Origin: Spartobacteria bacterium
Lineage (GTDB): Bacteria; Verrucomicrobiota; Verrucomicrobiia; Chthoniobacterales; UBA10450
Assembly: GCA_003134765.1 (NCBI GenBank)
Contig: PLCM01000018.1
Location: 347,465 to 411,464, forward strand
Direction: 5' to 3'
Length of the DNA stretch: 64,000 bases
The notes beneath the pieces are model-generated. The model was not told where the DNA came from, did no database searches, and worked only from the letters and a program-made list of their open reading frames with translations. Position numbers and translations under genes: made by a program. Of the stretch, positions 1 through 64,000 are shown piece after piece (the stretch's first letter is position 1; each line of letters starts with the position of its first letter).

Positions 1-177
1 CTGGACGATGCGAAGACCAGCAGGCCGGAATTGAATTATGGCGGGCTCGTGGCCGGCCCGATCTTTGCGCGGATCGCCGAAAAAGCCGCGCGTTATCTCG
101 ATCTTCAGCCGCATGAAGAGCTGGCAAAACCGTCTGCGGCGGGACGAGTGGCCCTAACCAATGCGTCCCACCGTTGA
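1..177 (+). CDS. ftsI: Peptidoglycan transpeptidase FtsI (PBP3-like), C-terminal fragment
   Basis: Only the last 58 codons are in the window, entered in frame 1 and ending in TGA at 175-177. The visible tail contains YGGLVAGPIFARIAEKAARY, which matches the end of class B penicillin-binding proteins, where a conserved 'GG..A.P.F..I' stretch closes the transpeptidase domain. FtsI cross-links septal peptidoglycan in the periplasm together with FtsW. Its position directly before murE is the standard dcw order ftsI-murE-murF-mraY-murD-ftsW-murG, and this supports the call more than the short fragment does. The catalytic SxxK, SxN and KTG motifs lie upstream and cannot be checked. A Spo VD-type paralogue is possible in principle. 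Confidence 0.85.
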   Translation: MDDAKTSRPELNYGGLVAGPIFARIAEKAARYLDLQPHEELAKPSAAGRVALTNASHR

Positions 178-205
178 GGGCGCTGCGCCCGTTTGATCAT
201 TTCGC

Positions 206-1690
206 ATGCAGCTCAAAACTCTCGTCGCAGCCGTTTCCCCCCGCCAAATCATCGGGCCGGTTGATCGCGTCGTGGAAAGCATCGCGTATGACTCGCGGCG
301 TGTGCAGAGGAATGGCCTTTTCGTCGCATTGCGCGGTGAAAAAAGTGACGGCCATCAATTCATCGAGCAGGCCGTCGAAAAAGGCGCCGCGGTCGTCGTG
401 ACGGAACAGGAGGTTCAATCCCCGCGCGCGACGTGTGTCGTAGTCGAGAATACCCGAACCGCGCTCGCCGACCTCGCCGCCGTTTTTTACGAACGGCCCG
501 CCCGCCGTCTCAAGCTCGCCGCCGTCACCGGCACGAATGGGAAAACGACGACGACGTTCCTCCTTAAACATATTTGCGAGAAAGCCGGTTTGCCTTGTGG
601 CCTGCTCGGAACCGTTCGTTACGAAATCGGGGACCGGGTTTTGCCCGCGGTCCGCACGACTCCGGAATCGCTCGACGTGCAGGAGTTGCTCGCGCAAATG
701 GTGAACGCCGGGTGCAAGGCCGCTGCCATGGAAGTGTCGTCGCATGCCATCGCCCAGGACCGGGTGCGCGGGCTCGAGTGGGACGTGGCCGTCTTCACGA
801 ACCTGACCCAGGACCATCTCGACTTTCACGGCACGATGGAAAAGTACTTCGAGGCGAAGGCGGAACTCTTCACCGGACTCGCCGAACAGAAATCGAAAAC
901 AAACGCCACTGCGGTCATTAATCTCGACGACCGCCATGGCGCTCAGTTGGTCGACCGTTTGGAAAAGAAAACGCCCGTCGTCACCTACGGAGTGGGAGCG
1001 CGGGCCGATTTTCGCGCCTCCAGTTACCATGCGGAATTCGCCGGCACGTCGTACCAGCTGGACGCGCGCGGCAAGAGCTACCTCGTGCGTATTCCACTCA
1101 TCGGCCGCTTCAACGTCGCGAATTCGATGGCGGCCCTGGCCGCGGCCAGCAGCATGGGCATCAACCTGCGCGAGGCCATTCTCAGCCTTGGACGGTCGCC
1201 CCAGGTTCCGGGGCGGCTCGAAGCGGTTCCCGCCAAACGGCAGTTCCAGGTTTTTGTCGATTACGCCCACACCGATGACGCGCTGCTCAATGTTCTCAAG
1301 ACGCTGCGCGAATTGTCACCGAAAAGACTGATCGTCGTCTTTGGTTGCGGCGGTGATCGCGACAAACAAAAGCGGCCGCTCATGGCCCGCGTCGCGGACC
1401 AGAATGCGGATTACAGCATCATCACCTCCGACAATCCGCGCAAGGAGGACCCGGACGCGATCATTGCCGATGCCGAGAGGGGTTTTCGTTCGGATCGCTA
1501 CGAAAAAGTTACCGACCGGGCTAAGGCGATCGCGCGCGCGATTGAATTGGCGCAGCCCCGCGACATTGTCCTCATCGCCGGCAAAGGCCACGAGGCCTAC
1601 CAGGAATTCTCCGATCACACCGTGCCCTTCGACGACATTCAAGTGGCGAGGCAGGCCCTAGAAAATCATCCGCTGGAGTTTGGGTCATGA
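206..1690 (+). CDS. murE: UDP-MurNAc-L-Ala-D-Glu:meso-diaminopimelate ligase MurE
   Basis: A 494-residue cytoplasmic ATP-dependent ligase that adds the third amino acid to the UDP-MurNAc peptide. The order is N-terminal UDP-binding domain (DSRRV near 29-33), central ATPase domain with TGTNGKTTTT at 108-117, then the C-terminal domain. DNPRKED begins at residue 409; the DNPR signature is the amino-acid-selecting motif of enzymes that use meso-diaminopimelate rather than lysine, so a Gram-negative-type stem peptide is predicted. Length is normal for the family. The start ATG lies 28 bp after the ftsI stop, inside an apparent operon. It ends just upstream of a palindromic element that separates it from murF. 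Very confident. Confidence 0.97.
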   Translation: MQLKTLVAAVSPRQIIGPVDRVVESIAYDSRRVQRNGLFVALRGEKSDGHQFIEQAVEKGAAVVVTEQEVQSPRATCVVVENTRTALADLAAVFYERPARRLKLAAVTGTNGKTTTTFLLKHICEKAGLPCGLLGTVRYEIGDRVLPAVRTTPESLDVQELLAQMVNAGCKAAAMEVSSHAIAQDRVRGLEWDVAVFTNLTQDHLDFHGTMEKYFEAKAELFTGLAEQKSKTNATAVINLDDRHGAQLVDRLEKKTPVVTYGVGARADFRASSYHAEFAGTSYQLDARGKSYLVRIPLIGRFNVANSMAALAAASSMGINLREAILSLGRSPQVPGRLEAVPAKRQFQVFVDYAHTDDALLNVLKTLRELSPKRLIVVFGCGGDRDKQKRPLMARVADQNADYSIITSDNPRKEDPDAIIADAERGFRSDRYEKVTDRAKAIARAIELAQPRDIVLIAGKGHEAYQEFSDHTVPFDDIQVARQALENHPLEFGS

Positions 1691-1709
1691 TGGTCACGAA
1701 AGTTCGATT

Positions 1710-1798
1710 GGTAGGGACGCCGCGTTGCGGCGTCCGCTCGATTTGGAGGATGCCTCGCGCAAGAAAGAGCACGGACGCCGCAGCGCGGCGTCCCTACC
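1710..1798. repeat. Palindromic element, GGTAGGGACGC family, copy 1 (murE-murF junction)
   Basis: Outer arms GGTAGGGACGCCGCG and its complement CGCGGCGTCCCTACC enclose a spacer of about 60 bp; each arm also contains an inner hairpin (GACGCCGCGTTGCGGCGTC). The right arm ends one base before the murF ATG. Reading frame continues through it from murE's 3' end into murF without a stop, giving the peptide GRRSAASLP in the right arm. The same peptide is encoded by the copy at 37,398. Confidence 0.85.
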
Positions 1799-1799
1799 T

Positions 1800-3194
1800 A
1801 TGGACGCGTTAAGTCTTGCCCAAATCGCGAAGCTTTCCGGCGGCTCGATCTCGGCGGACGACACCAGCGTAATGGTCAGGCGAGTCAGCACCGATTCGAG
1901 AACGCTTCAGGCCGGCGATCTCTTCGTGCCGTTGCGCGGAGAAAATTTCGACGGGCACAAGTTCATCCAGCAGGCGGCGGAACGCGGCGCCGCCGGTGCG
2001 ATGGTGGAGGAAAAATGGGAGGGCCGGGTTCCGCGCAACTTTGCCCTGATTCGCGTGTCCGATACCCTCGTTGGTTATCAGACTCTGGCCGCGAATTATC
2101 GCGCGTCGTTGCCGCTGAAAGTGATCGCGATCACCGGCAGCAACGGCAAAACCAGCACGAAGGAGTTCGTCGCCGCAACTCTGGCGAACAAATTCCAGGT
2201 CACGAAGACCGAGGGCAATTTCAACAATCATGTCGGTCTTCCCCAGACAATGCTGGCGGCAAATCGCGAGGACGAAATCGCCGTCTGGGAAATTGGAATG
2301 AACCATCCCGGCGAAATCGCGGTTCTGGCGAAACTGGCCGCGCCCGATGCCGCGATCATTACCAACGTCGGGATCGCTCACATCGAATTCATGGGCAGCC
2401 GCGAAGCAATCGCGGCGGAAAAAGGGGCGCTCGCGGAGGCGGTAGGCCCGACCGGCACGCTCATTCTGAATGCCGACGACACTTTCACGGAAGCGATCGC
2501 CCAACGCACCCGCGCCAAAATAATTCAGGCCGGGATCGAAAACGGTTCTGTTCGCGCGACCGAGATCACCCAGAGCGCGACCGGCTCGGAGTTCACCATC
2601 CTGGAAGGAGCGCATCGCTGCCGGGCCCAATTGCCCGTGCCGGGAATTCACATGGTGGAGAATGCGATGCTCGCGGTCGCGGCAGGGCGGGCGTTCGGGC
2701 TCTCGCTCGAGGAATGCGCGAAGGGTCTTGCTTCCACTCCCCTCACGAAAGCACGCCTTCAAATCAGGGAAGTTCGCGGCATTCAGTTCATCGATGACAG
2801 CTACAACGCCAATCCCGATTCGATGAAGGCCGCGCTCCGCACGCTGGTGGAACTGGATACGGATGGCCGGCGAATCGCGGTCCTGGGGGAAATGGGCGAG
2901 CTGGGGGCGGAATCAGAGACCGGGCATCGCGAAGTGGGTGAAGCGGCCGCGGCACTGCGCGTCGATGAATTGATCGCGGTCGGCGCGGCCGGCGCGGCCA
3001 TCGCGCACGCGGCGAAGAAAGCCGGATTGGAAAAAAGCGTGGCGGTTGGTTCCGCGAACGAAGCCGCGGAGCTGCTCGAGAACAGCGCGGCGCCGGGCGA
3101 TTTGGTTTTGGTCAAGGGAAGCCGGACCGCGCGAATGGAGCGGGTCCTGGAGGAATTTGCGAAGAGACGCCAGCCCGAGGAAGTCGCGCGATGA
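1800..3194 (+). CDS. murF: UDP-MurNAc-tripeptide:D-Ala-D-Ala ligase MurF
   Basis: A Mur ligase of 464 residues from the chosen ATG, joining the D-Ala-D-Ala dipeptide to the UDP-MurNAc tripeptide in the cytoplasm. ITGSNGKTST at 111-120 is the ATP loop; NNHVGLP and EIGMNHPGEI are MurF-typical. The ATG at 1800 is chosen because family homology starts at MDALSLAQIAKLSGG. No Shine-Dalgarno sequence precedes it, since a palindromic repeat abuts the codon. The frame is open back to a TTG at 1680 overlapping murE's stop, so a 40-residue repeat-derived N-terminal extension is conceivable. The 3' end overlaps mraY as ATGA. Confidence 0.95.
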   Translation: MDALSLAQIAKLSGGSISADDTSVMVRRVSTDSRTLQAGDLFVPLRGENFDGHKFIQQAAERGAAGAMVEEKWEGRVPRNFALIRVSDTLVGYQTLAANYRASLPLKVIAITGSNGKTSTKEFVAATLANKFQVTKTEGNFNNHVGLPQTMLAANREDEIAVWEIGMNHPGEIAVLAKLAAPDAAIITNVGIAHIEFMGSREAIAAEKGALAEAVGPTGTLILNADDTFTEAIAQRTRAKIIQAGIENGSVRATEITQSATGSEFTILEGAHRCRAQLPVPGIHMVENAMLAVAAGRAFGLSLEECAKGLASTPLTKARLQIREVRGIQFIDDSYNANPDSMKAALRTLVELDTDGRRIAVLGEMGELGAESETGHREVGEAAAALRVDELIAVGAAGAAIAHAAKKAGLEKSVAVGSANEAAELLENSAAPGDLVLVKGSRTARMERVLEEFAKRRQPEEVAR

Positions 3195-4291
3195 TGTATT
3201 ACCTCCATCTCCTGAGTGAGGAGATCAAAGGCTTCAACGTCTTTAGTTATGTGACGTTCCGCGCCGTCGCGGCAGCGGTTACGGCGTTCGTCCTTTCGCT
3301 TGCGTTCGGCAATCTCGTCATTCGCAAATTGATCGCCCTCAAAATCGGCCAGCCCATTCGGACGGCCGAGGAAGTCCATCGCCTCGCGGAGTTGCACAGC
3401 GCAAAACAAGGCGTCCCGACCATGGGCGGCGTGCTCGTGATCGGAACGGTCGTGCTCTCCAGTTTCCTCTGGGCGCGCCCGGACAATCGCTTCGTCTGGC
3501 TCGCGCTCTTCAGCATGGTTTATCTCGGCGTTCTCGGGTTCGTGGACGATTACCTCAAGGTTTCGAAGAAGAAATCGGACGGCATCAGTGGCCGGTTAAA
3601 ATTGGTTTTTCAGATCGGTCTCGCCTGCATCGTGGCCGTCGTCTTTCTGACCAATCCGCTCATCGAAGTCCAGGCGCGCTCGCTTTATCTGCCGTTTTTC
3701 AAAATTCCGGTCGTGCCCAACATGGGGTGGCTCACGGTCGTCTTCTTCGCGTTCGTGATCGTCGGTTCCTCGAATGCCGTGAATCTCACCGATGGGCTCG
3801 ATGGTCTTGCGATCGGCTGCACGATCACGGTGGCGTTCGCCTATGCGCTTCTCTCCTACGCGGCCGGAAATTTCCGGATCGCGGAATACCTCCAGGTCCC
3901 TTTTTATCCCTACACGGGTGAGCTGGCGGTGGTCTCCTCCGCCCTCGTCGGCGCCGGACTTGGTTTCCTCTGGTTCAATTGTCACCCCGCCAAAGTCATC
4001 ATGGGCGATACCGGTGCGCTCGCGATCGGGGGGATCATCGGCGTGATCGCGATCTGTTGTAAGCAAGAGCTACTCCTTGCGGTGGTGGGCGGTGTTTTCG
4101 TGCTCGAAGCGGCGTCGGTCATTCTCCAGGTGCTCAGCTTTCGGCTGACCGGCAAACGCATTTTCGCCATGTCGCCGCTCCATCATCACTTCGAGTTGCG
4201 CGGCTGGAAGGAGAACACCGTCATTGTCCGGTTCTGGATCCTGTCGGCGATCTTCGCGCTCCTCGGATTGGCCACCTTGAAATTAAGATAA
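3191..4291 (+). CDS. mraY: Phospho-N-acetylmuramoyl-pentapeptide transferase MraY
   Basis: A 366-residue polytopic inner-membrane enzyme that transfers phospho-MurNAc-pentapeptide from UDP to undecaprenyl phosphate, making lipid I. Visible signatures are LHSAKQGVPTMGG near 74, the acidic FVDDYLK near 117-123, NLTDGLDGLAIG near 197-208 and the HHHFELRGW loop near 331-339. These supply the catalytic aspartates and Mg-binding residues of the family. Length and hydrophobic segment pattern (about ten helices) are normal. Its ATG overlaps the murF stop as ATGA, indicating translational coupling. Confidence 0.97.
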   Translation: MMYYLHLLSEEIKGFNVFSYVTFRAVAAAVTAFVLSLAFGNLVIRKLIALKIGQPIRTAEEVHRLAELHSAKQGVPTMGGVLVIGTVVLSSFLWARPDNRFVWLALFSMVYLGVLGFVDDYLKVSKKKSDGISGRLKLVFQIGLACIVAVVFLTNPLIEVQARSLYLPFFKIPVVPNMGWLTVVFFAFVIVGSSNAVNLTDGLDGLAIGCTITVAFAYALLSYAAGNFRIAEYLQVPFYPYTGELAVVSSALVGAGLGFLWFNCHPAKVIMGDTGALAIGGIIGVIAICCKQELLLAVVGGVFVLEAASVILQVLSFRLTGKRIFAMSPLHHHFELRGWKENTVIVRFWILSAIFALLGLATLKLR

Positions 4292-4292
4292 C

Positions 4293-5618
4293 GTGAAGTA
4301 TTCCGGGAAAAAAGTTGCGGTCTTGGGAGCGGGCCTCAGTGGGACCGCGGCGGCCCTGCTCCTGCGGAGTGAGGGCGCCGAAGTCACCGTCCTCGACAGC
4401 GCCGATGAGAACAGGCTCCTGAAATCGACGCTCGATAATTTGCGCTCGCGCGGGGTCACCGTGCGCTCTGGCCCGGCCGCGGAAAATGACCGATCGCCCT
4501 GCGACCTCGTCGTGCTGAGCCCGGGGATCGATCCCTTGTCCCCGCTGGCGACAAATTTCTCGGCGCGCAAAATCGAAACGATCGGCGAGCTGGAACTTGG
4601 GTGGCGCTCGGTGGAGGAGCCGGTCATTGCCATCACCGGTACGAACGGCAAGACGACGACCACGGAGTTGCTCGCGCAAATGCTCAACGCGTGCGGGCAA
4701 AGCACGATCGCCTGCGGCAACATCGGCAAGCCTCTTTGCGAAGTCGCGCTCGAGGACCGCGACCTCTACGTCCTCACGGTCGAGGTCAGCTCATTCCAGC
4801 TTGAAACCATCAGCACTTTTCGTCCGACCGTCAGCGTCTGGCTGAATTTCGCGCCCGACCATCTCGATCGTTATCGGTCGGTGGCTGAATATCGCGCCGC
4901 CAAGCTGCGCATTTTCGAGAACCAGACCGCGGAAGACGTGGCGGTGGTCAACGCCGGCGAATCACTCCCGAAGATCGCGGCCCGCGCCGTGACTTTCAGC
5001 GCCTATGCGAACCGGGCCGATTTCCGCTTCGAAGCCGGCTCGATCGTTTATCAGAACCAGCCCGTGCTCCGGATGGCCGACCTGAAGCTGCGCGGTTCCC
5101 ACAACATCGAGAACGTGATGGCGACGCTCGCCGTGGGGCTGGCGCGCGGGTTGACCTTCGAACAAATGGTTCCGCCCCTGCACACCTACGAGCCGCGGCC
5201 ACACCGCTGCGAGTTCGTCCGGGAAGTCGGCGGCGTTACCTACATAAACGATTCCAAGGCGACCAACCTGGACGCGGTGGAAAAAGCACTTTTGGCGCAG
5301 AACCGGAAAGTGATCCTGATCGCGGGCGGAAAGGACAAGGGATTTACCTTTGAAACTTTGCGGCCGCTGGTTTCGGAGAAATCGCGCGCGGTCATCCTGA
5401 TCGGCGAGATGGCGACGCGGATTTGCGAGGATTGGAAAGATGCGGTGGCGTGCGAGATCGCGAACTCGCTGGCCGATGCCGTCGAGCGCGCGCATGCCAT
5501 CGCGCAAACCGGCGAAGTTGTCCTGTTTTCTCCCGGAACTTCCTCGTTCGACATGTTCAAGAGCTACGCTGATCGCGGCGATCAGTTCCGTGCCCTCGTC
5601 CACGCTCTGCCCAAATAA
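4293..5618 (+). CDS. murD: UDP-MurNAc-L-Ala:D-Glu ligase MurD
   Basis: A 441-residue cytoplasmic ligase adding D-glutamate to UDP-MurNAc-L-Ala. The N-terminus has a Rossmann-like GAGLSGTAAALLLRSEGAEV stretch, the ATP loop ITGTNGKTTTT lies at 114-124, and NDSKATNLDAVEKAL plus GGKDKG mark the C-terminal domain. The start is a GTG two bases after the mraY stop; no ATG fits better. It lies in the expected dcw position before ftsW, separated only by a LysM-protein gene. Confidence 0.96.
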   Translation: MKYSGKKVAVLGAGLSGTAAALLLRSEGAEVTVLDSADENRLLKSTLDNLRSRGVTVRSGPAAENDRSPCDLVVLSPGIDPLSPLATNFSARKIETIGELELGWRSVEEPVIAITGTNGKTTTTELLAQMLNACGQSTIACGNIGKPLCEVALEDRDLYVLTVEVSSFQLETISTFRPTVSVWLNFAPDHLDRYRSVAEYRAAKLRIFENQTAEDVAVVNAGESLPKIAARAVTFSAYANRADFRFEAGSIVYQNQPVLRMADLKLRGSHNIENVMATLAVGLARGLTFEQMVPPLHTYEPRPHRCEFVREVGGVTYINDSKATNLDAVEKALLAQNRKVILIAGGKDKGFTFETLRPLVSEKSRAVILIGEMATRICEDWKDAVACEIANSLADAVERAHAIAQTGEVVLFSPGTSSFDMFKSYADRGDQFRALVHALPK

Positions 5619-5622
5619 CCCT

Positions 5623-6186
5623 ATGAAACTACCCAGTCTTTTCCCAATGAAGAAACTGCGCGCCACGACCGCGCGGAGGTCGCTCGGCGTGCCGGACGAG
5701 ATGGATTACGAGGAGATGTCCGAGCCCAACATGAAGTTGTCGCGCGCCCTGCTCATCGTGCTCGTCCTCCATGTTGTCGCGGTTGCCGGAATCATTGCCT
5801 TCAACACCATCAAAAGCCGGCAGGGCGCATTTCCTCCCGTCACGAACACCAAAAACGCGGCGCCGAAATCGATGGCGCCATCGGTTATCAACTCCGAGTC
5901 GACCATAAAGCCGCGCGACGAGTCCGCGCCCACCAGGGGGGTGGTGAAAGAGGAGCGAAAAGCAATTCCGGTCAAGCCGACGGCCGAGAACAGTCCGAAA
6001 GCGGAAAACAAAAAGACTTACGTCGTCGCGAAGGGCGACACGCCAGTCTCGATCGCGAAGAAGTTCAAGATCACATCCGACCAATTGCTCACGGCGAACA
6101 AGATCGAGGACGCTCACAAACTAAAGATTGGGCAGAAGTTGATGATCCCCGCCGCGAAACAAACGAAACCGAAGAAATCTGAATAG
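5623..6186 (+). CDS. Membrane-anchored LysM-domain protein
   Basis: A 187-residue protein starting at the ATG four bases after the murD stop. It has a short cytoplasmic N-terminus, one hydrophobic segment (about 38-60, LSRALLIVLVLHVVAVAGII), a Pro/Lys/Ser-rich linker, and one C-terminal LysM domain (about 135-180: TYVVAKGDTPVSIAKKFKIT, then KLKIGQKLMIP). LysM binds peptidoglycan GlcNAc, so this is probably a bitopic protein reaching the wall from the inner membrane. Its place inside the dcw cluster suggests a role in wall synthesis or division, but no enzymatic domain is visible. The gene does not belong to the classical dcw set. Confidence 0.85.
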   Translation: MKLPSLFPMKKLRATTARRSLGVPDEMDYEEMSEPNMKLSRALLIVLVLHVVAVAGIIAFNTIKSRQGAFPPVTNTKNAAPKSMAPSVINSESTIKPRDESAPTRGVVKEERKAIPVKPTAENSPKAENKKTYVVAKGDTPVSIAKKFKITSDQLLTANKIEDAHKLKIGQKLMIPAAKQTKPKKSE

Positions 6187-6223
6187 TGATGGAATGCAGT
6201 CCAATGCGGGAGGCCTCAAAATC

Positions 6224-6314
6224 GTCATCCCGAGCGCAGTCGAGGGATCCCGTGGAACAGTCGCTCGACGTGTCACGGGGTCCCTCGACTGCGCTTCGCT
6301 GCGCTCGGGATGAC
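6224..6314. repeat. Palindromic element, GTCATCCCGAG family, short form, copy 1
   Basis: GTCATCCCGAGCGCAGTCGA and GCGCTCGGGATGAC form terminal inverted arms around a central stretch with the internal pair GGGATCCC/GGGGTCCC. It lies between the LysM gene and ftsW. Related short copies are at 16,013, 17,486, 25,267 and 42,589; longer relatives are at 14,326, 31,083 and 33,545. Confidence 0.85.
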
Positions 6315-6338
6315 AGCTTCGACAGCCGCGAAACCTAA

Positions 6339-7481
6339 ATGCACCGCAAGAGCGCCTATTTCCTATTCCTGGCGGTTTTGGGGATGCTGGTCATCGGCAT
6401 CGTCATGCTTTTCAGCACGAGCGCGTTCGCGAAGGACAGCCATGGCGATATGTATTTCTTCGTCAAACGCCAGGCGGTCTGGCTGGTCGTAGGCTTCGTG
6501 GTCTGCGCGGTGGCAGCCGTCGTCGACTATCATTTTTGGCTCCGAACCTGGTGGATCTGGTTTGCGCTCGCTCTGGTCGCGCTGGCGTTTTGTTTCGTGC
6601 CGCATTTTGGCATGCGGATCAACGGCTCGCGCCGCTGGGTCGCGCTCGGCCCGGCGACCTTTCAACCCTCCGAGATCGCCAAGATTGCAGCCATCTTTTT
6701 TCTGGCGGCATGGTTCGGCGCCCGGGAGAAAGAGAGCGGTCGTCTGTTGCCGGGCTTCGTCATCCCGTTCGCGATTGTCTCTACCGCTCTGCTCCTGATC
6801 GTCACCGAGGTCGATCTGGGAACGACCGCCCTGATCGGTGCGACGATGTTCGTGATCATGTTCGTGGCCGGAACCCATCCGGCCTTGCTCGGGTTGCTGT
6901 CGTTAGGCGGCCTGGGCGGAATTCTTTTCGTTGCCACTCACATGTCGGAGCGAATGGGGCGGCTCGCCGCCTTCATGGATCCGGAGCGTTTCAAGGATGA
7001 CGCCGGCCTTCAACAAATGCAGGCGCTCATCGCGTGGGGAAGCGGCGGGATGGAAGGGCTCGGCCTCGGAAATGGCCGGCAAAAAATGCTCTACCTCCCC
7101 TACGCCCACACCGATTTCATTTTTCCCATGATCGGCGAAGAGCTCGGCTTGCGGATGAGTTTGCTCGTCGTCTTTTTGTTTGTCGTCATCATCGTGTGCG
7201 GCCTGATGATCGCGCTTCATGCCAAGGACCGCGCCGGATTACTCCTCGGCAGCGGCATCGTTTCACTGCTCGGGTTGCAGGCGGCGGTGAATATCGGGGT
7301 CACGACTTCACTGCTGCCGAACAAAGGTTTGCCCCTGCCGTTCGTCAGCTACGGTGGTTCGAACCTGGCCGCCTGCCTCTTCGGGATTGGACTGCTCCTG
7401 AACATCTATCGCCAGGGCGTGCTGGAACCGGCCAAGAAAAAAAGCGCCATCATCCGCGCGCGGACCACGCCGAGAATATGA
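6339..7481 (+). CDS. ftsW: Septal peptidoglycan glycosyltransferase FtsW (SEDS family)
   Basis: A 380-residue polytopic membrane protein that polymerises lipid II at the septum with FtsI. SEDS signatures are visible: RINGSRRWVALG followed by FQPSEIAKIA (about 90-113), and NKGLPLPFVSYGGSN near 328-342, the conserved C-terminal loop. About ten hydrophobic segments are evident. RodA is the alternative member of this family; location in the dcw cluster between murD and murG favours FtsW. A palindromic element precedes the ATG, which has no convincing Shine-Dalgarno sequence. Confidence 0.94.
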   Translation: MHRKSAYFLFLAVLGMLVIGIVMLFSTSAFAKDSHGDMYFFVKRQAVWLVVGFVVCAVAAVVDYHFWLRTWWIWFALALVALAFCFVPHFGMRINGSRRWVALGPATFQPSEIAKIAAIFFLAAWFGAREKESGRLLPGFVIPFAIVSTALLLIVTEVDLGTTALIGATMFVIMFVAGTHPALLGLLSLGGLGGILFVATHMSERMGRLAAFMDPERFKDDAGLQQMQALIAWGSGGMEGLGLGNGRQKMLYLPYAHTDFIFPMIGEELGLRMSLLVVFLFVVIIVCGLMIALHAKDRAGLLLGSGIVSLLGLQAAVNIGVTTSLLPNKGLPLPFVSYGGSNLAACLFGIGLLLNIYRQGVLEPAKKKSAIIRARTTPRI

Positions 7482-7482
7482 G

Positions 7483-7516
7483 ACCCATAGGTCGTATAAG
7501 TCCTATAGGACCTATC
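7483..7516. repeat. Short palindrome of GACCTAT/ATAGGTC units upstream of murG
   Basis: The 36-bp ftsW-murG gap is made almost wholly of CCTATAGG-type units: ATAGGTC, GTATAAGTCC, TATAGGACCTAT. The whole is an imperfect dyad centred near 7,502. It is AT-richer than its surroundings and replaces a normal ribosome-binding site before the murG ATG. Function unknown; it could be a translational or RNA-structure element. Confidence 0.6.
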
Positions 7517-7518
7517 CT

Positions 7519-8622
7519 ATGAACACCGTGATCGCATGTGGCGGCACCGGCGGCCATCTGTTTCCGGGCCTCGCTGTCGCCGAAGTCCTCCGCTCGCGCG
7601 GCCACGAGGTCATGCTTTTCGTTTCCGAAAAGGAAATCGATGCGCTGGCGATGTCGGGCCGCTCGGAATTTCGCTGCCAGAAATTGCCCACGGTCGGTTT
7701 GCCGTCGCCGTTTTCTCCGAAGATCTTCGGGTTCCTCGGCCGTTTCGCCGAGAGCCTGAGAGTTTGTCGCGGCGTCTATCGCAAATTCAAACCGCATGCC
7801 GTTCTCGGGATGGGCGGCTTCACCTCCACGGCGCCGGTCCTGGCCGGGAAGATGCGCGGGGTCCCGACTTTTATTCACGAATCGAATGCGATTCCGGGAA
7901 AGGCGAATCGCGTGACCGCGCGCATGGTTCGCGCTGTCCTCCTCGGGTTCAAGGAATGCGCGCCGTTTTTTCCGAGGGCGCGCACCGAGGTGACGGGGAC
8001 GCCGATCCGGAAGGAATTGCAGCCGATGGATCGGAGGATCGCACGACAGAAACTGGGTCTGCGCGAAGACTTGACGACGTTGCTGATCATGGGCGGGAGC
8101 CAGGGGGCGACCGGAATCAACCAGGCGGTCATCAAGTCGCTCCCGTCGCTGCACGAGGCCCCGCTTCAGGTGATCCATCTCACCGGAACGCGCGACGAAC
8201 GGCTCGTGGCCGACAATTATAAGCGCGAAAAAATTCCGGCATGCGTCGCCGCGTTCCATCACGCGATGGAAGAAGTTTACAGCGCGGCCGATTTCGCTCT
8301 TGCCCGCTCCGGCGCCGCCAGCCTCGCCGAGCTGGCCGCTTTTTCGCTTCCCGCGATTCTGATTCCGTATCCCTACGCCGCCGAGGACCACCAGACCAAG
8401 AACGCGGAGATTTTCGTTCGCGCCGGCGCGGCGCTGCTGCTAAAGGAATCCGACCTCACCGCCGAGCTGCTCGCGCAAAAAATTCGCGAGTTAATCGACG
8501 ACCCCGACCAGCTGCGGCGCCTCGCGGAAGTTTCCGGGCGTCTCGCGCCGAAAAACGCGGCCGCGCTCGTGGTCGAAACGATGGAAAGATATACGCAATC
8601 GAATCATGACGCTCGCCTCTGA
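7519..8622 (+). CDS. murG: Lipid II synthase MurG (GlcNAc transferase)
   Basis: A 367-residue GT-B glycosyltransferase at the cytoplasmic membrane face that adds GlcNAc to lipid I. The N-terminal glycine-rich loop GGTGGHLFPG at 8-17 binds the lipid-linked diphosphate; GMGGFTS and HESNAIPGKANR follow. GGSQGATGIN (near 192-201) and RSGAASLAELAAF (near 262) form the UDP-GlcNAc side. Length is family-typical. The 3' end overlaps murC-murB by 17 bases. Confidence 0.96.
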   Translation: MNTVIACGGTGGHLFPGLAVAEVLRSRGHEVMLFVSEKEIDALAMSGRSEFRCQKLPTVGLPSPFSPKIFGFLGRFAESLRVCRGVYRKFKPHAVLGMGGFTSTAPVLAGKMRGVPTFIHESNAIPGKANRVTARMVRAVLLGFKECAPFFPRARTEVTGTPIRKELQPMDRRIARQKLGLREDLTTLLIMGGSQGATGINQAVIKSLPSLHEAPLQVIHLTGTRDERLVADNYKREKIPACVAAFHHAMEEVYSAADFALARSGAASLAELAAFSLPAILIPYPYAAEDHQTKNAEIFVRAGAALLLKESDLTAELLAQKIRELIDDPDQLRRLAEVSGRLAPKNAAALVVETMERYTQSNHDARL

Positions 8623-10903
8623 ACTCAATCTTCAGGAAATGCTGACACGGCAGCGCCATCGGATTCATCTGGTCGGGGTCGCGGGCAGCGGCATGAGCGG
8701 CATTGCGGCCCTCCTCCTCGAACTTGGCCATGACGTTAGCGGGTCGGACAAAGTGGCGTCGTGGGAAGTGGATCGGTTACAGCGCCTGGGCCTGCGTTTT
8801 CGGGCCGAGCATCGAGCGGAAGACGCGAGCGATGCCGAGCTGGTGATCTACTCCTCCGCGATCCGGGAGACGAACCCGATCCGCGTGGCCGCGGCGATCG
8901 CCGGCCAGCCCGTCCTGCGCCGGGCGGAGGCGCTGGCAGCCATCATGTCAGGCAAGCGCGGCATCGTTGTGGCCGGCATGCACGGGAAGACGACAACGTC
9001 CGCGATGGCGGCGCATGTGTTGCGGGAAGGGGGCGTGCATCCTTCCCATTATGTTGGCGCCGAGATTCCCTTGCTCGGATCGAATGCGCATTGGGATCCG
9101 CGCGGCGAATTTTTCGTGGCCGAAGGCGATGAAAGCGATGGCACCCTGCGGCTTTTCAAGCCCGAGCACGCGCTCGTCCTGAACATCGAGGAGGAGCATC
9201 TCGATTTCTACGCCGACCTCGCGGCGATCGAGGAGGTCTTCTCCCAACTCCTCGCCCAAACGAGCGGCTCGGTCTTTTATTGCGCTGACGATTCCCATGC
9301 CGCGCGGATTTGCCGCCGGCATTCGCGCCCAATCTCATTCGGGTTTTCCGAGCGGGCGGAGTATCGCGGCACCGATATTGATCTGCGGGATTTCGCGTCG
9401 GTCTTTTGTGTTTTTCGTCGCGGCGAAAAGCTCGGGGAAGCGGTGCTGAATGTCCCGGGCCGCCACAACGTGAGCAACGCCCTGGGCGTGATCGCCCTGG
9501 CCAGCGAGATCGGGATTCCCTTCGACAAGATCGTGACCTCGTTAGGCCGTTTTCAACACGCGCGCCGGCGTTTCGAGATCAAATACCAGAGCGAGCGGTT
9601 CCTCCTCGTGGACGATTACGCGCATCATCCGACCGAGATCTCGGCCACGCTCGCCACCGCGCGCGCCGCCGGGCGCAAACGCGTCCTGACCATGTTCCAG
9701 CCCCATCGCTACTCGCGCACGAAAGCGTTGCGCCTCGAATTTGGACGCGCTTTCGATAATGCCGATCGGGTGGTGGTCACCGATGTTTATCCGGCAAGCG
9801 AAAAGCCGTTGCCGGGAATCAGCGGCCAGACGATCGCGGACGAAATTGCGGCGCACGGCCATCGCGGAGTGAGCTATCAGCCGCGGCTCGACCGGCTCCA
9901 CTGCGATGTCGGGAATATGATGGCGTCGGGGGACCTCATTCTGAGTCTGGGCGCGGGCAACATTCACGAGCAATTGTCCTCGCTGGCGGCTGATCTTGTG
10001 ATTGCCGAGAGGCTCAAAGGGATCGTCGGCGAAGAAGGCGAAGTGCGGCTTTACGAGCCGCTCGCGAAACACACGACCCTGCGCGTCGGCGGCCCGGCGC
10101 AATTCTGGGTCGAACCGCGGACGGAAGCGGCGTTCGCCGATTTGATTCGGTTTTGTCGCCGCGAAACCCTGTCGCTTTTTGTCCTGGGGCGCGGCTCGAA
10201 TCTTCTGGTGCGCGATGGAGGAATCCGCGGAGTGGTTATCCATCCCTGTGGCGGTGATTTCGACAGGATCGAAGTCTCCGGGAATGAAATCACGGCGGGC
10301 GTGGGCGCGAAGCTGAAGCAGATCGCGTATGCGGGAAAAACTGCCGGACTGGGTGGACTCGAGTGGATGGAGGGGATTCCGGGTGCGGTGGGCGGCGCGT
10401 TGCGGATGAACGCCGGCGCGATGGGGGCACAGACTTTCGAGAAGGTGGTGCGGGTTCGGTACCTCGATGAAGAAGGAAACGCGCACGAAAAGACACCTGC
10501 CGAGATGGAAATTCATTATCGCCATGTCCCGACCCTGGAGCGGAACTATGCGGTCTCCGCAGTTTTCAAAGGAACGCCGGCGCCAGCGGAGGAGATTGAG
10601 CGGCGCCTGGACGAGTCGCAGGAAAAACGCCGGACGACGCAACCGGCCGCGAAGAGCGCGGGATGCATTTTCAAGAATCCGAACACCATTCCCGCGGGCA
10701 AATTGGTGGATGAGCTTGGGTTGAAAAACACGCGGGTGGGAAATGCGCGGGTTTCGGAAATTCACGGCAACTTCATTGTCAACGATGGCGGCGCGACCGC
10801 GGATGAAGTCCTGGAATTGATTGCGAAAATCCAGGAGACGGCGCGGAAGCAGCGCGGAATCGAATTGGAAACCGAAGTGCAAATCGTGGGGGAGGAAGGA
10901 TGA
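8606..10903 (+). CDS. murC-murB: Bifunctional MurC-MurB fusion
   Basis: A 765-residue fusion. Residues 1 to about 460 are MurC, which ligates L-Ala to UDP-MurNAc: GVAGSGMSG at the N-terminus, GMHGKTTTS at 124-132, DDYAHHP and FQPHRYSRT. From about 487, MurB (FAD-dependent UDP-GlcNAc-enolpyruvate reductase) begins with HTTLRVGGPA, then GRGSNLLV, GIPGAVGGALRMNAGA and SAGCIFKNP. The catalytic Ser of E. coli MurB (GSxFKNP) reads Cys here. Fusion places the reductase and the enzyme using its product in one chain; Mur-pathway fusions are known elsewhere, for example MurC-Ddl in Chlamydia. No stop or frameshift separates the parts. Confidence 0.95.
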   Translation: MTLASELNLQEMLTRQRHRIHLVGVAGSGMSGIAALLLELGHDVSGSDKVASWEVDRLQRLGLRFRAEHRAEDASDAELVIYSSAIRETNPIRVAAAIAGQPVLRRAEALAAIMSGKRGIVVAGMHGKTTTSAMAAHVLREGGVHPSHYVGAEIPLLGSNAHWDPRGEFFVAEGDESDGTLRLFKPEHALVLNIEEEHLDFYADLAAIEEVFSQLLAQTSGSVFYCADDSHAARICRRHSRPISFGFSERAEYRGTDIDLRDFASVFCVFRRGEKLGEAVLNVPGRHNVSNALGVIALASEIGIPFDKIVTSLGRFQHARRRFEIKYQSERFLLVDDYAHHPTEISATLATARAAGRKRVLTMFQPHRYSRTKALRLEFGRAFDNADRVVVTDVYPASEKPLPGISGQTIADEIAAHGHRGVSYQPRLDRLHCDVGNMMASGDLILSLGAGNIHEQLSSLAADLVIAERLKGIVGEEGEVRLYEPLAKHTTLRVGGPAQFWVEPRTEAAFADLIRFCRRETLSLFVLGRGSNLLVRDGGIRGVVIHPCGGDFDRIEVSGNEITAGVGAKLKQIAYAGKTAGLGGLEWMEGIPGAVGGALRMNAGAMGAQTFEKVVRVRYLDEEGNAHEKTPAEMEIHYRHVPTLERNYAVSAVFKGTPAPAEEIERRLDESQEKRRTTQPAAKSAGCIFKNPNTIPAGKLVDELGLKNTRVGNARVSEIHGNFIVNDGGATADEVLELIAKIQETARKQRGIELETEVQIVGEEG

Positions 10904-10928
10904 AATTTAGCGCGCCAACCAAAGTTCT

Positions 10929-11079
10929 GGGGAGCGTAGGCTGCCAGCCTGCCGTGCTCGGCAGCTTGCCGAGCACATGCTTCGCGCGCGTGAACCCTCG
11001 AGAACAGATTTATCGTCTGCTTTGCAAGCATGCCGCCGGCAAGCTGCCGGCAGCCGCAGGCTGGCAGCCTGCGCTCCCC
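10929..11079. repeat. Palindromic element, GGGGAGCG family (murCB-ddl gap)
   Basis: Outer arms GGGGAGCGTAGGCTGCCAGC and the complement CTGGCAGCCTGCGCTCCCC enclose two internal hairpins (TGCTCGGCAGCTTGCCGAGCA and GCCGGCAAGCTGCCGGC). It fills the whole gap between murC-murB and ddl and ends 8 bp before the ddl ATG. No second copy of this family is seen in the window. Confidence 0.85.
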
Positions 11080-11087
11080 AAGCCAAA

Positions 11088-12011
11088 ATGAGCGCGATCC
11101 CAAAAAAAATCGCCGTGCTGATGGGCGGGCCGGGATCGGAGCGCAATGTTTCCATCGCGACCGGCAAGGGCGTCGCAAAAGCTTTGCGCTCATTGGGCGC
11201 CGAGGTTGGCGAAGTGGATGTAAAGGGCGCGGACTTCGCGTTGCCCGATGGCGTCGAGCTCGCCTTCCTCGCCCTACACGGAACCTTCGGAGAAGACGGC
11301 CAGGTCCAGCAGATCCTCGAAGATCGCGGCGTCGCCTACACCGGCGAAGGCGTTGCGGGAAGCGAGCTCGCCTTCGACAAGATCCGATCGAAGGAAGCAT
11401 TTCAGCAGCACAACGTCGCGACACCTTACTGGCAAATCATCACGGCCGGGCAACGACCCACGATGCCGATTCCGTTCGTCATCAAAGCCCCCCGCCAGGG
11501 ATCCACGGTCGGCGTCCACATCATCCGAAATGAGCGCGATGTAGATGCGGCCATTGCTGACGCTTCGAAGTACGATCGTGAGCTTCTGGTCGAGAAATTC
11601 GTCCCCGGACGCGAACTGACAATTGGTATCCTGGGCGACCAGGCGCTGCCGATCATTGAGATCATTCCCAAGGGCGGGTTCTACGATTTCACGAACAAAT
11701 ATCCTTTCCTGAACCCAAACGCGGGCGGAGGCGCCGAACATGTTTGTCCGGCGAAGATTTCTGAGGCACAAACCCGGACGGTCCAGGAACTGGCGCTTCG
11801 TGCGCATCGCGCGCTCGGGCTAAAGGTCTATTCACGGGTCGACATCATGCTGCCCGATGAAGGCGAGCCAAGCGTTCTCGAAATAAACACAATCCCTGGA
11901 ATGACCGAGGCGAGTCTGCTGCCGGAAGCGGCCGCCGTCGCCGGAATCAGCTATCCGGAATTGTGCACCCGCATCATCGAGCTTTCCGCGCAACGTCGCG
12001 TTTCGAAATGA
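11088..12011 (+). CDS. ddl: D-alanine:D-alanine ligase Ddl
   Basis: A 307-residue ATP-grasp enzyme making the D-Ala-D-Ala dipeptide used by MurF. GGPGSERNVS at 13-22 carries the family's Ser-Glu pair; KAPRQGSTVGV, VEKFVPGRELTIG and LEINTIPGMTEASLLP complete the ATP-grasp and substrate loops. The start is set at the ATG at 11,088 because homology and the usual family length begin there; the frame is open further upstream only because it runs through the palindromic element. The stop overlaps the ftsQ ATG as ATGA. Confidence 0.96.
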   Translation: MSAIPKKIAVLMGGPGSERNVSIATGKGVAKALRSLGAEVGEVDVKGADFALPDGVELAFLALHGTFGEDGQVQQILEDRGVAYTGEGVAGSELAFDKIRSKEAFQQHNVATPYWQIITAGQRPTMPIPFVIKAPRQGSTVGVHIIRNERDVDAAIADASKYDRELLVEKFVPGRELTIGILGDQALPIIEIIPKGGFYDFTNKYPFLNPNAGGGAEHVCPAKISEAQTRTVQELALRAHRALGLKVYSRVDIMLPDEGEPSVLEINTIPGMTEASLLPEAAAVAGISYPELCTRIIELSAQRRVSK

Positions 12012-13084
12012 AAGTGAAGAACGAACGGCTGTGCCCAAGAAACCAGCGTGTTTCCAATACGCGCCAGCGCCGGCAGCAGCATCTGCTCGATGTTCGCGTT
12101 CGCTCGCACAAGGCCAGCCAGCATCGCAATCGCCGCATCCTGGTCCTGTTGTCGAAAATCGTCCTCGTCCTCGTCCTTGCGATTGGAGTTTTTCTTGGGG
12201 TGCGGCTCGGCGCGAAACGCTTTTTCTTCGAAAATCCCGACTACCGGCTGAGCCAGATCGAGATCCAGACCGACGGCAGTCTGCAGCGCGACCAGATTCT
12301 GAAAGCCACCGAACTGCGCGAGGGCGGAAACATCTTCGGGGTCAATCTGGGCCAGGTCCGCGACCGGCTGCAGCAGTTGCCCCAGGTCGACGAAGTGCAG
12401 GTGATCCGGAAACTGCCGGGCGAAATCGACATTCGCATCACCGAGCGCAAACCGATCGCCTGGCTCACTTCCGACAAACAGATTTCCGATCCATTTGCGT
12501 CCGACGTTGCTTTTCTGGTGGACGCGCGCGGAGTTCTGATGAAAGAAAAGAAGTTGTTGCCTGAATACCTCGGCCTGCCGTTGATCACGGGGTGCACGAG
12601 CGAATCGCTCGAGCCGGGAAAAATCGTCGGCTCATTCGAAGCGAAGGCGGCCCTGGAACTCCTGCGGCTGAGCACCGGCAGCTTCATGCAGACGCGCTTC
12701 CAGATTCGCGAGATCGATGTCTCGAAAGGCTACTGTCTGGTGGTGTCGGACAAAAACCACACTCGCGTCACCTTCGGATTCGACAATCTCGAAATGCAAT
12801 TGCAGCGGCTGGAGCAGTTTCTGGTTTACGCGGACGATTCGAAGCGTGAGCTCGCGACGGTGAACCTGCTCGTGCAGCGGAACATTCCGGTGACGTTCGG
12901 ACGGAATGCTGCGGAGGTGATCAACGAAACAATCGACCCGGAGGCGGAACCACGAATCATGAAGGCGATTCCGGTTCATCCTCTGGCGAAAAACGAACCG
13001 ACGTCGGCGACTTCGAAAGCGCGGCCGGGCGCGACTCCGCCGGTGCGCAAGGCAATTCCGGTGCGGAAACCCAGGAAGGATTGA
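12008..13084 (+). CDS. ftsQ: Cell division protein FtsQ/DivIB
   Basis: A 358-residue bitopic membrane protein: basic cytoplasmic N-terminus, one transmembrane helix (about 44-65, ILVLLSKIVLVLVLAIGVFL), then a POTRA domain (YRLSQIEIQTDGSLQRDQIL, near 77-96) and the FtsQ domain (LPQVDEVQVIRKLPGEIDIR). FtsQ bridges early and late divisome proteins. The ATG overlapping the ddl stop is chosen over a start 45 bases upstream. The C-terminus carries a Pro/Lys-rich tail with two KAIPV copies, longer than in typical FtsQ. Position between ddl and ftsA is canonical. Confidence 0.92.
   Translation: MKVKNERLCPRNQRVSNTRQRRQQHLLDVRVRSHKASQHRNRRILVLLSKIVLVLVLAIGVFLGVRLGAKRFFFENPDYRLSQIEIQTDGSLQRDQILKATELREGGNIFGVNLGQVRDRLQQLPQVDEVQVIRKLPGEIDIRITERKPIAWLTSDKQISDPFASDVAFLVDARGVLMKEKKLLPEYLGLPLITGCTSESLEPGKIVGSFEAKAALELLRLSTGSFMQTRFQIREIDVSKGYCLVVSDKNHTRVTFGFDNLEMQLQRLEQFLVYADDSKRELATVNLLVQRNIPVTFGRNAAEVINETIDPEAEPRIMKAIPVHPLAKNEPTSATSKARPGATPPVRKAIPVRKPRKD
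13074..13080 (+). promoter_or_regulatory. Ribosome-binding site that fixes the ftsA start
   Basis: GGAAGGA lies nine bases before the ATG at 13,090 and directly abuts the alternative TTG at 13,081, which excludes the TTG as the main start. It lies within the last codons of ftsQ. Confidence 0.7.
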
Positions 13085-13089
13085 GAAAA

Positions 13090-14304
13090 ATGGCGAGCAG
13101 CGATCTCATGGTAGGACTCGAAATTGGCACATCGAAAATTTGTGTCGTCGTGGGCGAAGGCCGGCCGGACGGCACGATCAAGATTCTCGGCGTTGGCCAG
13201 GCGCCCTCGCGCGGTGTGCGCAAGGGCGAGATCGTCGATTTCGAGACCGCGATGAAATGCGTGCACGAAGCGGTCGTCGATGCGGAAACGAAGAGCGACG
13301 TCATGATTCGCAGCGTTTACGTCGGGGTGGCCGGCGCGCACATCCAGAGCTTCAACAACCGCGGATCAGTCAGCCTGCCGGAAGAGCGCGACGAGATTGA
13401 CGAGCAGGACATTGAGGACGTGAAGATCAACGCGCGCGAAGTGAGCATCCCGGCCCAGAACGCCTTCCTCCACTCGATCATCCAGCACTATCATGTCGAC
13501 GGACAGGACGGCGTCCTCAACCCGGTCGGCATGCTCGGGCAGAAACTCGAGGCGGACTTTCATATCATCCACGGGGTGCGGACGCGGATTCAGAACACGA
13601 TCCGTTGCGTGAAAGAATTGCCGCTGGAAGTGGAGGACGTTGTTTTTACCGCCCTGGCTTCGGCGCAGGTGGTCCTAACGCAGCATCAAAAAAATCTCGG
13701 GGCCCTGGTGATCGATATCGGTGGGGGGACGAGCGATTACATTCTTTATGTGGATGGCGCGGTGAAGCAGAGCGGCGTCCTGGCCGTCGGCGGCGATCAT
13801 ATCACGAATGATATTTCGATGGGTTTGCGGATCCCGATGACCCGGGCGGAGAAGCTAAAGATCGAGGAAGGCAGCGTCACGCTGGGGAATTCGCTGCCGG
13901 GCGAGACGATCCTGCTCAAGGACGATTCCGGTTTTGCCGGGAAGGAAGTCGAGCGCGAGACCCTGAACACGATCATTAATCTACGGCTGCGGGAAACGTT
14001 CGAGCTACTCAAACGGAAGCTCGAGGAGGAGCCGTTCATTAATTATATCGGTGAGGGCGTGTTCATCACCGGTGGGTGCAGCCATCTCCACGGGATCGAT
14101 CATCTCGCCGAGGAGGTCTTCGAACTGCCGGCCCGGGTGGCTCACGCCCAGACGATGTCCGGCCTGACGAGTGCGTTCGAAAACCCGCAGTTCTCCGCCG
14201 CGATCGGGTTGATCAAGTATGCCCAGGCCATGCAGAGCGACCGCCGCCCGACACGAGGTTTCGGCCGCCTCATCGGCAAGATCTTTAACGGGATGAGATC
14301 GTGA
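13090..14304 (+). CDS. ftsA: Cell division protein FtsA
   Basis: A 404-residue actin-like ATPase that tethers FtsZ to the membrane and recruits later divisome proteins. LMVGLEIGTSKICVVVGEG forms phosphate loop 1; the SHS2/1C domain follows (DFETAMKCVHEAVVDAE); VIDIGGGTSDY near 214-224 is phosphate loop 2; GGCSHLHG is the adenosine motif. The C-terminus GRLIGKIFNGMRS is a short amphipathic helix typical for membrane binding. Length is normal and it precedes ftsZ. Confidence 0.96.
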   Translation: MASSDLMVGLEIGTSKICVVVGEGRPDGTIKILGVGQAPSRGVRKGEIVDFETAMKCVHEAVVDAETKSDVMIRSVYVGVAGAHIQSFNNRGSVSLPEERDEIDEQDIEDVKINAREVSIPAQNAFLHSIIQHYHVDGQDGVLNPVGMLGQKLEADFHIIHGVRTRIQNTIRCVKELPLEVEDVVFTALASAQVVLTQHQKNLGALVIDIGGGTSDYILYVDGAVKQSGVLAVGGDHITNDISMGLRIPMTRAEKLKIEEGSVTLGNSLPGETILLKDDSGFAGKEVERETLNTIINLRLRETFELLKRKLEEEPFINYIGEGVFITGGCSHLHGIDHLAEEVFELPARVAHAQTMSGLTSAFENPQFSAAIGLIKYAQAMQSDRRPTRGFGRLIGKIFNGMRS

Positions 14305-14325
14305 ACGTTGTGCCAGCAATGATTT

Positions 14326-14482
14326 GTCATCCCGAGCCGCGCAGACGGCGAGGGACCTCACAGTTGCAAGTTGCGCTGTCGCGAATGGTCACGCGCTCCT
14401 TGCCGGAGGACGCCGGTTGTTCCGCGGCAGCGGTTGAGCGCCTGCGAGGTCCCTCGGCGTGCTTCGCCAGCCTCGGGATGAC
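14326..14482. repeat. Palindromic element, GTCATCCCGAG family, long form, copy 1
   Basis: 157 bp between ftsA and ftsZ. Outer arms GTCATCCCGAGCCGCGCAGA and GCCAGCCTCGGGATGAC; inner pair GAGGGACCTC/GAGGTCCCTC. The interior holds a conserved-looking core (TTGCAAGTTGCGCTGTCGCG) whose relatives appear in the copy at 33,545 (GCAAGTTACGCTAGC). It separates ftsA and ftsZ by 210 bp, more than any other gap in the dcw cluster. Confidence 0.85.
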
Positions 14483-14514
14483 GTGCCGTGAACGCGAACC
14501 TTGATTAAACGCCT

Positions 14515-16002
14515 ATGATCCAACTTAACCGCAATTACAACCTTCCCGAAAGGGCCGACGAAGATATCCAAATCAAGGTCGTCGGCGTCGGTGGCGCCGG
14601 TTCCAACGTGCTCGATCGCATCGTCCTCGATGGCCTCGACAAGGCCGATCTGATCGCGATCAACACCGACGTGCAATCCCTCGCCAGTTCGGTCGCAGCG
14701 AGCAAGGTGCAGCTTGGTCGTACGGTGACGCGCGGCCTGGGCGCGGGCGGCGATCCGGAAGTGGGGTACAATGCCGCCTACGAATCAGCCGATGAAATCC
14801 GGCACGCGCTGACCGACGCGCGGATGATCTTTATCTGCACGGGCCTCGGCGGCGGCACTGGGTCCGGCGCGGCGCCGGCTGTCGCGCAGGTGGCGCGTGA
14901 GAATGGTTCGCTTGTCCTGGGCTTTGCGACGCTGCCCTTCGCGTTTGAGGGAAAACGCCGACTCGCGCAGGCGCGGGAAGCGCTGGCGAAGTTGCGGGAG
15001 AATTGCGACGCGGTCATTTGTTTCGAAAACGACCGGATGGGCGACATGGTGGCGCCCAAGGCGGGGATTCATCAGGCCTTCGCCGTGGCGGATGTCACCA
15101 TCAGCCAAAGCGTGCGCTCGATCGTCAGTTTGATTCAGCGACCGGGCCTGATTCGGATTGGATTCGATGATTTGCTGGCCGCGTTGCGGAGCCCGAGCGG
15201 CCGCTGTGTTTTCGGTTTTGGCGAATCGGATTCGGACAATCGCGCCCACGACGCTCTCACGCAGGCGTTGAAGAATCCGCTGATGGACCGCGGACGGATG
15301 CTGGCGGATGCGTCGCACGTCCTGGTCCAGGTTTCAGGAGGTCCCGGGATGACGTTGACCGAGGTGGAGATCCTGATGCAGGACCTCGGGAAACATATTC
15401 ACGACGACACGCAGATCATTTTCGGGACGGCGGTCGATTCGCGGATGGGAAACAGGTTAAGCGTGACGTTGATTAGTTCGCTGGCGGGGGAGGAAGAAAT
15501 CGTCCCCGCTCCGTCGAAACCGGCGAAGGCCATGAAGCCTGTGCCGCCGCCGCCGGTTGCAGAGCCCGAGCCGGTTGCGCCGCCGGAGCCGGTGGTATCT
15601 GCGGAGCCGCCAATCTGGGCGCAGCGGGAAGAGATTCCGCCTGCCGCGGTTGCGTCGGAGTTGCCGCCGACGGCAGAGCCGGAGCCGTTTACGCCGGAGC
15701 TGATTCAGGCCGACGAGATGGAACAATCGGAATTGGCCGAACAGGCCCCGGTTTCCTCAGCGCCGGAAGAACCGGATATCGAAGAGTCGCCGCCCCAACC
15801 GCGCGTGATCCTTCCGCGGAAAAAGCCCCCGATTTTCAAGGAGCCGAAACCGGTCGTGGAAAAAAAACCGCAAGCGAAGCAGGAGGTAATGCAGTTCGAA
15901 CCCGTCACGCGCGGTCGTTTCGAGAAAAGCGAACCGACGATCGTGGAAGGCGAGGATCTCGACGTGCCAACCTTCCTGCGCAAGAACGTGCGCGTGAAGT
16001 AA
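14515..16002 (+). CDS. ftsZ: Cell division GTPase FtsZ
   Basis: A 495-residue tubulin homologue forming the cytokinetic ring. KVVGVGGAGSNVLDR at the N-terminus, the tubulin signature GGGTGSG at 112-118, FENDRMGDM and the T7 loop region (ISQSVRSIVSLI) are intact. The core ends near 330 and is followed by a long Pro/Glu-rich linker (about 335-455) and a conserved C-terminal peptide DVPTFLRKN that should bind FtsA. The linker makes it about 110 residues longer than E. coli FtsZ; long linkers are a known variable feature. Confidence 0.97.
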   Translation: MIQLNRNYNLPERADEDIQIKVVGVGGAGSNVLDRIVLDGLDKADLIAINTDVQSLASSVAASKVQLGRTVTRGLGAGGDPEVGYNAAYESADEIRHALTDARMIFICTGLGGGTGSGAAPAVAQVARENGSLVLGFATLPFAFEGKRRLAQAREALAKLRENCDAVICFENDRMGDMVAPKAGIHQAFAVADVTISQSVRSIVSLIQRPGLIRIGFDDLLAALRSPSGRCVFGFGESDSDNRAHDALTQALKNPLMDRGRMLADASHVLVQVSGGPGMTLTEVEILMQDLGKHIHDDTQIIFGTAVDSRMGNRLSVTLISSLAGEEEIVPAPSKPAKAMKPVPPPPVAEPEPVAPPEPVVSAEPPIWAQREEIPPAAVASELPPTAEPEPFTPELIQADEMEQSELAEQAPVSSAPEEPDIEESPPQPRVILPRKKPPIFKEPKPVVEKKPQAKQEVMQFEPVTRGRFEKSEPTIVEGEDLDVPTFLRKNVRVK

Positions 16003-16012
16003 CGTTCCGGTC

Positions 16013-16095
16013 GTCATCCCGAGCGCAGTCGAGGGATCCCGAGTTGTAAGCGTTAAGGTTTCGCCACGGGATCCTTCGACTGCGCTCGGGATGAC
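16013..16095. repeat. Palindromic element, GTCATCCCGAG family, short form, copy 2
   Basis: GTCATCCCGAGCGCAGTCGA ... TCGACTGCGCTCGGGATGAC, near-perfect arms of 20 bp, with inner GGGATCCC/GGGATCC. It lies between convergent ftsZ and the amidohydrolase and could serve as a bidirectional terminator. Confidence 0.88.
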
Positions 16096-16101
16096 GGATG
16101 G

Positions 16102-17442
16102 CTACTTCTTCATCAAATCGAGAACGGCGCTCGTCATGCCGACTATGCCGGTGCGGATCGTCGGTTCGGGCACCGGCGCGAATTTGCTCGAATGCAGGCT
16201 CGGCAAGGGCGCGGCGCCGGGCTTTTTGCTCTCCGCGGCTTTCGCCGGATCGACGGCGCCGACATTAAACATGAAAGCGGGGATCGAATGATCCGGCAGG
16301 CTGTATTCGCTGAAATCCTCGCCGCCCATCGTTGGATCTTTCGGGATGACATTACCCGCTCCAATCGCAGCCTTTAACGCAGCCGTGACGCGTTTGGTCA
16401 GGTCCGGGTTGTTGTAGGTCGCAGGTGTGAATTCATCCTGGCGCACTTTGACCTCCGGCATCTTATCGGCCGGCAAACCGGCCGCCGCGGCGCAACCCTT
16501 GGCGATGCGTTCGATCGCCGCGAGAACGACGTCCCGCACTTCCTTCTTATAAGTGCGCACGGTCAGCTGCATCTTCACTTCGTCCGAAATGATGTTGTGC
16601 TTCGTGCCGCCGTGAATCGAACCGACGGTGACAACGACGTCATCGTGTGGATTGGTCTCGCGACTCGCGATCGTTTGCCAGGCGTTGATGATCTCCGCCG
16701 AGAGCACGATCGGGTCCTTGGTCTTATGCGGATACGCGCCATGTCCGCCCATTCCTTTCACGCTCACGTCCACCGAATCGACATTCGCGTAACAATAACC
16801 TTCGGTGACCCCGATCTGGCCGGTGGCAATTTCCGCGTCATCGTGGAGGCCGAGGACGTAGTTTGGTTTGGGCCAGCGCGTGTAGAGACCGTCCTTCAAC
16901 AAGGCGCGCGCGCCGCCGACGGTTTCTTCCGCCGGTTGACCGATGAAAATGACCGTGCCGTGCCATTTGTCTTTCAGTTTTCCCAGCGCTCGAGCGGTTC
17001 CGATGAAAGTCGACATATGGATGTCGTGGCCGCAGGCGTGCATGACGGAGACTTCCTGGCCGGCGTCGTTCTTCGTCGTCACGGTGCTGGCATAGGGGAG
17101 GCCGGTATCTTCGTGCACCGGCAGGGCGTCCAGGTCGGTGCGGACGGCAACGGTCGGCCCGTCGCCATTCTTCATTACGCCGATCACGCCGAAACAGGTC
17201 AGCCCCTCCTTGTCGTATTTGCCGACGCGTTCCGTTACTTCGCAGCCCGCGGCTTTTAACTCCTTCGCCACGATGCCGGCCGACCGCTCTTCATGAGTCG
17301 AGAGCTCGGGATGGGTATGAAGATCCTTGTAGATCGTCAGGAGCGACGGCAGCTCGGCGTCGGCGATCGATTGCGGAGTTTGTTGCGCGAAGAGTGGAGC
17401 GGCGACAAAAGCGAACACGAAAGAGAGAAAACGGATCTTCAT
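16102..17442 (-). CDS. Secreted M20-family amidohydrolase
   Basis: A 446-residue protein with a signal peptide (MKIRFLSFVFAFVAAPLFAQ) and the M20D (IAA-amino acid/hippurate hydrolase-like) zinc amidohydrolase fold. Metal ligands are visible in HTHPELSTHEERS (about 42), MHACGHDIHMSTF (about 134), GQPAEETVGGARALL and MGGEDFSEYSLPD near the C-terminus; the insert in between is the dimerisation lid. Family members cleave N-acyl or N-aryl amino acids; the exact substrate is not predictable. Transcribed against ftsZ and away from the efflux operon; export indicates scavenging in the periplasm. Confidence 0.9.
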   Translation of the reverse strand: MKIRFLSFVFAFVAAPLFAQQTPQSIADAELPSLLTIYKDLHTHPELSTHEERSAGIVAKELKAAGCEVTERVGKYDKEGLTCFGVIGVMKNGDGPTVAVRTDLDALPVHEDTGLPYASTVTTKNDAGQEVSVMHACGHDIHMSTFIGTARALGKLKDKWHGTVIFIGQPAEETVGGARALLKDGLYTRWPKPNYVLGLHDDAEIATGQIGVTEGYCYANVDSVDVSVKGMGGHGAYPHKTKDPIVLSAEIINAWQTIASRETNPHDDVVVTVGSIHGGTKHNIISDEVKMQLTVRTYKKEVRDVVLAAIERIAKGCAAAAGLPADKMPEVKVRQDEFTPATYNNPDLTKRVTAALKAAIGAGNVIPKDPTMGGEDFSEYSLPDHSIPAFMFNVGAVDPAKAAESKKPGAAPLPSLHSSKFAPVPEPTIRTGIVGMTSAVLDLMKK

Positions 17443-17485
17443 GGTGAATCTATATCAGAGGGCGTGGCAAAAAGCACAGGCTCTT

Positions 17486-17578
17486 GTGATTCCGACCGAA
17501 GCGCAGCGAAGTGGAGGAATCCCGGGTCGTCAACTTTAGGGTTTCTCAACGGGATCCCTCGACTTCGCTCGGGATGAC
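17486..17578. repeat. Palindromic element, GTCATCCCGAG family, diverged short copy
   Basis: The right arm TCGACTTCGCTCGGGATGAC is intact; the left arm is decayed to GTGATTCCGACCGAAGCGCA with a small insertion. A second half-arm, GTCATCCCGGGGG, starts at 17,596. It occupies the amidohydrolase-efflux gap. Confidence 0.65.
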
Positions 17579-17648
17579 GGGCAGGCGCCAGCTGTCATCC
17601 CGGGGGCCGACGAACTCGGCGAGGCCGTGCTTTCGATCTCTCGCTGTT

Positions 17649-20600
17649 TTACGCAGGAACCGGCGGCGTCCACTCGGTCGGCGTCGGCACAATTGCCGCG
17701 CGTTTTTTCCGTTGCCGCAATTGATCGAGCGCCAGATAGATCACGGGCGTGGTGTAGAGCGTCAGCAGTTGCGACACGATGAGACCCCCGACAATCGCGA
17801 TGCCGAGCGGCTGGCGCAGTTCGCTCCCGACGCCCATCCCGATGGCGAGCGGCAACGCGCCGAACATCGCCGCCATTGTCGTCATCATGATGGGACGAAA
17901 GCGCACCAGGCAGGCCTGATAAATCGATTCTTCGGGGCTGAGTCCCTCGTGTCGTTCCGCTTCCAGTGCGAAATCCACCATCATGATCGCGTTCTTTTTC
18001 ACGATCCCAATGAGGAGAATGATCCCGATGGTGGAAACGATGGAAAGTTCGTCGCCCATGACGAGCATGGCGAGAAGAGCGCCCAGACCGGCCGAAGGGA
18101 GCGTCGACAAAATGGTGAGCGGATGAATCAGGCTTTCGTAAAGCATCCCGAGCACGATGTAGACGGCGATGAGCGCGGTGAGGATGAGGAGCGGCTGGCT
18201 GGCGAGGGACGCCTGGAAAACCTGGGCGGTGCCCGCGAAACTGCCGTGAACGCCGGAGGGCAGGCCGAGCTCACGCGCGGCCCGTTCGATGATCTGCGTG
18301 GCCTCGCCCAATGAGACCCCGGGACCGGTGTTAAATGAAACGGTAACGCAGGGGAATTGTCCCTGATGATTCACCGAGAGCGGCGTGTTGCTCGTCTCGA
18401 AATGCGCGATCGTGCTGAGCGGAACCTGGCTCCCGGTGGACGATTTCACATAAATTTTGTCGAGCGAAGTGGGATCGAGTTGAAACTTCGGATCGACTTC
18501 CAGGACCACGTGATACTGGTTTTGCTGGGTGTAGATGATTGAGACCTGCCGCTGGCCGAACGCGCTGTAGAGAGTGCTGTCGACGGCCTGCGGCTGGATC
18601 CCGAGACGCGCCGCGGCGTCGCGATCAATCACGACATTCTCCTGGAGCCCGCGAAACTGTTGGTCGCTGGTCGGATCCTTGATCTGCGGGTAGTCGCGCA
18701 ACTTATTCACGAGCTTCGGTGCCCAGGTATTTAGCTCGTCGATGTTTGGATCCGTCAGTGCGTATTGATAGAGCGCCTTGGAAGAGCGGCCACCGACCCG
18801 AATGTCCTGGCCCGGCGTGAGAAAAAGATAGGCGCCCGCGATTTTCGAAAGTTTCCCCCGCAAGCGCGCGATCACCGCGACCACATCCTCTTTCCGTTCG
18901 TCTTTGCCACTGCCCTTCGGTTTCAGCGAAACGAACATGCGCCCGCTGTTCAGGGCCGAGCCGCTTCCTCCGCCAAAGAACGAGCCGACCGCCGCCACCG
19001 CCGGGTCGGCCAGCACGATCTTCACGACTTCATCCTGTTTTTCCTTCATCGCCTCGAAGGAAATATCCTGGGCCGCTTCCGTCGATCCCATCAATTGCCC
19101 CGTGTCTTGTTGCGGGAAAAATCCCTTCGGAACAACGAAGTAGAGCCAGACCGTGGCGATAATGACCGCGGCCGTTACGATGAGCATCAGGTATTCGTGG
19201 CGCAAAACCCATTTCAAAGTGCGCGCGTAAAACTCGTGCATGCGGTTGAAACCAAGGTCCGTCCACCGGTAGAGGCGGCCGTGTTTTTCCTCGGGATTCT
19301 CCTTTTTCAAAAACCGGCCGCAGAGCATCGGCGTGAGAGTGAGCGAGACGATGCCCGAAACAAGAATCGCGGCGCTGAGCGTGACCGCGAACTCGTGAAA
19401 GAGCCGCCCGATCAATCCGCTCATGAAGAGCAGCGGAATGAAAACCGCGACGAGCGAGAGGCTGATCGAGATCACGGTGAACCCGATCTGGCGCGCTCCC
19501 TTGAGGGAGGCCTGGAAAGGCGATTCTCCTTTCTCGATGAAGCGCACGATGTTTTCGATCACGACGATGGCGTCATCGACCACGAACCCGGTCGAGACCG
19601 TGAGCGCCATAAGCGAAAGATTGTCGAGGCTGTAACCGAAGAGCCACATCACGGCGAACGTGCCGGCGAGGGCGAGCGGCATGGTGATTCCAGCGATGAA
19701 CGTCGGCCAGAACCGGCGCAGAAAGAGAAACATCACCATCACGACGAGCGCCATGGTGATGACGAGCGTGATCTGCACATCGTTGACCGAGGAGCGGATC
19801 GTCGTCGTCCGATCGTTCATCACTTCGAGATTAACGCCCGGCGGCAGCCAGGTGCGCAGCTGGGGAAGAATGGCGCGAATCTGATCCGTGGTCCGGACCA
19901 CGTTCGCGTCCGGCTGTTTGAAAATCACGAGCAGGACGGCGCGCCTGTTGTTGAACGAGCCGGCCTGGTCGCGGTTTTCGACGCTGTCGATCGCCGTGCC
20001 GACATCCCGCAAGGGCACCGCGGCACCGTTGTGCTGCGCGACAATGATCGGCTGATACTGGTCGGCGTGGAGAAGTTGGTCGTTGCTCGCGATCACAAAA
20101 CGCTGGTTGGGGCCGTCGAGCGCGCCTTTCGGTTCGTTCACATTTACCTGCGAAAGTTTCGCGCGAATGTCTTCCAGACTCAGCCCCATCGAAGCGAGCG
20201 CGACCGGGTTCACCTGGACGCGGACGGCGGATTTCGCGCCGCCGCCAATGGTTACTTGGCTGACCCCCTCCACCTGGCTGATGCGCTGGCCGATGATTTG
20301 ATCGGCCAGGTTGTAAACTTCCGACAGTTCAATTGTGTCCGAGGTCATGGCAAGGATCATGATCGGCGCGTCGGACGGATTTACTTTACGGTAGGACGGC
20401 GGATTCGGCAGTCCGCTCGGCAATTCACCGGCGGCGGCGTTGATCGCGGCCTGAACGTCGCGGGCCGCGCCGTTAATGTCCCGGCCGAGGTCGAATTGGA
20501 TCGTCATCGATGAGCCGCCTAACGAACTCACCGAAGTGATTTCGGAAACGCCCGCGATTTCGGCGAACCGCCGCTCGAGCGGCGCGGCCAGTGAGGAAGC

Positions 20601-20777
20601 GGCCGTCGCCGGGTCTACGCCTGGCTGCTGCGCGCTGACGTTGATCGTGGGGTAATCCACCTTCGGCAGTGGGGCGACGGGCAGGAAATGATAAGAGACG
20701 GCACCGAGGAGCAAAATTCCGGCAGCGAGCAAGGAGGTGCCGACGGGCCGGCGGATGAATGGCTCGGAAACGTTCAC
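17649..20777 (-). CDS. RND multidrug efflux transporter, MdtC-like (second of a pair)
   Basis: A 1,042-residue inner-membrane proton-driven pump subunit. The start is a GTG whose G is the last base of the upstream transporter's stop (TAGTG), and VNVSEPFIRRPVGTSLL is a standard HAE-1 RND N-terminus; the open frame continues upstream only as a shadow. Further marks: GVSEITSVSSLGGSS in the porter domain, TVSTGFVVDDAIVVIENI in TM4 with the proton-relay Asp pair, and FRPIMMTTMAAMFGALPLAIG near the end. Two adjacent RND genes behind one adaptor recall E. coli mdtABC, where MdtB and MdtC form a heterotrimer. No outer-membrane TolC gene is adjacent. Confidence 0.92.
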   Translation of the reverse strand: MNVSEPFIRRPVGTSLLAAGILLLGAVSYHFLPVAPLPKVDYPTINVSAQQPGVDPATAASSLAAPLERRFAEIAGVSEITSVSSLGGSSMTIQFDLGRDINGAARDVQAAINAAAGELPSGLPNPPSYRKVNPSDAPIMILAMTSDTIELSEVYNLADQIIGQRISQVEGVSQVTIGGGAKSAVRVQVNPVALASMGLSLEDIRAKLSQVNVNEPKGALDGPNQRFVIASNDQLLHADQYQPIIVAQHNGAAVPLRDVGTAIDSVENRDQAGSFNNRRAVLLVIFKQPDANVVRTTDQIRAILPQLRTWLPPGVNLEVMNDRTTTIRSSVNDVQITLVITMALVVMVMFLFLRRFWPTFIAGITMPLALAGTFAVMWLFGYSLDNLSLMALTVSTGFVVDDAIVVIENIVRFIEKGESPFQASLKGARQIGFTVISISLSLVAVFIPLLFMSGLIGRLFHEFAVTLSAAILVSGIVSLTLTPMLCGRFLKKENPEEKHGRLYRWTDLGFNRMHEFYARTLKWVLRHEYLMLIVTAAVIIATVWLYFVVPKGFFPQQDTGQLMGSTEAAQDISFEAMKEKQDEVVKIVLADPAVAAVGSFFGGGSGSALNSGRMFVSLKPKGSGKDERKEDVVAVIARLRGKLSKIAGAYLFLTPGQDIRVGGRSSKALYQYALTDPNIDELNTWAPKLVNKLRDYPQIKDPTSDQQFRGLQENVVIDRDAAARLGIQPQAVDSTLYSAFGQRQVSIIYTQQNQYHVVLEVDPKFQLDPTSLDKIYVKSSTGSQVPLSTIAHFETSNTPLSVNHQGQFPCVTVSFNTGPGVSLGEATQIIERAARELGLPSGVHGSFAGTAQVFQASLASQPLLILTALIAVYIVLGMLYESLIHPLTILSTLPSAGLGALLAMLVMGDELSIVSTIGIILLIGIVKKNAIMMVDFALEAERHEGLSPEESIYQACLVRFRPIMMTTMAAMFGALPLAIGMGVGSELRQPLGIAIVGGLIVSQLLTLYTTPVIYLALDQLRQRKKRAAIVPTPTEWTPPVPA

Positions 20778-23700
20778 TAAAATCCCCTTCGATATTCTTC
20801 GCCATCGACTCTGGCGAATTCCGGTTCCGGTTCGTGGGTGGTGCGCAGCGGCAATTCCGCCTGGGCGATGCGTCCCCGGTTCCGGCGCTGCTCGATCCAC
20901 GTGCCGAAGCGATCGAGATAGAGATAAATCACCGGCGTCGTGTAAAGCGTGAGGAATTGCGAGAGGAGAAGGCCCCCCACGATGGAAATGCCGAGCGGCC
21001 GCCGGAGTTCGCTGCCGGTGCCATGTTCGAGCGCGAGCGGCAGTGCTCCGAGCAACGCCGCCGCGGTTGTCATCATGATCGGGCGAAAACGCAGCAGGCA
21101 CGCCTGATAGATCGATTCCTCCGCCGACATTCCTTCGTTCCGCTCGGCCTCAAGGGCGAAGTCGATCATCATGATCGCGTTCTTTTTTACGATCCCGATG
21201 AGCAGGATGATGCCGATGAGCGCGACGAGCGAAAAATCGATCCGGCAAATCATGAGTGCGAGGAGGGCGCCGACGCCGGCGGACGGCAGCGTGGAAAGAA
21301 TCGTGATCGGGTGAATGTAACTTTCGTAGAGGACGCCCAGCACGATGTAGATGACGACGATGGCCGCGAGAATCAGGAACGGCTCGCTCGTGAGCGAAGA
21401 ACGGAATTCGGCCGCCGCACCCGTGAAAGTGGACGCGATCGTGTCCGGCATTCCGATTTCCTGTTCGGCCTTTTGAATGGCGGGAATAGCGTTACCGAGC
21501 GAACTGCCCGACTGGAGATTGAACGAGATGGTGGCGGCGGGAAATTGCCCCTGATGCGGAATCGAGAGTGGCGTATTGCTGACCCGCATGGTGGCGAAGG
21601 CGCTGAGAGGCACCGGATCGCCGGTGCTCGATTTCACGTAGATTTTGTCGAGGACCTCGGGGGATGAACGAAAGTTCGGCTCTACTTCGAGGATGACGCG
21701 GAACTGATTCAGCTGGGTGAAAATGATCGAGACCTGACGCTGGCCAAAGGCGTCGTAAAGCGTGTCGTCGATCGCCTGGGTCAGCACATTCAAGCGCGAG
21801 GCTTTTTCGCGATCGACATCGACGTTGAGTTGGAGGCCGTTGACCTGCTGGTCGCTCGCCACGTCGCTGAGCTCCGGCAATTGTCCGAGCTTTTGCACCA
21901 GTTTCGGGGTCCACTCGCCCAGTTCCGCCGCGTCGGCGTCCTGCAAAATGTATTGGTATTGGGTGCGGCTGACGCGGGCGTCGATCTGCAAATCCTGCGC
22001 CGCCTGCATGAAAAGCGAGACGCCCTCCACGCCTTTGGTAGCCTGGCGAAGCCGGACGATGATTTCCTCGGCGCTCGCCCCGCGTTGATTATGCGGCTTG
22101 AGCACGATGTAAATTCGCGCGGTGTTCAGGGTCGAATTCACGGTGCCGGCTCCGACGGACGACGAAACGCTGGCCACGTCGGGATCCTGCCGGACGATGT
22201 CGGAAATCGCGTGGACGCGTTCGAGCATCGCCTTGAACGAAATGCTCTCAGACGCGTCCGTGACCCCGACGATCACGCCCGTGTCCTGCTGGGGCAGCAG
22301 ACCTTTGGGCACGACGATGTAGAGCAGGATCGTCGCGACGAGCGTGGCGAACGCGATGATCAACGTGGCTTTCTGATGAGCGAGCACCCAGCGCAGGCCC
22401 CGCTCGTAGAGGTCGCGGAACCGGTCGAAGAAATTTTCTGTCCAGCGGAGGAAGCGGTTTTGTTTCGCGTGATCCTCCTCCTTCTCCGGGCGCAATAATT
22501 TCGCGCACATCATCGGCGTCAGCGTGAGCGAAACGAACGCGGAGACCACGACCGCCACGCTCATGGTGATGGCAAATTCGCGGAACAAACGGCCCACAAT
22601 TCCGGTCATGAACAGGAGCGGAATGAAAACCGCGATGAGCGAAACGCTGAGCGAGACGACCGTGAATCCGATCTGGCGCGCGCCTTTCAGGGCCGCTTCG
22701 AAAGGCGGATCGCCCATTTCAATAAAGCGCACGATATTTTCGATCATCACGATCGCGTCATCGACGACGAACCCGGTCGAGATCGTCAGCGCCATCAACG
22801 ACAGGTTGTCGAGGCTGAAGCCGGCCAGGTACATGATGCCGAACGTGCCGATGAGCGAAAGCGGCAGCGCGACGCTCGGAATGATCGTTGCCCAAAGCTT
22901 GCGAAGAAAAACGAACATCACCATCACAACCAGGACGATGGTGAGGAGGAGCGTGAACTGCACATCGGTGACCGAGGCGCGGATCGTCTCGGTGCGATCG
23001 GCGAGGATCGAAACGTGCACGGAAGGTGGCAGCGTCCCCGTCAGGCGAGGCAATAATTCCTTCACCCGGTCGACCGTCTGAATGATGTTCGCGCCCGGCT
23101 GTCGCTGAATATCGAGCAGGACGGCGGCGTGCTCGCCTTTCTTTGAGCCGACCCAGGCTGCGAGCTGATCGTTTTCGACGCCGTCGATGATGTTGGCGAT
23201 GTCGCTAAGGCGGATCGGCGCGCCATTTTTGTAGGCGACGATGATCGGTTTATAGGCGTCTGCGGAGAAAATCTGATCGTTCGAGCCGATCGTGAACGAT
23301 TGGCGCGGCCCGTCGAAGCTGCCTTTCGGCGCGTTCACATTGGCCTGGCCGAGAATTGTTCGCACATCTTCGAGGCTGAGCTTGAGCGACGAGATCGCCG
23401 CGGGATTCACCTGCACGCGCACTGCCGGTTTTTGGTTTCCCTGGATGGTGATGAGGCCGACGCCGGTGACTTCGCTCAACTTTTGCGCGAGAAGGGTGTC
23501 GGCAAAATCGTTTACGCGATCGAGGGGCAAACTGTCCGAGGTGATCGAAAGGGTGAGGATTGGCGTGTCTGCCGGGTTGACCTTGTTGTATTTGGGCGGG
23601 TTCGGCAGGTCCCGCGGGAGAAATCCTCCGGCGACATTGATTGCGGCCTGCACATCCTGCGCGGCGACGTCGATCGGGCGATCGAGGACGAATTGGAGCG

Positions 23701-23974
23701 TGATCGTCGAGGTTCCAAACGAACTGGTGGAGTTCATCGAGGAAAGGCCGCTGATCTGCCCGAACTGCCGCTCGAGCGGCGTGGTGATCGACGAAACCAT
23801 CACGTCCGCGCTCGCGCCCGGATAAAGCGTCGTCACTTGAATGGTCGGGAAATCGACCGTGGGCAGCGCCGAGATCGGCAATAACTTATAGCCGAGCAGC
23901 CCAAGTAAAATCACGCCGATCATCAGCAAAGACGTCGCGACCGGCCGGCGAATGAATGGCTCGGAAATGTTCAC
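20777..23974 (-). CDS. RND multidrug efflux transporter, MdtB-like (first of a pair)
   Basis: A 1,065-residue RND pump starting at a GTG that overlaps the adaptor stop as GTGA. N-terminus NISEPFIRRPVATSLLMIGV, porter motif GLSSMNSTSSFGTST, TM4 TISTGFVVDDAIVMIENI with the Asp pair, and LRFRPIMMTTAAALLGALP. It is clearly paralogous to the next gene, sharing many blocks, so the pair arose by duplication or was inherited as an MdtBC-type heteromer. Substrates (for example bile-salt-like or aromatic compounds) cannot be inferred. The C-terminus after the last helix is a 40-residue charged tail. Confidence 0.93.
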   Translation of the reverse strand: MNISEPFIRRPVATSLLMIGVILLGLLGYKLLPISALPTVDFPTIQVTTLYPGASADVMVSSITTPLERQFGQISGLSSMNSTSSFGTSTITLQFVLDRPIDVAAQDVQAAINVAGGFLPRDLPNPPKYNKVNPADTPILTLSITSDSLPLDRVNDFADTLLAQKLSEVTGVGLITIQGNQKPAVRVQVNPAAISSLKLSLEDVRTILGQANVNAPKGSFDGPRQSFTIGSNDQIFSADAYKPIIVAYKNGAPIRLSDIANIIDGVENDQLAAWVGSKKGEHAAVLLDIQRQPGANIIQTVDRVKELLPRLTGTLPPSVHVSILADRTETIRASVTDVQFTLLLTIVLVVMVMFVFLRKLWATIIPSVALPLSLIGTFGIMYLAGFSLDNLSLMALTISTGFVVDDAIVMIENIVRFIEMGDPPFEAALKGARQIGFTVVSLSVSLIAVFIPLLFMTGIVGRLFREFAITMSVAVVVSAFVSLTLTPMMCAKLLRPEKEEDHAKQNRFLRWTENFFDRFRDLYERGLRWVLAHQKATLIIAFATLVATILLYIVVPKGLLPQQDTGVIVGVTDASESISFKAMLERVHAISDIVRQDPDVASVSSSVGAGTVNSTLNTARIYIVLKPHNQRGASAEEIIVRLRQATKGVEGVSLFMQAAQDLQIDARVSRTQYQYILQDADAAELGEWTPKLVQKLGQLPELSDVASDQQVNGLQLNVDVDREKASRLNVLTQAIDDTLYDAFGQRQVSIIFTQLNQFRVILEVEPNFRSSPEVLDKIYVKSSTGDPVPLSAFATMRVSNTPLSIPHQGQFPAATISFNLQSGSSLGNAIPAIQKAEQEIGMPDTIASTFTGAAAEFRSSLTSEPFLILAAIVVIYIVLGVLYESYIHPITILSTLPSAGVGALLALMICRIDFSLVALIGIILLIGIVKKNAIMMIDFALEAERNEGMSAEESIYQACLLRFRPIMMTTAAALLGALPLALEHGTGSELRRPLGISIVGGLLLSQFLTLYTTPVIYLYLDRFGTWIEQRRNRGRIAQAELPLRTTHEPEPEFARVDGEEYRRGF

Positions 23975-25155
23975 GATTTCGCGGGTTTGGGTGATTTCCC
24001 GCGCGGCGATTTTGCCGGCGTGCTTTGAGTGGGTGACTCTCCCGCCGGGCTGGTCAACTCCACGTGCGCGCCCGGTTGTAATTTGTACTGGCCGTCGACC
24101 ACGACATCCTCGCCCGGCTTAAGTCCATCCTCGACCATGGTTTCGTTGTTTTCGGTCTGCGCGACTTTGATTGTCCGCATTTCGACAGTTTTGTCGGGCT
24201 TGATCACGTAGGCGTAGGTGCCCTGCGGACCGCGTTGCACGACGCTGGCTGGAATTATCGTAGCACCTTTCTTCGTGGTGAGAACGAGACGCGCGTTCAC
24301 GAATTTACCCGGCCATAATTTGAGGTCGTCATTCGGGAACGTCGCTTTCAATTTGATCGTCCCAGTCGCCTGGTCGATTTCGTTGTCGACCACGGTGAGA
24401 GTGCCCTCGCCCAGCGCCGTCGTGTTGCCGCGATCGAAGGCGGAAACATGCAGGCCTCCCTGGGCTCCGCCCTGGTTGACTATCTCCTGGAGATTTTGCT
24501 CAGGCAGCGTGAAGACGACAGAGATGGGCCGCAGCTGCGTGATCACGACAATGCCGGTCTGATCGGAGGCGTGGACAAGATTTCCCACGTCCACCAGCCG
24601 AATGCCGATGCGTCCATCGATCGGTGATTTGATATGGCAGTAATCGAGATTCACCTGCGCAGCGTCAGCGGCGGCTTGGGATTTTTGGGCGTTCGCGACG
24701 GCAGTGTCGTAATCCTGCGCCGCTACCACATTTCTCGCGCGTAGGTCCGTTTGCCTCTTCAACGTGACCTGATCCAAGGCCGCTTGCGCTTTCGCCTGAT
24801 CGAGCACGGCTTGGTACGGATGAGGATCGAGCTCGGCGAGCAGGTCGCCGGTTTTCACGTCCTGTCCTTCGGAAAATAGGACTTTCACGAGCTCGCCGTC
24901 CACGCGGGCATGGATCGTCACGGTGTTGAAAGCCTGGACGGTCCCGAGACCGTTGAGATAAATCGGCACATCCTTTTGCTCGACTTTGCCGGCGACGACC
25001 GGCACGGCGCCGCCGCCCGGGCCCGCGCCGCCTCTCACGTTGCGGCCACTGGTCTGGCCGTCCGCGGATGACCCGCGGCTGTGGCAACTCCACCAGGCGA
25101 TTAAGAGGAGCAAGACGCCGGCGATGGCGATGAGCGTTCGTTTCGACATATGCAT
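23971..25155 (-). CDS. Periplasmic adaptor (membrane fusion protein), MdtA-like
   Basis: A 394-residue HlyD-family adaptor for the two RND pumps that follow. Order: N-terminal membrane anchor (about 5-22), barrel-sandwich half (GLGTVQAFNTVTIHARVDGE), alpha-hairpin (about 110-160), second lipoyl half (YCHIKSPIDGRIGIRLVDVG), beta-barrel and membrane-proximal domain (LKPGEDVVVDGQYKLQPGAH), then a Ser/Pro/Lys-rich tail. GGAGG seven bases before the first ATG supports the start at 25,155 over the ATG two codons later. First gene of a three-gene operon. Confidence 0.92.
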   Translation of the reverse strand: MHMSKRTLIAIAGVLLLLIAWWSCHSRGSSADGQTSGRNVRGGAGPGGGAVPVVAGKVEQKDVPIYLNGLGTVQAFNTVTIHARVDGELVKVLFSEGQDVKTGDLLAELDPHPYQAVLDQAKAQAALDQVTLKRQTDLRARNVVAAQDYDTAVANAQKSQAAADAAQVNLDYCHIKSPIDGRIGIRLVDVGNLVHASDQTGIVVITQLRPISVVFTLPEQNLQEIVNQGGAQGGLHVSAFDRGNTTALGEGTLTVVDNEIDQATGTIKLKATFPNDDLKLWPGKFVNARLVLTTKKGATIIPASVVQRGPQGTYAYVIKPDKTVEMRTIKVAQTENNETMVEDGLKPGEDVVVDGQYKLQPGAHVELTSPAGESPTQSTPAKSPRGKSPKPAKS

Positions 25156-25266
25156 TGAACCGCCTCCGGCCGCGAATGACTCATGGCAATATCGGCCATT
25201 CTCTCCTTCATTATTCGCATTTAAACCGCCTTTTGCCCGTCAGAATCAGGAAACGCGCCGCCGATT

Positions 25267-25303
25267 GTCATCCCGACCGGAGCATAGCTGCGCTCGGGAT
25301 GAC
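25267..25303. repeat. Palindromic element, GTCATCCCGAG family, minimal copy
   Basis: A 37-bp hairpin: GTCATCCCGA and TCGGGATGAC flank 17 bases. It lies between the divergent efflux operon and polB promoters and is the smallest copy seen. Confidence 0.75.
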
Positions 25304-25335
25304 AAATACAAAGAAGTCGCGGAACTTTTGAGTCC

Positions 25336-27669
25336 ATGGCTTTCGAAGAGAATACACTTCTTTTTGGCTCGGATCCCACTCCGAAAATTGTTGCCGTCGA
25401 ACTGGGCGACACCGGGACGGTAAAAGTTTATCGCCGCGAAAAGGACGGCTCCACCAGCGCCGAGATTGAGCCGTTCCATCCTTTCGTTTGGTGCGATTCC
25501 GATGTGACCGATCTCAATCTCGACGCCGAAAAACTCGAGGGCGATTTGCGTTTCGGCTGGCGGATCAGCGTAAACAGCTGGAAGGAATTGATCGCCCTCC
25601 GGAACGGACTCAAAAACGCGGGCCGCAGTTTTTTCGCCATGAGCGACCCGGTGCAGCATTACCTGACGCATACGGGGCGGACATTGTTCAAAGGCCTCGC
25701 TTTCGAGGAGCTCCGCCGGCTCCAGATCGAAGTCCTTTCTTTTGAAGCCGAGGATGCTGGAGCTGGGGATGCTGTAGCCGGGATCGGTGATCCCGGTCCT
25801 GCGGATGAAGTGGTAGCCGAATCAGCCGGGATCACCGATCCCGGCTACAACGATCACCTGATGAGCATCGCGGTTTCCGATAACAGCGGCTGGGAAGAGT
25901 TGATCGTCGTCGATCCCACGAAAGTCGAGGAATCGGAGCGAGCTGCACTCAAACGCCTGACAGCGATCATCAGGGAACGCGATCCGGATGTGATCGAAGG
26001 TCACAACCTGTTTCGCTTCGATCTCCCTTATCTGGTGGCGCGGGCGCGCAAAGCGAAGGTGAAACTTGATTGGGGTCGGAGCAGCGGTTTCCTCCGCTCG
26101 CGACCGTCACGCCTCCAGATTGCCGAGAAAACCATCGATTACCCGAAGTTCACCGTCGATGGCCGGCACTTCGTAGATACCTTTCTTCTCGCGCACTTCT
26201 ATGACGTCGGGATGCGCAGTTTGTCGGGCTTCGAACGCATCGATGTCGCGCAACACTTCGGCTTGTGCGAAACGGCGGATATTTCTTCCCTGACCGGCAA
26301 AGAGCTGCAGCGCGAATATCTTGCCGGCAGCGAGCGCTTCCGGAAACGGGCGCTTTGTGCGGTGCGGGAAACCCGCGCCGTCGCGGATTTGCTCAGTCCG
26401 AGTTATTTCATTCAGGCCCGGATTTTTCCCTACAACTATCAGGACGTGATTGTGCGGGGCAACGCCACCCGGATCAACGCGCTCTTCCTTCGCGAATATT
26501 TCCGGCAGCGCCACTCGATTCCCGAAATGCCGATGGTGCGCGGCTTCGAGGGCGGTTACACCGCGATCTTTTTCACCGGCGTGGCGCGCAACGTCTGGCA
26601 TTGCGACATTGCCTCGCTCTATCCCTCGGTGATGCTGCAGTTCGATTGCTTTCCGGTCACCGATCAGCTTCAGATCTTTCGCCATTTGCTCACTGATTTG
26701 CGGACGTTTCGCCTCGAAGCAAAGGCGAGCATGCGCGCCGCGAAAGACCGCGCGCAGCAGCAATATTTCCACGCGTTGCAAAACACCTTCAAGATCCTGA
26801 TTAACAGCTTTTACGGCTACCTCGGTTTCGCCCAGGGACACTTCGCGGATTTCGACGCGGCCGCGCGGGTGACCCAGATCGGCCGTGAGCTCTTGCAGAA
26901 AATGATCGACTGGCTGAACGCGCGCGGCGCCCGGGTCATCGAAGTGGATACCGACGGTATTTATTTCGTTCCGCCTTCTGTAGCCGTATCCCTGCGGGAC
27001 GCGAGGGGGGGAGGGCCCGCAACGGACACTGCCCATAGGGCAGCGGCTACAGAAATCGCCGAGCTGCGGGACGGCCTCGCGAAGGAACTTCCGCCCGGCA
27101 TCGAGGTCGAGTTCGACGAGCAATTCGACGCCATGTTCAGCTACAAGGCGAAGAACTACGCGCTCCTCAACCGCGACGGCGAAGTCATCATCAAAGGCGG
27201 CGCGCTCAAGTCGCGCGGCCTGGAAAAATTCCAGCGCGTCTTCCTCGAGGAAATGATCAAGCTTCTCATGGAAGGAAAACCGGAAGCGGTTCCGCAGTTG
27301 CGCGCCGACTTCGAGCAGAAAATTCGCGGCCGCGAATGGAACATCGACATGCTGATGAAGACCGACACGCTTCAGGATTCGCTCGATAAGTATCGCGCGA
27401 AGATCGGCGCTGGCGGTCGCAACCGCGCCGCTGCTTATGAACTGGCGCTTGCCAGCGGGCGCAACTACAAGCCGGGCGAACAGATCAGCTATTATGTCAA
27501 AGCCACGCCAAAAAAAGTCGCCGCTTACGAAGCTGCGAAATTAGCCAGCGATTTCGATCCAGAAAACCGCGACGAGAACATCGATTATTATGTCGCGAAG
27601 CTCGATGAGCTGGTGAAGAAGTTTACTGGCGTCACTGCGCCCGACACTAAACAAGCGACCCTGTTCTAA
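25336..27669 (+). CDS. Family B DNA polymerase with degenerate exonuclease motifs
   Basis: A 777-residue family B polymerase. The polymerase motifs are intact: motif A DIASLYPS at 424-431, motif B KILINSFYG at 486-494 and motif C DTD at 538-540. The N-terminal 3'-5' exonuclease is present as a fold, with ExoII NLFRFD at 224-229, but the ExoI DxE reads QIE at 130-132 and ExoIII (YxxxD) reads as CAVRE, so proofreading is probably lost. Two palindromic elements are inserted in frame at about 147-171, just after ExoI, and 547-573, just after motif C. It may act like bacterial Pol II in damage tolerance; this is inference. The ATG is preceded by no clear Shine-Dalgarno sequence. Confidence 0.9.
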   Translation: MAFEENTLLFGSDPTPKIVAVELGDTGTVKVYRREKDGSTSAEIEPFHPFVWCDSDVTDLNLDAEKLEGDLRFGWRISVNSWKELIALRNGLKNAGRSFFAMSDPVQHYLTHTGRTLFKGLAFEELRRLQIEVLSFEAEDAGAGDAVAGIGDPGPADEVVAESAGITDPGYNDHLMSIAVSDNSGWEELIVVDPTKVEESERAALKRLTAIIRERDPDVIEGHNLFRFDLPYLVARARKAKVKLDWGRSSGFLRSRPSRLQIAEKTIDYPKFTVDGRHFVDTFLLAHFYDVGMRSLSGFERIDVAQHFGLCETADISSLTGKELQREYLAGSERFRKRALCAVRETRAVADLLSPSYFIQARIFPYNYQDVIVRGNATRINALFLREYFRQRHSIPEMPMVRGFEGGYTAIFFTGVARNVWHCDIASLYPSVMLQFDCFPVTDQLQIFRHLLTDLRTFRLEAKASMRAAKDRAQQQYFHALQNTFKILINSFYGYLGFAQGHFADFDAAARVTQIGRELLQKMIDWLNARGARVIEVDTDGIYFVPPSVAVSLRDARGGGPATDTAHRAAATEIAELRDGLAKELPPGIEVEFDEQFDAMFSYKAKNYALLNRDGEVIIKGGALKSRGLEKFQRVFLEEMIKLLMEGKPEAVPQLRADFEQKIRGREWNIDMLMKTDTLQDSLDKYRAKIGAGGRNRAAAYELALASGRNYKPGEQISYYVKATPKKVAAYEAAKLASDFDPENRDENIDYYVAKLDELVKKFTGVTAPDTKQATLF
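25774..25848. repeat. Palindromic element, GTAGCCGGGATC family, in frame inside polB
   Basis: GTAGCCGGGATCGGTGATCC and GGATCACCGATCCCGGCTAC are complementary arms separated by about 30 bp. The 75 bp are an exact 25 codons, keep the frame and contain no stop. The first 23 bases recur exactly at 32,957. It encodes residues 147-171 of the polymerase. Confidence 0.88.
26976..27054. repeat. Second in-frame palindromic insertion in polB
   Basis: Arms TTCTGTAGCCG and CGGCTACAGAA enclose inner hairpins (CCCTGCGGG and CTGCCCATAGGGCAG). Frame is kept. The insert starts seven residues after the catalytic DTD motif and lengthens the palm-domain loop. The right-arm sequence GCGGCTACAGAA recurs at about 27,804. 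Confidence 0.8.
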
Positions 27670-27836
27670 TCAAGGAGCGGCGGTTTACAAACGGCCCGAG
27701 GCCGCCGCTTCGCGGGCGCGCGGACTTTATCCGCGCGCGCCTCCGTCTGGAATGGCGTCTGACACAGACGCCCCACAATGGCGCCCAACGCTTCGCACAG
27801 CGAAGCGGCTACAGAAGAAGGCGGCGATGCGTTGCC
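27670..27836. repeat. Mosaic of small palindromes between polB and the TPR gene
   Basis: The gap is packed with hairpins: GCGCGCGGACTTTATCCGCGCGC at about 27,716-27,738, GGCGTCTGACACAGACGCC at 27,754-27,772 and GCTTCGCACAGCGAAGC at 27,790-27,806, plus a GCGGCGGTTTACAAAC arm like the element at 35,819. It lies between convergent genes and may terminate both. Confidence 0.7.
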
Positions 27837-29492
27837 CTACTTCCGCGCCTGGCAGAGGCAGGAGGTGGTGATCTTCGTATCGGTCTTGGCCCAGGTCTTT
27901 TGGAACTTCGCATCCACCGCGGCGACTTCGTCGGCATTCTTGTTTTGGGCACGGAGACTCTCTGCCAAACCGAAGAGCGACCAGCCGTTGTCGGGCAGGC
28001 GGGCGAGATCGTCGCGGTAGATTTGTTCGGCTTCGGCGAAACGGCGCATTTTCATGAGGACGGCGCCTAACGAGTGGCGGATCGGGATCATCCAGGCCGG
28101 CGGCTCGTCGTATTTCAGCGCGTCCTGCTCCTTCACCGCGGTTTGCAGCTCTGCGATGCCGGCGTCCACCTTTTGTTCGGCGACGAGAATCTCGCCCTCG
28201 AGCATATGAGTCGTGAGCGAGACGACTGCGGCAGCGGTATTGTTACCCAGCTGCGTTTCTTTCGGCACCAGCTTCGCGCCTTCCACAAACAGCGCCTGCT
28301 CTTTCCGCGCGTTCAGGGTGTCGCCTTTCGCGGCGTAGGCAGTTGCGCGGGCCGCGTGATGAAAAGCGCTGACGAACGGCATGCCCGGCGGATACTTGCT
28401 GGGCTCGGCCAGGATTTCATCCCAGCGTCCGAAGCGGACCAATACTTCAAGCGGCACGGCGAAGAAACCGTCGGCAAACGCCGCGTTCTCCTTCACGAAT
28501 TTCGCCGGAATTTCCGCGACCATCGCGCGCGCATTCTTTACCGCAACCTCGCGCTGGCCGGTCATCAAGGCAGCGAAGGCCAGCATGTGGCGATTATGCG
28601 CCGCGTAGACCGGAAGCAGACCGGTCGGCGGCCCGACGATATTCCGGTAGCGCCTGTCGGCCGCGATGGCTTTCACGTTGGTGTCGATCGCCTGCTGCCA
28701 GCGCCCGCGGCGAATATCGATGTGCGACGGCATGTGGACATTGTGGGCGAGACCTGGCTGGAGATTGCGCAGCCGATCCGCCGCGGCGTCGGCGCGCTCC
28801 GGATTCCGCGATGCTTCCACGGCGTGAATGTAAAGATGGTTCGCGAACGGGTGGTTCTGGTTCAATTTCAGGACCGCATCGAGGGTTGCGACGATTTCTT
28901 CCGTGCCCGGGTTTGGCTGCCCGTCGAGGGTCCACTGGTTCCATGGGCGCAGGTCCATCATCGCTTCCGCGAAGAGCGCGCCCACGTCCTGATCGTTCGG
29001 AAATTGTTTCCAAACCTCGCGCATCGCCGCGGCGTAGGCTTCATCGAGCGGCTTGCGATCTTCCGGCTGCGGGTTGGCATACCGATGACTCAGCGCTTCG
29101 ATCAATGCCTTCTCGACCGGCGATGCATTTCCCGCGTTCTGCTGGGCCAATAGTAATTCCTTCCAGGCCGCTTCCGCTGCCGGCGGTGGGACCATCGGAA
29201 AATTAATGTGCGGCCCGTTGGCCAGCGCGATCCCCCAATGCGCCATCGCGCACTTCGGATCGCTCCGCACCGCCTCCTTGAAGGCCCGGATGGCCGCGCC
29301 GTGGTTGAAGCCATGATAAAAACCGAGTCCCTGATTGAAGTAGCGCTGGGCCTGTTGCGAATTAGTTGTGATCTTACGTGTATAAGGGCCAAGGCCGGTA
29401 AAGACCGGTTCGCGTGCCATGAGTAGATTCAGACTGCCGACTGCGATGGTGAGGCCGAGAGAAACTCGGCCGAAAAGGCGAAACGAGTTCAT
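27837..29492 (-). CDS. Secreted tetratricopeptide-repeat protein
   Basis: A 551-residue protein with an N-terminal hydrophobic signal-like segment (about 8-26) and TPR-type helix pairs: QQAQRYFNQGLGFYHGFNHG, AIRAFKEAVRSDPKCAMAHW and EAEQIYRDDLARLPDNGWSL. A conserved central block, HNVHMPSHIDIRRGRW, and a C-terminal TTSCLC motif are shared with a widespread family of uncharacterised TPR proteins. No catalytic domain is apparent. TPRs bind other proteins, so a periplasmic scaffold or carrier role is possible. It stands alone between a repeat cluster and the DUF2459 gene. Confidence 0.8.
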   Translation of the reverse strand: MNSFRLFGRVSLGLTIAVGSLNLLMAREPVFTGLGPYTRKITTNSQQAQRYFNQGLGFYHGFNHGAAIRAFKEAVRSDPKCAMAHWGIALANGPHINFPMVPPPAAEAAWKELLLAQQNAGNASPVEKALIEALSHRYANPQPEDRKPLDEAYAAAMREVWKQFPNDQDVGALFAEAMMDLRPWNQWTLDGQPNPGTEEIVATLDAVLKLNQNHPFANHLYIHAVEASRNPERADAAADRLRNLQPGLAHNVHMPSHIDIRRGRWQQAIDTNVKAIAADRRYRNIVGPPTGLLPVYAAHNRHMLAFAALMTGQREVAVKNARAMVAEIPAKFVKENAAFADGFFAVPLEVLVRFGRWDEILAEPSKYPPGMPFVSAFHHAARATAYAAKGDTLNARKEQALFVEGAKLVPKETQLGNNTAAAVVSLTTHMLEGEILVAEQKVDAGIAELQTAVKEQDALKYDEPPAWMIPIRHSLGAVLMKMRRFAEAEQIYRDDLARLPDNGWSLFGLAESLRAQNKNADEVAAVDAKFQKTWAKTDTKITTSCLCQARK

Positions 29493-29648
29493 AGACTGGA
29501 ATGCTATCCCGCCGGCGGCATGGAGAGCAAGCCAGACCGACGGAGGAGTTCCCGCAGCGGAAACCGCCCGCCCGCGGTCACATCACCGTCCTTTATTTTT
29601 TCTTGCGTTAATAAGTCGACTCCGAAATGACCTCGTCTGCGGCTCCAG

Positions 29649-30323
29649 CTACCGGATTGCGCGGGCGAAGGGACGAACCCGAGAGAGCAGTTGACCCGGC
29701 ATGAGGCACAAAGCGGGCGAGATCGGGCAACCGGCCTTACGCAGTCCGATTGCAATCCAGGTGTTGCAGGTGTTGAACGCCGAATAGGTACCGCGCGCCC
29801 GATACCAGCCTTCGCCTACTCGGACTGGCTTGCCTTTTTCGTTTAGCGCATAGGTTTGCTGGATGTGATCGCAAAGGCGGGTAAACCCGGCTACCGATAG
29901 GTCGACCGCCAGCACAGTAAACTTGGGATCGTTGTATTTTAACGGGATCGCCTGACTAAAACCATCGGCGAGCAGGACGGTGCGTTTTGAGCCCATCAGC
30001 GCTCTAAGGGCGATGCCTGAGGTCAGCGGTTTGCGGTAACCATCGTCGTCGCCCCAGCCGACCTCGATGTATCGGCTGCCCGCAAAATCGCGGTTCGCTG
30101 GCCAGCGGTCGCGCGGGATGTCGGATCGCTTCACGGCCAAACCGGTGTGAAGGGTGCCATGATGGACAACGTAAACGGTTCTGGAGAGCTGACCTGGCCG
30201 GGGTGCCTGAGGGGACGTCGTGGCAGACGCGCAGGCGAAAAGCAGAAACGGCCAGACCGCCAGCGCGATTTGGACAAGCCCGCGCAAGCCGGGTCGGCGC
30301 CCGCTCTTCCGGCGAATTTGCAT
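29649..30323 (-). CDS. DUF2459-family lipoprotein
   Basis: A 224-residue protein from the ATG at 30,323; the longer open frame upstream is not conserved-looking. It has a basic N-terminus, a hydrophobic segment ending in a lipobox-like LLFAC (about 25-29), then VVHHGTLHTGLAVKRSDIP, YIEVGWGDDDGYR and STY.AFNTCNTWIA-like blocks that I recognise from the DUF2459/TIGR02117 family. The His-rich start, GWGD and NTCNTW blocks suggest a cysteine-hydrolase-like arrangement, but the function is unknown. Confidence 0.75.
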   Translation of the reverse strand: MQIRRKSGRRPGLRGLVQIALAVWPFLLFACASATTSPQAPRPGQLSRTVYVVHHGTLHTGLAVKRSDIPRDRWPANRDFAGSRYIEVGWGDDDGYRKPLTSGIALRALMGSKRTVLLADGFSQAIPLKYNDPKFTVLAVDLSVAGFTRLCDHIQQTYALNEKGKPVRVGEGWYRARGTYSAFNTCNTWIAIGLRKAGCPISPALCLMPGQLLSRVRPFARAIR

Positions 30324-30480
30324 CCAGATAGTTCCTCGCCCGCGAAGGGTTTTCAACGATGGCCGGATCGCAATCTGCTTCGGATAAGGAGGGTCGCCGC
30401 CAGCCAGGCTTCTTTTTATGGAAGAAATCGTAAGAAATCGTTTGCGCCTTCTCCCGATAGAGTGCATAGGGGGCGCTTCC

Positions 30481-31035
30481 GTGCGAAAACTCACTTTCCT
30501 CACCGCTGTTATTTCCGCCTGCGCCGTAGCTGTTTCAGCCTCTGCGGCCAAAACGGAAAACCTCAATTTCAAACCCGAATTCGTCTTTAAAGACGGTAAC
30601 GGCAGGACGGTCTCGGCGCCCATTGTCGATCAGTATCAGAATAAGAAGCTCGTCTATCCGGCGGCCAAGATCGACCCGCGGGTCAACCCAATGCTGAGGC
30701 GCGCCGCGACGATCGCCGACGAGCGCGCCCACGCGCACTCCAATTCGCGTTGCTGGCATTACGTAAAGGAAGCGCTCCTGGCTTCCGGCGTCATCGACGC
30801 CCGCCCGAAAACCGCGCTGGCCAAGCAAGCCGGTGACGAACTCGTGCGCGATTATGGCTTCAAGAAACTTTCCATCCGCGATCCCTTCGCCGCGCCGCTC
30901 GGCTCTGTCCTGGTTTACAGTGCCCGGGGTGCCGCAGGCCACGTTGAGATTCGGACGAAGAACGGGTTCGTGAGCGATTTCCGCTCGAAGACGCCGTCAC
31001 GCCGTCCGTTGATCGGCGTCTACGCCAAAGGCTAG
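30481..31035 (+). CDS. Secreted CHAP/NlpC-like protein, paralogue A
   Basis: A 184-residue protein starting at GTG 30,481, which gives a clean signal peptide (RKLTFLTAVISACAVAVSAS). The mature part contains SRCWHYVKEALL (Cys near 101), LGSVLVYSARGAAGHVEIRT (His near 160) and GFVSDF. A Cys in a W-containing helix and a later GHV strand is the pattern of CHAP and NlpC/P60 papain-like peptidoglycan amidases, so cell-wall hydrolysis is a reasonable guess. Paralogue B at 32,398 has exactly the same length and about 60% similar blocks. No binding domain is attached. Confidence 0.65.
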   Translation: MRKLTFLTAVISACAVAVSASAAKTENLNFKPEFVFKDGNGRTVSAPIVDQYQNKKLVYPAAKIDPRVNPMLRRAATIADERAHAHSNSRCWHYVKEALLASGVIDARPKTALAKQAGDELVRDYGFKKLSIRDPFAAPLGSVLVYSARGAAGHVEIRTKNGFVSDFRSKTPSRRPLIGVYAKG

Positions 31036-31082
31036 GCGGACAATTCCTGGCGGGGGCTCTTCAGTCCGCGCGCCCCTCTACT

Positions 31083-31250
31083 GTCATCCCGAGTTGCGAA
31101 GACAACGAGGGACCTCGCAGTCGTAGGAAACATTACGCGAGAAGTGCTTTCGCAATCCACGGCGCGGTAGCTGTCGAACGACCGACCACGGATGCGTGTG
31201 ATGAGAGAGCGACTTGGATGTCCTTCGCCGTCTGCGCGGTTCAGGATGAC
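31083..31250. repeat. Palindromic element, GTCATCCCGAG family, long form, copy 2
   Basis: 168 bp; arms GTCATCCCGAGTTGCGAAGA and CGTCTGCGCGGTTCAGGATG. Its right arm overlaps the 3' end of the convergent glutathionyl-hydroquinone reductase gene, supplying that gene's last codons and stop. Confidence 0.8.
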
Positions 31251-32212
31251 ACGCCCGGGGGTTTTGCTCCGCCTAACTTCTCGCGTCCGTGTGGCGCCCC
31301 CAGGTCCAGCGCAGGCCCGATCGGCACGATCCGTGTCGGATTGATCTCGTCGTGCGTCATGTAGTAATGCCGCTTGATGTGGTCAAAGTTCACGGTCTCT
31401 GCCACCCGATCGTGCTGGTAAAGATCGCGCAGGTAGGGCCAGAGATTCGGATAATCGACAATCCGGCGGACGTTGCATTTGAAGTGGCCGTGATAAACGG
31501 CATCGAAGCGGATCAAGGTGGGGAACAAACGCCAGTCTGCTTCCGTCATGCGCTCGCCTAGCAAATAACGGCCCCTGGCGAGACGCGCGTCCAGTTCATC
31601 CAGCGTTTCGAATAATTTTTGCGCGGCCCGCTCGTAAACTTTCTGTCGCGTGGCGAAGCCCGCGAGATAAACGCCATTGTTTACGCGGTCGTAAACGATC
31701 TGGTTGAGCGCCTCGATTTTGTCGCGCAGCTCGGGTGGAAAAAAATCGTAGTCGTTCCCGGCGAAATCGGCGAACTCGCTGTTGAACATCCGGAGCACGT
31801 CGTCGTCTGAGTTGCTGACGATCCGCTTCGTTTGCGTGTCCCAGAGCACGGGAACCGTGACGCGACCAGAGTAAGTGGGATCGGTCGCGTGATAGGCTTC
31901 GCTGAGGAACTTGAATCCGTTGACGGGGTCTTCGGAATGACCGGGGCCATCGCGAAACGCCCACCCGCGCTCGTCGCGGAGGGGGTCGACGACGGTCATG
32001 CCGATGGTGTCTTCGAGTCCTTTGAGTTTGCGCAGAATGATTGTTCGATGGGCCCACGGGCAAGCGAACGAGACGTAGAGATGATAACGGCCGCGCTCCG
32101 GCTTGTAGGCAGAAGACCCGTCGCGTTTCACCCAATCGCGGAACGCATCCTCCTGGCGTTTGAACGCGCCGCTCCTGGTTTGTTCTTCAGGAAATTGGGC
32201 CATCATCAGCAT
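31241..32212 (-). CDS. yqjG: Glutathionyl-hydroquinone reductase (YqjG/PcpF family, Xi-class GST)
   Basis: A 323-residue cytoplasmic enzyme that reductively removes glutathione from glutathionyl-hydroquinones. The catalytic Cys lies in YVSFACPWAHRT near 47-58, within the typical large N-terminal thioredoxin-like region; RIVSNSDDDVLRMFNSEF binds glutathione; the helical domain has RYLLGERMTEADWRLFPTL and YPNLWPYLRDLYQ. The last three codons are contributed by the palindromic element, so the C-terminus differs from relatives. It sits between the two CHAP-like genes on the opposite strand; no functional link is evident. Confidence 0.92.
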   Translation of the reverse strand: MLMMAQFPEEQTRSGAFKRQEDAFRDWVKRDGSSAYKPERGRYHLYVSFACPWAHRTIILRKLKGLEDTIGMTVVDPLRDERGWAFRDGPGHSEDPVNGFKFLSEAYHATDPTYSGRVTVPVLWDTQTKRIVSNSDDDVLRMFNSEFADFAGNDYDFFPPELRDKIEALNQIVYDRVNNGVYLAGFATRQKVYERAAQKLFETLDELDARLARGRYLLGERMTEADWRLFPTLIRFDAVYHGHFKCNVRRIVDYPNLWPYLRDLYQHDRVAETVNFDHIKRHYYMTHDEINPTRIVPIGPALDLGAPHGREKLGGAKPPGVSS

Positions 32213-32360
32213 GAGAGATAAGGCGGAAGGACGGGGCCGGCAAATTGGCCGGATCTACCGAAAACATCTCCAGTTTTTGCTCTATTTTCTCATAATTTAG
32301 GATTCAACAGCTTGATAAACCGTAAAGGCAAAAAAACTTCAGATTGTCCACGAAAAAGGC

Positions 32361-32389
32361 TTGTCAGCGTGGTACGCGCCTTGCATACA
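32361..32389 (+). promoter_or_regulatory. Possible sigma-70-type promoter for CHAP-like paralogue B
   Basis: TTGTCA, 17 bases, then CATACA. The implied transcription start falls at about 32,396-32,398, essentially on the GTG start codon, so the mRNA could be leaderless; no Shine-Dalgarno sequence is seen. The match is by eye and modest. Confidence 0.35.
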
Positions 32390-32397
32390 CACAATGC

Positions 32398-32952
32398 GTG
32401 CAACGTTTTCTCTTTGTCGTTTTCCTCTCCTGCTGCGCGCTCCTAAGTACCACAATCGATGTGCGATCCGAAGGGCTGGCCAGTTCCAGAGAGCGCTTTT
32501 TTTACAGCAACTTTGACGGCTCCGTGGGCTCCGCCCGGATCATGCGGCATTATTGGGGTCCGGTGATCCATCAGGACGCCGCGGTTGATGCCCGGCTCGA
32601 CCCGCGCTTGCGCCGCGCGGCGACGATCGCCCAGGAACGCGCGAATGCCCGTTCGCGAGCACGTTGCTGGCAATACGTAAAGCAGGCCCTGCTGGACTCC
32701 GGTGTGATCAATTCCTACCCCAAGACCAATTACGCGTCGCAGGCGGGTGAAGAGCTCGTGCAAAACTTCGGCTTCAAGCGGCTCCCCATCCACGACCAAT
32801 TTGCGGCCCCGCTCGGCTCCGTTCTGGTTTTTGGCCACGGCGCTGAGGGTCACGTCGTCATCCGCACGAAGTCCGGTTTCGTGAGCGATTACTGGACGAA
32901 AAACCGCTGCAAATATCCGCTGGTGGCGGTCTACGGGAAGTTCTCGTCGTAG
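32398..32952 (+). CDS. Secreted CHAP/NlpC-like protein, paralogue B
   Basis: A 184-residue protein from GTG 32,398, with a signal-like segment (QRFLFVVFLSCCALLSTTID). It repeats paralogue A's blocks: DPRLRRAATIAQERANARSR, ARCWQYVKQALLDSGVIN, FAAPLGSVLVFGHGAEGHVV and GFVSDYWTKN. Cys and His in the same spacing support a shared papain-like catalytic pair. The start is chosen to match paralogue A in length and signal position; a TTG 54 bases upstream is the alternative. The two copies flank the reductase gene, indicating a local duplication followed by insertion or inversion. Confidence 0.65.
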   Translation: MQRFLFVVFLSCCALLSTTIDVRSEGLASSRERFFYSNFDGSVGSARIMRHYWGPVIHQDAAVDARLDPRLRRAATIAQERANARSRARCWQYVKQALLDSGVINSYPKTNYASQAGEELVQNFGFKRLPIHDQFAAPLGSVLVFGHGAEGHVVIRTKSGFVSDYWTKNRCKYPLVAVYGKFSS

Positions 32953-32956
32953 AACT

Positions 32957-33030
32957 GTAGCCGGGATCGGTGATCCCGGAATTGAGTTCGCAGGGCGCGG
33001 CGATCCCGCGGCTGCGGGACGCTGCTCCAG
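32957..33030. repeat. Palindromic element, GTAGCCGGGATC family, intergenic copy
   Basis: Begins with the same 23 bases as the element inside polB (GTAGCCGGGATCGGTGATCC...). The right half is diverged: CGATCCCGCGGCTGCGGGAC carries its own small hairpin. It lies between convergent CHAP-like B and the HNH gene. Confidence 0.78.
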
Positions 33031-33034
33031 CGAT

Positions 33035-33484
33035 TCACTTTAGATAGACCATTCCGACGTGGTCGATGAACGCGTCGATCCAATCCCGCCGGATCTGGTC
33101 CTGCGCCTGCTCGAGGGTGATCTGTTTCCGGGCGACGCGTTCGAGCAGGATCTCGGTCAGCAATTCTTTTCGGTTCGCGCCGTAGGGTCGGGTTCGCACG
33201 CTCTGCGGCCAGAGATTATTGATCGTGTCTGCGCCTCCGAGTTCGACTGGGATGAGATGATCGATTTTGAACTCGGCGCGTCTCGACCACGGCAGCCGAT
33301 AGCGCGCGAAGACCTTTTGCTCCATCTTGATCGTCACGCCGCCGCGGTCCTTGTCGCGTTCGACAATTTTTCCCGGCGTGAGCTTACGATTCGGCAGCAA
33401 CGCGTCCTGCGCGCGCGCGTGGCACACGGGGACGAGGGCGAGAAAGCCATAGAGAAGCGTTGCGCTGAGGGTTCGATGGTTCAC
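33035..33484 (-). CDS. Secreted HNH-type nuclease-like protein
   Basis: A 149-residue protein from the GTG at 33,484: signal-like segment (SATLLYGFLALVPVCHARAQ), then FKIDHLIPVELGGADTINNL and WPQ, the zinc-finger-less HNH motif DH..P...GG...NLW found in a widespread set of small exported HNH proteins. A DNA-cleaving role outside the cytoplasm, for nutrient or competition purposes, is plausible but untested. The frame is open upstream only through the palindromic element at 33,545, hence the shorter start. No immunity gene is adjacent. Confidence 0.65.
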   Translation of the reverse strand: MNHRTLSATLLYGFLALVPVCHARAQDALLPNRKLTPGKIVERDKDRGGVTIKMEQKVFARYRLPWSRRAEFKIDHLIPVELGGADTINNLWPQSVRTRPYGANRKELLTEILLERVARKQITLEQAQDQIRRDWIDAFIDHVGMVYLK

Positions 33485-33544
33485 GGGAGAAAGGTGCTCG
33501 CAGTAATATCGCGGCGGAACTGGTCGATGGGTGTTTCCTGCGGT

Positions 33545-33700
33545 GTCATCCCCGAGTCGCGCCGACGACGAGGGACCGCTTAACTGCAAGTTACGCTAGC
33601 AAGGCAAGATCGCGCGCAATTCGACGGAGGATGCGTGTTGTCGCGCGGAAGCGGTGGAGCGCACGCGGGGTCCCTCGCCGTCTGCGCGGCTCGGGATGAC
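33545..33700. repeat. Palindromic element, GTCATCCCGAG family, long form, copy 3
   Basis: 156 bp; GTCATCCCCGAGTCGCGCCG and CGTCTGCGCGGCTCGGGATG arms, inner GAGGGACCGC and GGGGTCCCTCGCC. The core GCAAGTTACGCTAGC resembles the core of the copy at 14,326. Between the HNH gene and the S9 peptidase gene. Confidence 0.82.
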
Positions 33701-33723
33701 ACGCTTCAAGGGCGTCGTTCTCG

Positions 33724-35709
33724 CTACTTCAGCAAGAATTCGCGCATGAACTGGACAGTGCTGTAGAACTGGAAGTCAGCGTTTTTCTTCTTGGCGAAAC
33801 CGTGGCCCTCGTCTTTGCCCACGAGATACCAGACCGGTATCGATTTTTCCTTCAGCGCCTTGACGATCTGGTCTGCCTCACTTTTCGGCACCCGTGGGTC
33901 GTTCGCGCCGGCGACAACAAAGAGCGGTTTGGTAATTTTCGCGATGTTGTTCATGGGCGCGGTTCGTTCCATGAACTCGCGCATTTTGGGATCCCGCTCA
34001 TCACCGTACTCCACGCGCCGCAAATCGCGCCGGTAACTCTCCGTGTGCTCGAGGAAAGTGCGGAGATTCGAGATGCCCACGACATCGAGCGCACAACGAA
34101 TCCGGTCCGCGTAGTAGGTGGCCACCGCGAGAGTCATATGGCCGCCGTAAGAACCGCCCGTTACCATGATGCGGTTCGCGGCGAGCTGCGGCTGGGTTTC
34201 GATCCAATCGAACAGCGCGTTGATGTCCTTGTAGGTGTCCTCGCGTTTAAAACCGTTATCCAGCAGGAGGAATGATTTTCCGTAGCCGGTCGATCCCCGG
34301 ACGTTTGGGAAAATGATGGCGCAGCCAAGCTCGTTGATAAGGTAATTGTTCCGAGCCAGAAAAATGGGGCGCGCCTGACCTTCGGGGCCGCCGTGGATGT
34401 TCACGATCACCGGACGCGGCCCGGAAAATTTCTGCGGATCAGGCTGATAGAGGAAACCGGAAATCTCGCGGCCGTCGAATGACTTCCAGCTGACGAGCTT
34501 CGGCTGAACAAAATTTGTCGAGGGAAGGCCGCCTGTCTCGCTTTCTGTCCAGCGTTTCACCGCGGGCGAGTCTGGAGACCAGGAATAAACATCGGAAGGG
34601 GATCGCGCGCCGGAGAGATTGAAGGCGAGCAAATTTTCACGCTGATGCCAGCGGAGACCGTTGATCACGACATTCTCCTGAGGCGGTTCGAACTTTGGCT
34701 CGACCGGGTTTTGGAGCGCGACTGGCCCGTTTGTGGTGGAGAGACTCGCGATATGGAGCGTGCTCCGGCCGCTTTCGTTGAGGGTGTATGCGATTGACTT
34801 GCCATCGCCACTCAAGTCCCAATCGTCCACATCGAATTTTGCATCCGGCGAGAGAAATGTGTGCTTCCCGCTCGCGAGATCGATATGCGCGATTCGTTGA
34901 AATTCTGAATCGCGATCAGTCGTTGCGAAAATTCCCTTTCCGTCCTTCGCGAATTGCGCATGGGAGTAGGAGACTTTCGCCCCTTTTTCGTCGCGCGGCG
35001 TGATCGCTTTCCGCTCGCCGGTTTGCGTGCTGAAGAGCCAGAGATAACTTTCGTTGGCCGAAATCTCTTCCAACACGAGGAGCTGGTTGTCATCCGGCGA
35101 CCAATCCTCCACCTGCCAGCCCCCGCCCTTTAGGTCGGCGAGTTTGTGATCGGTCTTCGGATCAAGTGGCGCCTCCAGGTAGATGTCGGTATCGGCGCCG
35201 TCGCGCCGCGTCGAAGTGTACGCGACCCTATCGCCTTTGGTGCTCCAGCGCGGGCCGGAATTCTTCGATTTCCCATCTGTCAGCAGGGTCACGTCGCCGG
35301 TCGCAAGATCGTAACGGTAGTTCTGGGTGAACTCGTTGCCACCCGCGCCTTTGACGAAAATGAAATAATCACCCTTGGTTGGTTCGAAGCTCGCGCCGTC
35401 CACTCGATCAGGGAAAAACGTCAGCTGCCTTCGCGCGCCGCCTGGCTGTGCGACTTGATGGATCTGGTTGGTGTCGGCGAAACGAGTGGAGATGAGCATC
35501 GCCTGCGATTTTGGATTCCAATCCTCCATCAACGCCGCCCGCGACTCCGTGTAGCGGCCCACTTGCTCCGGCAATTCGCCGGGAATCGGCGGAATGCCGT
35601 CGACCACGAGACTGTCCGCCGGAGTCAGCGGTGGTTTTGCCGGCGGATCCGCCGCGAAAGCAGCGAGGGGAGCGACGACGAGAGAAGCCAACAGGAGCAT
35701 CCGATTCAT
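33724..35709 (-). CDS. Secreted S9 prolyl-oligopeptidase-family serine peptidase
   Basis: A 661-residue exported peptidase with a signal peptide (NRMLLLASLVVAPLAAFAAD). The N-terminal two thirds is a beta-propeller with repeated WDxxS/DG-type blades (WSTKGDRVAYTS, WSPDDNQLLVLE, LSGDGKSIAYTL); the C-terminal alpha/beta-hydrolase carries the Ser in GGSYGGHM, the Asp in GANDPRVP and the His in DEGHGF. NIHGGPEGQ is the oxyanion-loop motif. Dipeptidyl or acylaminoacyl peptidase activity on short peptides is expected. ATG 35,709 is preferred over one 15 codons upstream because it begins the signal peptide. Confidence 0.92.
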   Translation of the reverse strand: MNRMLLLASLVVAPLAAFAADPPAKPPLTPADSLVVDGIPPIPGELPEQVGRYTESRAALMEDWNPKSQAMLISTRFADTNQIHQVAQPGGARRQLTFFPDRVDGASFEPTKGDYFIFVKGAGGNEFTQNYRYDLATGDVTLLTDGKSKNSGPRWSTKGDRVAYTSTRRDGADTDIYLEAPLDPKTDHKLADLKGGGWQVEDWSPDDNQLLVLEEISANESYLWLFSTQTGERKAITPRDEKGAKVSYSHAQFAKDGKGIFATTDRDSEFQRIAHIDLASGKHTFLSPDAKFDVDDWDLSGDGKSIAYTLNESGRSTLHIASLSTTNGPVALQNPVEPKFEPPQENVVINGLRWHQRENLLAFNLSGARSPSDVYSWSPDSPAVKRWTESETGGLPSTNFVQPKLVSWKSFDGREISGFLYQPDPQKFSGPRPVIVNIHGGPEGQARPIFLARNNYLINELGCAIIFPNVRGSTGYGKSFLLLDNGFKREDTYKDINALFDWIETQPQLAANRIMVTGGSYGGHMTLAVATYYADRIRCALDVVGISNLRTFLEHTESYRRDLRRVEYGDERDPKMREFMERTAPMNNIAKITKPLFVVAGANDPRVPKSEADQIVKALKEKSIPVWYLVGKDEGHGFAKKKNADFQFYSTVQFMREFLLK

Positions 35710-35812
35710 AAGGAACGCGGATGTTTTCAGATTCCCGACCGCGAATCGAAACAAAAAAGCCGGGACTCAATGGAGGTGGAGCGGCCGCTCCGCGAGCGAT
35801 GCCGAGAAACAA

Positions 35813-35889
35813 GGAGGGGCGGTTTGTAACCGCCCGCTTCTAATTCGGCGGTTGCAAACCGCCGCTCTTTGAGGCGGCTATGCCCGCCT
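35813..35889. repeat. Palindromic element, GCGGTTTGTAACCGC family
   Basis: Two hairpins in series, GGCGGTTTGTAACCGCC (35,818-35,834) and GGCGGTTGCAAACCGCC (35,847-35,863), which are also near-complements of each other, followed by AGGCGGCTATGCCCGCCT. It fills the gap between the S9 peptidase gene and the 3D-domain gene. Confidence 0.8.
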
Positions 35890-35938
35890 GACTGACATCG
35901 AGCGACGGAGCGCTCGATTCACTTCGAGGTCAATTGCG

Positions 35939-36508
35939 CTACCGCGCGTACATCGACGACGGCCTGGGCCGATCCTCCAGGCTGCGCCGGGGAGCCTGGG
36001 TGGATTGCGGCGGAGCGGCAATTGGCTGGCGAGAACTCGAAACTGGCGCCGGTAGTGGTTGCTGAGGCCGCGAAATGAGCGAAGCGCGGAAATCCGGCGG
36101 CGAAACGCGCACGAACATGAAATAGGGATTTCGGCTCGCCCAATTCAATGCCTGTTGTTTCGATTCGAAAAAACGATCGATGACGAGCGCGCCTCGTTCC
36201 AGGGCGGTCCGGCCAGCGCGGCGCGCGGCTTTGCGGCTGACCACCGCCGAGCCTGTATCGACCGCGAGCAGGGTCGCGTCGGGCAGGGTCACTCTGCTGC
36301 CGTAGGGAATGCGGCGCGGATCGACCGCGCAATGGCCGGCGGCGAGGCGGGCGCCGGTCGAACAGATATGATGCCGCGTCCAACGATCGGAGCCGCGGCC
36401 GCCGCTCGCCCAATAAACAGTAACGCGCGCGAGAATGGATTGCTCGCGGGCAAATCCCGAGGGTACCAGGAGCAGTAAAAATACAAGCGCTGTCAGGAAT
36501 CGTTTCAT
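35939..36508 (-). CDS. Secreted 3D-domain (double-psi beta-barrel) protein
   Basis: A 189-residue protein from ATG 36,508 with a signal peptide (KRFLTALVFLLLLVPSGFAR). The mature part reads ARVTVYWASGG...STGARLAAGHCAVDPRRIPYGSRVTL, then LAVDTGSAVVSRKAAR: the 3D/MltA-type barrel with its conserved aspartates. Such barrels occur in lytic transglycosylases and cell-wall-binding proteins. A Pro/Gln/Arg-rich low-complexity tail (about 150-189) follows. A second frame in the same strand (to 36,413) is a shadow, since it lacks the signal peptide and family motifs. Confidence 0.78.
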   Translation of the reverse strand: MKRFLTALVFLLLLVPSGFAREQSILARVTVYWASGGRGSDRWTRHHICSTGARLAAGHCAVDPRRIPYGSRVTLPDATLLAVDTGSAVVSRKAARRAGRTALERGALVIDRFFESKQQALNWASRNPYFMFVRVSPPDFRASLISRPQQPLPAPVSSSRQPIAAPPQSTQAPRRSLEDRPRPSSMYAR

Positions 36509-36661
36509 AGGGCCTCGCCTTTCCAAAGTCGATCGGACCTCGGGTCGGCGAAAACCGGACCGGAAAAAGTCACATTGCTGATTCGAAAGGGGAGGGCAAA
36601 CTGGCCTCATCTCGTCCAAAATCAACTGGTTATACCTGATTTTGCGTTAGAATGTCTGTCG

Positions 36662-38398
36662 ATGCCGAACAATGAGGCGGTGCGAATCGCGATGTGGTCG
36701 GGCCCGCGCAACATCTCGACCGCGATGATGCGATCCTGGGGGAATCGTCCCGATACGTTCGTGTGCGACGAGCCGTTCTACGCCTATTACCTCGACGCGA
36801 CGGGACGCGAACATCCGGGGCGCGCCGAAGTGATCGCGCGGGGCGAGACCGAATGGCGGAAAGTGATCGCGGGGCTAACGGGCGTCGTTCCGGACGGCAA
36901 ACGCATCTTCTACCAGAAACAGATGACGCATCACCTGTTGTCCGAGATCGACCGGAGCTGGCTTGGCATGGTGACCAATTGCTTTCTGATCCGCGATCCG
37001 GGTGAGGTGATCGTTTCCTATATTAAGAAAAACAATGATCCGACCCTCGAAGACATTGGTTTCGTTCAACAGTCCGAAATCTTCGATTGGGTGCGCGAGG
37101 AAACCGGTCAGATCCCGCCTGTGATCGACGCGCACGACGTGCTCGAAAATCCGGAGAAGATTTTGCGGTCGTTATGCGAGGTGGTTGGCGTTGATTTCGC
37201 TGAAGCGATGCTTTCGTGGCCGCCGGGCTTGCGGGAGACCGACGGCGTTTGGGCGAAGCATTGGTACAGCGAAGTCGCAAATACGACGAGCTTCCGCAAA
37301 CCGTTGCGGCGGGAGCCGACGCCGGTTCCCGAGCGGTTGGCCAGGGTCCACGAAAAAGCGCGCGAGATTTACGAGCGGCTTTTCGAGTATCGTCTGAGGT
37401 GGGGACGGCGCGCTGCGCCGTCCGCGAGTGCGCGCCCGGCCAAACACAATGGACGCCGCAGCGCGGCGTCCCTACCATCGAATAACCGCAAAGCACCCAT
37501 GCTTCAGCCATTCAACGAGAAGAACCGCGACCTGTTAATCAACCTCAACGGCCGGTTGCTGCATCGCGATGAAGCGGGGATCAGTCCGTTCGATTCGGCG
37601 GTGCAGGGTGGCGATGCGGTCTGGGAAGGGTTGCGGCTCTATGACGGCCGCATTTTCAAGTTGCGCGAGCATCTCGCGCGCTTGCGGCGTTCGGCCGAGG
37701 CACTCGCCTTTGCCGAAATTCCACCGGACGAGAAAATCATCGACGAAATCAAACGCACGCTTGCCGCCAATAAAATGCGGGATGGTGTTCACATCCGGCT
37801 GACCCTCACGCGCGGCCCGAAGATCACTTCCGGAATGGATCCGCGGCTGAACCAGGCCGGGCCGACCCTGATTGTGCTGGCGGAACATAAGCCGCCGGTT
37901 TACGCAAAGACCGGCCTGACTTTGATCACCAGCAGGATGCGCCGGCCGCCTCCGGAGATTCTTGATCCCCGCATCCATCACGCCAACCTGCTGAACTCAA
38001 TCCTCGCCAAGATCGAAGCGAACAACGCCGGCGCGGATGACGCCCTGATGCTGGATCTGCGCGGGTTCGTCGCCGAAACGAACGCGACCCATATTTTCAT
38101 CGTACGCGATGGCAAGGTTCTCACGCCGCACGTTTTGGCCTGTCCCGAAGGAATTACGCGCGCGACCGTGCTCGAGATCTGCCGCGCGAACTCGATCCCG
38201 TGCGATGAGTGTGACCTCACGCTGGACGATCTTTATCTAGCCGCCGAAATGTTTTGCACGGGGACAATGGGTGAGCTGGCGGGAGTCATTAAACTGGACG
38301 ACCGGTTGATTGGCGACGGCCAAGTCGGCCCGATAACGAAACACCTAAGTGGGCTCTTTGCGGCGCGCACGGCGACCGAAGGTGAGCTGGTCGTGTAG
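36662..38398 (+). CDS. Sulfotransferase-like protein fused to class IV (branched-chain-type) aminotransferase
   Basis: One open frame of 578 codons. Residues 1-245 resemble P-loop sulfotransferases: WSGPRNISTAMMRSW is the 5'-PAPS-binding loop and RDPGEVIVSY the 3'-phosphate motif. From residue 280 (MLQPFNEKNRDLLINLNG) a PLP-dependent class IV aminotransferase begins: SAVQGGDAVWEGLRLYDGRI, IHHANLLNSILAKIEANNAG with the probable Schiff-base Lys, and MFCTGTMGELAGVIKLDDR. The two domains are joined by about 26 residues encoded by a palindromic element (GRRSAASLP). The aminotransferase may alternatively start at ATG 37,499, which lacks a Shine-Dalgarno sequence. These two families are often neighbours, so a joint pathway is plausible. 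Confidence 0.78.
   Translation: MPNNEAVRIAMWSGPRNISTAMMRSWGNRPDTFVCDEPFYAYYLDATGREHPGRAEVIARGETEWRKVIAGLTGVVPDGKRIFYQKQMTHHLLSEIDRSWLGMVTNCFLIRDPGEVIVSYIKKNNDPTLEDIGFVQQSEIFDWVREETGQIPPVIDAHDVLENPEKILRSLCEVVGVDFAEAMLSWPPGLRETDGVWAKHWYSEVANTTSFRKPLRREPTPVPERLARVHEKAREIYERLFEYRLRWGRRAAPSASARPAKHNGRRSAASLPSNNRKAPMLQPFNEKNRDLLINLNGRLLHRDEAGISPFDSAVQGGDAVWEGLRLYDGRIFKLREHLARLRRSAEALAFAEIPPDEKIIDEIKRTLAANKMRDGVHIRLTLTRGPKITSGMDPRLNQAGPTLIVLAEHKPPVYAKTGLTLITSRMRRPPPEILDPRIHHANLLNSILAKIEANNAGADDALMLDLRGFVAETNATHIFIVRDGKVLTPHVLACPEGITRATVLEICRANSIPCDECDLTLDDLYLAAEMFCTGTMGELAGVIKLDDRLIGDGQVGPITKHLSGLFAARTATEGELVV
37398..37476. repeat. Palindromic element, GGTAGGGACGC family, copy 2 (in frame between two enzyme domains)
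   Basis: GGTGGGGACGGCGCGCTGCG on the left and GCGCGGCGTCCCTACC on the right; the right half GGACGCCGCAGCGCGGCGTC is identical to that of the copy before murF. No stop occurs in the + frame used by the flanking domains. Confidence 0.83.
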
Positions 38399-38403
38399 CC
38401 GGT

Positions 38404-38517
38404 GGTAGGGCGAGACTCTGTCGAGCCGAACGAGATGTAGTGTGCGCTGTCCTCAGCGCACTCAAGATCCGCTGAGACAGCGGACGCTACAGCGGCTCGA
38501 CAGAGTCTCGCCCTACC
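38404..38517. repeat. Palindromic element, GGTAGGGCGAGACTC family, copy 1
   Basis: 114 bp with 25-bp perfect outer arms (GGTAGGGCGAGACTCTGTCG... / ...CGACAGAGTCTCGCCCTACC) and a nested inner palindrome (GTAGTGTGCGCTGTC / GACAGCGGACGCTAC). It lies between the aminotransferase gene and mutS and is the most perfect element of the window. Confidence 0.9.
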
Positions 38518-38577
38518 AGGAAAGTTTGAAATCGTTTCCGGCTCGCAATCAGCGGTCTCCAATTCCATCCTAAAAGC

Positions 38578-41145
38578 ATGGCCGACGCCCTCACTCCGAT
38601 GATGCAGCAATACCAGCGGCTCCGCGCGAGCGTGCCGGCTGATACGTTGCTGCTCTTTCGGCTCGGCGATTTCTACGAGCTCTTTTTCGAGGACGCGAAG
38701 GAAGCGTCGGGACTGTTGAATCTGGCTCTCACCCATCGCAACAGCGTCCCGATGTGCGGCATGCCGTACCATGCGGCGCAAGGTTACATCGCAAAGCTCA
38801 TCCAGGCCGGGCGCCGCGTTGCGGTCTGCGATCAAACCAGCGAGCCGCAGCCGGGAAAAATCGTCACGCGCGAGATCACCCAGATCATCACGGCGGGGAC
38901 GGTGAGCGAGCTGGATTTGTTGAAATCGAATCGGCCGAATTATCTCGGCGCGGTCTATTTCCACGAAGGCCGGTTTGGCTTTGCCTATGCGGAACTGAGC
39001 ACAGGCGAATTTCGAGTGACCGAGGCGGGCAAGAGTAGTGCGCTTTTGGACGATCTAGCGCGGATTTCGCCGGCGGAAGTTTTGGTAAGCGAACGCCAAA
39101 ACGCGGAATTCGGCGAGCTCGCCGGTGCCCTCGCTTACGATGACTTCGCGTTTCTGACCGATCACGCGCGCTTCACGTTGTGCGAGCATTTCCGGGTCAA
39201 ATCGCTCGACGGATTTGGTTGCAGCGAAATGCCGGCGGCGATCGGCGCGGCGGGCGCGATCATTCATTATTTGAAGCAGCAGCTCCGGCGAAAAGTGGAC
39301 CATCTCGCTTCGCTGCGCTGCGACGCGCGAGACGATTACGTGATGCTCGATGCCGCGACCCAGGTGAATCTCGAGCTGGTGGAATCCCGCGGCGCGAGGA
39401 ACATGAGCCTGCTGGCGGCGCTTGACCGCACGGTCACGCCCATGGGCGGACGAAAACTGCGGGGCTGGATTTTGCAGCCGTTGCGCAACCTGGAAGAACT
39501 GGAACGCCGCCAGCAGTTGATCGCCGACTTATTGCACGAGGCCGATCTGCTCGCCGCGCTGCGCGGCTGCCTGAAATCGATTCGCGATCTCGAGCGGGCC
39601 GCCGGGCGACTGAGCCAGGCGTCCGGGAACGCGCGCGATCTGGTCGCGCTGAAAATCTCGCTTCAACAAATTCCCGAGTTGAAGCGCGAACTGCGGAAAC
39701 TGATCGATCGGACTGAATTTGGAAAGGGAACAGTCCCAGGCAGGGACGCTTTTCCGAAGCGTCCGACTGATTCAACGGGCGTGGATTCGACGGACGCGTC
39801 GGAAAAGCGTCCCTACCATTTGGACCTGGAGCAGCAGCTCCAGGAAATGCCTGGGCTGACGGAGCGGTTAGGGAAGGCGTTGGTGGACGATCCGCCCATG
39901 GTTCTGAAGGAAGGCGGGATCTTCCGCGATAGTTTCGACTCGGACCTGGACGAGCTGCGGCAGGGCTCGCGCGAGGGCAAGAACTGGATCGCGCAATTGC
40001 AGGAGCGCGAGATTGCCGAGACCGGGATCAAGTCATTGAAGGTCCGTTTCAATTCCGTCTTCGGTTATTTCATCGAGATCACCAAGTCGAACCTGGCGAA
40101 CGTGCCGGCACGTTTTATCCGCAAGCAAACAACCGTAGGCGGCGAGCGTTTCATCACGCCGGAGTTGAAGGAGATGGAATCGAAGATCCTCGGCGCGGAC
40201 GAGAAAGCGCGGCAGCTTGAGTATCAACTTTTCCAAACGTTGCGCGAGGAGACGCTGCGCGAACTGGACCCCATTCAGGAAACGGCCGCTGCGATTGGGA
40301 CGCTCGACGTTATCTGCGCATTGGCGGAGACGGCTCGCCTCTACGGTTACTCCCGGCCGGCCCTGAACGAATCGCTCCGGCTCGTGATCCGCGACGGAAG
40401 GCATCCCGTACTCGACCAAAATCTCGCCGAGGAAAAATTCGTGCCGAACGATACGGATCTCGATGGAGAACGGATCCGACTTGCGATTATTACCGGCCCG
40501 AATATGGCGGGGAAATCGACTTATATCCGGCAGGTGGCACTGATTGTCTTGATGGCGCAGATCGGCAGTTTCGTTCCGGCGTCGAGCGCGGAGATTGGCC
40601 TGGTGGACCGGGTTTTCACCCGCGTCGGCGCGAGTGACGATCTCTCGCGCGGCCAGTCGACGTTTATGGTGGAGATGAATGAGACGGCGAACATCGTGAA
40701 CAACGCGAGCGATCGCAGTCTCGTAATTCTGGACGAGATCGGCCGCGGCACGTCCACCTATGATGGACTTTCCATCGCCTGGAGCGTCGCGGAATTTCTC
40801 CACGATAAAATCAAGGCACGAACACTCTTTGCGACGCATTACCACGAGCTGACGAAACTGGCGTCGGAACGCAAAGGCGTGGCGAATTTCAACGTCGCCG
40901 TGCGCGAATGGAACGAGCAGATCATTTTCCTGCGCAAGATCATCCCGGGCGGCGCGGACAAGAGCTACGGCATCCACGTCGCGCGACTGGCCGGCGTGCC
41001 GAAGGAAATCCTGGATCGCGCCCGCGACATTCTTTCCCATCTCGAGAAGCCAAATGGCGCCGTGGAAGTGCAAAAGCCGGCGAAAGGGCCGCGCAACAAA
41101 AAGCCGGCGCCGGTTTCCCAAAAGCGACAATTGGATTTGTTCTGA
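38578..41145 (+). CDS. mutS: DNA mismatch repair protein MutS
   Basis: An 855-residue mismatch sensor. RLGDFYELFFEDA near 25 has the mismatch-probing Phe-x-Glu; connector, lever and clamp regions follow; GPNMAGKST at 640-648 is Walker A and DEIGRGTSTYDGLSIAWS is Walker B plus signature; the HTH dimer region (GIHVARLAGVPKEI) is present. Around residues 388-413 a palindromic element is read in frame (GRDAFPKRP...DASEKRPYHL), lengthening a connection between helices of the lever/core region. The C-terminus is short and Lys-rich, lacking the long tetramerisation tail. Followed after 3 bp by a TPR gene. No mutL is seen here. Confidence 0.96.
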   Translation: MADALTPMMQQYQRLRASVPADTLLLFRLGDFYELFFEDAKEASGLLNLALTHRNSVPMCGMPYHAAQGYIAKLIQAGRRVAVCDQTSEPQPGKIVTREITQIITAGTVSELDLLKSNRPNYLGAVYFHEGRFGFAYAELSTGEFRVTEAGKSSALLDDLARISPAEVLVSERQNAEFGELAGALAYDDFAFLTDHARFTLCEHFRVKSLDGFGCSEMPAAIGAAGAIIHYLKQQLRRKVDHLASLRCDARDDYVMLDAATQVNLELVESRGARNMSLLAALDRTVTPMGGRKLRGWILQPLRNLEELERRQQLIADLLHEADLLAALRGCLKSIRDLERAAGRLSQASGNARDLVALKISLQQIPELKRELRKLIDRTEFGKGTVPGRDAFPKRPTDSTGVDSTDASEKRPYHLDLEQQLQEMPGLTERLGKALVDDPPMVLKEGGIFRDSFDSDLDELRQGSREGKNWIAQLQEREIAETGIKSLKVRFNSVFGYFIEITKSNLANVPARFIRKQTTVGGERFITPELKEMESKILGADEKARQLEYQLFQTLREETLRELDPIQETAAAIGTLDVICALAETARLYGYSRPALNESLRLVIRDGRHPVLDQNLAEEKFVPNDTDLDGERIRLAIITGPNMAGKSTYIRQVALIVLMAQIGSFVPASSAEIGLVDRVFTRVGASDDLSRGQSTFMVEMNETANIVNNASDRSLVILDEIGRGTSTYDGLSIAWSVAEFLHDKIKARTLFATHYHELTKLASERKGVANFNVAVREWNEQIIFLRKIIPGGADKSYGIHVARLAGVPKEILDRARDILSHLEKPNGAVEVQKPAKGPRNKKPAPVSQKRQLDLF
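39739..39817. repeat. Palindromic element, GGTAGGGACGC family, copy 3, in frame inside mutS
   Basis: AGGGACGCTTTTCCGAAGCG on the left, GTCGGAAAAGCGTCCCTACC on the right; frame is preserved through it. The outer GGGACGC/GCGTCCCTACC arms match copies 1 and 2, but the inner part (CTTTTCCGA) is a different subtype. Confidence 0.85.
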
Positions 41146-41148
41146 GCC

Positions 41149-42564
41149 ATGCCGGTAATAAGCGAAAAGGAATTGAGTGAACAGTTGCGCAGCCACTGGC
41201 TGAAAGCGGTAGCGGCGATCGAACTGCGCAATTTTGGTTACGCGATTTCGCTTTTGCAGGGCATCCTGAAACAGGAACCGGAATTCCTCACTGGCCGGCA
41301 ACTCCTGCGCCGCGCCGAGGTCACGAAGCAGAAAGCCGAGAAGAAAGCGCTTTTCAATGTTTCGACCGCGAGGCTTTCGGTGATGAAAGCGCAGCGCGAG
41401 CTCAAGAAAGACCCGAAGCGAGCCGTGGAATTGATCGAAAAAGTCCTGGAGGAGGAACCTTACAACCGACAGGCGAACCTGATCCTGAAGCAGGCGGCGC
41501 TGGCGGCCGGCTGGCCGGAGATCGGGGTGTTTGCGTTGCGGACGTTGCTCGAGGAAAAACCAGGCGACGCAAAAATCCTGCACGAGCTGGGCCGGCTGCA
41601 TCACGAACTGGGTGAGAGCGACCAAGCGGTCGAAGTTTACAACAAGCTTAGCGAAATCGATCCGACCGATGCGGAAGCCCTGCGGCTCGGTAAGGACGCG
41701 GCCGCGCGCGCTTCCATGAAGACCGGCGGCTGGACGCAGGCGGAAAGTTATCGCAACCTGATTAAAGACAAGGAGGTGGCGGTTTCGCTGGAGCAACAAA
41801 GCCGGATGGCGCTGACGGGCGAACCGCTCGACCGGCAAATAGAGGAGACCTACGCCCGGCACGAGGCGGAGCCGCAGAGTGTGGACTTCGCCCGCCGGCT
41901 CGGCGCCTTGTACGAACAGAAAGAGGACACCGAAAACGCCATCGCCTGGTATCAATACGCGGCTGATCTTACCAACGGCAGCGATGCGTCCCTGGTCCGG
42001 AAAGCGGCGGACCTGCAGCGGACGCGAGCGGACAAGGAGATCGCAGCGCACGAGGAATTTCTGGCCAACCACGGTCCGGAGGCGAATGAATACACCGACC
42101 GGTCTGCGGCCCTGGCGCAGGCGAAGAAGAAGCGAGCCGAGCTCTTGATCGACGACGCCCGGAAGCGTTCCGAGCGCAACCCGACCGATCTCCAGCTTCG
42201 CTTCGAGCTGGGCGAGCGGCTGTTCGAGGCGGGCCTACCGCGGGAGGCGTTGCCGGAATTGCAACGCGCGCGCCAGAACCCAAACGCGCGTCTGAAATCG
42301 ATGAATTTGCTCGGTCGCTGCTATCGCGAGCTCGGGATGCTCGATCTGGCCGCGAAACAATTGGAGGAAGCGGCGAAGGAAATCGTCGCGATGGACGCGA
42401 CCAAGAAGGAAATCATTTACAACCTTGGGTTGGTTTACGAGCAGATGGGCGAGCGGGAAAAATCGATTGGCGCGATGAAGCAAATTTACGAGGCGGACTA
42501 TGGGTATCGCGATGTCGCGGCCCGTGTCGAAAACTCTTACACGCGCAAACCGCCGGATAGTTAG
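41149..42564 (+). CDS. Tetratricopeptide-repeat protein downstream of mutS
   Basis: A 471-residue soluble-looking protein without signal peptide, built of TPR-like helix pairs: ELRNFGYAISLLQGILKQEP (20s), DAKILHELGRLHHELGESDQ, AVEVYNKLSEIDPTDAEALR, RRLGALYEQKEDTENAIAWY and LGRCYRELGMLDLAAKQLEE. Charged linkers separate them. It starts three bases after the mutS stop and is probably co-transcribed, but a repair role cannot be inferred from the repeats alone. No catalytic motif is seen. Confidence 0.82.
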   Translation: MPVISEKELSEQLRSHWLKAVAAIELRNFGYAISLLQGILKQEPEFLTGRQLLRRAEVTKQKAEKKALFNVSTARLSVMKAQRELKKDPKRAVELIEKVLEEEPYNRQANLILKQAALAAGWPEIGVFALRTLLEEKPGDAKILHELGRLHHELGESDQAVEVYNKLSEIDPTDAEALRLGKDAAARASMKTGGWTQAESYRNLIKDKEVAVSLEQQSRMALTGEPLDRQIEETYARHEAEPQSVDFARRLGALYEQKEDTENAIAWYQYAADLTNGSDASLVRKAADLQRTRADKEIAAHEEFLANHGPEANEYTDRSAALAQAKKKRAELLIDDARKRSERNPTDLQLRFELGERLFEAGLPREALPELQRARQNPNARLKSMNLLGRCYRELGMLDLAAKQLEEAAKEIVAMDATKKEIIYNLGLVYEQMGEREKSIGAMKQIYEADYGYRDVAARVENSYTRKPPDS

Positions 42565-42588
42565 ATCCGCTGGCGCCGGGCCCGGACT

Positions 42589-42679
42589 GTCATCCCGAGC
42601 GAAGTCGAGGGACCCCGTAGAAGAGTCGCTCGACGTATCACGGGATCCTTCGACTCCGCTGCGCTTCGCTCAGGATGAC
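42589..42679. repeat. Palindromic element, GTCATCCCGAG family, short form, copy 3
   Basis: 91 bp: GTCATCCCGAGCGAAGTCGA ... GCGCTTCGCTCAGGATGAC, with inner GGGACCCC/GGGATCC. It is closely similar to the copy at 6,224 (shared core AGTCGCTCGACGT.TCACGG). Confidence 0.87.
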
Positions 42680-42785
42680 AGGAAGAGGGTAGCTGGCGCT
42701 CTCTCCAAAAAACCACATCCAGAACCAGCTGGTTACGCGAAATCTAGTTGCCGGACCACCGGCGCATAAACACCACGTTATTTCT

Positions 42786-43343
42786 ATGAAAAAATATGTA
42801 ACCTCGATCTCACGTCTTGCGGTCTTAGCCGTGATCGGCGGCGGACTTTGCCTTGGCGTTTCCGTGCAGGCCGCGGAAAAGAAAGAAGAGAAAAAAACGG
42901 AGCGACCTTCGACGAGTCCGGCGGCGAATGCACTCAGCGCGAAGGATAAATCCTTCATGAAAGAAGCCGCCCAGGGCGGCATGATGGAAGTCGACATGGG
43001 CAAGATGGCCCAGCAAAAAGGAAAGAGCGATGACGTCAAGAAGTTCGGCAGCCGCATGGTGGCCGACCACAGCAAAGCGAACGCCGAGCTGATGGGCATC
43101 GCGAAGAAGAAAGGCGTCGATCTGTCGAAAGAGAAGGCAAAGATGAAAAAACTGAACGACGCCAACTTCGACAAGGAATACGTCAACGCGATGGTGAAGG
43201 ACCATGAGGAAGACCTGGCCGCGTTTCAGGCCGAAGCGAAGAACGGCGGCGATGCCGACGTGAAGGCTTTCGCCTCGAAAGGCTCCGCGATGATCCAAAA
43301 ACACCTCGACATGGCGAAAGCCGCGCAGGCCAAAATTAAGTAA
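42786..43343 (+). CDS. Secreted DUF4142-family protein
   Basis: A 185-residue protein: signal peptide (about 1-30, ending VQA), a Lys/Glu-rich spacer, then a four-helix-bundle-like DUF4142 domain: DKSFMKEAAQGGMMEVDMGK, KFGSRMVADHSKANAEL and FDKEYVNAMVKDHEEDLAAF. The His/Glu-rich helices recall ferritin-like bundles. The family is common in soil bacteria and its biochemical role is not established. Monocistronic, flanked by palindromic elements on both sides. Confidence 0.88.
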   Translation: MKKYVTSISRLAVLAVIGGGLCLGVSVQAAEKKEEKKTERPSTSPAANALSAKDKSFMKEAAQGGMMEVDMGKMAQQKGKSDDVKKFGSRMVADHSKANAELMGIAKKKGVDLSKEKAKMKKLNDANFDKEYVNAMVKDHEEDLAAFQAEAKNGGDADVKAFASKGSAMIQKHLDMAKAAQAKIK

Positions 43344-43356
43344 CGCCGCAATTCCA

Positions 43357-43435
43357 AATGGAGACGGCTCGCCCTCGAGCCGTGGGTCTGTGCGCATCTA
43401 TGGCAGAAACGGCCCGAGGGCGGGCCGTCTCCATT
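43357..43435. repeat. Palindromic element, AATGGAGACGGC family
   Basis: Arms AATGGAGACGGCTCGCCCTC and GGGCGGGCCGTCTCCATT, with inner CTCGAG and GGCCCGAGGGC pairs. It touches the stop codon of the convergent methyltransferase gene and probably acts as a shared terminator. Confidence 0.82.
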
Positions 43436-44576
43436 ACACGATCACGCGCAATCGCAGTTCAATGACGAGCGGCGCTACGTGGCTTGGAACATCTAGCACC
43501 GGCAGATGCAGTTGCGGATCAATGCCCGTGATTCTGACGCGCAAAAATTTCGGATCCGGAACCCGCTCGGCGTCCCCTGTGACGGTGATTGAGTCGAAGT
43601 CAGATTTTTGGGCGGCGGAATAATAATCGGCCCCTTCCTTCATCAGACGGATCGATGCGATCTCGATCGTCGTCAGCGCACTGACGAAATCGATCCGTAA
43701 CGGCGCGGCGCCGGCGGAGGGCGGCAATTCGATGCGAACGTCCTTCCAGCCTTCGTGACCCATGCGGGCGTAAACGGAATCCTCTTCGCAATGGGAGCCG
43801 TCGCGCGTGTGGAAAACCTGAATGACCGTTTGCTGCGCGAACGGGGTGTTTCGAATCGAACTGTCTCGCCAGTGTTGGGCGATCTTCTCCTGCATCGCCT
43901 GAGCGCGCCCAGTGTAGTATTTGGCCAGCGCTTCGTTGGATTCATTCCGCGGCGAGAGGAGTTCCTCGAGAAATCCCGGGAGTGGACTGGAGGGCGGTTT
44001 CTGCCAGACGCCGAGACCGGGTCCATCCTCGAAAGTCCAGGACCGGCCTGGCTGCTGCAGCTCGGCCCAAATTTTCCACACGCCGAAGTCTTTGCTTCGC
44101 ACGCGCACGTCGTGGAGCAGAAGAATTCCGCCGGGCCGGAGTTTCGGCAGCCAGGAATCCACGTCATGGCGCATGGCAGCTTCCGTATGCAAGCCATCGA
44201 GGTGAAGAACATCGATGCTTTCGTCTCCAAAGTTCCCGAGCGCGGCATCGAAGCCACAACGAAGCAGCGTGGAAAACGACTCGTAATGAGTGCAGTTTTG
44301 CTCAGAGACCTGGGCAAACGTCGTCTCGTCGTAACCGCCCGCGTGTTCATCGCCGCGCCAGGTGTCGACCCCGAAACAGCGCGTGCCGGTTTTGTTTTCG
44401 GCCGCTGACTGGCAGAAAGCGAAATAGCTTTCCCCGCGATCGACTCCCAGCTCGACGAGCAGTGCCGGTCTCAGCACCGCCACCAGATCATACGCAAAAT
44501 GGATGTGACCCGTCCAGGCGCCGACGCCGTAGATGCGCGGTTCGAAATGGTGCGAAGGCAAATCGATTTGAACCAT
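43434..44576 (-). CDS. Class I SAM-dependent methyltransferase, polysaccharide locus
   Basis: A 380-residue protein starting at the ATG at 44,576; the frame upstream is a shadow of the membrane-protein gene. LLVELGVDRGESYFAFCQSA (near 45-64) is the SAM-binding loop, FGVDTWRGDEHAGGYD follows, and IDVLHLDGLHTEAAMRHDVD then GGILLLHDVRVRSKD are typical of the Methyltransf_24 group that modifies sugars or their carriers. A C-terminal beta-rich region (about 265-380) of unknown function is appended. Its fold is repeated at the N-terminus of the giant glycosyltransferase at 46,321, suggesting a common origin. Confidence 0.82.
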   Translation of the reverse strand: MVQIDLPSHHFEPRIYGVGAWTGHIHFAYDLVAVLRPALLVELGVDRGESYFAFCQSAAENKTGTRCFGVDTWRGDEHAGGYDETTFAQVSEQNCTHYESFSTLLRCGFDAALGNFGDESIDVLHLDGLHTEAAMRHDVDSWLPKLRPGGILLLHDVRVRSKDFGVWKIWAELQQPGRSWTFEDGPGLGVWQKPPSSPLPGFLEELLSPRNESNEALAKYYTGRAQAMQEKIAQHWRDSSIRNTPFAQQTVIQVFHTRDGSHCEEDSVYARMGHEGWKDVRIELPPSAGAAPLRIDFVSALTTIEIASIRLMKEGADYYSAAQKSDFDSITVTGDAERVPDPKFLRVRITGIDPQLHLPVLDVPSHVAPLVIELRLRVIV

Positions 44577-44596
44577 GGTTGCAGGCTCCTGCGTCG

Positions 44597-46186
44597 CTAA
44601 AAATAAACACCGCTCGTCAGGCCCCGAGCCACGAGCATTCCCAGATTGAGGAGAAGCTGGACTGCGACAAGGCCCAGGTAAACTCGCCTGGGGCAATGCT
44701 CGGAAAGCCACCGGACGGCGAGGAAAAGAAGGACGGCAAGCGGCGCCTGAAAACCGTGCAGAATCGGCAGGGCTGGCAAGCTGTAAATGGCCACGATCGA
44801 AAGCGCCGGTCCGAACAGGCCGTACCACAGCCAGGGACGCGGTCGCGGGAGTTCGGCGCATTGGGCGAGCGCGGGGTAAATCAGGACGAGGCCCACCACG
44901 CCCGGCAGCGAAACGAGCCAGCGATCCAGCATCGCCCCAAGATCGAAAGGGTAGAGGACAAAGATGGTCGAGCAGAGGGTGAAAAAGAGGTTGTGGACCC
45001 GAATCCAGATAAAGTTCATCGGCGAAGCCCACGCCATTTCAGTTCCCGGGCCGCTGAAATTTTGCGCGATCAAATCGGAAGGGATGAGCAGAACATACCG
45101 GGTCCAAATGATCCACGGCAGGAGGATCGCGATGAAGGTGAGGATTGAGACGAAAAGTGAAGGCAGCCCGAATTTTTGCCGCCACCATTGCAGAAAATAA
45201 AACAGGGCGATCCAGCCGGCGAAAGCGAGGGCGTAGGGGTGAGCGTGAAATGCGAGTGCCAGGAGAGCCGCCACCACGACGGGGCGATGCCCGGCGCGGA
45301 TCGATTGCCAGGCCAGGAGAATGAAAAAACCGGCCAGGGCTTTCGGCCAGGTGTAAATCGTCTGGCCGATGAAGTAGGGGTTGGTGACGTAGAGAAGAGC
45401 GGCGAGCGGCACCACCGAACCAACGCCCAGGCCGCTGCAGAAAATAATCGTGCCGAGAAGGAGCAGCGAGTTCAGCACGAGGCCGATCACGGAGAATTGC
45501 TCGAAAGCCCCATTCGTATTCAGCTTCGCGACATCGGGCCAATCGCGGTCGACGTAACGGAACCGGCCGAGCTCGGGATGATCGTAGGGCGCGCCGAGGG
45601 CGGCCCGAAACGGCAAGGCGACCAGCGACATCAGGACGGTGCGGTTGCTGACCTCGGCGTGGGGCAGGATCGGCCTTTCTTTTTGGAACGGGATCCCGCG
45701 AAGGAAAAATTCCGAAACCGCGAACGGGATGTAGTTATCCGCAGGGAGCGAAGTCAGATACTGGATGGTTACGTTAGTGGTAGGCGTTTTGAAGATGTCG
45801 ATTCCGTCGGCGAGCGGCCGGGGAGATCGAACGCTCACGTGGAGAAGACCGAGACCGAGGACGAGAAGCAGCAGCCAGCAGGCAAGCGCGATCGTTATCG
45901 CGTTCGATAAGGTGCTCCAAAGTTCAAGGAAAACGCGGCGCCAAACACAGAAGACGGCACTGATAAGAGTGAGCGCAACCAGGAGGCCGACCAGGAACCC
46001 GCGCCCCGCTGGAAGAGCGGCGATGGCCCATCCGAAAAGCGCATGGAGAGCAACTCCGGTCGCGACGCCGTAACCGAGAAGCTCGAGCCCGCGCAGCCGC
46101 GTGCAGAGTTGCAGTAACGCAATGCCGTTCAGGAGAAGAGACGCGAGCACCCAGAACAGGAGCAACAATTCCGAGGTGAACGTCAT
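44597..46186 (-). CDS. Polytopic membrane protein, possible GT-C-type glycosyltransferase
   Basis: A 529-residue protein with about 12 hydrophobic segments and a large loop after the fourth (SPRPLADGIDIFKTPTTNVT). The loop has scattered Asp/Glu and a DRDW motif (near 235), a pattern seen in GT-C enzymes that use lipid-linked sugar donors, but no family signature is secure. It lies 20 bp upstream of the methyltransferase gene and is divergent from the giant glycosyltransferases. Involvement in surface-glycan assembly or lipid-sugar handling is inferred from location. Confidence 0.7.
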   Translation of the reverse strand: MTFTSELLLLFWVLASLLLNGIALLQLCTRLRGLELLGYGVATGVALHALFGWAIAALPAGRGFLVGLLVALTLISAVFCVWRRVFLELWSTLSNAITIALACWLLLLVLGLGLLHVSVRSPRPLADGIDIFKTPTTNVTIQYLTSLPADNYIPFAVSEFFLRGIPFQKERPILPHAEVSNRTVLMSLVALPFRAALGAPYDHPELGRFRYVDRDWPDVAKLNTNGAFEQFSVIGLVLNSLLLLGTIIFCSGLGVGSVVPLAALLYVTNPYFIGQTIYTWPKALAGFFILLAWQSIRAGHRPVVVAALLALAFHAHPYALAFAGWIALFYFLQWWRQKFGLPSLFVSILTFIAILLPWIIWTRYVLLIPSDLIAQNFSGPGTEMAWASPMNFIWIRVHNLFFTLCSTIFVLYPFDLGAMLDRWLVSLPGVVGLVLIYPALAQCAELPRPRPWLWYGLFGPALSIVAIYSLPALPILHGFQAPLAVLLFLAVRWLSEHCPRRVYLGLVAVQLLLNLGMLVARGLTSGVYF

Positions 46187-46320
46187 CTGCCGGGATTCTC
46201 AATGGCGACCGGCGCGCAACAAGGATTTTCGCGAATCGTTAGACAGGCAGCCTGGTTTAGTCCTCTATTTGAGCGGGTTGACTGGCCTTTCCCAAGTCTG
46301 GTCCAATTTGACGTTTCTCA

Positions 46321-49300
46321 ATGTTTGAAAAACTGCCGAGCCTGCGCGGATTTCAGCCGAAATTTTATTCCGGCGGCGCGACCCGTTTTCATCTGCCGCT
46401 GCTTTACGATTTGGTGGCGGACGTGAAGCCGAAGCGGGCGGTGGTGGTGGGATTCGGCGATGGGCAGGCCTTCTTTACTTTTTGCCAGGCGGCGAACGAA
46501 CTGAAAATCGCGTGCGAGTGCGTCGCGGTGCGCCGGGATCGGCCAGGTGAATCAGAGGAGGACGATGTTGTCTGGAGCGCGGGTCGAGATTATGGCGAGG
46601 AATTCCGGGGAGAGCGGGTCCGTTTTTTTACCACGGCCACCTCGGCACTGGCGGAAGTAGCCGAGGGCAGCGTCGATCTTTTGTTCCTCGACGATTCGGA
46701 TTCGGGAAAGGAGATCCGAGAGGATTTGTCGAACTGGAGATCGAAGCTCGCACCGAATGCCCTAATACTACTCCACGGCCTTGGATTGGAACGCGAAGAC
46801 GGTCCGAGAGCAGTTTGGGATGAATCGTTCGTGGACAAGCCCACATCTGTTTTCCCGGATGGCCTCGGATTGGGAATCGTTTGGCCGGGCGCCGCCGCTC
46901 CTTCTTCGTTCCTGTTAAGTGAGCTTTTCGGTCGCTCGAAGGCGACGGAACTCTCCGAGGTCTACGCGCTCGCCGCGGCGCGAATCGATGCTCTTGGCCG
47001 GGCGACCCAGGCGGAACAAAAGACCGCGGCTTTTGAGACCCGTCAGGTCTGGCTCGATTCGTTGCTAAAGGATCGGCGAAAAGTGCAGGAGATCATGGAT
47101 CATCAGGCCCGTGCCATCGCCTCCCTTGAACAACGAATCGAGCTGCTCCGCGCCGCGAAGGAAGAGCAACAGGGCCATTTCGAAAATCTTCGGCGCGACC
47201 GGGCGAAAGCGCAGCTGATCATGGACACGCAGCACGAACAGCTGAAGCGCTTCGTGGCGCAGACCGACACATTGCGGGCGAAAATTGAAAGCCTGAAAGC
47301 GCAGGTCAAGGAGCAGAAGGCCATTTTGAACGCGGCGAAAAAAGCCTGCCGCAAGGGGGGACGTTGCTTCCAGATCGAGACCGGCCCGAAGGTGCGGCGA
47401 TCCGTGCGCGAAAGGATCGCGCGAGAATTGCGCCGCTGGCCGCGCAACCTGGGAATCGCACGGACCGAACCGGCGGGGCCCGCGCCGGAGACAGCGCCAG
47501 ATGTGATCGAGCCAGGCAAGCCGGTCGACCGTTATGCCGCCTGGATCGCCGAGCATGAGCCGGATGCGACGGCGCTGGAAAAACAGCGTGTCTTATCGCG
47601 CGAATTCCCGACGCGCGTCAAAATCAGCTTGCTGACGCCGGTGCACAATACGCCGGCGCTATTCCTCGAGGAGATGTTCGCGTCCGTCGCGGCGCAAACG
47701 TATGACAACTGGGAACTGTGCGTCGCAGATGCCGGATCGGACCGGCCCGAAACGATCGAGACGCTGCGGAGGTGGGAGACGCGCGACGAAAGGATTCGGG
47801 TCGAACGTCTCTCTGAAAATTTCGGGATCGCCGAAAACACGAACCGTGTCCTGCAGATGGCGACCGGTGATTTCGTGGCCTGCCTCGATCACGACGATGT
47901 CTTGGCGCCGTTTGCGCTTTATGAATTGGCGCACGCCGCGCTGAAGTTCCCTGAGGCCGACATTCTTTACAGCGACGAGGATCGGCTCAGCGCGGAAGGG
48001 AAACGGCACGCGCCTTTCTTCAAGCCGGAGTGGGACCCCGAGCTGCTTTGCGCATCGATGTATATCGGGCACCTGAGCGCATATCGCCGTTCTCTCGCGC
48101 TTGAGCTCAACGGTTTCCGCAAGGAATTCGATCTGTCGCAGGACTACGATTTCGCGTTGCGGGCCACGGAACGCGCTCGTTCGATCCAGCAGATTCCGCA
48201 CGTGCTCTATCACTGGCGGGAGCATCCCGCTTCCGGATCGATCGGCGGCAAACCGGACGCGCGCCGAACGAATCTCGCGGCCCTGGCCGACGCCATGCGG
48301 CGACGGAATCTCCCGGCGGAAATTGTTGAATATCCGACCGCGAATCGCGCGCGGCTTAAGATCGAGCATTGGCCGCGCGTTTCCGTGATTGTGCCGACCG
48401 ATTCGCCGACACGAGCGCAGGCGTGCCTGCAAGATCTGCCGCGCGCGACGAAGTATCCCGATCTTGAGATTGTTCTCGTCACCAACAGCCAGCTCGCGGA
48501 GACGCTGAAATTTCTTGAAGCTGAAAATGCGGCGATCCGGCTCGTTCCCTACGACAAGCCGTTCAATTTCTCCGACAAGTGCAATCTCGGGGCGAAAGCT
48601 GCCACCGGAGATCGCCTGATTTTTTTGAACGATGACGTCGAGACCGACCAGGCGGATTGGATCCAGAACCTGATCGAGCCGCTGGAAAATCCGAAGATCG
48701 GCGCGGTTGCCCCCAAGCTTCTTTATGAAACTGGGAGGATTCAGCATGCCGGACTGGTAATGGGCGTTCGCGGTTTGGCGGGGACGGCGTTTCATCAGCG
48801 GCCGGCGGATTCAACCGAGCACTTCAACCTCGCCCAATCGCAGCGCGACGTCGCCGCGCTGTCGGCGGCCTGTCTCGCAATGCGCCGCGAGGATTTTCTC
48901 CGACTCGGCGGTTTCGATGCGAGCAACACACCGATTGCGCATTCCGATATCGATCTTTCATTCAAAGTGCGAGAGGCGGGACTGCGCTGCGTTTATACCC
49001 CTTACGCGACGCTGCGGCACGCGGGACACGCCTCGATCGGCGTCGAGGAAATGCACGTCCAAACGCAGTCGCGCCCGCGCGACAAAGCCTCAATCTTTCT
49101 CCTCAAACGCTGGGCCGGCTTCACAACGCATGACCCGTTTTTTCCCGACAACATGCGGGACTGGCTTCACACTGATTCGCCCATCCCCATTCGGATGTGG
49201 GGTCGTGACGAGCCGAATGCGGTCATCGAAACGTCCGCCGATCTGCTTCTTGTCTCCCACGATTTGTCGCTCTCCGGCGCGCCGATGATGCTTTTCCACG

Positions 49301-50310
49301 CCGCCGCGTGGTGCAAACGACAGGGTGTGTTCGTTACGGTGATGGCGCCCGAAGATGGGCCACTCCGGGCGAAATTCGAAGCCGAAGGCATCCCGCTCAT
49401 CGTTGATCCGCTCGTGGAAGCCGAACACGAATCGTTTGCCGCGTTTGCGCGCCATTTCGATTGCGTTGTGGCCAACACGATCCGGACGAGCGCGGTAGTC
49501 CGCTCATTGAAGGATGAGAATGTTCCCGTCGTCTGGTGGCTCCACGAGCCGGGGTCAGTCGGCGAACATTATTTGCGCGAAGAATCGAAACTTCGGGCCG
49601 CCATGCCGATCGCGGATCTGCTCCTTGCCCCCTCCGAGCAGACCGCGGCGGTTTACCGGCCGTTCACAGAAAGCCCGGTCAAATGCCTCCGTAATGCCAT
49701 TCCGGATATCGGCGAAAAAATTTCGAACGCCGCCGGCTCATCTCCTCTGCGCTTCCTTCTCCTCGCCAGTGTCGAGCCGCGCAAAGGCCAGGATATTTTT
49801 GTCGCGGCCCTGGCGCAATTGCCGAAGGAGATCCAGAAAGCAGCGCGGTTCGAAATTGCCGGCCGCATTCTCGATCCTGATTTCTGGCCAACGATCGACC
49901 CGATCGCGCAGCGGGTCGAAAATCTTTCGGTGACCGGCGCCCTCAGCCACGCCGAGGCCATCGCGAAGTTGAGCGCAGCGGACGTGATCGTGTCGCCGTC
50001 GCGCGATGAAGCGATGCCGACGGTGACGATTCTCGAAGCGATGAGTCTCGGCAAAGCGATCCTGACGACAAATGTCGGCGGCGCCGCGGAAGTGTTCACG
50101 GAAGGCGAGAACGCATTGCTGATCAGGCCGGAAGCTTCGGATGAACTGGCGACAACGATCCGACGGCTGATCGAGAATCCCGCCCTCGTCCAAAAGCTTG
50201 GCTGCCAGGCGCGTCAGACCTACGAAGAAAACTTTACGATTGAACGTTTCGGCGCTGAGTTCGCCGAATTGATCAATGGCGTTATCTCTGCGACGGCGTC
50301 AACGACCTAA
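46321..50310 (+). CDS. Giant multi-domain glycosyltransferase (methyltransferase-like, coiled coil, GT2, GT2, GT4)
   Basis: A 1,329-residue protein. Order: methyltransferase-like domain (about 20-170; VVVGFGDGQAFFTFCQ), coiled coil (245-341), GT2 domain 1 from about 433 (KISLLTPVHNTPALFLEEMF, DHDD and the YSDEDRL and DYDFALR motifs), GT2 domain 2 from about 686 (RVSVIVPTD, FLNDDVE, then HSDIDLSFKVREAG), and GT4 from about 974 (LLLVSHDLSLSGAPMMLFHA; E-x7-E block RDEAMPTVTILEAMSLGKAI near 1225). Probably a cytoplasmic enzyme adding several sugars to one surface glycan (O-antigen or capsule-like). Followed after 2 bp by another multi-domain glycosyltransferase. Confidence 0.9.
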   Translation: MFEKLPSLRGFQPKFYSGGATRFHLPLLYDLVADVKPKRAVVVGFGDGQAFFTFCQAANELKIACECVAVRRDRPGESEEDDVVWSAGRDYGEEFRGERVRFFTTATSALAEVAEGSVDLLFLDDSDSGKEIREDLSNWRSKLAPNALILLHGLGLEREDGPRAVWDESFVDKPTSVFPDGLGLGIVWPGAAAPSSFLLSELFGRSKATELSEVYALAAARIDALGRATQAEQKTAAFETRQVWLDSLLKDRRKVQEIMDHQARAIASLEQRIELLRAAKEEQQGHFENLRRDRAKAQLIMDTQHEQLKRFVAQTDTLRAKIESLKAQVKEQKAILNAAKKACRKGGRCFQIETGPKVRRSVRERIARELRRWPRNLGIARTEPAGPAPETAPDVIEPGKPVDRYAAWIAEHEPDATALEKQRVLSREFPTRVKISLLTPVHNTPALFLEEMFASVAAQTYDNWELCVADAGSDRPETIETLRRWETRDERIRVERLSENFGIAENTNRVLQMATGDFVACLDHDDVLAPFALYELAHAALKFPEADILYSDEDRLSAEGKRHAPFFKPEWDPELLCASMYIGHLSAYRRSLALELNGFRKEFDLSQDYDFALRATERARSIQQIPHVLYHWREHPASGSIGGKPDARRTNLAALADAMRRRNLPAEIVEYPTANRARLKIEHWPRVSVIVPTDSPTRAQACLQDLPRATKYPDLEIVLVTNSQLAETLKFLEAENAAIRLVPYDKPFNFSDKCNLGAKAATGDRLIFLNDDVETDQADWIQNLIEPLENPKIGAVAPKLLYETGRIQHAGLVMGVRGLAGTAFHQRPADSTEHFNLAQSQRDVAALSAACLAMRREDFLRLGGFDASNTPIAHSDIDLSFKVREAGLRCVYTPYATLRHAGHASIGVEEMHVQTQSRPRDKASIFLLKRWAGFTTHDPFFPDNMRDWLHTDSPIPIRMWGRDEPNAVIETSADLLLVSHDLSLSGAPMMLFHAAAWCKRQGVFVTVMAPEDGPLRAKFEAEGIPLIVDPLVEAEHESFAAFARHFDCVVANTIRTSAVVRSLKDENVPVVWWLHEPGSVGEHYLREESKLRAAMPIADLLLAPSEQTAAVYRPFTESPVKCLRNAIPDIGEKISNAAGSSPLRFLLLASVEPRKGQDIFVAALAQLPKEIQKAARFEIAGRILDPDFWPTIDPIAQRVENLSVTGALSHAEAIAKLSAADVIVSPSRDEAMPTVTILEAMSLGKAILTTNVGGAAEVFTEGENALLIRPEASDELATTIRRLIENPALVQKLGCQARQTYEENFTIERFGAEFAELINGVISATASTT

Positions 50311-50312
50311 CC

Positions 50313-53207
50313 GTGGCAACGCCCGCCCAGAGTAACGGATGGACTCACCCCCGGCGCGTCCTGTTTGTTTCGCATGAGACCACGTTGAGCGGCGCTCCGA
50401 TCCAGCTGGTGCACCTCGCCGGCTGGTTGCAAAAGCACGGCTGGAAGATTCTGGTCGCGACCGCGGATCACGGTCCGATTTCGGAGATGCTCACGGCGGC
50501 CGGAGTGCCGACGGTTGTGGAATCGACGTTGCTGACCGATCTCACGCACGCGTGGCTGCGGGAGCAGTGCCGGGAGTTCGATGTAGTGGTGGCGAACACG
50601 ATTGCAAGCTGGCCCGCGATCCGGGCCGCATCCCTGGAAGGCCGGCCCGCTCTCTGGTACTTGCACGAAACGCTCGTCGCGGTTCGGCTGATTTGCGCGA
50701 TCCCGGAGATGGCGTCGGCGTTGACCATGGCAGACCTCCTCGTCACGCCGACGCAGCAGACTGCGCGCATTTATGAGGGATTGACTGAAGCGCCGATCGA
50801 GGTCGTTCCCTACGGTATCCCGCGTCCGCAGGCTCTTCCTTCGAGCGGCAGCGAACGAATGCGCTTTCTCACCCTCGGATCGTTTGAGCCGCGCAAAGGT
50901 CAGGACGTCCTGGCGGAAGCGGTCCTTGAACTGGCCGCGGCGACGCGTGCCCGTTGCTCATTCAAGATGGCTGGTCGCGTTTTGGACGAGGAGTTTTACG
51001 CGGAATTACGAACCACGGTTGCCGGTCTCGAACAGATCGAGCTCATCGAGGCGCTTGATCACTCGCGCGCGCTGGCGCTCCTGAATGAGACGGATGTCGT
51101 CGTCCTTCCCTCGCGCGATGAAACCATGCCGATCGTGATCCTGGAGGCGACAGGCCTCGGCAAAGCAGTGATCAGCACGGATGTGGGCGGTATCCGGGAA
51201 TGGCTCCGGGACGGGATGAACGGGCTGCTCGTCGATACGGAAGATCCGGCAGCGCTCTCCCAGGCAGTCGCGAAGTGCGCAAACAATCCGGAATTCGTCG
51301 GGCAGCTCCAGAGCGCCGGTCGCCGCACCTTCGAACGGCATTTCACCCTGGATCGTTTCGCCTCCCGGTTTGCCGAGCTCCTGCTCTCGATCGAGCGCCG
51401 GCACGATCGACGCGACGAAAACGCCGATCCGTATCAAGGCTGGATCGCGCGCTTCGACAGCCCAAAGGCGACCACACGCGCCGGTTTGCGACGCGAAGTC
51501 CGTCTTCTGCGAAGACATCCGCTGATTTCCATCATCCTGCCGGTTTACAATCCCGGCCTCCAATTTCTCCAGGCTGCGATCGATTCGATCCGGAACCAGC
51601 TCTACCAAAACTGGGAGTTGTGCGTTGCGGACGACGCTTCCACGGATCCGACGGTTCGGCCCTTCCTGGAAAAGGTTGCCGCGACGGACGCGCGGATAAA
51701 GCTGACTTTTCGCGAACGCAACGGTCACATCTCCGCCTGCTCGAACTCAGCGCTGGCCCTCGCGAAGGGTGAATGGTGCGCGCTGCTCGATCAGGACGAC
51801 GCTTTTGCCGAAAACGCGCTGGCGATCGTCGTGTGCGAAATAGAACGCCATCCCGATGCCGGCATCATCTATTCCGATGAAGACAAGATCGATGAGCGCG
51901 GCGTGCGCTCGAATCCGTTCTTCAAGCCTGATTGGAACCCGGAACTGTTCCTCGGGCAGAATTACATCAACCATCTCGGCTGTTATCGCACGACCCTTCT
52001 CCGGCAGATCGAGGGATTCCGGGAAGGCTTTGAAGGATCCCAGGATTACGATCTTGCCCTGCGCTGCGTCGATCGATTGCGGCCGGAACAAGTCCGTCAT
52101 ATCCCTCGAATTCTGTATCACTGGCGAATGGTTGGCGGCAGTCTGGCAGCGGTTCCCGACGCAAAACCGTATGCGAAGGAAGCTGCCCGGCGAGCGATCG
52201 CGGAGCATTGCGAGCGGAACAATATGCCGGGGCAAGTGGTCCCGTGCCCGGAGAACGCGGAGTCGCATCGTGTCATTCACGCGGTGCCGGACCTTTCGCC
52301 GCTGGTCTCGCTTATCATTCCGACGCGTGATCGGGCGCAACTGCTGAAGCGGTGCCTTGAGAGCATCAATTCACGAACCGACTATCGACCGTTCGAAATC
52401 ATCGTTGTCGATAACGGTTCGGTCGAAGCCGAAACCGTCGCCCTTTTCCGCGCGGTCGAGCACGAAAACCTCCGCGTTCTTGTCGCGAGCGGGCCGTTTA
52501 ATTACAGCCGCCTGAACAATCTGGCGGCGGCGCAGGCGCGCGGCGACATTCTCGTTTTTCTCAACAACGACACTGAGATCGACGATGCGGGCTGGTTAAG
52601 GGAGATGGTAAGTCACGCCGCCCGGCCGGAAGTTGGTGCGGTGGGTGCGCGGCTTTGGTATCCCGACGGCACGCTGCAACATGGCGGTGTTATCCTGGGA
52701 CTTGGGGGCGTGGCCGGCCACGCATTTCCGCATATCCCGCGGGGGCATCCCGGGTATTTCAACCGGGCGATGCTCCAGCAGAACTGCTCTGCAGTAACCG
52801 GCGCTTGCATGGCCGTGCGCAAGACGGTTTTTGAAGAGCTTCGTGGTTTCGACGAGGAGAATCTCGGGATCACTTTTAACGACATCGATTTCTGCCTGCG
52901 CCTGACGGAACGTGGTTACCGCGTCGTTTGGACCCCCTACTCAAATTTGATTCACCGCGAATCCGCTTCACGCGGACATCAGCGCACCCTGGAAGAACAG
53001 GCTGAGTTTCTTCGGGCCGCCGATTACATGCAGACGACGTGGGGCGCGCAACTTATGCACGATCCGTTTTACAATCCGAACCTGTCTCTGAATCCGCCGG
53101 GTTTCGAAATCGCCTTTCCGCCGCGCTGGTTCAGGCGCGACGCGCAATCCGCAGACCCTCACCCCAGCCCTCTCCCTCAGGGCGAGGGAGTTGGTATCAG
53201 TGCGTAA
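50313..53207 (+). CDS. Multi-domain glycosyltransferase (GT4, GT2, GT2)
   Basis: A 964-residue protein from a GTG two bases after the previous stop. GT4 comes first (residues 10-345: FVSHETTLSGAPIQLVHLAG, then SRDETMPIVILEATGLGKAV near 267), GT2 domain 1 from about 403 (SIILPVYNPGLQFLQAAIDS, DQDD, YSDEDK, SQDYDLALR) and GT2 domain 2 from about 663 (SLIIPTRDRAQLLKRCLESI, FLNNDTE, FNDIDFCLRL). The domain set is that of the upstream gene in permuted order. The C-terminus reads through a repeat (PHPSPLPQGEGVGIS), so the last 17 residues are repeat-derived. Confidence 0.9.
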   Translation: MATPAQSNGWTHPRRVLFVSHETTLSGAPIQLVHLAGWLQKHGWKILVATADHGPISEMLTAAGVPTVVESTLLTDLTHAWLREQCREFDVVVANTIASWPAIRAASLEGRPALWYLHETLVAVRLICAIPEMASALTMADLLVTPTQQTARIYEGLTEAPIEVVPYGIPRPQALPSSGSERMRFLTLGSFEPRKGQDVLAEAVLELAAATRARCSFKMAGRVLDEEFYAELRTTVAGLEQIELIEALDHSRALALLNETDVVVLPSRDETMPIVILEATGLGKAVISTDVGGIREWLRDGMNGLLVDTEDPAALSQAVAKCANNPEFVGQLQSAGRRTFERHFTLDRFASRFAELLLSIERRHDRRDENADPYQGWIARFDSPKATTRAGLRREVRLLRRHPLISIILPVYNPGLQFLQAAIDSIRNQLYQNWELCVADDASTDPTVRPFLEKVAATDARIKLTFRERNGHISACSNSALALAKGEWCALLDQDDAFAENALAIVVCEIERHPDAGIIYSDEDKIDERGVRSNPFFKPDWNPELFLGQNYINHLGCYRTTLLRQIEGFREGFEGSQDYDLALRCVDRLRPEQVRHIPRILYHWRMVGGSLAAVPDAKPYAKEAARRAIAEHCERNNMPGQVVPCPENAESHRVIHAVPDLSPLVSLIIPTRDRAQLLKRCLESINSRTDYRPFEIIVVDNGSVEAETVALFRAVEHENLRVLVASGPFNYSRLNNLAAAQARGDILVFLNNDTEIDDAGWLREMVSHAARPEVGAVGARLWYPDGTLQHGGVILGLGGVAGHAFPHIPRGHPGYFNRAMLQQNCSAVTGACMAVRKTVFEELRGFDEENLGITFNDIDFCLRLTERGYRVVWTPYSNLIHRESASRGHQRTLEEQAEFLRAADYMQTTWGAQLMHDPFYNPNLSLNPPGFEIAFPPRWFRRDAQSADPHPSPLPQGEGVGISA

Positions 53208-53461
53208 TCTTCTTGGCAGGACGAGACTCCATCGAGCCGTAAGATCGTTAGTTGCATTGTGCGCTCCGCTCGATCTTGGCCATCTCATTCAGGGAGAGGC
53301 AGGTGTCGGAGGCTAGTGTTTGGTAGGGCGAGACTCCGTCGAGCCGTAAGATCGTTAGCTGAATTACGCGTTCGGCTCGACAGAGTCTCGCCCTACCAAG
53401 AGTGCCTTGTGTCTCCAAGGAATTCCTTCTCCCTGGGGGAGAGGGTTAGGATGAGGGTCCT
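53153..53461. repeat. Cluster of palindromic repeats after the glycosyltransferase genes
   Basis: This 303-bp non-coding gap and the preceding gene end hold three things. (1) An inverted pair, ACCCTCACCCCAGCCCTCTC at about 53,157 and GAGAGGGTTAGGATGAGGGT at about 53,438. (2) A half copy of the GGTAGGGCGAGACTC family at about 53,220 (CGAGACTCCATCGAGCCGTA). (3) A full 76-bp copy of that family at 53,322-53,397, listed separately. No gene is seen. Confidence 0.75.
53322..53397. repeat. Palindromic element, GGTAGGGCGAGACTC family, copy 2
   Basis: GGTAGGGCGAGACTCCGTCG ... CGACAGAGTCTCGCCCTACC; the outer arms match the copy at 38,404, with one mismatch (CCG/CTG). The inner part (TAAGATCGTTAGCTGAATTA) differs from copy 1 but matches the half copy at 53,240. 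Confidence 0.88.
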
Positions 53462-53510
53462 GTGGGTCGATGGGAACGCGCGACCACCCGGTGAACCCGA
53501 TCAACGCTAA

Positions 53511-54056
53511 TCAGGAATCCACCGCGGGTTTGCGCGCGATGAGGACGGAGTCGTGCCACTTGTTGCTCTCGTTGTCGTACTCGGGCCGGTCTTCCCATTG
53601 CGTCTCGGCGACGAGGACCTCCAGACCGGCGTAACGCGCGAGGGCGCGCAACCCGTCGGGATACATCCGCCAGCAATCGACCGGGAAACGATGTTCCGGT
53701 CCACTCGAGGGGACGATCACGCAACAAAGACCGTTCGGCTTCAGCGTCCGCGCAACCTGTCGCATCGTCTCCCAAAAAAACTCGGTGTGCTCGAAGGTCT
53801 GGCCGGCCACAATCACGTCGGCGCTTTCCGCTGAGATTTCGCGCCAGTCGTAGGGGTCGCTCAGGATGACGTCGACATTCGCGCCCGGAGCGAGATCGAC
53901 GCCGACATACTTCCACGGCGGCAACCCGAAGAGGGGCCGGTAACAGCCGTTGATATCCTGGCTGCCGAGGTCGAGGATCAGGAGCGGTTCCGCACGGCGA
54001 GGTTCGAGATAATCGCGCCGGAACGCGGTCATCTTGTCGAAGGAACTCTGATGCAT
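53511..54056 (-). CDS. Small class I SAM-dependent methyltransferase
   Basis: A 181-residue methyltransferase: LILDLGSQDINGCYRPLF (about 25-42) is the SAM loop, VGVDLAPGANVDVILSDPYD the acidic strand, SADVIVAGQTFEHTEFFWET motif post-II and LKPNGLCCVIVPSSGPEHRF the last strand, as in Methyltransf_11 proteins. Another open frame on the same strand (53,446-54,138) is Arg/Pro-rich and is a shadow. It closes the polysaccharide locus on the opposite strand and may methylate a sugar; the substrate is unknown. Confidence 0.82.
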   Translation of the reverse strand: MHQSSFDKMTAFRRDYLEPRRAEPLLILDLGSQDINGCYRPLFGLPPWKYVGVDLAPGANVDVILSDPYDWREISAESADVIVAGQTFEHTEFFWETMRQVARTLKPNGLCCVIVPSSGPEHRFPVDCWRMYPDGLRALARYAGLEVLVAETQWEDRPEYDNESNKWHDSVLIARKPAVDS

Positions 54057-54149
54057 GGGTGTCGGAGTGAACGCTGCCGGCGGCTTTTTCGCAACTCCGT
54101 TGACGAAAAGCGCCTTGCTTTCTCGGCCTGAGATTCAATTCTGAGCCGG

Positions 54150-55553
54150 ATGCGCAAGACGAAGATCATCTGCACACTCGGGCCCGCGACGGAAAGATCC
54201 GAGACCTTGCGGGCGTTGCTCGGCGCGGGAGCGGACATTTTCCGGCTCAACATGAGCCACGCCAAACATGAATGGGTGCGCGAAATCGTGCCGCGCATCC
54301 GCTCGATCGCAGCGGAAATGCAGTGCGCGGCCGCCATTCTTCTCGATACCCAGGGGCCGGCGATCCGGACCGGCGAACTGAAGACGAACCTGAAATTGAA
54401 TCCGGGCGACATTCTCGAGTTCACGGTCCGCGGCGCAAAGAGCGAGGAAAAATATTCCGTCGATGTAAACTACGAAGGACTGATCAACGACATTTCGGTG
54501 GGAGATGTTGTTCTGGTCGACAACGGCGTGATGCGCCTTCTTGTCCTCGAGAAAAAACGCAATCGGATCCGGTGCAAAGTCCTGACGCGAGGAGTGCTTG
54601 GTTCGCGCCGCCACATCAATCTTCCCGGCGTGCGCGTGAACCTGCCGCCCCTGACCCAAAAAGATCTGGAAGACGTTGCCCTTGGAGTGGAGCTCAAGGT
54701 CGATTTCGTCGCGCTCAGTTTTGCCCGAAAGAGAAGCGATCTTCAGGAATTGCGGCGGGTTTTGAAGAAAGCGCGGAGCCGGGCCCAGGTCGTCGCCAAG
54801 ATCGAAGACCAATCCGCGGTGCGACATATCGACCAGATGATCGCAGAGGCGGATGTCGTCATGATCGCGCGGGGCGATCTCGGGATTGAATGCCCGATGG
54901 AAGAACTGCCGATCATTCAGCGCAAAATTGTGAAACGCTGTCTGCGGATCGGCAAGCCCGTCATTGTCGCGACGCACATGCTCGAATCGATGATCGAGAA
55001 TCCGGTGCCGACCCGGGCGGAGATTACCGACGTGGCTAATGCCGTCTTCGAGCAGGCCGATGCAATCATGTTAAGCGGCGAGACCTCGACCGGCCGGTAC
55101 CCGGTGGAGTGCGTGAAGGTTTTCGATCGAGTCGCGCGGCGGATCGAGCGGAGCGGTGGAGCCGGCTACGGCGCCGACGCGTTACTGGAGGACGCGCGCC
55201 AGAAAACCTGTATGTCGGCCGTGGTCCTGGCGAATTCACTGCCGCGAGCGAAGCTGGTTGTCTTTACCCACCATGGAACGATGGCGCGCTACGTTTCCAA
55301 CTTGCGCCCGGAGAACGCGCCCATTTTCGCTTTCACTTCGAGCGAAGAAGTCTTCCGGCAAATCGTGATCTGCTGGGGGACGCACCCGGTCATGTTGGAG
55401 TTCGCGCAAGACCCCCACGTGACGATTGAGTCGGCGATCAAGTATCTGAGCCGGAAAAAACTGACGGAGCCGGGCGACAATCTCATCGTCCTGACGGACA
55501 TGCTGGGAGGGCAGGACAAGGTTGATTGCGTGCAGTTGAGGCAGGCCGAGTAA
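54150..55553 (+). CDS. pyk: Pyruvate kinase
   Basis: A 467-residue glycolytic enzyme converting phosphoenolpyruvate and ADP to pyruvate and ATP. TKIICTLGPATERSETLRAL and FRLNMSHAKHEW start the barrel; LDTQGPAIRTGEL, VVAKIEDQSAVRHIDQMI (active-site Lys), MIARGDLGIECPMEELPIIQ and SGETSTGRYPVE complete the active site. The C-terminal regulatory domain is present. The Glu of the usual KIE motif is kept. The gene converges on the sigma factor gene across a strong shared terminator. Confidence 0.97.
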   Translation: MRKTKIICTLGPATERSETLRALLGAGADIFRLNMSHAKHEWVREIVPRIRSIAAEMQCAAAILLDTQGPAIRTGELKTNLKLNPGDILEFTVRGAKSEEKYSVDVNYEGLINDISVGDVVLVDNGVMRLLVLEKKRNRIRCKVLTRGVLGSRRHINLPGVRVNLPPLTQKDLEDVALGVELKVDFVALSFARKRSDLQELRRVLKKARSRAQVVAKIEDQSAVRHIDQMIAEADVVMIARGDLGIECPMEELPIIQRKIVKRCLRIGKPVIVATHMLESMIENPVPTRAEITDVANAVFEQADAIMLSGETSTGRYPVECVKVFDRVARRIERSGGAGYGADALLEDARQKTCMSAVVLANSLPRAKLVVFTHHGTMARYVSNLRPENAPIFAFTSSEEVFRQIVICWGTHPVMLEFAQDPHVTIESAIKYLSRKKLTEPGDNLIVLTDMLGGQDKVDCVQLRQAE

Positions 55554-55661
55554 TTCAATTTCGGAGGGACGTGCGTCCGAACGTCCCACTCTTTTCCGCA
55601 GCCCCGGATCCAGGAATTTTGGACGTGCAGAAGCAGATCCCTCCGAGGAGCGCCAAAAACA

Positions 55662-55693
55662 AAAACGCGCGGAGGTTTCCCTCCGCGCGTTTT
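55662..55693. terminator. Bidirectional intrinsic terminator between pyk and the sigma factor gene
   Basis: A 14-bp perfect stem (AAAACGCGCGGAGG / CCTCCGCGCGTTTT) with a four-base loop; A-tract on one side and T-tract on the other give a rho-independent terminator in both directions. It is the cleanest terminator in the window. Confidence 0.9.
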
Positions 55694-55713
55694 AGATTTC
55701 CAGGCGATTTACC

Positions 55714-56580
<867 letters not shown>

Positions 56581-56891
56581 CGAAAGGGTGAAGGGGACCC
56601 GCCTTTGGTTTTCCCGTCGTCACACGTGGGGAAGGCGCGTCGATATTTCTTCTTAACATTTCCGCAAGTAGTTAACAACGTTAAATATTAAATATCGAAC
56701 TACTGACAGCCTTTGGACGGGTCTTGTTCAATAATACTCGTCCGCTGTTCTAAACCGCTCGTTCGGAGCCGGTAAACGCGCATCGAACCCTCACAGAAAA
56801 GAATCGCCGGTCAGGTGCGTCGCGGCTGCGATTATCTTGAATTCCCTTCCCCTCGGGAACGTTCTCTGGCACAGTTTTACGCGTTCCCCCG
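56581..56891. promoter_or_regulatory. Divergent promoter region of the sigma factor gene and comM
   Basis: A 311-bp non-coding gap. The middle (about 56,640-56,740) is distinctly AT-rich for this chromosome and contains GTTAACAACGTTAA and TTAAATATTAAATATC, palindromic stretches able to serve as -10 regions or operator sites for both directions. No gene is seen. Confidence 0.5.
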
Positions 56892-57965
56892 ATGCTCGCC
56901 AAGATCTATTCTGCCGCCGTCTATGGAGTCGATGCCTACGAGGTGGAAATCGAGGTCAACGGTGCCGGGGGCGACCCGCACATTATCATCGTTGGCCTGC
57001 CCGATGCCGCGGTAAAAGAAAGCCGCGATCGCGTTACTACGGCGATCAGTAACAGCGGGTATTTCTGGCCGCGCGGACGGACGACGATCAATCTCGCGCC
57101 GGCCGACATAAAGAAAGAGGGTCCCAGCTTCGACCTGCCGATCGCGCTTGGGATGATCGCCGTGAGCGAGGATCTCGACGGTTCGACCTTCGAACGATTC
57201 AGCTTTGTCGGCGAGCTGGCGTTGGACGGCAGCGTGCGCGCCGTCAAAGGCGTGCTGCCGGTGGCCTTGGAAGCGCGCCGGCAAAAGAAAGAGGCGATTT
57301 TCGTTCCCGCGGCCAACGCGCACGAAGCCGCGATGGTGGAAGGGATCACCGTCTACGGCGTGCGGAACCTGCGGGAAACATTCCAGTTCGTTCGAGGCGA
57401 ATCGACGATCGAACCTACGCCGGGCGATCTCACTTCGTTCTTCGCCACCCACAAGAATTACGAGGTCGATTTCAGTGACGTGAAAGGGCAGGGCCACGTC
57501 AAACGCGCCATTGAAGTGGCGGTCGCCGGCGGGCACAACCTGTTGATGATCGGTCCGCCCGGTTCCGGCAAATCGATGTTGTCGAAACGGATCGCCACGA
57601 TCATGCCCCCGATGTCGCTCGAGGAGGCGATCGAGAGCACGAAGATCCACAGCATCTCGGGAATGCTCAACGGCGAAAAGGCGTTCGTCTCCACCCGGCC
57701 CTTTCGCTCGCCACATCACACCATCTCGGATGTCGGGTTGCTCGGCGGCTCCGCCATTCCAGCGCCCGGCGAAGTGAGCCTCGCGCACCACGGGGTTTTG
57801 TTTCTCGATGAGCTGCCGGAGTTCAAACGCTCCACGCTCGAAGTGATGCGGCAGCCGCTGGAAGACGGAAAGGTCACCGTTTCGCGGGCGGCGGGCAGCG
57901 TGACGTTCCCGTCCGAGTTCATGCTTGTGGCTGCGATGAATCCATGTCCGTGCGGGTTCAGGTGA
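56892..57965 (+). pseudogene. comM: Truncated ComM/YifB Mg-chelatase-like AAA+ helicase gene
   Basis: Only 357 of the usual roughly 500 codons remain. The N-terminal ChlI-like domain ([34 protein letters not shown]), Walker A GPPGSGKS at 221-228, the Walker B region [13 protein letters not shown] (near 300) and [20 protein letters not shown] are intact, but the frame ends at MNPCPCGFR followed by TGA, exactly before the conserved Cys-rich stretch, sensor 2 and the C-terminal lid. ComM is a branch-migration helicase acting in natural transformation; this product should be inactive. The sequence turns AT-richer after the stop, so insertion of the neighbouring island is the likely cause. comM is the known insertion site of AbaR islands in Acinetobacter. 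Confidence 0.9.
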
Positions 57966-58320
57966 GGGTGACACCGAGCATAAATGGCCATCCGTCGATT
58001 GTAGGGGAGGATGAAACGCTGTTATGCTAGAGATTTGGAATTATGGGCAGGTAGTCGGTTGGTGCGTCTCGAGAAAAAGACGAAACAGTTGCGAAACCGC
58101 TGGGCGGATCCGGTATTGGTGGCCTATTCTGGTCCTAAAAAATTTCTTCTCGCCGGACCGCGAATCCTGCCCTATACTGTTCTAATGAACATAAACGTGG
58201 GGTTTGGTGCACTCGCCCTGGCAATCGACCGACAGCTGACAAAGAGAAAATGCGAGTTGTGCCGAAGCCTGCTGTTTGTGGTTGGAATGAACGCTGATTG
58301 TTGGCACGCTCGTCGCCATT
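57966..58320. other. Non-coding left end of the island (attachment region and promoter for the deaminase operon)
   Basis: 355 bp without a convincing gene. One 105-codon frame (58,011-58,328) exists but has no family resemblance and overlaps the deaminase start. TATACT at 58,173-58,178 could be a -10 element, but no good -35 is at the right distance. The left attachment site is expected at its 5' edge. Confidence 0.5.
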
Positions 58321-59580
58321 GTGGCTGAGAACCTCCTCAAGAACTGTATTCCAGGCGTCCTATCAGATCGGCAAGTGAAAGAACTAATCGCCTTGAAACT
58401 AATCCGGGGTGTTCGTGACCTCGCCGATCAGGTCGATTATTCCTCGGTTGATTTGACGCTTGCGGACGAAGGGTATCGCCTGCTTTCGGGATCGGTTAAG
58501 CCCTTTGTTTCTCCTGAAAAAGCAAGCTACCGCCACCATGTTTTGGAGGACGCGCAGTTTACCGAAAAAATCCGAGGGCACAAAGGCGTTTATGCCCTCG
58601 AACCGCATCAAACGTATGTTTTTAAATTAGAGCAGACGTTAGACGCCGCTCGCTTGCGAAATTTACAAGTTTTCGGACAGGCTACGGCAAAAAGTTCAGT
58701 CGGACGGGTAGACGTTCTTGCTCGCCTTATTGTTGACGGAATGAATAGTTACGAAGAATTCACTCCAAACGCGTTTGAGCATGCGAATGGTGAAATGTTT
58801 GTAGAAATCACGCCGATGACTTTTCGAGTGCGCGTCAAAGCGGGATGCGCAGTCAACCAATTACGGCTTTTTTATGGCCAACCCAAACACGCCGAAATAA
58901 GCGGCGCGGAGCTATTTAATACCGTCCTCCTCCGACCAGATGCGGAAAGCCTCGTGGATGACTCTTTATCGGTGGACTTAAACCCGGTCAGAATCGGCGG
59001 ATTGGAAGCATCGGCGTTTTGTGCACACCACAACGAACAGTTTATTGATTTGTGGAGAGAACATGGTGCCAATCCATTGGATTTCTGGAATATCGAACTC
59101 GCACGAATTGGATCTCAAAGTGGCAGGCGCATGTTGGAAATTCAGAAAAACGCTTTCTACATCTTGAGATCGCGTGAAAAAATTCGTTTGCCGAAGAATA
59201 TCGCCGTTTACTGCCGTGCCATTGATGAAACCATTGGCGAAATGAGAATCCACTACGCTGGTTTTGTTCACCCGTTTTTCGGTGAAAATCGTAGGGACCG
59301 GCAACTGGGGACGCCTTTGATTTTTGAGGTCCGAGGGCATGACGTAAACGTTGCTCTTATTCAGCACGAACGGATGGCTCGGCTGACATTTTATCGAATG
59401 TCGGAAGATTGCAAGCTTAAGCCCAAGTCCAAACGGCGCAGCAAGAGAAATCGCGCCCTCCCCAATAAGAAAAACAAATACAACGAACAGGAATTAGAGC
59501 TATCGGGTTTGTTTGGACGTTGGCCTACAAAACTTGGCCGTAGAAAAAACCGTTTGGTCAAGATCAGCCGCCGTCGATGA
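58321..59580 (+). CDS. Twin-fold dCTP deaminase-like protein (DCD/DUT superfamily)
   Basis: A 419-residue protein from GTG 58,321. Two copies of the dCTP deaminase/dUTPase beta fold are seen: N-terminal half with VLSDRQVKELIALKLIRG, YSSVDLTLADEGY, FGQATAKSSVGRVDVLARLI (Ser and Arg of the nucleotide pocket; about 118-137) and AGCAVNQLRLFYGQP; C-terminal half with IELARIG, FYILRSREKIRLP, YAGFVHPFFGENRRD and FEVRGHDVNVAL. This matches the double-length DCD family rather than the 190-residue housekeeping enzyme. The last 50 residues are a Lys/Arg-rich tail, unusual for the family, perhaps for nucleic acid binding. dCTP deaminases deplete dCTP and some defend against phages. The stop overlaps the next start as ATGA. 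Confidence 0.8.
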   Translation: MAENLLKNCIPGVLSDRQVKELIALKLIRGVRDLADQVDYSSVDLTLADEGYRLLSGSVKPFVSPEKASYRHHVLEDAQFTEKIRGHKGVYALEPHQTYVFKLEQTLDAARLRNLQVFGQATAKSSVGRVDVLARLIVDGMNSYEEFTPNAFEHANGEMFVEITPMTFRVRVKAGCAVNQLRLFYGQPKHAEISGAELFNTVLLRPDAESLVDDSLSVDLNPVRIGGLEASAFCAHHNEQFIDLWREHGANPLDFWNIELARIGSQSGRRMLEIQKNAFYILRSREKIRLPKNIAVYCRAIDETIGEMRIHYAGFVHPFFGENRRDRQLGTPLIFEVRGHDVNVALIQHERMARLTFYRMSEDCKLKPKSKRRSKRNRALPNKKNKYNEQELELSGLFGRWPTKLGRRKNRLVKISRRR

Positions 59581-60671
59581 ACGATTCGGTCGTCCAAAAC
59601 CTGCAGATTGTTCGGCTGTCAGACGCGGATGCGAAATACCAGACAGATCATCTTTCGATTTTTCGGCAACTCGTCCTCGGCAACGAGTATATGTACCCGA
59701 ATATTGATAGATGGTTTAACGAAAAAGTTGTCCCCGGTCTTCGATCAAACGAACGCATTGCTTACGTCGGTTATTTGGATTCAAAACCGGTAATCTCGGC
59801 GGTCGTGAAACGTGGCGACGTTGCCAAGTTCTGCCATTTGCGGATATCGCAAGAACTTCAAGAAACGAATCTGGGTGAACTGTTCTTTTCGCTTATGGCG
59901 CTTGAAGCCAGAGCTTACGCTAAGGACATTTATTTCACTCTACCCGAGAGTCTTTGGTTAACGAAGATGAAGTTTTTTCAGTCATTTGGCTTCCTAAAAG
60001 CGACAAAAGCAGATGATCAATACCGGTTTTTTGAGGAGGAACTGCAAACTTCAGCATCATTTTCACATGTCTGGCAAGCTGTACTAAGGAAATTACCAAA
60101 GCTTTTGAATACATTCTGTGTAGGTGGACATCGAATGTCTGGCGATTTGCTATTGAGTATTAAACCCGAATTCGCAGCAAGAATAATGACCGGAGAAAAG
60201 GCAGTGGAAATCCGGCGCAGGTTCTCAAAGCGATGGATTGGTAGCCGCGCGAATATATATGCAACAGCCCCGGTAAAGGGTTTAATTGGCGAAGCTCAAA
60301 TCTCTAATGTGCGGTCTGGAAAACCGAAGAATATCTGGAAGCATTATTCCGCTTATTTGGGTTGCTGTCAGAAGTCGTTTGACGATTACACATCGGATTG
60401 TGAGGTCGTTTATGCTATCGAACTTGATCAAGTTAAGACATATCGTGCGCCAATCATGCTGTCGTATGCATCAAACTTGATTGGCGAAGAACTCGTACCT
60501 CCTCAATCGTACTGTGAATTAGGGGCAGGCAAACCATGGACACAGGCGGTTTCAATTGCCGCACTCCTCCATGGTTTTCGAGCTGCTTCATCAAATCATA
60601 TCGCCAAACTTGGACCCACGAGTCGAACGCCGCCGTGCGTAAGCGAAGACCGACAAGGGATGCTTTTGTGA
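59577..60671 (+). CDS. GNAT acetyltransferase-like domain fused to an ASCH/PUA-like domain
   Basis: A 364-residue two-domain protein translationally coupled to the deaminase gene. Residues about 8-155 resemble a GNAT N-acetyltransferase (VGYLDSKPVISAVVKRGD; CHLRISQELQETNLGELFFS; FFQSFGFLKATKA). From residue 187 an ASCH (PUA-fold) domain begins: LLLSIKPEFAARIMTGEKAV, then EIRRRF and GSRANIYATAPVKGLIGEAQ, ending with the QSYCELGAG block near 310. ASCH domains bind RNA or modified nucleotides; E. coli YqfB of this superfamily hydrolyses N4-acetylcytidine, but its Lys-x-x-Thr reads KAVE here, so the same chemistry is not assured. A cytidine-centred pathway with the neighbouring deaminase is attractive but inferred. 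Confidence 0.7.
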   Translation: MNDSVVQNLQIVRLSDADAKYQTDHLSIFRQLVLGNEYMYPNIDRWFNEKVVPGLRSNERIAYVGYLDSKPVISAVVKRGDVAKFCHLRISQELQETNLGELFFSLMALEARAYAKDIYFTLPESLWLTKMKFFQSFGFLKATKADDQYRFFEEELQTSASFSHVWQAVLRKLPKLLNTFCVGGHRMSGDLLLSIKPEFAARIMTGEKAVEIRRRFSKRWIGSRANIYATAPVKGLIGEAQISNVRSGKPKNIWKHYSAYLGCCQKSFDDYTSDCEVVYAIELDQVKTYRAPIMLSYASNLIGEELVPPQSYCELGAGKPWTQAVSIAALLHGFRAASSNHIAKLGPTSRTPPCVSEDRQGMLL

Positions 60672-60807
60672 AAACGAATCCGCTGAGCTTTCTTCGATGT
60701 CGCTCAACGAGTATTTAGTGTCAGTTGCGGGCGAGTAAAGTGTTGGGATATTGGAAGATCTAATGAAATTATTCCGGCGTTCGGCTCACCAACCGATGTC
60801 ATGATCA

Positions 60808-62664
60808 TTAGCGAAGACTCCCGGGGTCGTGTTCCTCGTTTTGTATCTGGGGTCGGGATGTTTCCATTCTCCTGGTCGACACCGCGGAGGGAGCTACGGT
60901 CAACCTTCGTCTCAGGTAGGCCGTATTCGCCTTAATCGCGATGCAGCGGCGGCACTGTCCTTTACGCGGATAAAATTCGGTCGCTGGACGCACAGTGCGG
61001 CAGCATGAGCAGCGACGCGTGCCCTCTGGCAAGGGATCAGTCGGTTGGAGTGTGAACGGCTCGGGCAAATGGATTGGTGGTGTCGAGAAACCGGCGCCCA
61101 GTTTCACCTGATTACCAACGCCAAAATCCTCCCGGAACTTGAACGCGATGATCGACCTATCTTTCACGAAAATCTCACTGAACGCCGCGAGAATGATCGT
61201 TTTTTGAGCGTGCGGATCATTGTTCAGGCGTTTCAGCCGGAAGGCACCGCGGACCACCTTTTTTGCAAGTTCCTCGATTCCGAGTTCACGTCGTGCGTTG
61301 CCATCGGTATTCCGCCGAGATATGGCTTCGATCTGCGTTCGGATCGCGCTTCGCCGGTCGCGCAGTTCGTCGATCGAAATTGCACCTCCCGCAGCGAAAG
61401 CGTCGAGAAGTCTTTTGTCGTTTCGCCTGAGGCTGTCGATTTCTGCGGTAGCGTCCACCGGGAACGCACTGATGGTCTCTTTCGCACGTCGGACAGAATC
61501 GTTGATGATCGCGGTTAAAGTATCTGCGTTCGTAAGCGTCTTTACCGCAAATGCCCGGATCAATGCGTCAAGCTCCGGTTGCCGCAGGTTGGGTTGGCTG
61601 CAGCCGCCGAGCTGGTCGCGATACAGGTAATAGTTTCGTTTGCAAAAATACTGTCCGCTCCGCTGCCCGGTGGTGCGTCGTCCTGATGACGAGTAAAACG
61701 TTTCCGCGCAATATCCGCAGCGGGCGAGTCCGGTTCCGAGGTTGCAAGTATCGTTGCGTTTCCGCGTCTCATGGTGGTTGAAGGTGGTCTGGCGGATTGA
61801 CGCTTGGACGCGGTCAAAGCATTCCTGACTGACGGCGGGCGTATTGATTACCGTCACGCGAATGATTTCATCGGCGGAACGCTTCACTTTCTTCCGGTAT
61901 GCCTTTCCGGTTCGGCTCACCACTTTCTCGCCGCGCTTCTCGTCGATCACGCGCCAACCGGTGTAAATCGGATTTCTTAAAAGGTTGTAAGCGGTGCGGT
62001 GGTGCACGCCCGTCCGGCGTTCGAGTTCGTGGTAATTGCGAACGCCGGAGTCGTAGAGTCGAAACAGTTCGATCACGGTCGCGATCTTCTCGTTGTAGTA
62101 GAATCGCAGCCGTTGGCGGTCGAACGAAACGCCCAAGGGCAGGGCGTTCGTTGGACAATGCCCCATCCGACGTTTCGCCTCGCAAGCGCCTTTTTGGCGC
62201 TCCTTCATGAGTCCCAATTCCCATGCCGAAATCGCGCTCCTGATTCCGGAAAAGAGCATTCCGTCCTTTGACCCGAGGTCATATTCGGTGTCGCCCGAAT
62301 AGATAATTGCTCCGGTGTCCTTGAAGTTTTGGAGGATCGCGTAATCGGTCGGCTCATCTGGTCGAAAAAGACGATCCAAATCAGCGACTACCAGTCCCGT
62401 CACCACTTTGGTAGCGACGAGTCTAAGTATCTCTTGAATGTCGGGGTGATGGCGGACGCGTGTCCCCGAGAGGTCGCTGATCTCGTAGATGCGTAGGCAG
62501 TCGAGATTCTTGCGCTTGATTGTGTCCTCGATCACGCGTCGCTGCCTCGGGATGCCACCTCGACCGTCGCGTGCCTGGTCGGCAGTTGAAACGCGGATGA
62601 GCGCGACCACCCGGCGTCTCACAGATGCCGGTGCATCGGGCGATGGCTGGTGGACGGCTTGCAT
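60808..62664 (-). CDS. Large serine recombinase (site-specific integrase)
   Basis: A 618-residue recombinase from ATG 62,664 (a TTG lies just before). N-terminal resolvase domain: VVALIRVSTADQARDGRGG with the catalytic Ser in RVST (near 26), then VADLDRLFRPDEPTDYAIL; recombinase domain: ERRTGVHHRTAYNLLRNPIY, then TGWRVIDEKRGEKVV; zinc ribbon CGYCAETFYSS...YFCKRN...GGC (about 317-355); coiled coil (about 400-450). A further Cys cluster (RRCSCCRTVRPATEFYPRKG, then QCRRC) sits in the last 80 residues, beyond the usual C-terminus. It points towards the deaminase pair and probably integrates and excises the island. Confidence 0.93.
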   Translation of the reverse strand: MQAVHQPSPDAPASVRRRVVALIRVSTADQARDGRGGIPRQRRVIEDTIKRKNLDCLRIYEISDLSGTRVRHHPDIQEILRLVATKVVTGLVVADLDRLFRPDEPTDYAILQNFKDTGAIIYSGDTEYDLGSKDGMLFSGIRSAISAWELGLMKERQKGACEAKRRMGHCPTNALPLGVSFDRQRLRFYYNEKIATVIELFRLYDSGVRNYHELERRTGVHHRTAYNLLRNPIYTGWRVIDEKRGEKVVSRTGKAYRKKVKRSADEIIRVTVINTPAVSQECFDRVQASIRQTTFNHHETRKRNDTCNLGTGLARCGYCAETFYSSSGRRTTGQRSGQYFCKRNYYLYRDQLGGCSQPNLRQPELDALIRAFAVKTLTNADTLTAIINDSVRRAKETISAFPVDATAEIDSLRRNDKRLLDAFAAGGAISIDELRDRRSAIRTQIEAISRRNTDGNARRELGIEELAKKVVRGAFRLKRLNNDPHAQKTIILAAFSEIFVKDRSIIAFKFREDFGVGNQVKLGAGFSTPPIHLPEPFTLQPTDPLPEGTRRCSCCRTVRPATEFYPRKGQCRRCIAIKANTAYLRRRLTVAPSAVSTRRMETSRPQIQNEEHDPGSLR

Positions 62665-62744
62665 CAACGTAAGTAAAAATCAGGAGCGAAAATTCTGGCA
62701 ATTCTTGACTAGTAAGAGTGCCCGAGGGACGCCGGTCTTGTGGA

Positions 62745-63533
62745 TCAGTCTGAAATGGGCCGCGCCCAGTCGGTCTTTGGAACGACTTCACTCCGAAACA
62801 CGTCGAACAAGACCGCATTTGGTGAATCGGATGCGAAGCGTTTGCCCTGGACGCCCACCGATGCGAGCAGCGTTTTCAAATTGGGCGTAAATGCGCCCAC
62901 TTCTAGATCGATGGCCAAGACGATGTCCCAGTGCTCCGTCAGAATCGAAATGCACTGTTCAGCGCAACGAAGGAAGAAGTCCTTGGTGCGTCCGTCATCA
63001 TTGTCGGTGATCGTACCCTGGACGCGAAATAGGACGCCCCATTCTGGTGGAGGCGGCCAGAAAGCTTCGAGGAGGCGCTCAGCATCCGGGCCGGCGGGAT
63101 CATCATTGATCATTTCAGCCGCCATCCCCGCCATCAGGCCCTGGATTTCCCACGCGGCTTGCTCCCGAATGCGTTTGAGGTGTCCGGCGCTGAGCCGCTT
63201 TTCCGCATTACGGATGTCTGAAACCGGCAACGGATGAAAGTGGTCTGGCATAACCTCTTGAAATGCCCACTTTTCGTTAAGCCTGATGTAAGATCCGTTG
63301 TAAATCGCCATGAAGAGGCGACCTGCTCGATAGAGAGTCGAGCTGTGCTGTAGAGGTTCGATAGGCGGGTCGTCCTCCGTTTCGCCGCCGCACGATAGAA
63401 AATTGTGAGCGAGCCGGGCTGTATCTTCAAAATAACATTCCAAGGTCACGACGGCCGCGTCGCTGCCAGTCATGCGTGCCAATTCAATGTAGAGAGGAAA
63501 GTTAAGTTCACTCTCATCGTTTTCATTTTCCAT
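62745..63533 (-). CDS. Unrecognised 262-residue island protein
   Basis: Not recognised. A strong Shine-Dalgarno (AAGGA eight bases before the ATG) makes it a real gene. The product is acidic and soluble-looking, with no signal peptide or membrane segment. Features: IELARMTGSDAAVVTLECYF near the N-terminus, Trp-rich WPPPPEWG near 165, and EHWDIVLAIDLEVGAFTPNL near the C-terminus. Helical content is mixed with beta-like stretches. It lies 80 bp upstream of the recombinase gene and 44 bp downstream of the 86-residue gene, all on the same strand, so it is probably co-transcribed with them. Confidence 0.75.
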   Translation of the reverse strand: MENENDESELNFPLYIELARMTGSDAAVVTLECYFEDTARLAHNFLSCGGETEDDPPIEPLQHSSTLYRAGRLFMAIYNGSYIRLNEKWAFQEVMPDHFHPLPVSDIRNAEKRLSAGHLKRIREQAAWEIQGLMAGMAAEMINDDPAGPDAERLLEAFWPPPPEWGVLFRVQGTITDNDDGRTKDFFLRCAEQCISILTEHWDIVLAIDLEVGAFTPNLKTLLASVGVQGKRFASDSPNAVLFDVFRSEVVPKTDWARPISD

Positions 63534-63577
63534 ATTTGTGTTCCTTTTTTCGTCAGTTTTTGTTGAGGTCGTCGCGG

Positions 63578-63838
63578 TTAGAGTTCCCTGGGCGAGTTCC
63601 AGAACTCGAAAAGCTCCTGCAGTGAAGCCGCCTCCTTCTGTTTGTTTCCCAGCTTTGCCCAGTAGTGGATTTTCATCAGGAGGGCGTTTTCCCGCGCTTT
63701 TATTGCGGGCCAGTTCTTCCCGTACTCGTTTAACGGGCTGCAGGGATCTTCCTTCAGCCGTTTGACGAATTCTTCAGGGGTTTCAGATCGGTGGTGTCGG
63801 CGCCGGCGGCGTTGGGCAGCGTGGAGGTTCGTTTTCAT
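63578..63838 (-). CDS. Small basic island protein, 86 residues
   Basis: Not recognised. The start is placed at ATG 63,838, preceded by AGGA at about 12 bases; the longer open frame upstream overlaps the neighbouring gene's end and is a shadow. The N-terminus is very basic (AAQRRRRRHHRS), followed by ETPEEFVKRLKEDPCSPLNE and a helical C-terminus (ALLMKIHYWAKLGNKQKEAA) with a coiled-coil-like heptad pattern. A nucleic-acid-binding accessory or regulator would fit, but nothing specific can be said. Confidence 0.6.
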   Translation of the reverse strand: MKTNLHAAQRRRRRHHRSETPEEFVKRLKEDPCSPLNEYGKNWPAIKARENALLMKIHYWAKLGNKQKEAASLQELFEFWNSPREL

Positions 63839-63881
63839 AATGTTTGGTTGGTTCCTGGTGTTCCATAACTCGGTCCAGGCG

Positions 63882-64000
63882 TTACTCCGCAGCCCCTTCT
63901 GTGAAGCGTTTGTTAAACACGCGCTCGAAAAACGGGAGAGCCGGGTCACCAGAGTTAGGGTCACCCTCTGCCAGGACGTGGGCGAGCTGCTCAATCTCCG
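63882..64000 (-). CDS. 3' end of a further island gene (partial)
   Basis: The last 39 residues of a gene entering from the right: EIEQLAHVLAEGDPNSGDPA, then LPFFERVFNKRFTEGAAE and TAA at 63,882-63,884. The frame is phase-shifted by two bases at the window edge. It lies 43 bp upstream of the 86-residue gene and is probably the first visible gene of a four-gene leftward operon ending in the recombinase. No family call is possible from so short a tail. Confidence 0.65.
   Translation of the reverse strand, partial: EIEQLAHVLAEGDPNSGDPALPFFERVFNKRFTEGAAE

What the first reader, a model, noticed from the sequence alone, without database searches (positions are those of the whole stretch)
57955..64000. 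Candidate new defence or conflict island in comM: twin dCTP-deaminase fold coupled to GNAT-ASCH
Seen: comM breaks at MNPCPCGFR*, base composition drops, and a two-gene operon overlaps by ATGA, followed by a serine recombinase on the other strand. Known: stand-alone dCTP deaminases defend bacteria by depleting dCTP (Tal et al. and Hsueh et al., 2022), ASCH proteins bind RNA or modified nucleosides, and comM is the AbaR insertion site in Acinetobacter. Inference: the pair is a mobile anti-phage module in which the deaminase depletes dCTP and the GNAT-ASCH partner senses or modifies a cytidine species, activates or restrains it. I do not know a described system with this pairing.
Basis: partly seen in the sequence, partly recalled or inferred. 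Interest (0 to 1): 0.85.

Follow-up and report, generated by a model that had tools for sequence, protein, structure and literature searches.

The report
Paired dCTP deaminase and GNAT-ASCH operon
A mobile DNA element that has broken a bacterial DNA-uptake gene carries a two-gene unit, a DNA-building-block deaminase with an acetyltransferase/nucleic-acid-binding fusion protein, which recurs as a pair in several bacterial phyla and is probably an undescribed anti-virus or conflict system, although nobody has tested it.

Summary
comM breaks at MNPCPCGFR*; its 3' part lies on contig C33. The insert carries a twin-domain dCTP deaminase (DCD), then by an ATGA overlap a GNAT-ASCH fusion, then a serine recombinase on the other strand. 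The 8 are MAGs labelled Verrucomicrobia/Spartobacteria, Acidobacteria, Ignavibacteria, Zixibacteria and unclassified. The paired DCDs group apart from the five alphaproteobacterial twin DCDs compared, and keep S125, R129 and E162 in 9 of 9. A sister element in the same genome carries Lamassu in the slot where the window carries the pair. The ASCH half matches PADLOC's candidate PDC-M11B, whose usual partners are (PIN)-GNAT-EVE proteins. Best reading: a mobile conflict/defence module, DCD attacking the nucleotide pool, GNAT-ASCH controlling or targeting it. That is inference: there are no functional data, 5 of the 8 other pairs have ordinary-looking neighbours, and the genome has no other DCD (3 of the genus's 8 genomes have none at all). 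The deaminase is not of the cited defensive kind. The paper searches listed showed no description of this pairing.

The parts
56892..57965 (+). comM (YifB/Mg-chelatase-like) 5' part, truncated by the insertion
   Evidence: TIGR00368 3.3e-140 over model positions 1-352 of 499; 3' part on G000:C33:8859-9356
57939..57955 (+). attL-type crossover core AATCCATGTCCGTGCGG
   Evidence: the same motif, with differences, at the comM 3' junction on C33 and at a junction on C2; comparable left end in G013
57957..57984 (+). element left-end arm, one half of an imperfect dyad whose other half is the right-end arm on C33 and C2 (TTTATGCTCAG...)
   Evidence: TTTATGCTC by itself is not significant in the window
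58321..59580 (+). twin-domain dCTP deaminase (DUT fold), 419 aa, predicted effector
   Evidence: Pfam DCD_N/DCD_C; PDB 2r9q; S125, R129, E162 in 9 of 9
59577..60671 (+). GNAT-ASCH fusion, 364 aa (GNAT about residues 6-182, ASCH about 190-338)
   Evidence: PADLOC PDC-M11B 2.5e-28 over residues 191-314; model me23d1750d286 with Foldseek GNAT and ZmASCH hits
60808..62667 (-). large serine recombinase of the element
   Evidence: 87% identical over 1655 nt on C2; relatives beside a truncated comM in G013, G415, G333
62745..63533 (-). protein of unknown function, distantly related to another protein 3' of the window on the same contig (L003:4657-6174); probably part of the element
   Evidence: BLASTP 7e-17, 24% over 196 columns

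Best explanation
A mobile two-gene conflict module, probably anti-phage. The twin-domain DCD (DUT fold) is the effector: when released or recruited it deaminates dCTP, or a modified dCTP, to dUTP and so spoils the pool needed for phage DNA synthesis. The GNAT-ASCH protein encoded in the same operon is its control or targeting partner: the ASCH barrel binds a nucleic acid or nucleotide ligand and the GNAT domain acetylates a partner or a nucleobase. Shown by sequence: insertion in comM next to a serine recombinase, strict pairing, kept DCD residues, ASCH fold, a Lamassu-bearing sister element. Inferred: defence function, direction of control, substrate.
For: Window plus 8 of 8 uncut loci, 9 of 9, have the DCD directly upstream of and co-directional with GNAT-ASCH; the ninth returned locus, L134, is cut at its 5' side. 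In 384 class genomes the full fusion occurs in 3, all with the DCD. The 9 paired DCDs form one group against 5 alphaproteobacterial twin DCDs, support 100/100. S125, R129, E162 are invariant in 9 of 9. The two proteins' divergence correlates (Mantel r 0.58; 37 of 10000 permutations as high). In the three carriers of one genus the pair has three different sets of neighbours, and the window's proteins are at least as near to those of other taxa as to the congeners', which suggests lateral transfer; in G410 the pair sits between two genes that lie adjacent in G414. The sister element on C2 carries Lamassu (LmuB 7e-132, LmuA 2.8e-63, LmuC 6.6e-11) in the same slot. Neighbours elsewhere: AbiLi-like ATPase 1.8e-76 (L126); HsdM, HsdS, HsdR (L131). 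The ASCH half matches candidate defence family PDC-M11B at 2.5e-28.
Against: No functional data. Of the 8 other pairs, 5 have ordinary-looking neighbours among the genes examined: L127 ComEC-like, L132 tRNA synthetase, L133 radical SAM; by reading only, L093 (G410) cytochrome-biogenesis and ROK genes and L094 (G413) a RarA-like gene; L128 has caspase-type and C11 peptidases. The own genome has no second DCD, so a metabolic role is not excluded. No DCD relative in phages; no relative of GNAT-ASCH or DCD in viral contigs. The same ASCH family occurs elsewhere without a DCD: 0 of 25 ASCH loci examined have one.
Confidence: 0.5

Rival explanations
1. Metabolic operon: the twin DCD feeds dUMP/dTTP synthesis, as its alphaproteobacterial relatives are presumed to do, and GNAT-ASCH tunes it. 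The mobile element merely carries it.
For: No other DCD in the genome. Twin DCDs of Paracoccus and Sinorhizobium sit among ordinary genes. No PF00692 dUTPase in 7 of 8 genus genomes, the one hit being G414's DCD-like ORF, so a DCD with dUTPase activity could be useful.
Against: 3 of 8 genus genomes have no DCD hit at all while PF00383 deaminases are in 8 of 8 (which of these is a dCMP deaminase was not resolved). Patchy occurrence in different places; strict coupling to an ASCH of a candidate conflict family.
Confidence: 0.2
2. Roles reversed: GNAT-ASCH is the effector (an RNase or acetylating toxin) and the twin DCD is a nucleotide sensor that reads dCTP/dTTP changes during infection and holds the effector inactive.
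For: The ASCH half is closest to ZmASCH (profile E 3e-23; Foldseek 1.5e-12), reported as a single-strand RNase (PMC5615036, title and passages). The equivalents of its Tyr47 and Ser128 are invariant in 9 of 9. Allosteric nucleotide control of DCDs is recalled.
Against: The ZmASCH Lys53 equivalent is Lys in only 2 of 9. DCD catalytic-type residues are kept in 9 of 9, more than a pure sensor needs.
Confidence: 0.15
3. A base- or nucleotide-modification unit: GNAT acetylates a cytosine derivative, ASCH reads it, and the DCD removes unmodified or phage-modified dCTP.
For: PMC7641849 (section 10 read) reports an earlier proposal that (PIN)-GNAT-EVE proteins acetylate a DNA base, and itself suggests that the ASCH of those operons binds modified DNA (passage).
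Against: No third gene was seen to go with the pair from locus to locus (ORFs compared with a small reference set only); a DNA methylase was found next to it only in L131, as part of a type I RM set. The acetyl-CoA loop of the GNAT fits R/QxxGxG in only 3 of 9.
Confidence: 0.1

Closest known systems
PDC-M11 (PADLOC candidate), which I equate with the (PIN)-GNAT-EVE + ASCH (+ AAA_17) operons of Bell et al. 2020, PMC7641849
   Same: The ASCH half is an M11B-type ASCH (2.5e-28); a GNAT domain is part of both; mobile and defence-linked contexts.
   Different: No PIN, EVE or AAA_17 found; GNAT is fused to ASCH; a DCD gene takes the partner place. The M11A match is weak and only to the GNAT part (6.5e-4). 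'dctp' occurs 0 times in that paper's main text.
Twin-domain dCTP deaminase of Alphaproteobacteria (2r9q, PRK07559/NF005734)
   Same: Both domains and fold; the tail motif Y..Q.L.LS..F.
   Different: 27% identical in the fold match; far below NCBI's equivalog cut-off (176.7 against 283 bits); on the other side of a 100/100 branch; always with GNAT-ASCH in the 9 loci seen.
AvcID and defensive dCTP deaminases (Hsueh 2022, Tal 2022, both recalled; AvcID seen as passages of PMC10511110)
   Same: Predicted outcome: dC nucleotide deamination.
   Different: No PADLOC hit; DUT fold; a protein partner instead of the AvcI RNA; no Rfam match and no notable repeat array.
ZmASCH (5guq), Zymomonas mobilis
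   Same: ASCH fold, 31% identity; cleft Tyr, Gln and Ser conserved.
   Different: The PDB molecule name is 'helix-turn-helix domain-containing protein', not a GNAT fusion; Lys53 is not conserved here.
comM-interrupting islands of Acinetobacter (AbaR and others; PMC11472951, passages)
   Same: comM as target, defence genes as cargo.
   Different: A large serine recombinase at the MNPCPCG codons, not a Tn7-like element.

Membership tests
Twin dCTP deaminase (DCD_N + DCD_C) | both Pfam domains above cut-off | tested here: met
   85.6 and 94.5 bits against 21.4 and 22
Twin dCTP deaminase (DCD_N + DCD_C) | NCBI equivalog NF005734 cut-off | tested here: not met
   176.7 against 283 bits; so I call it a relative of that enzyme, not that enzyme
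Twin dCTP deaminase (DCD_N + DCD_C) | deaminase activity | not testable with these tools
   S125, R129, E162 kept in 9 of 9; their equivalence to E. coli S111, R115, E138 is recalled
PDC-M11 / (PIN)-GNAT-EVE + ASCH | M11B-type ASCH protein | tested here: met
   2.5e-28; an M11B from Rahnella scores 7.2e-49
PDC-M11 / (PIN)-GNAT-EVE + ASCH | M11A protein ((PIN)-GNAT-EVE) | tested here: not met
   only residues 39-146, E 6.5e-4, against 1.7e-128 for a Rahnella M11A; no M11A-like neighbour seen beside the other pairs
Defensive dCTP deaminases listed in PADLOC | PADLOC profile hit | tested here: not met
   0 families at E<=1 (PADLOC-DB of 2023)
AvcID type III toxin-antitoxin | upstream antitoxin RNA | tested here: inconclusive
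   No Rfam hit; no repeat array upstream; in G410 only 97 bp upstream of the DCD. An unknown RNA is not excluded
Large-serine-recombinase island in comM | recombinase next to a truncated comM at a common site | tested here: met
   comM match ends at residue 357 (window), 357 (G013), 356 (G333) but 338 in G415
Anti-phage defence system | protects against phage | not testable with these tools
   needs plaque assays

The most novel reading that the evidence does not exclude
GNAT plus M11-type ASCH is a reusable control and targeting chassis of conflict systems that takes exchangeable effectors: a PIN nuclease in (PIN)-GNAT-EVE/ASCH operons, and here a DUT-fold dCTP deaminase. If so, a dCTP deaminase of the DUT fold has been recruited, separately from the known CDA-fold deaminases, as a nucleotide-pool effector under the control of a protein partner.
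Probability: 0.35. Interest if true: 0.8.

Novelty: new variant of a known kind. Interest (0 to 1): 0.67.

Why it matters
If true, nucleotide-pool attack evolved again from a different enzyme fold, with a protein rather than an RNA as partner, and the uncharacterised (PIN)-GNAT-EVE/ASCH group gains a sister with a guessable enzyme activity. That makes its control logic testable: dCTP and dUTP can be measured. It also points to a serine-recombinase element family that uses comM as its site and carries different cargo, Lamassu in one copy and this pair in another.

Tried and rejected
Close-relative search with GNAT-ASCH alone: 0 relatives in viral contigs and in genome contigs. The plasmid collection gave 42 records for GNAT-ASCH, none covering 80% of it; the 40 listed match essentially its ASCH part. 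For the DCD it gave 16 records, all alphaproteobacterial by the organism names listed. DCD in phages: none. Viral contigs with alignments A3 and A4: none. GNAT-ASCH was not searched in the phage collection.

Phylum-wide DCD search: 2 of 288 genomes, the own one and a weak partial hit. That sample held few close kin, so the order-wide search (213 genomes) was the informative one.

Considered and rejected: the 105-aa ORF 58011-58328 upstream of the DCD as a third gene (no Pfam hit at E<=1). A tRNA target (no tRNA in the window). AvcI-type RNA antitoxin (no support). YqfB-type amidohydrolase for the ASCH half (its triad is recalled; the nearest solved fold is ZmASCH). That contigs C27, C2 and C33 form one tandem array is plausible from the junctions but not shown, because they are separate contigs.

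Empty-site comparison: of 7 genus genomes whose ccm-type region I fetched, only G414 and G409 have the ROK-type gene within the stretch; in the other 5 it was not found there, so the 'empty site' rests on G414 alone.

Papers: searches showed no description of the DCD/GNAT-ASCH pairing; one search looked for PADLOC's candidate names and for comM with serine recombinases. I looked into nine papers, by passages found with search words, and read one section (10) of PMC7641849; none was read whole. Iyer 2013, Tal 2022 and Hsueh 2022 are not held, so a mention there is not excluded.
Full report
What is there. The window is G000:C27:347465-411464. comM (56892-57965) is cut after MNPCPCGFR*, and GC falls from 0.60-0.62 to 0.44-0.51 over the insert's first genes. 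The 3' part of comM is on contig C33 at 8859-9356. At both junctions, and at a third one on contig C2, the motif AATCC(A/C)TGTCC(G/T)TGCGG is found; on C2 it is flanked by imperfect inverted arms TTTATGCTCAG.../...CTGAGCATAAA. The window carries the right-hand arm (57957-57984). The 9-mer TTTATGCTC alone proves nothing (1 match, 0.24 expected, 22 of 100 shuffles have at least one); its recurrence at C33, C2 and G013 is the evidence. I read this as an attP-like dyad of a large serine recombinase, and the C2 junction as the end of one element joined to the start of another.

The element. The recombinase (60808-62667, -) is 87% identical over 1655 nt to one on C2. In 213 genomes of the order, 4 have a relative at E<=1e-60: the own genome (twice), G013 (59%), G333 (36%) and G415 (30%). 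In the three others it lies near a comM 5' part whose match ends at residue 357 (G013), 356 (G333) and 338 (G415); G013 also shares the left-end sequence gtgacatcgagcataaatg. On C2 the slot between junction and recombinase holds Lamassu: LmuB 7e-132, LmuA 2.8e-63, LmuC 6.6e-11, with ABC-3C domains MC3 and CTD7. In G013 the slot holds other genes, among them a NERD protein and an IrrE-type peptidase; in G333 there is almost no room for cargo between comM and recombinase. So the element family has a cargo slot, and in one copy a known defence system occupies it. PMC11472951 (passages) reports comM of Acinetobacter interrupted by many elements, often with defence systems.

The pair. DCD 58321-59580 and GNAT-ASCH 59577-60671 overlap by ATGA. 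The DCD has both domains of twin DCDs, best solved relative 2r9q (5.9e-28; profile 1.7e-49; Foldseek 6.6e-29 on a model with pLDDT 78.4 and pTM 0.82). The model of GNAT-ASCH (pLDDT 86.9, pTM 0.81) matches ZmASCH (1.5e-12) and many GNATs (8osp 7.2e-10, PaiA 9.3e-9).

A family search for DCDs over the order led to two congeners, G413 and G410, in which a twin DCD is followed by a GNAT-ASCH fusion. A genome-contig scan with an alignment of the three GNAT halves returned 9 loci, two of them these congeners. ORF inspection shows the DCD directly upstream on the same strand in 8 of 8 loci with sequence there; L134 is cut at its 5' side. With the window: 9 of 9. The 8 are MAGs labelled Verrucomicrobia/Spartobacteria (3), Acidobacteria (2), Ignavibacteria (1), Zixibacteria (1) and 'bacterium' (1). 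The scan's patterns favour kin of these three GNATs, so more distant relatives, paired or not, may be missed. A profile of the fusion in 384 genomes of the class found it in full only in G000, G410 and G413; the other 14 genomes with hits matched the ASCH part alone. Conversely, of 25 ASCH loci examined (20 of the 27 places, the own place and six others not fetched; and 5 plasmid loci), 0 have a DCD in the stretch, while 11 have an M11A-type gene: 6 of 20 and 5 of 5. So the DCD goes with the fusion, not with this ASCH family at large.

Relatedness. The 9 paired DCDs fall on one side of a branch with 100/100 support against 5 alphaproteobacterial twin DCDs. Inside, the window's DCD lies nearest to L128 (Acidobacteria) and L126 (Verrucomicrobiales) by path, though no well-supported small group holds it; by identity it is 47% to L128 and 43-44% to its congeners. 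For GNAT-ASCH the values are 48% (L126), 46% (L127), 44% (G413), 42% (G410). Divergence of the two proteins correlates, r = 0.58, 37 of 10000 permutations as high. Within the genus the three pairs have different neighbours; in G410 the pair sits between a ccm-type and a ROK-type gene (names by eye) that are adjacent in G414, while G409 has other DNA there; in 5 other genomes the ROK-type gene was not in the stretch fetched. Thus the pair travels, and not only with this element.

Conserved residues. In 9 of 9 DCDs S125, G128, R129, D131 and E162 are invariant, as are E303, E307, R309, H311, E336 and R338 in the C-terminal half. S125, R129 and E162 correspond, from recalled E. coli DCD work, to S111, R115 and E138. 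In GNAT-ASCH, K208, E211, R213, Y228, Q310 and S311 are invariant in 9 of 9; Y228 and S311 align with Tyr47 and Ser128 of ZmASCH (alignment), reported to matter for RNA binding and cleavage (PMC5615036, passages). The Lys53 equivalent is Lys in 2 of 9. The GNAT acetyl-CoA loop fits R/QxxGxG (recalled motif) in 3 of 9 and is relaxed (e.g. QETNLG) in the others.

Neighbours of other pairs. Defence-like: L126 AbiLi-type ATPase (1.8e-76), L131 HsdM, HsdS and HsdR. Possibly: L128 caspase-type (Pfam 7.8e-34; PADLOC caspase 2.9e-8) and C11 peptidases. Ordinary: L127 ComEC-like, L132 tRNA synthetase, L133 radical SAM (the last has a PADLOC PDC-M51A hit of 1.6e-12, which I take for general similarity); by reading only, L093 and L094. 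Not every neighbour was scanned. With the window's element that makes 3 of 9 with clear defence company: suggestive, not proof.

The housekeeping question. The own genome (94% complete) has no other PF22769 DCD. In the genus of 8 genomes, G411, G412 and G415 have no hit, G409 has two tandem single-domain hits, G414 one weak hit, and G000, G410, G413 the twin DCD. PF00692 dUTPase: no hit in 7 of 8; the G414 hit is the same ORF as its DCD hit. PF00383 deaminases: 8 of 8. So a DCD is dispensable in the genus (G412 is only 88% complete), but a metabolic role in those that have it is not excluded. Other dUTPase families were not searched.

Relation to known systems. (PIN)-GNAT-EVE + ASCH operons, often with AAA_17, are described as putative toxin-antitoxin or defence systems in PMC7641849 (section 10 read, other passages seen). 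I equate PADLOC's PDC-M11 with them: reference M11A proteins have weak GNAT hits (0.098 and 1.7e-4) and, in an archaeon, a PIN annotation, and AAA_17 proteins lie beside or fused to the ASCH. The window's protein shares the ASCH and, weakly, the GNAT, but lacks the rest, so it is not a member of PDC-M11. Nor is its DCD one of PADLOC's deaminases.

Mechanism. I favour DCD as effector and GNAT-ASCH as its control or targeting subunit: the DCD keeps its catalytic-type residues in all nine; dC deamination is an established defence outcome (AvcID, PMC10511110 passages); and in the kin operons the partner of GNAT and ASCH is often a PIN domain, also an effector type. The step from association to defence, the direction of control and the acetylation target are inferences. 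Confidence 0.5.

Novelty. The paper searches showed no report of this pairing; key subscription papers were not readable. I rate it a new variant of a known kind: a nucleotide-attack conflict module with a new effector fold and partner.

Noticed in passing
G000:C2 (L004) 8773-14432: Sister element with Lamassu (LmuA, LmuB, LmuC) between a tandem-type junction and a recombinase 87% identical to the window's; suggests stacked copies of the element as in composite islands.
   Followed up: partly
L135 (G013) 2649-16703: Same element family in comM with different cargo (NERD protein, IrrE-type peptidase, unassigned proteins) and, downstream of the recombinase, unassigned 403-aa and 832-aa proteins; the search counted one TAG inside the recombinase match.
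   Followed up: partly
L136 (G415) 6354-14855: A different serine recombinase (30%) near a comM cut about 19 codons earlier, with a DNA polymerase A gene.
   Followed up: no
L146 (G409) 4700-7340: The ccm/ROK spot holds other DNA, including a partial repeat of the ccm 3' end, so this place may be an insertion hotspot.
   Followed up: partly
L094 (G413) about 3687-3872: A short ORF after the pair reads like a Phd/YefM-type antitoxin (by eye only).
   Followed up: no
L050 and L051: M11B-type ASCH fused to an AAA_17 nucleotide-kinase-like domain next to an M11A-type gene.
   Followed up: partly
L068 6446-7042 (Pseudomonas plasmid): A separate GNAT gene, similar to the window's GNAT half (E 3.7e-10), directly after an M11A/M11B pair; perhaps a step towards the GNAT-ASCH fusion.
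   Followed up: partly
L071 and L156 (Bosea plasmids): Twin DCD between a DNA methyltransferase gene and a thioredoxin-domain/AAA ATPase pair in both plasmids; a second recurring context for twin DCDs.
   Followed up: no
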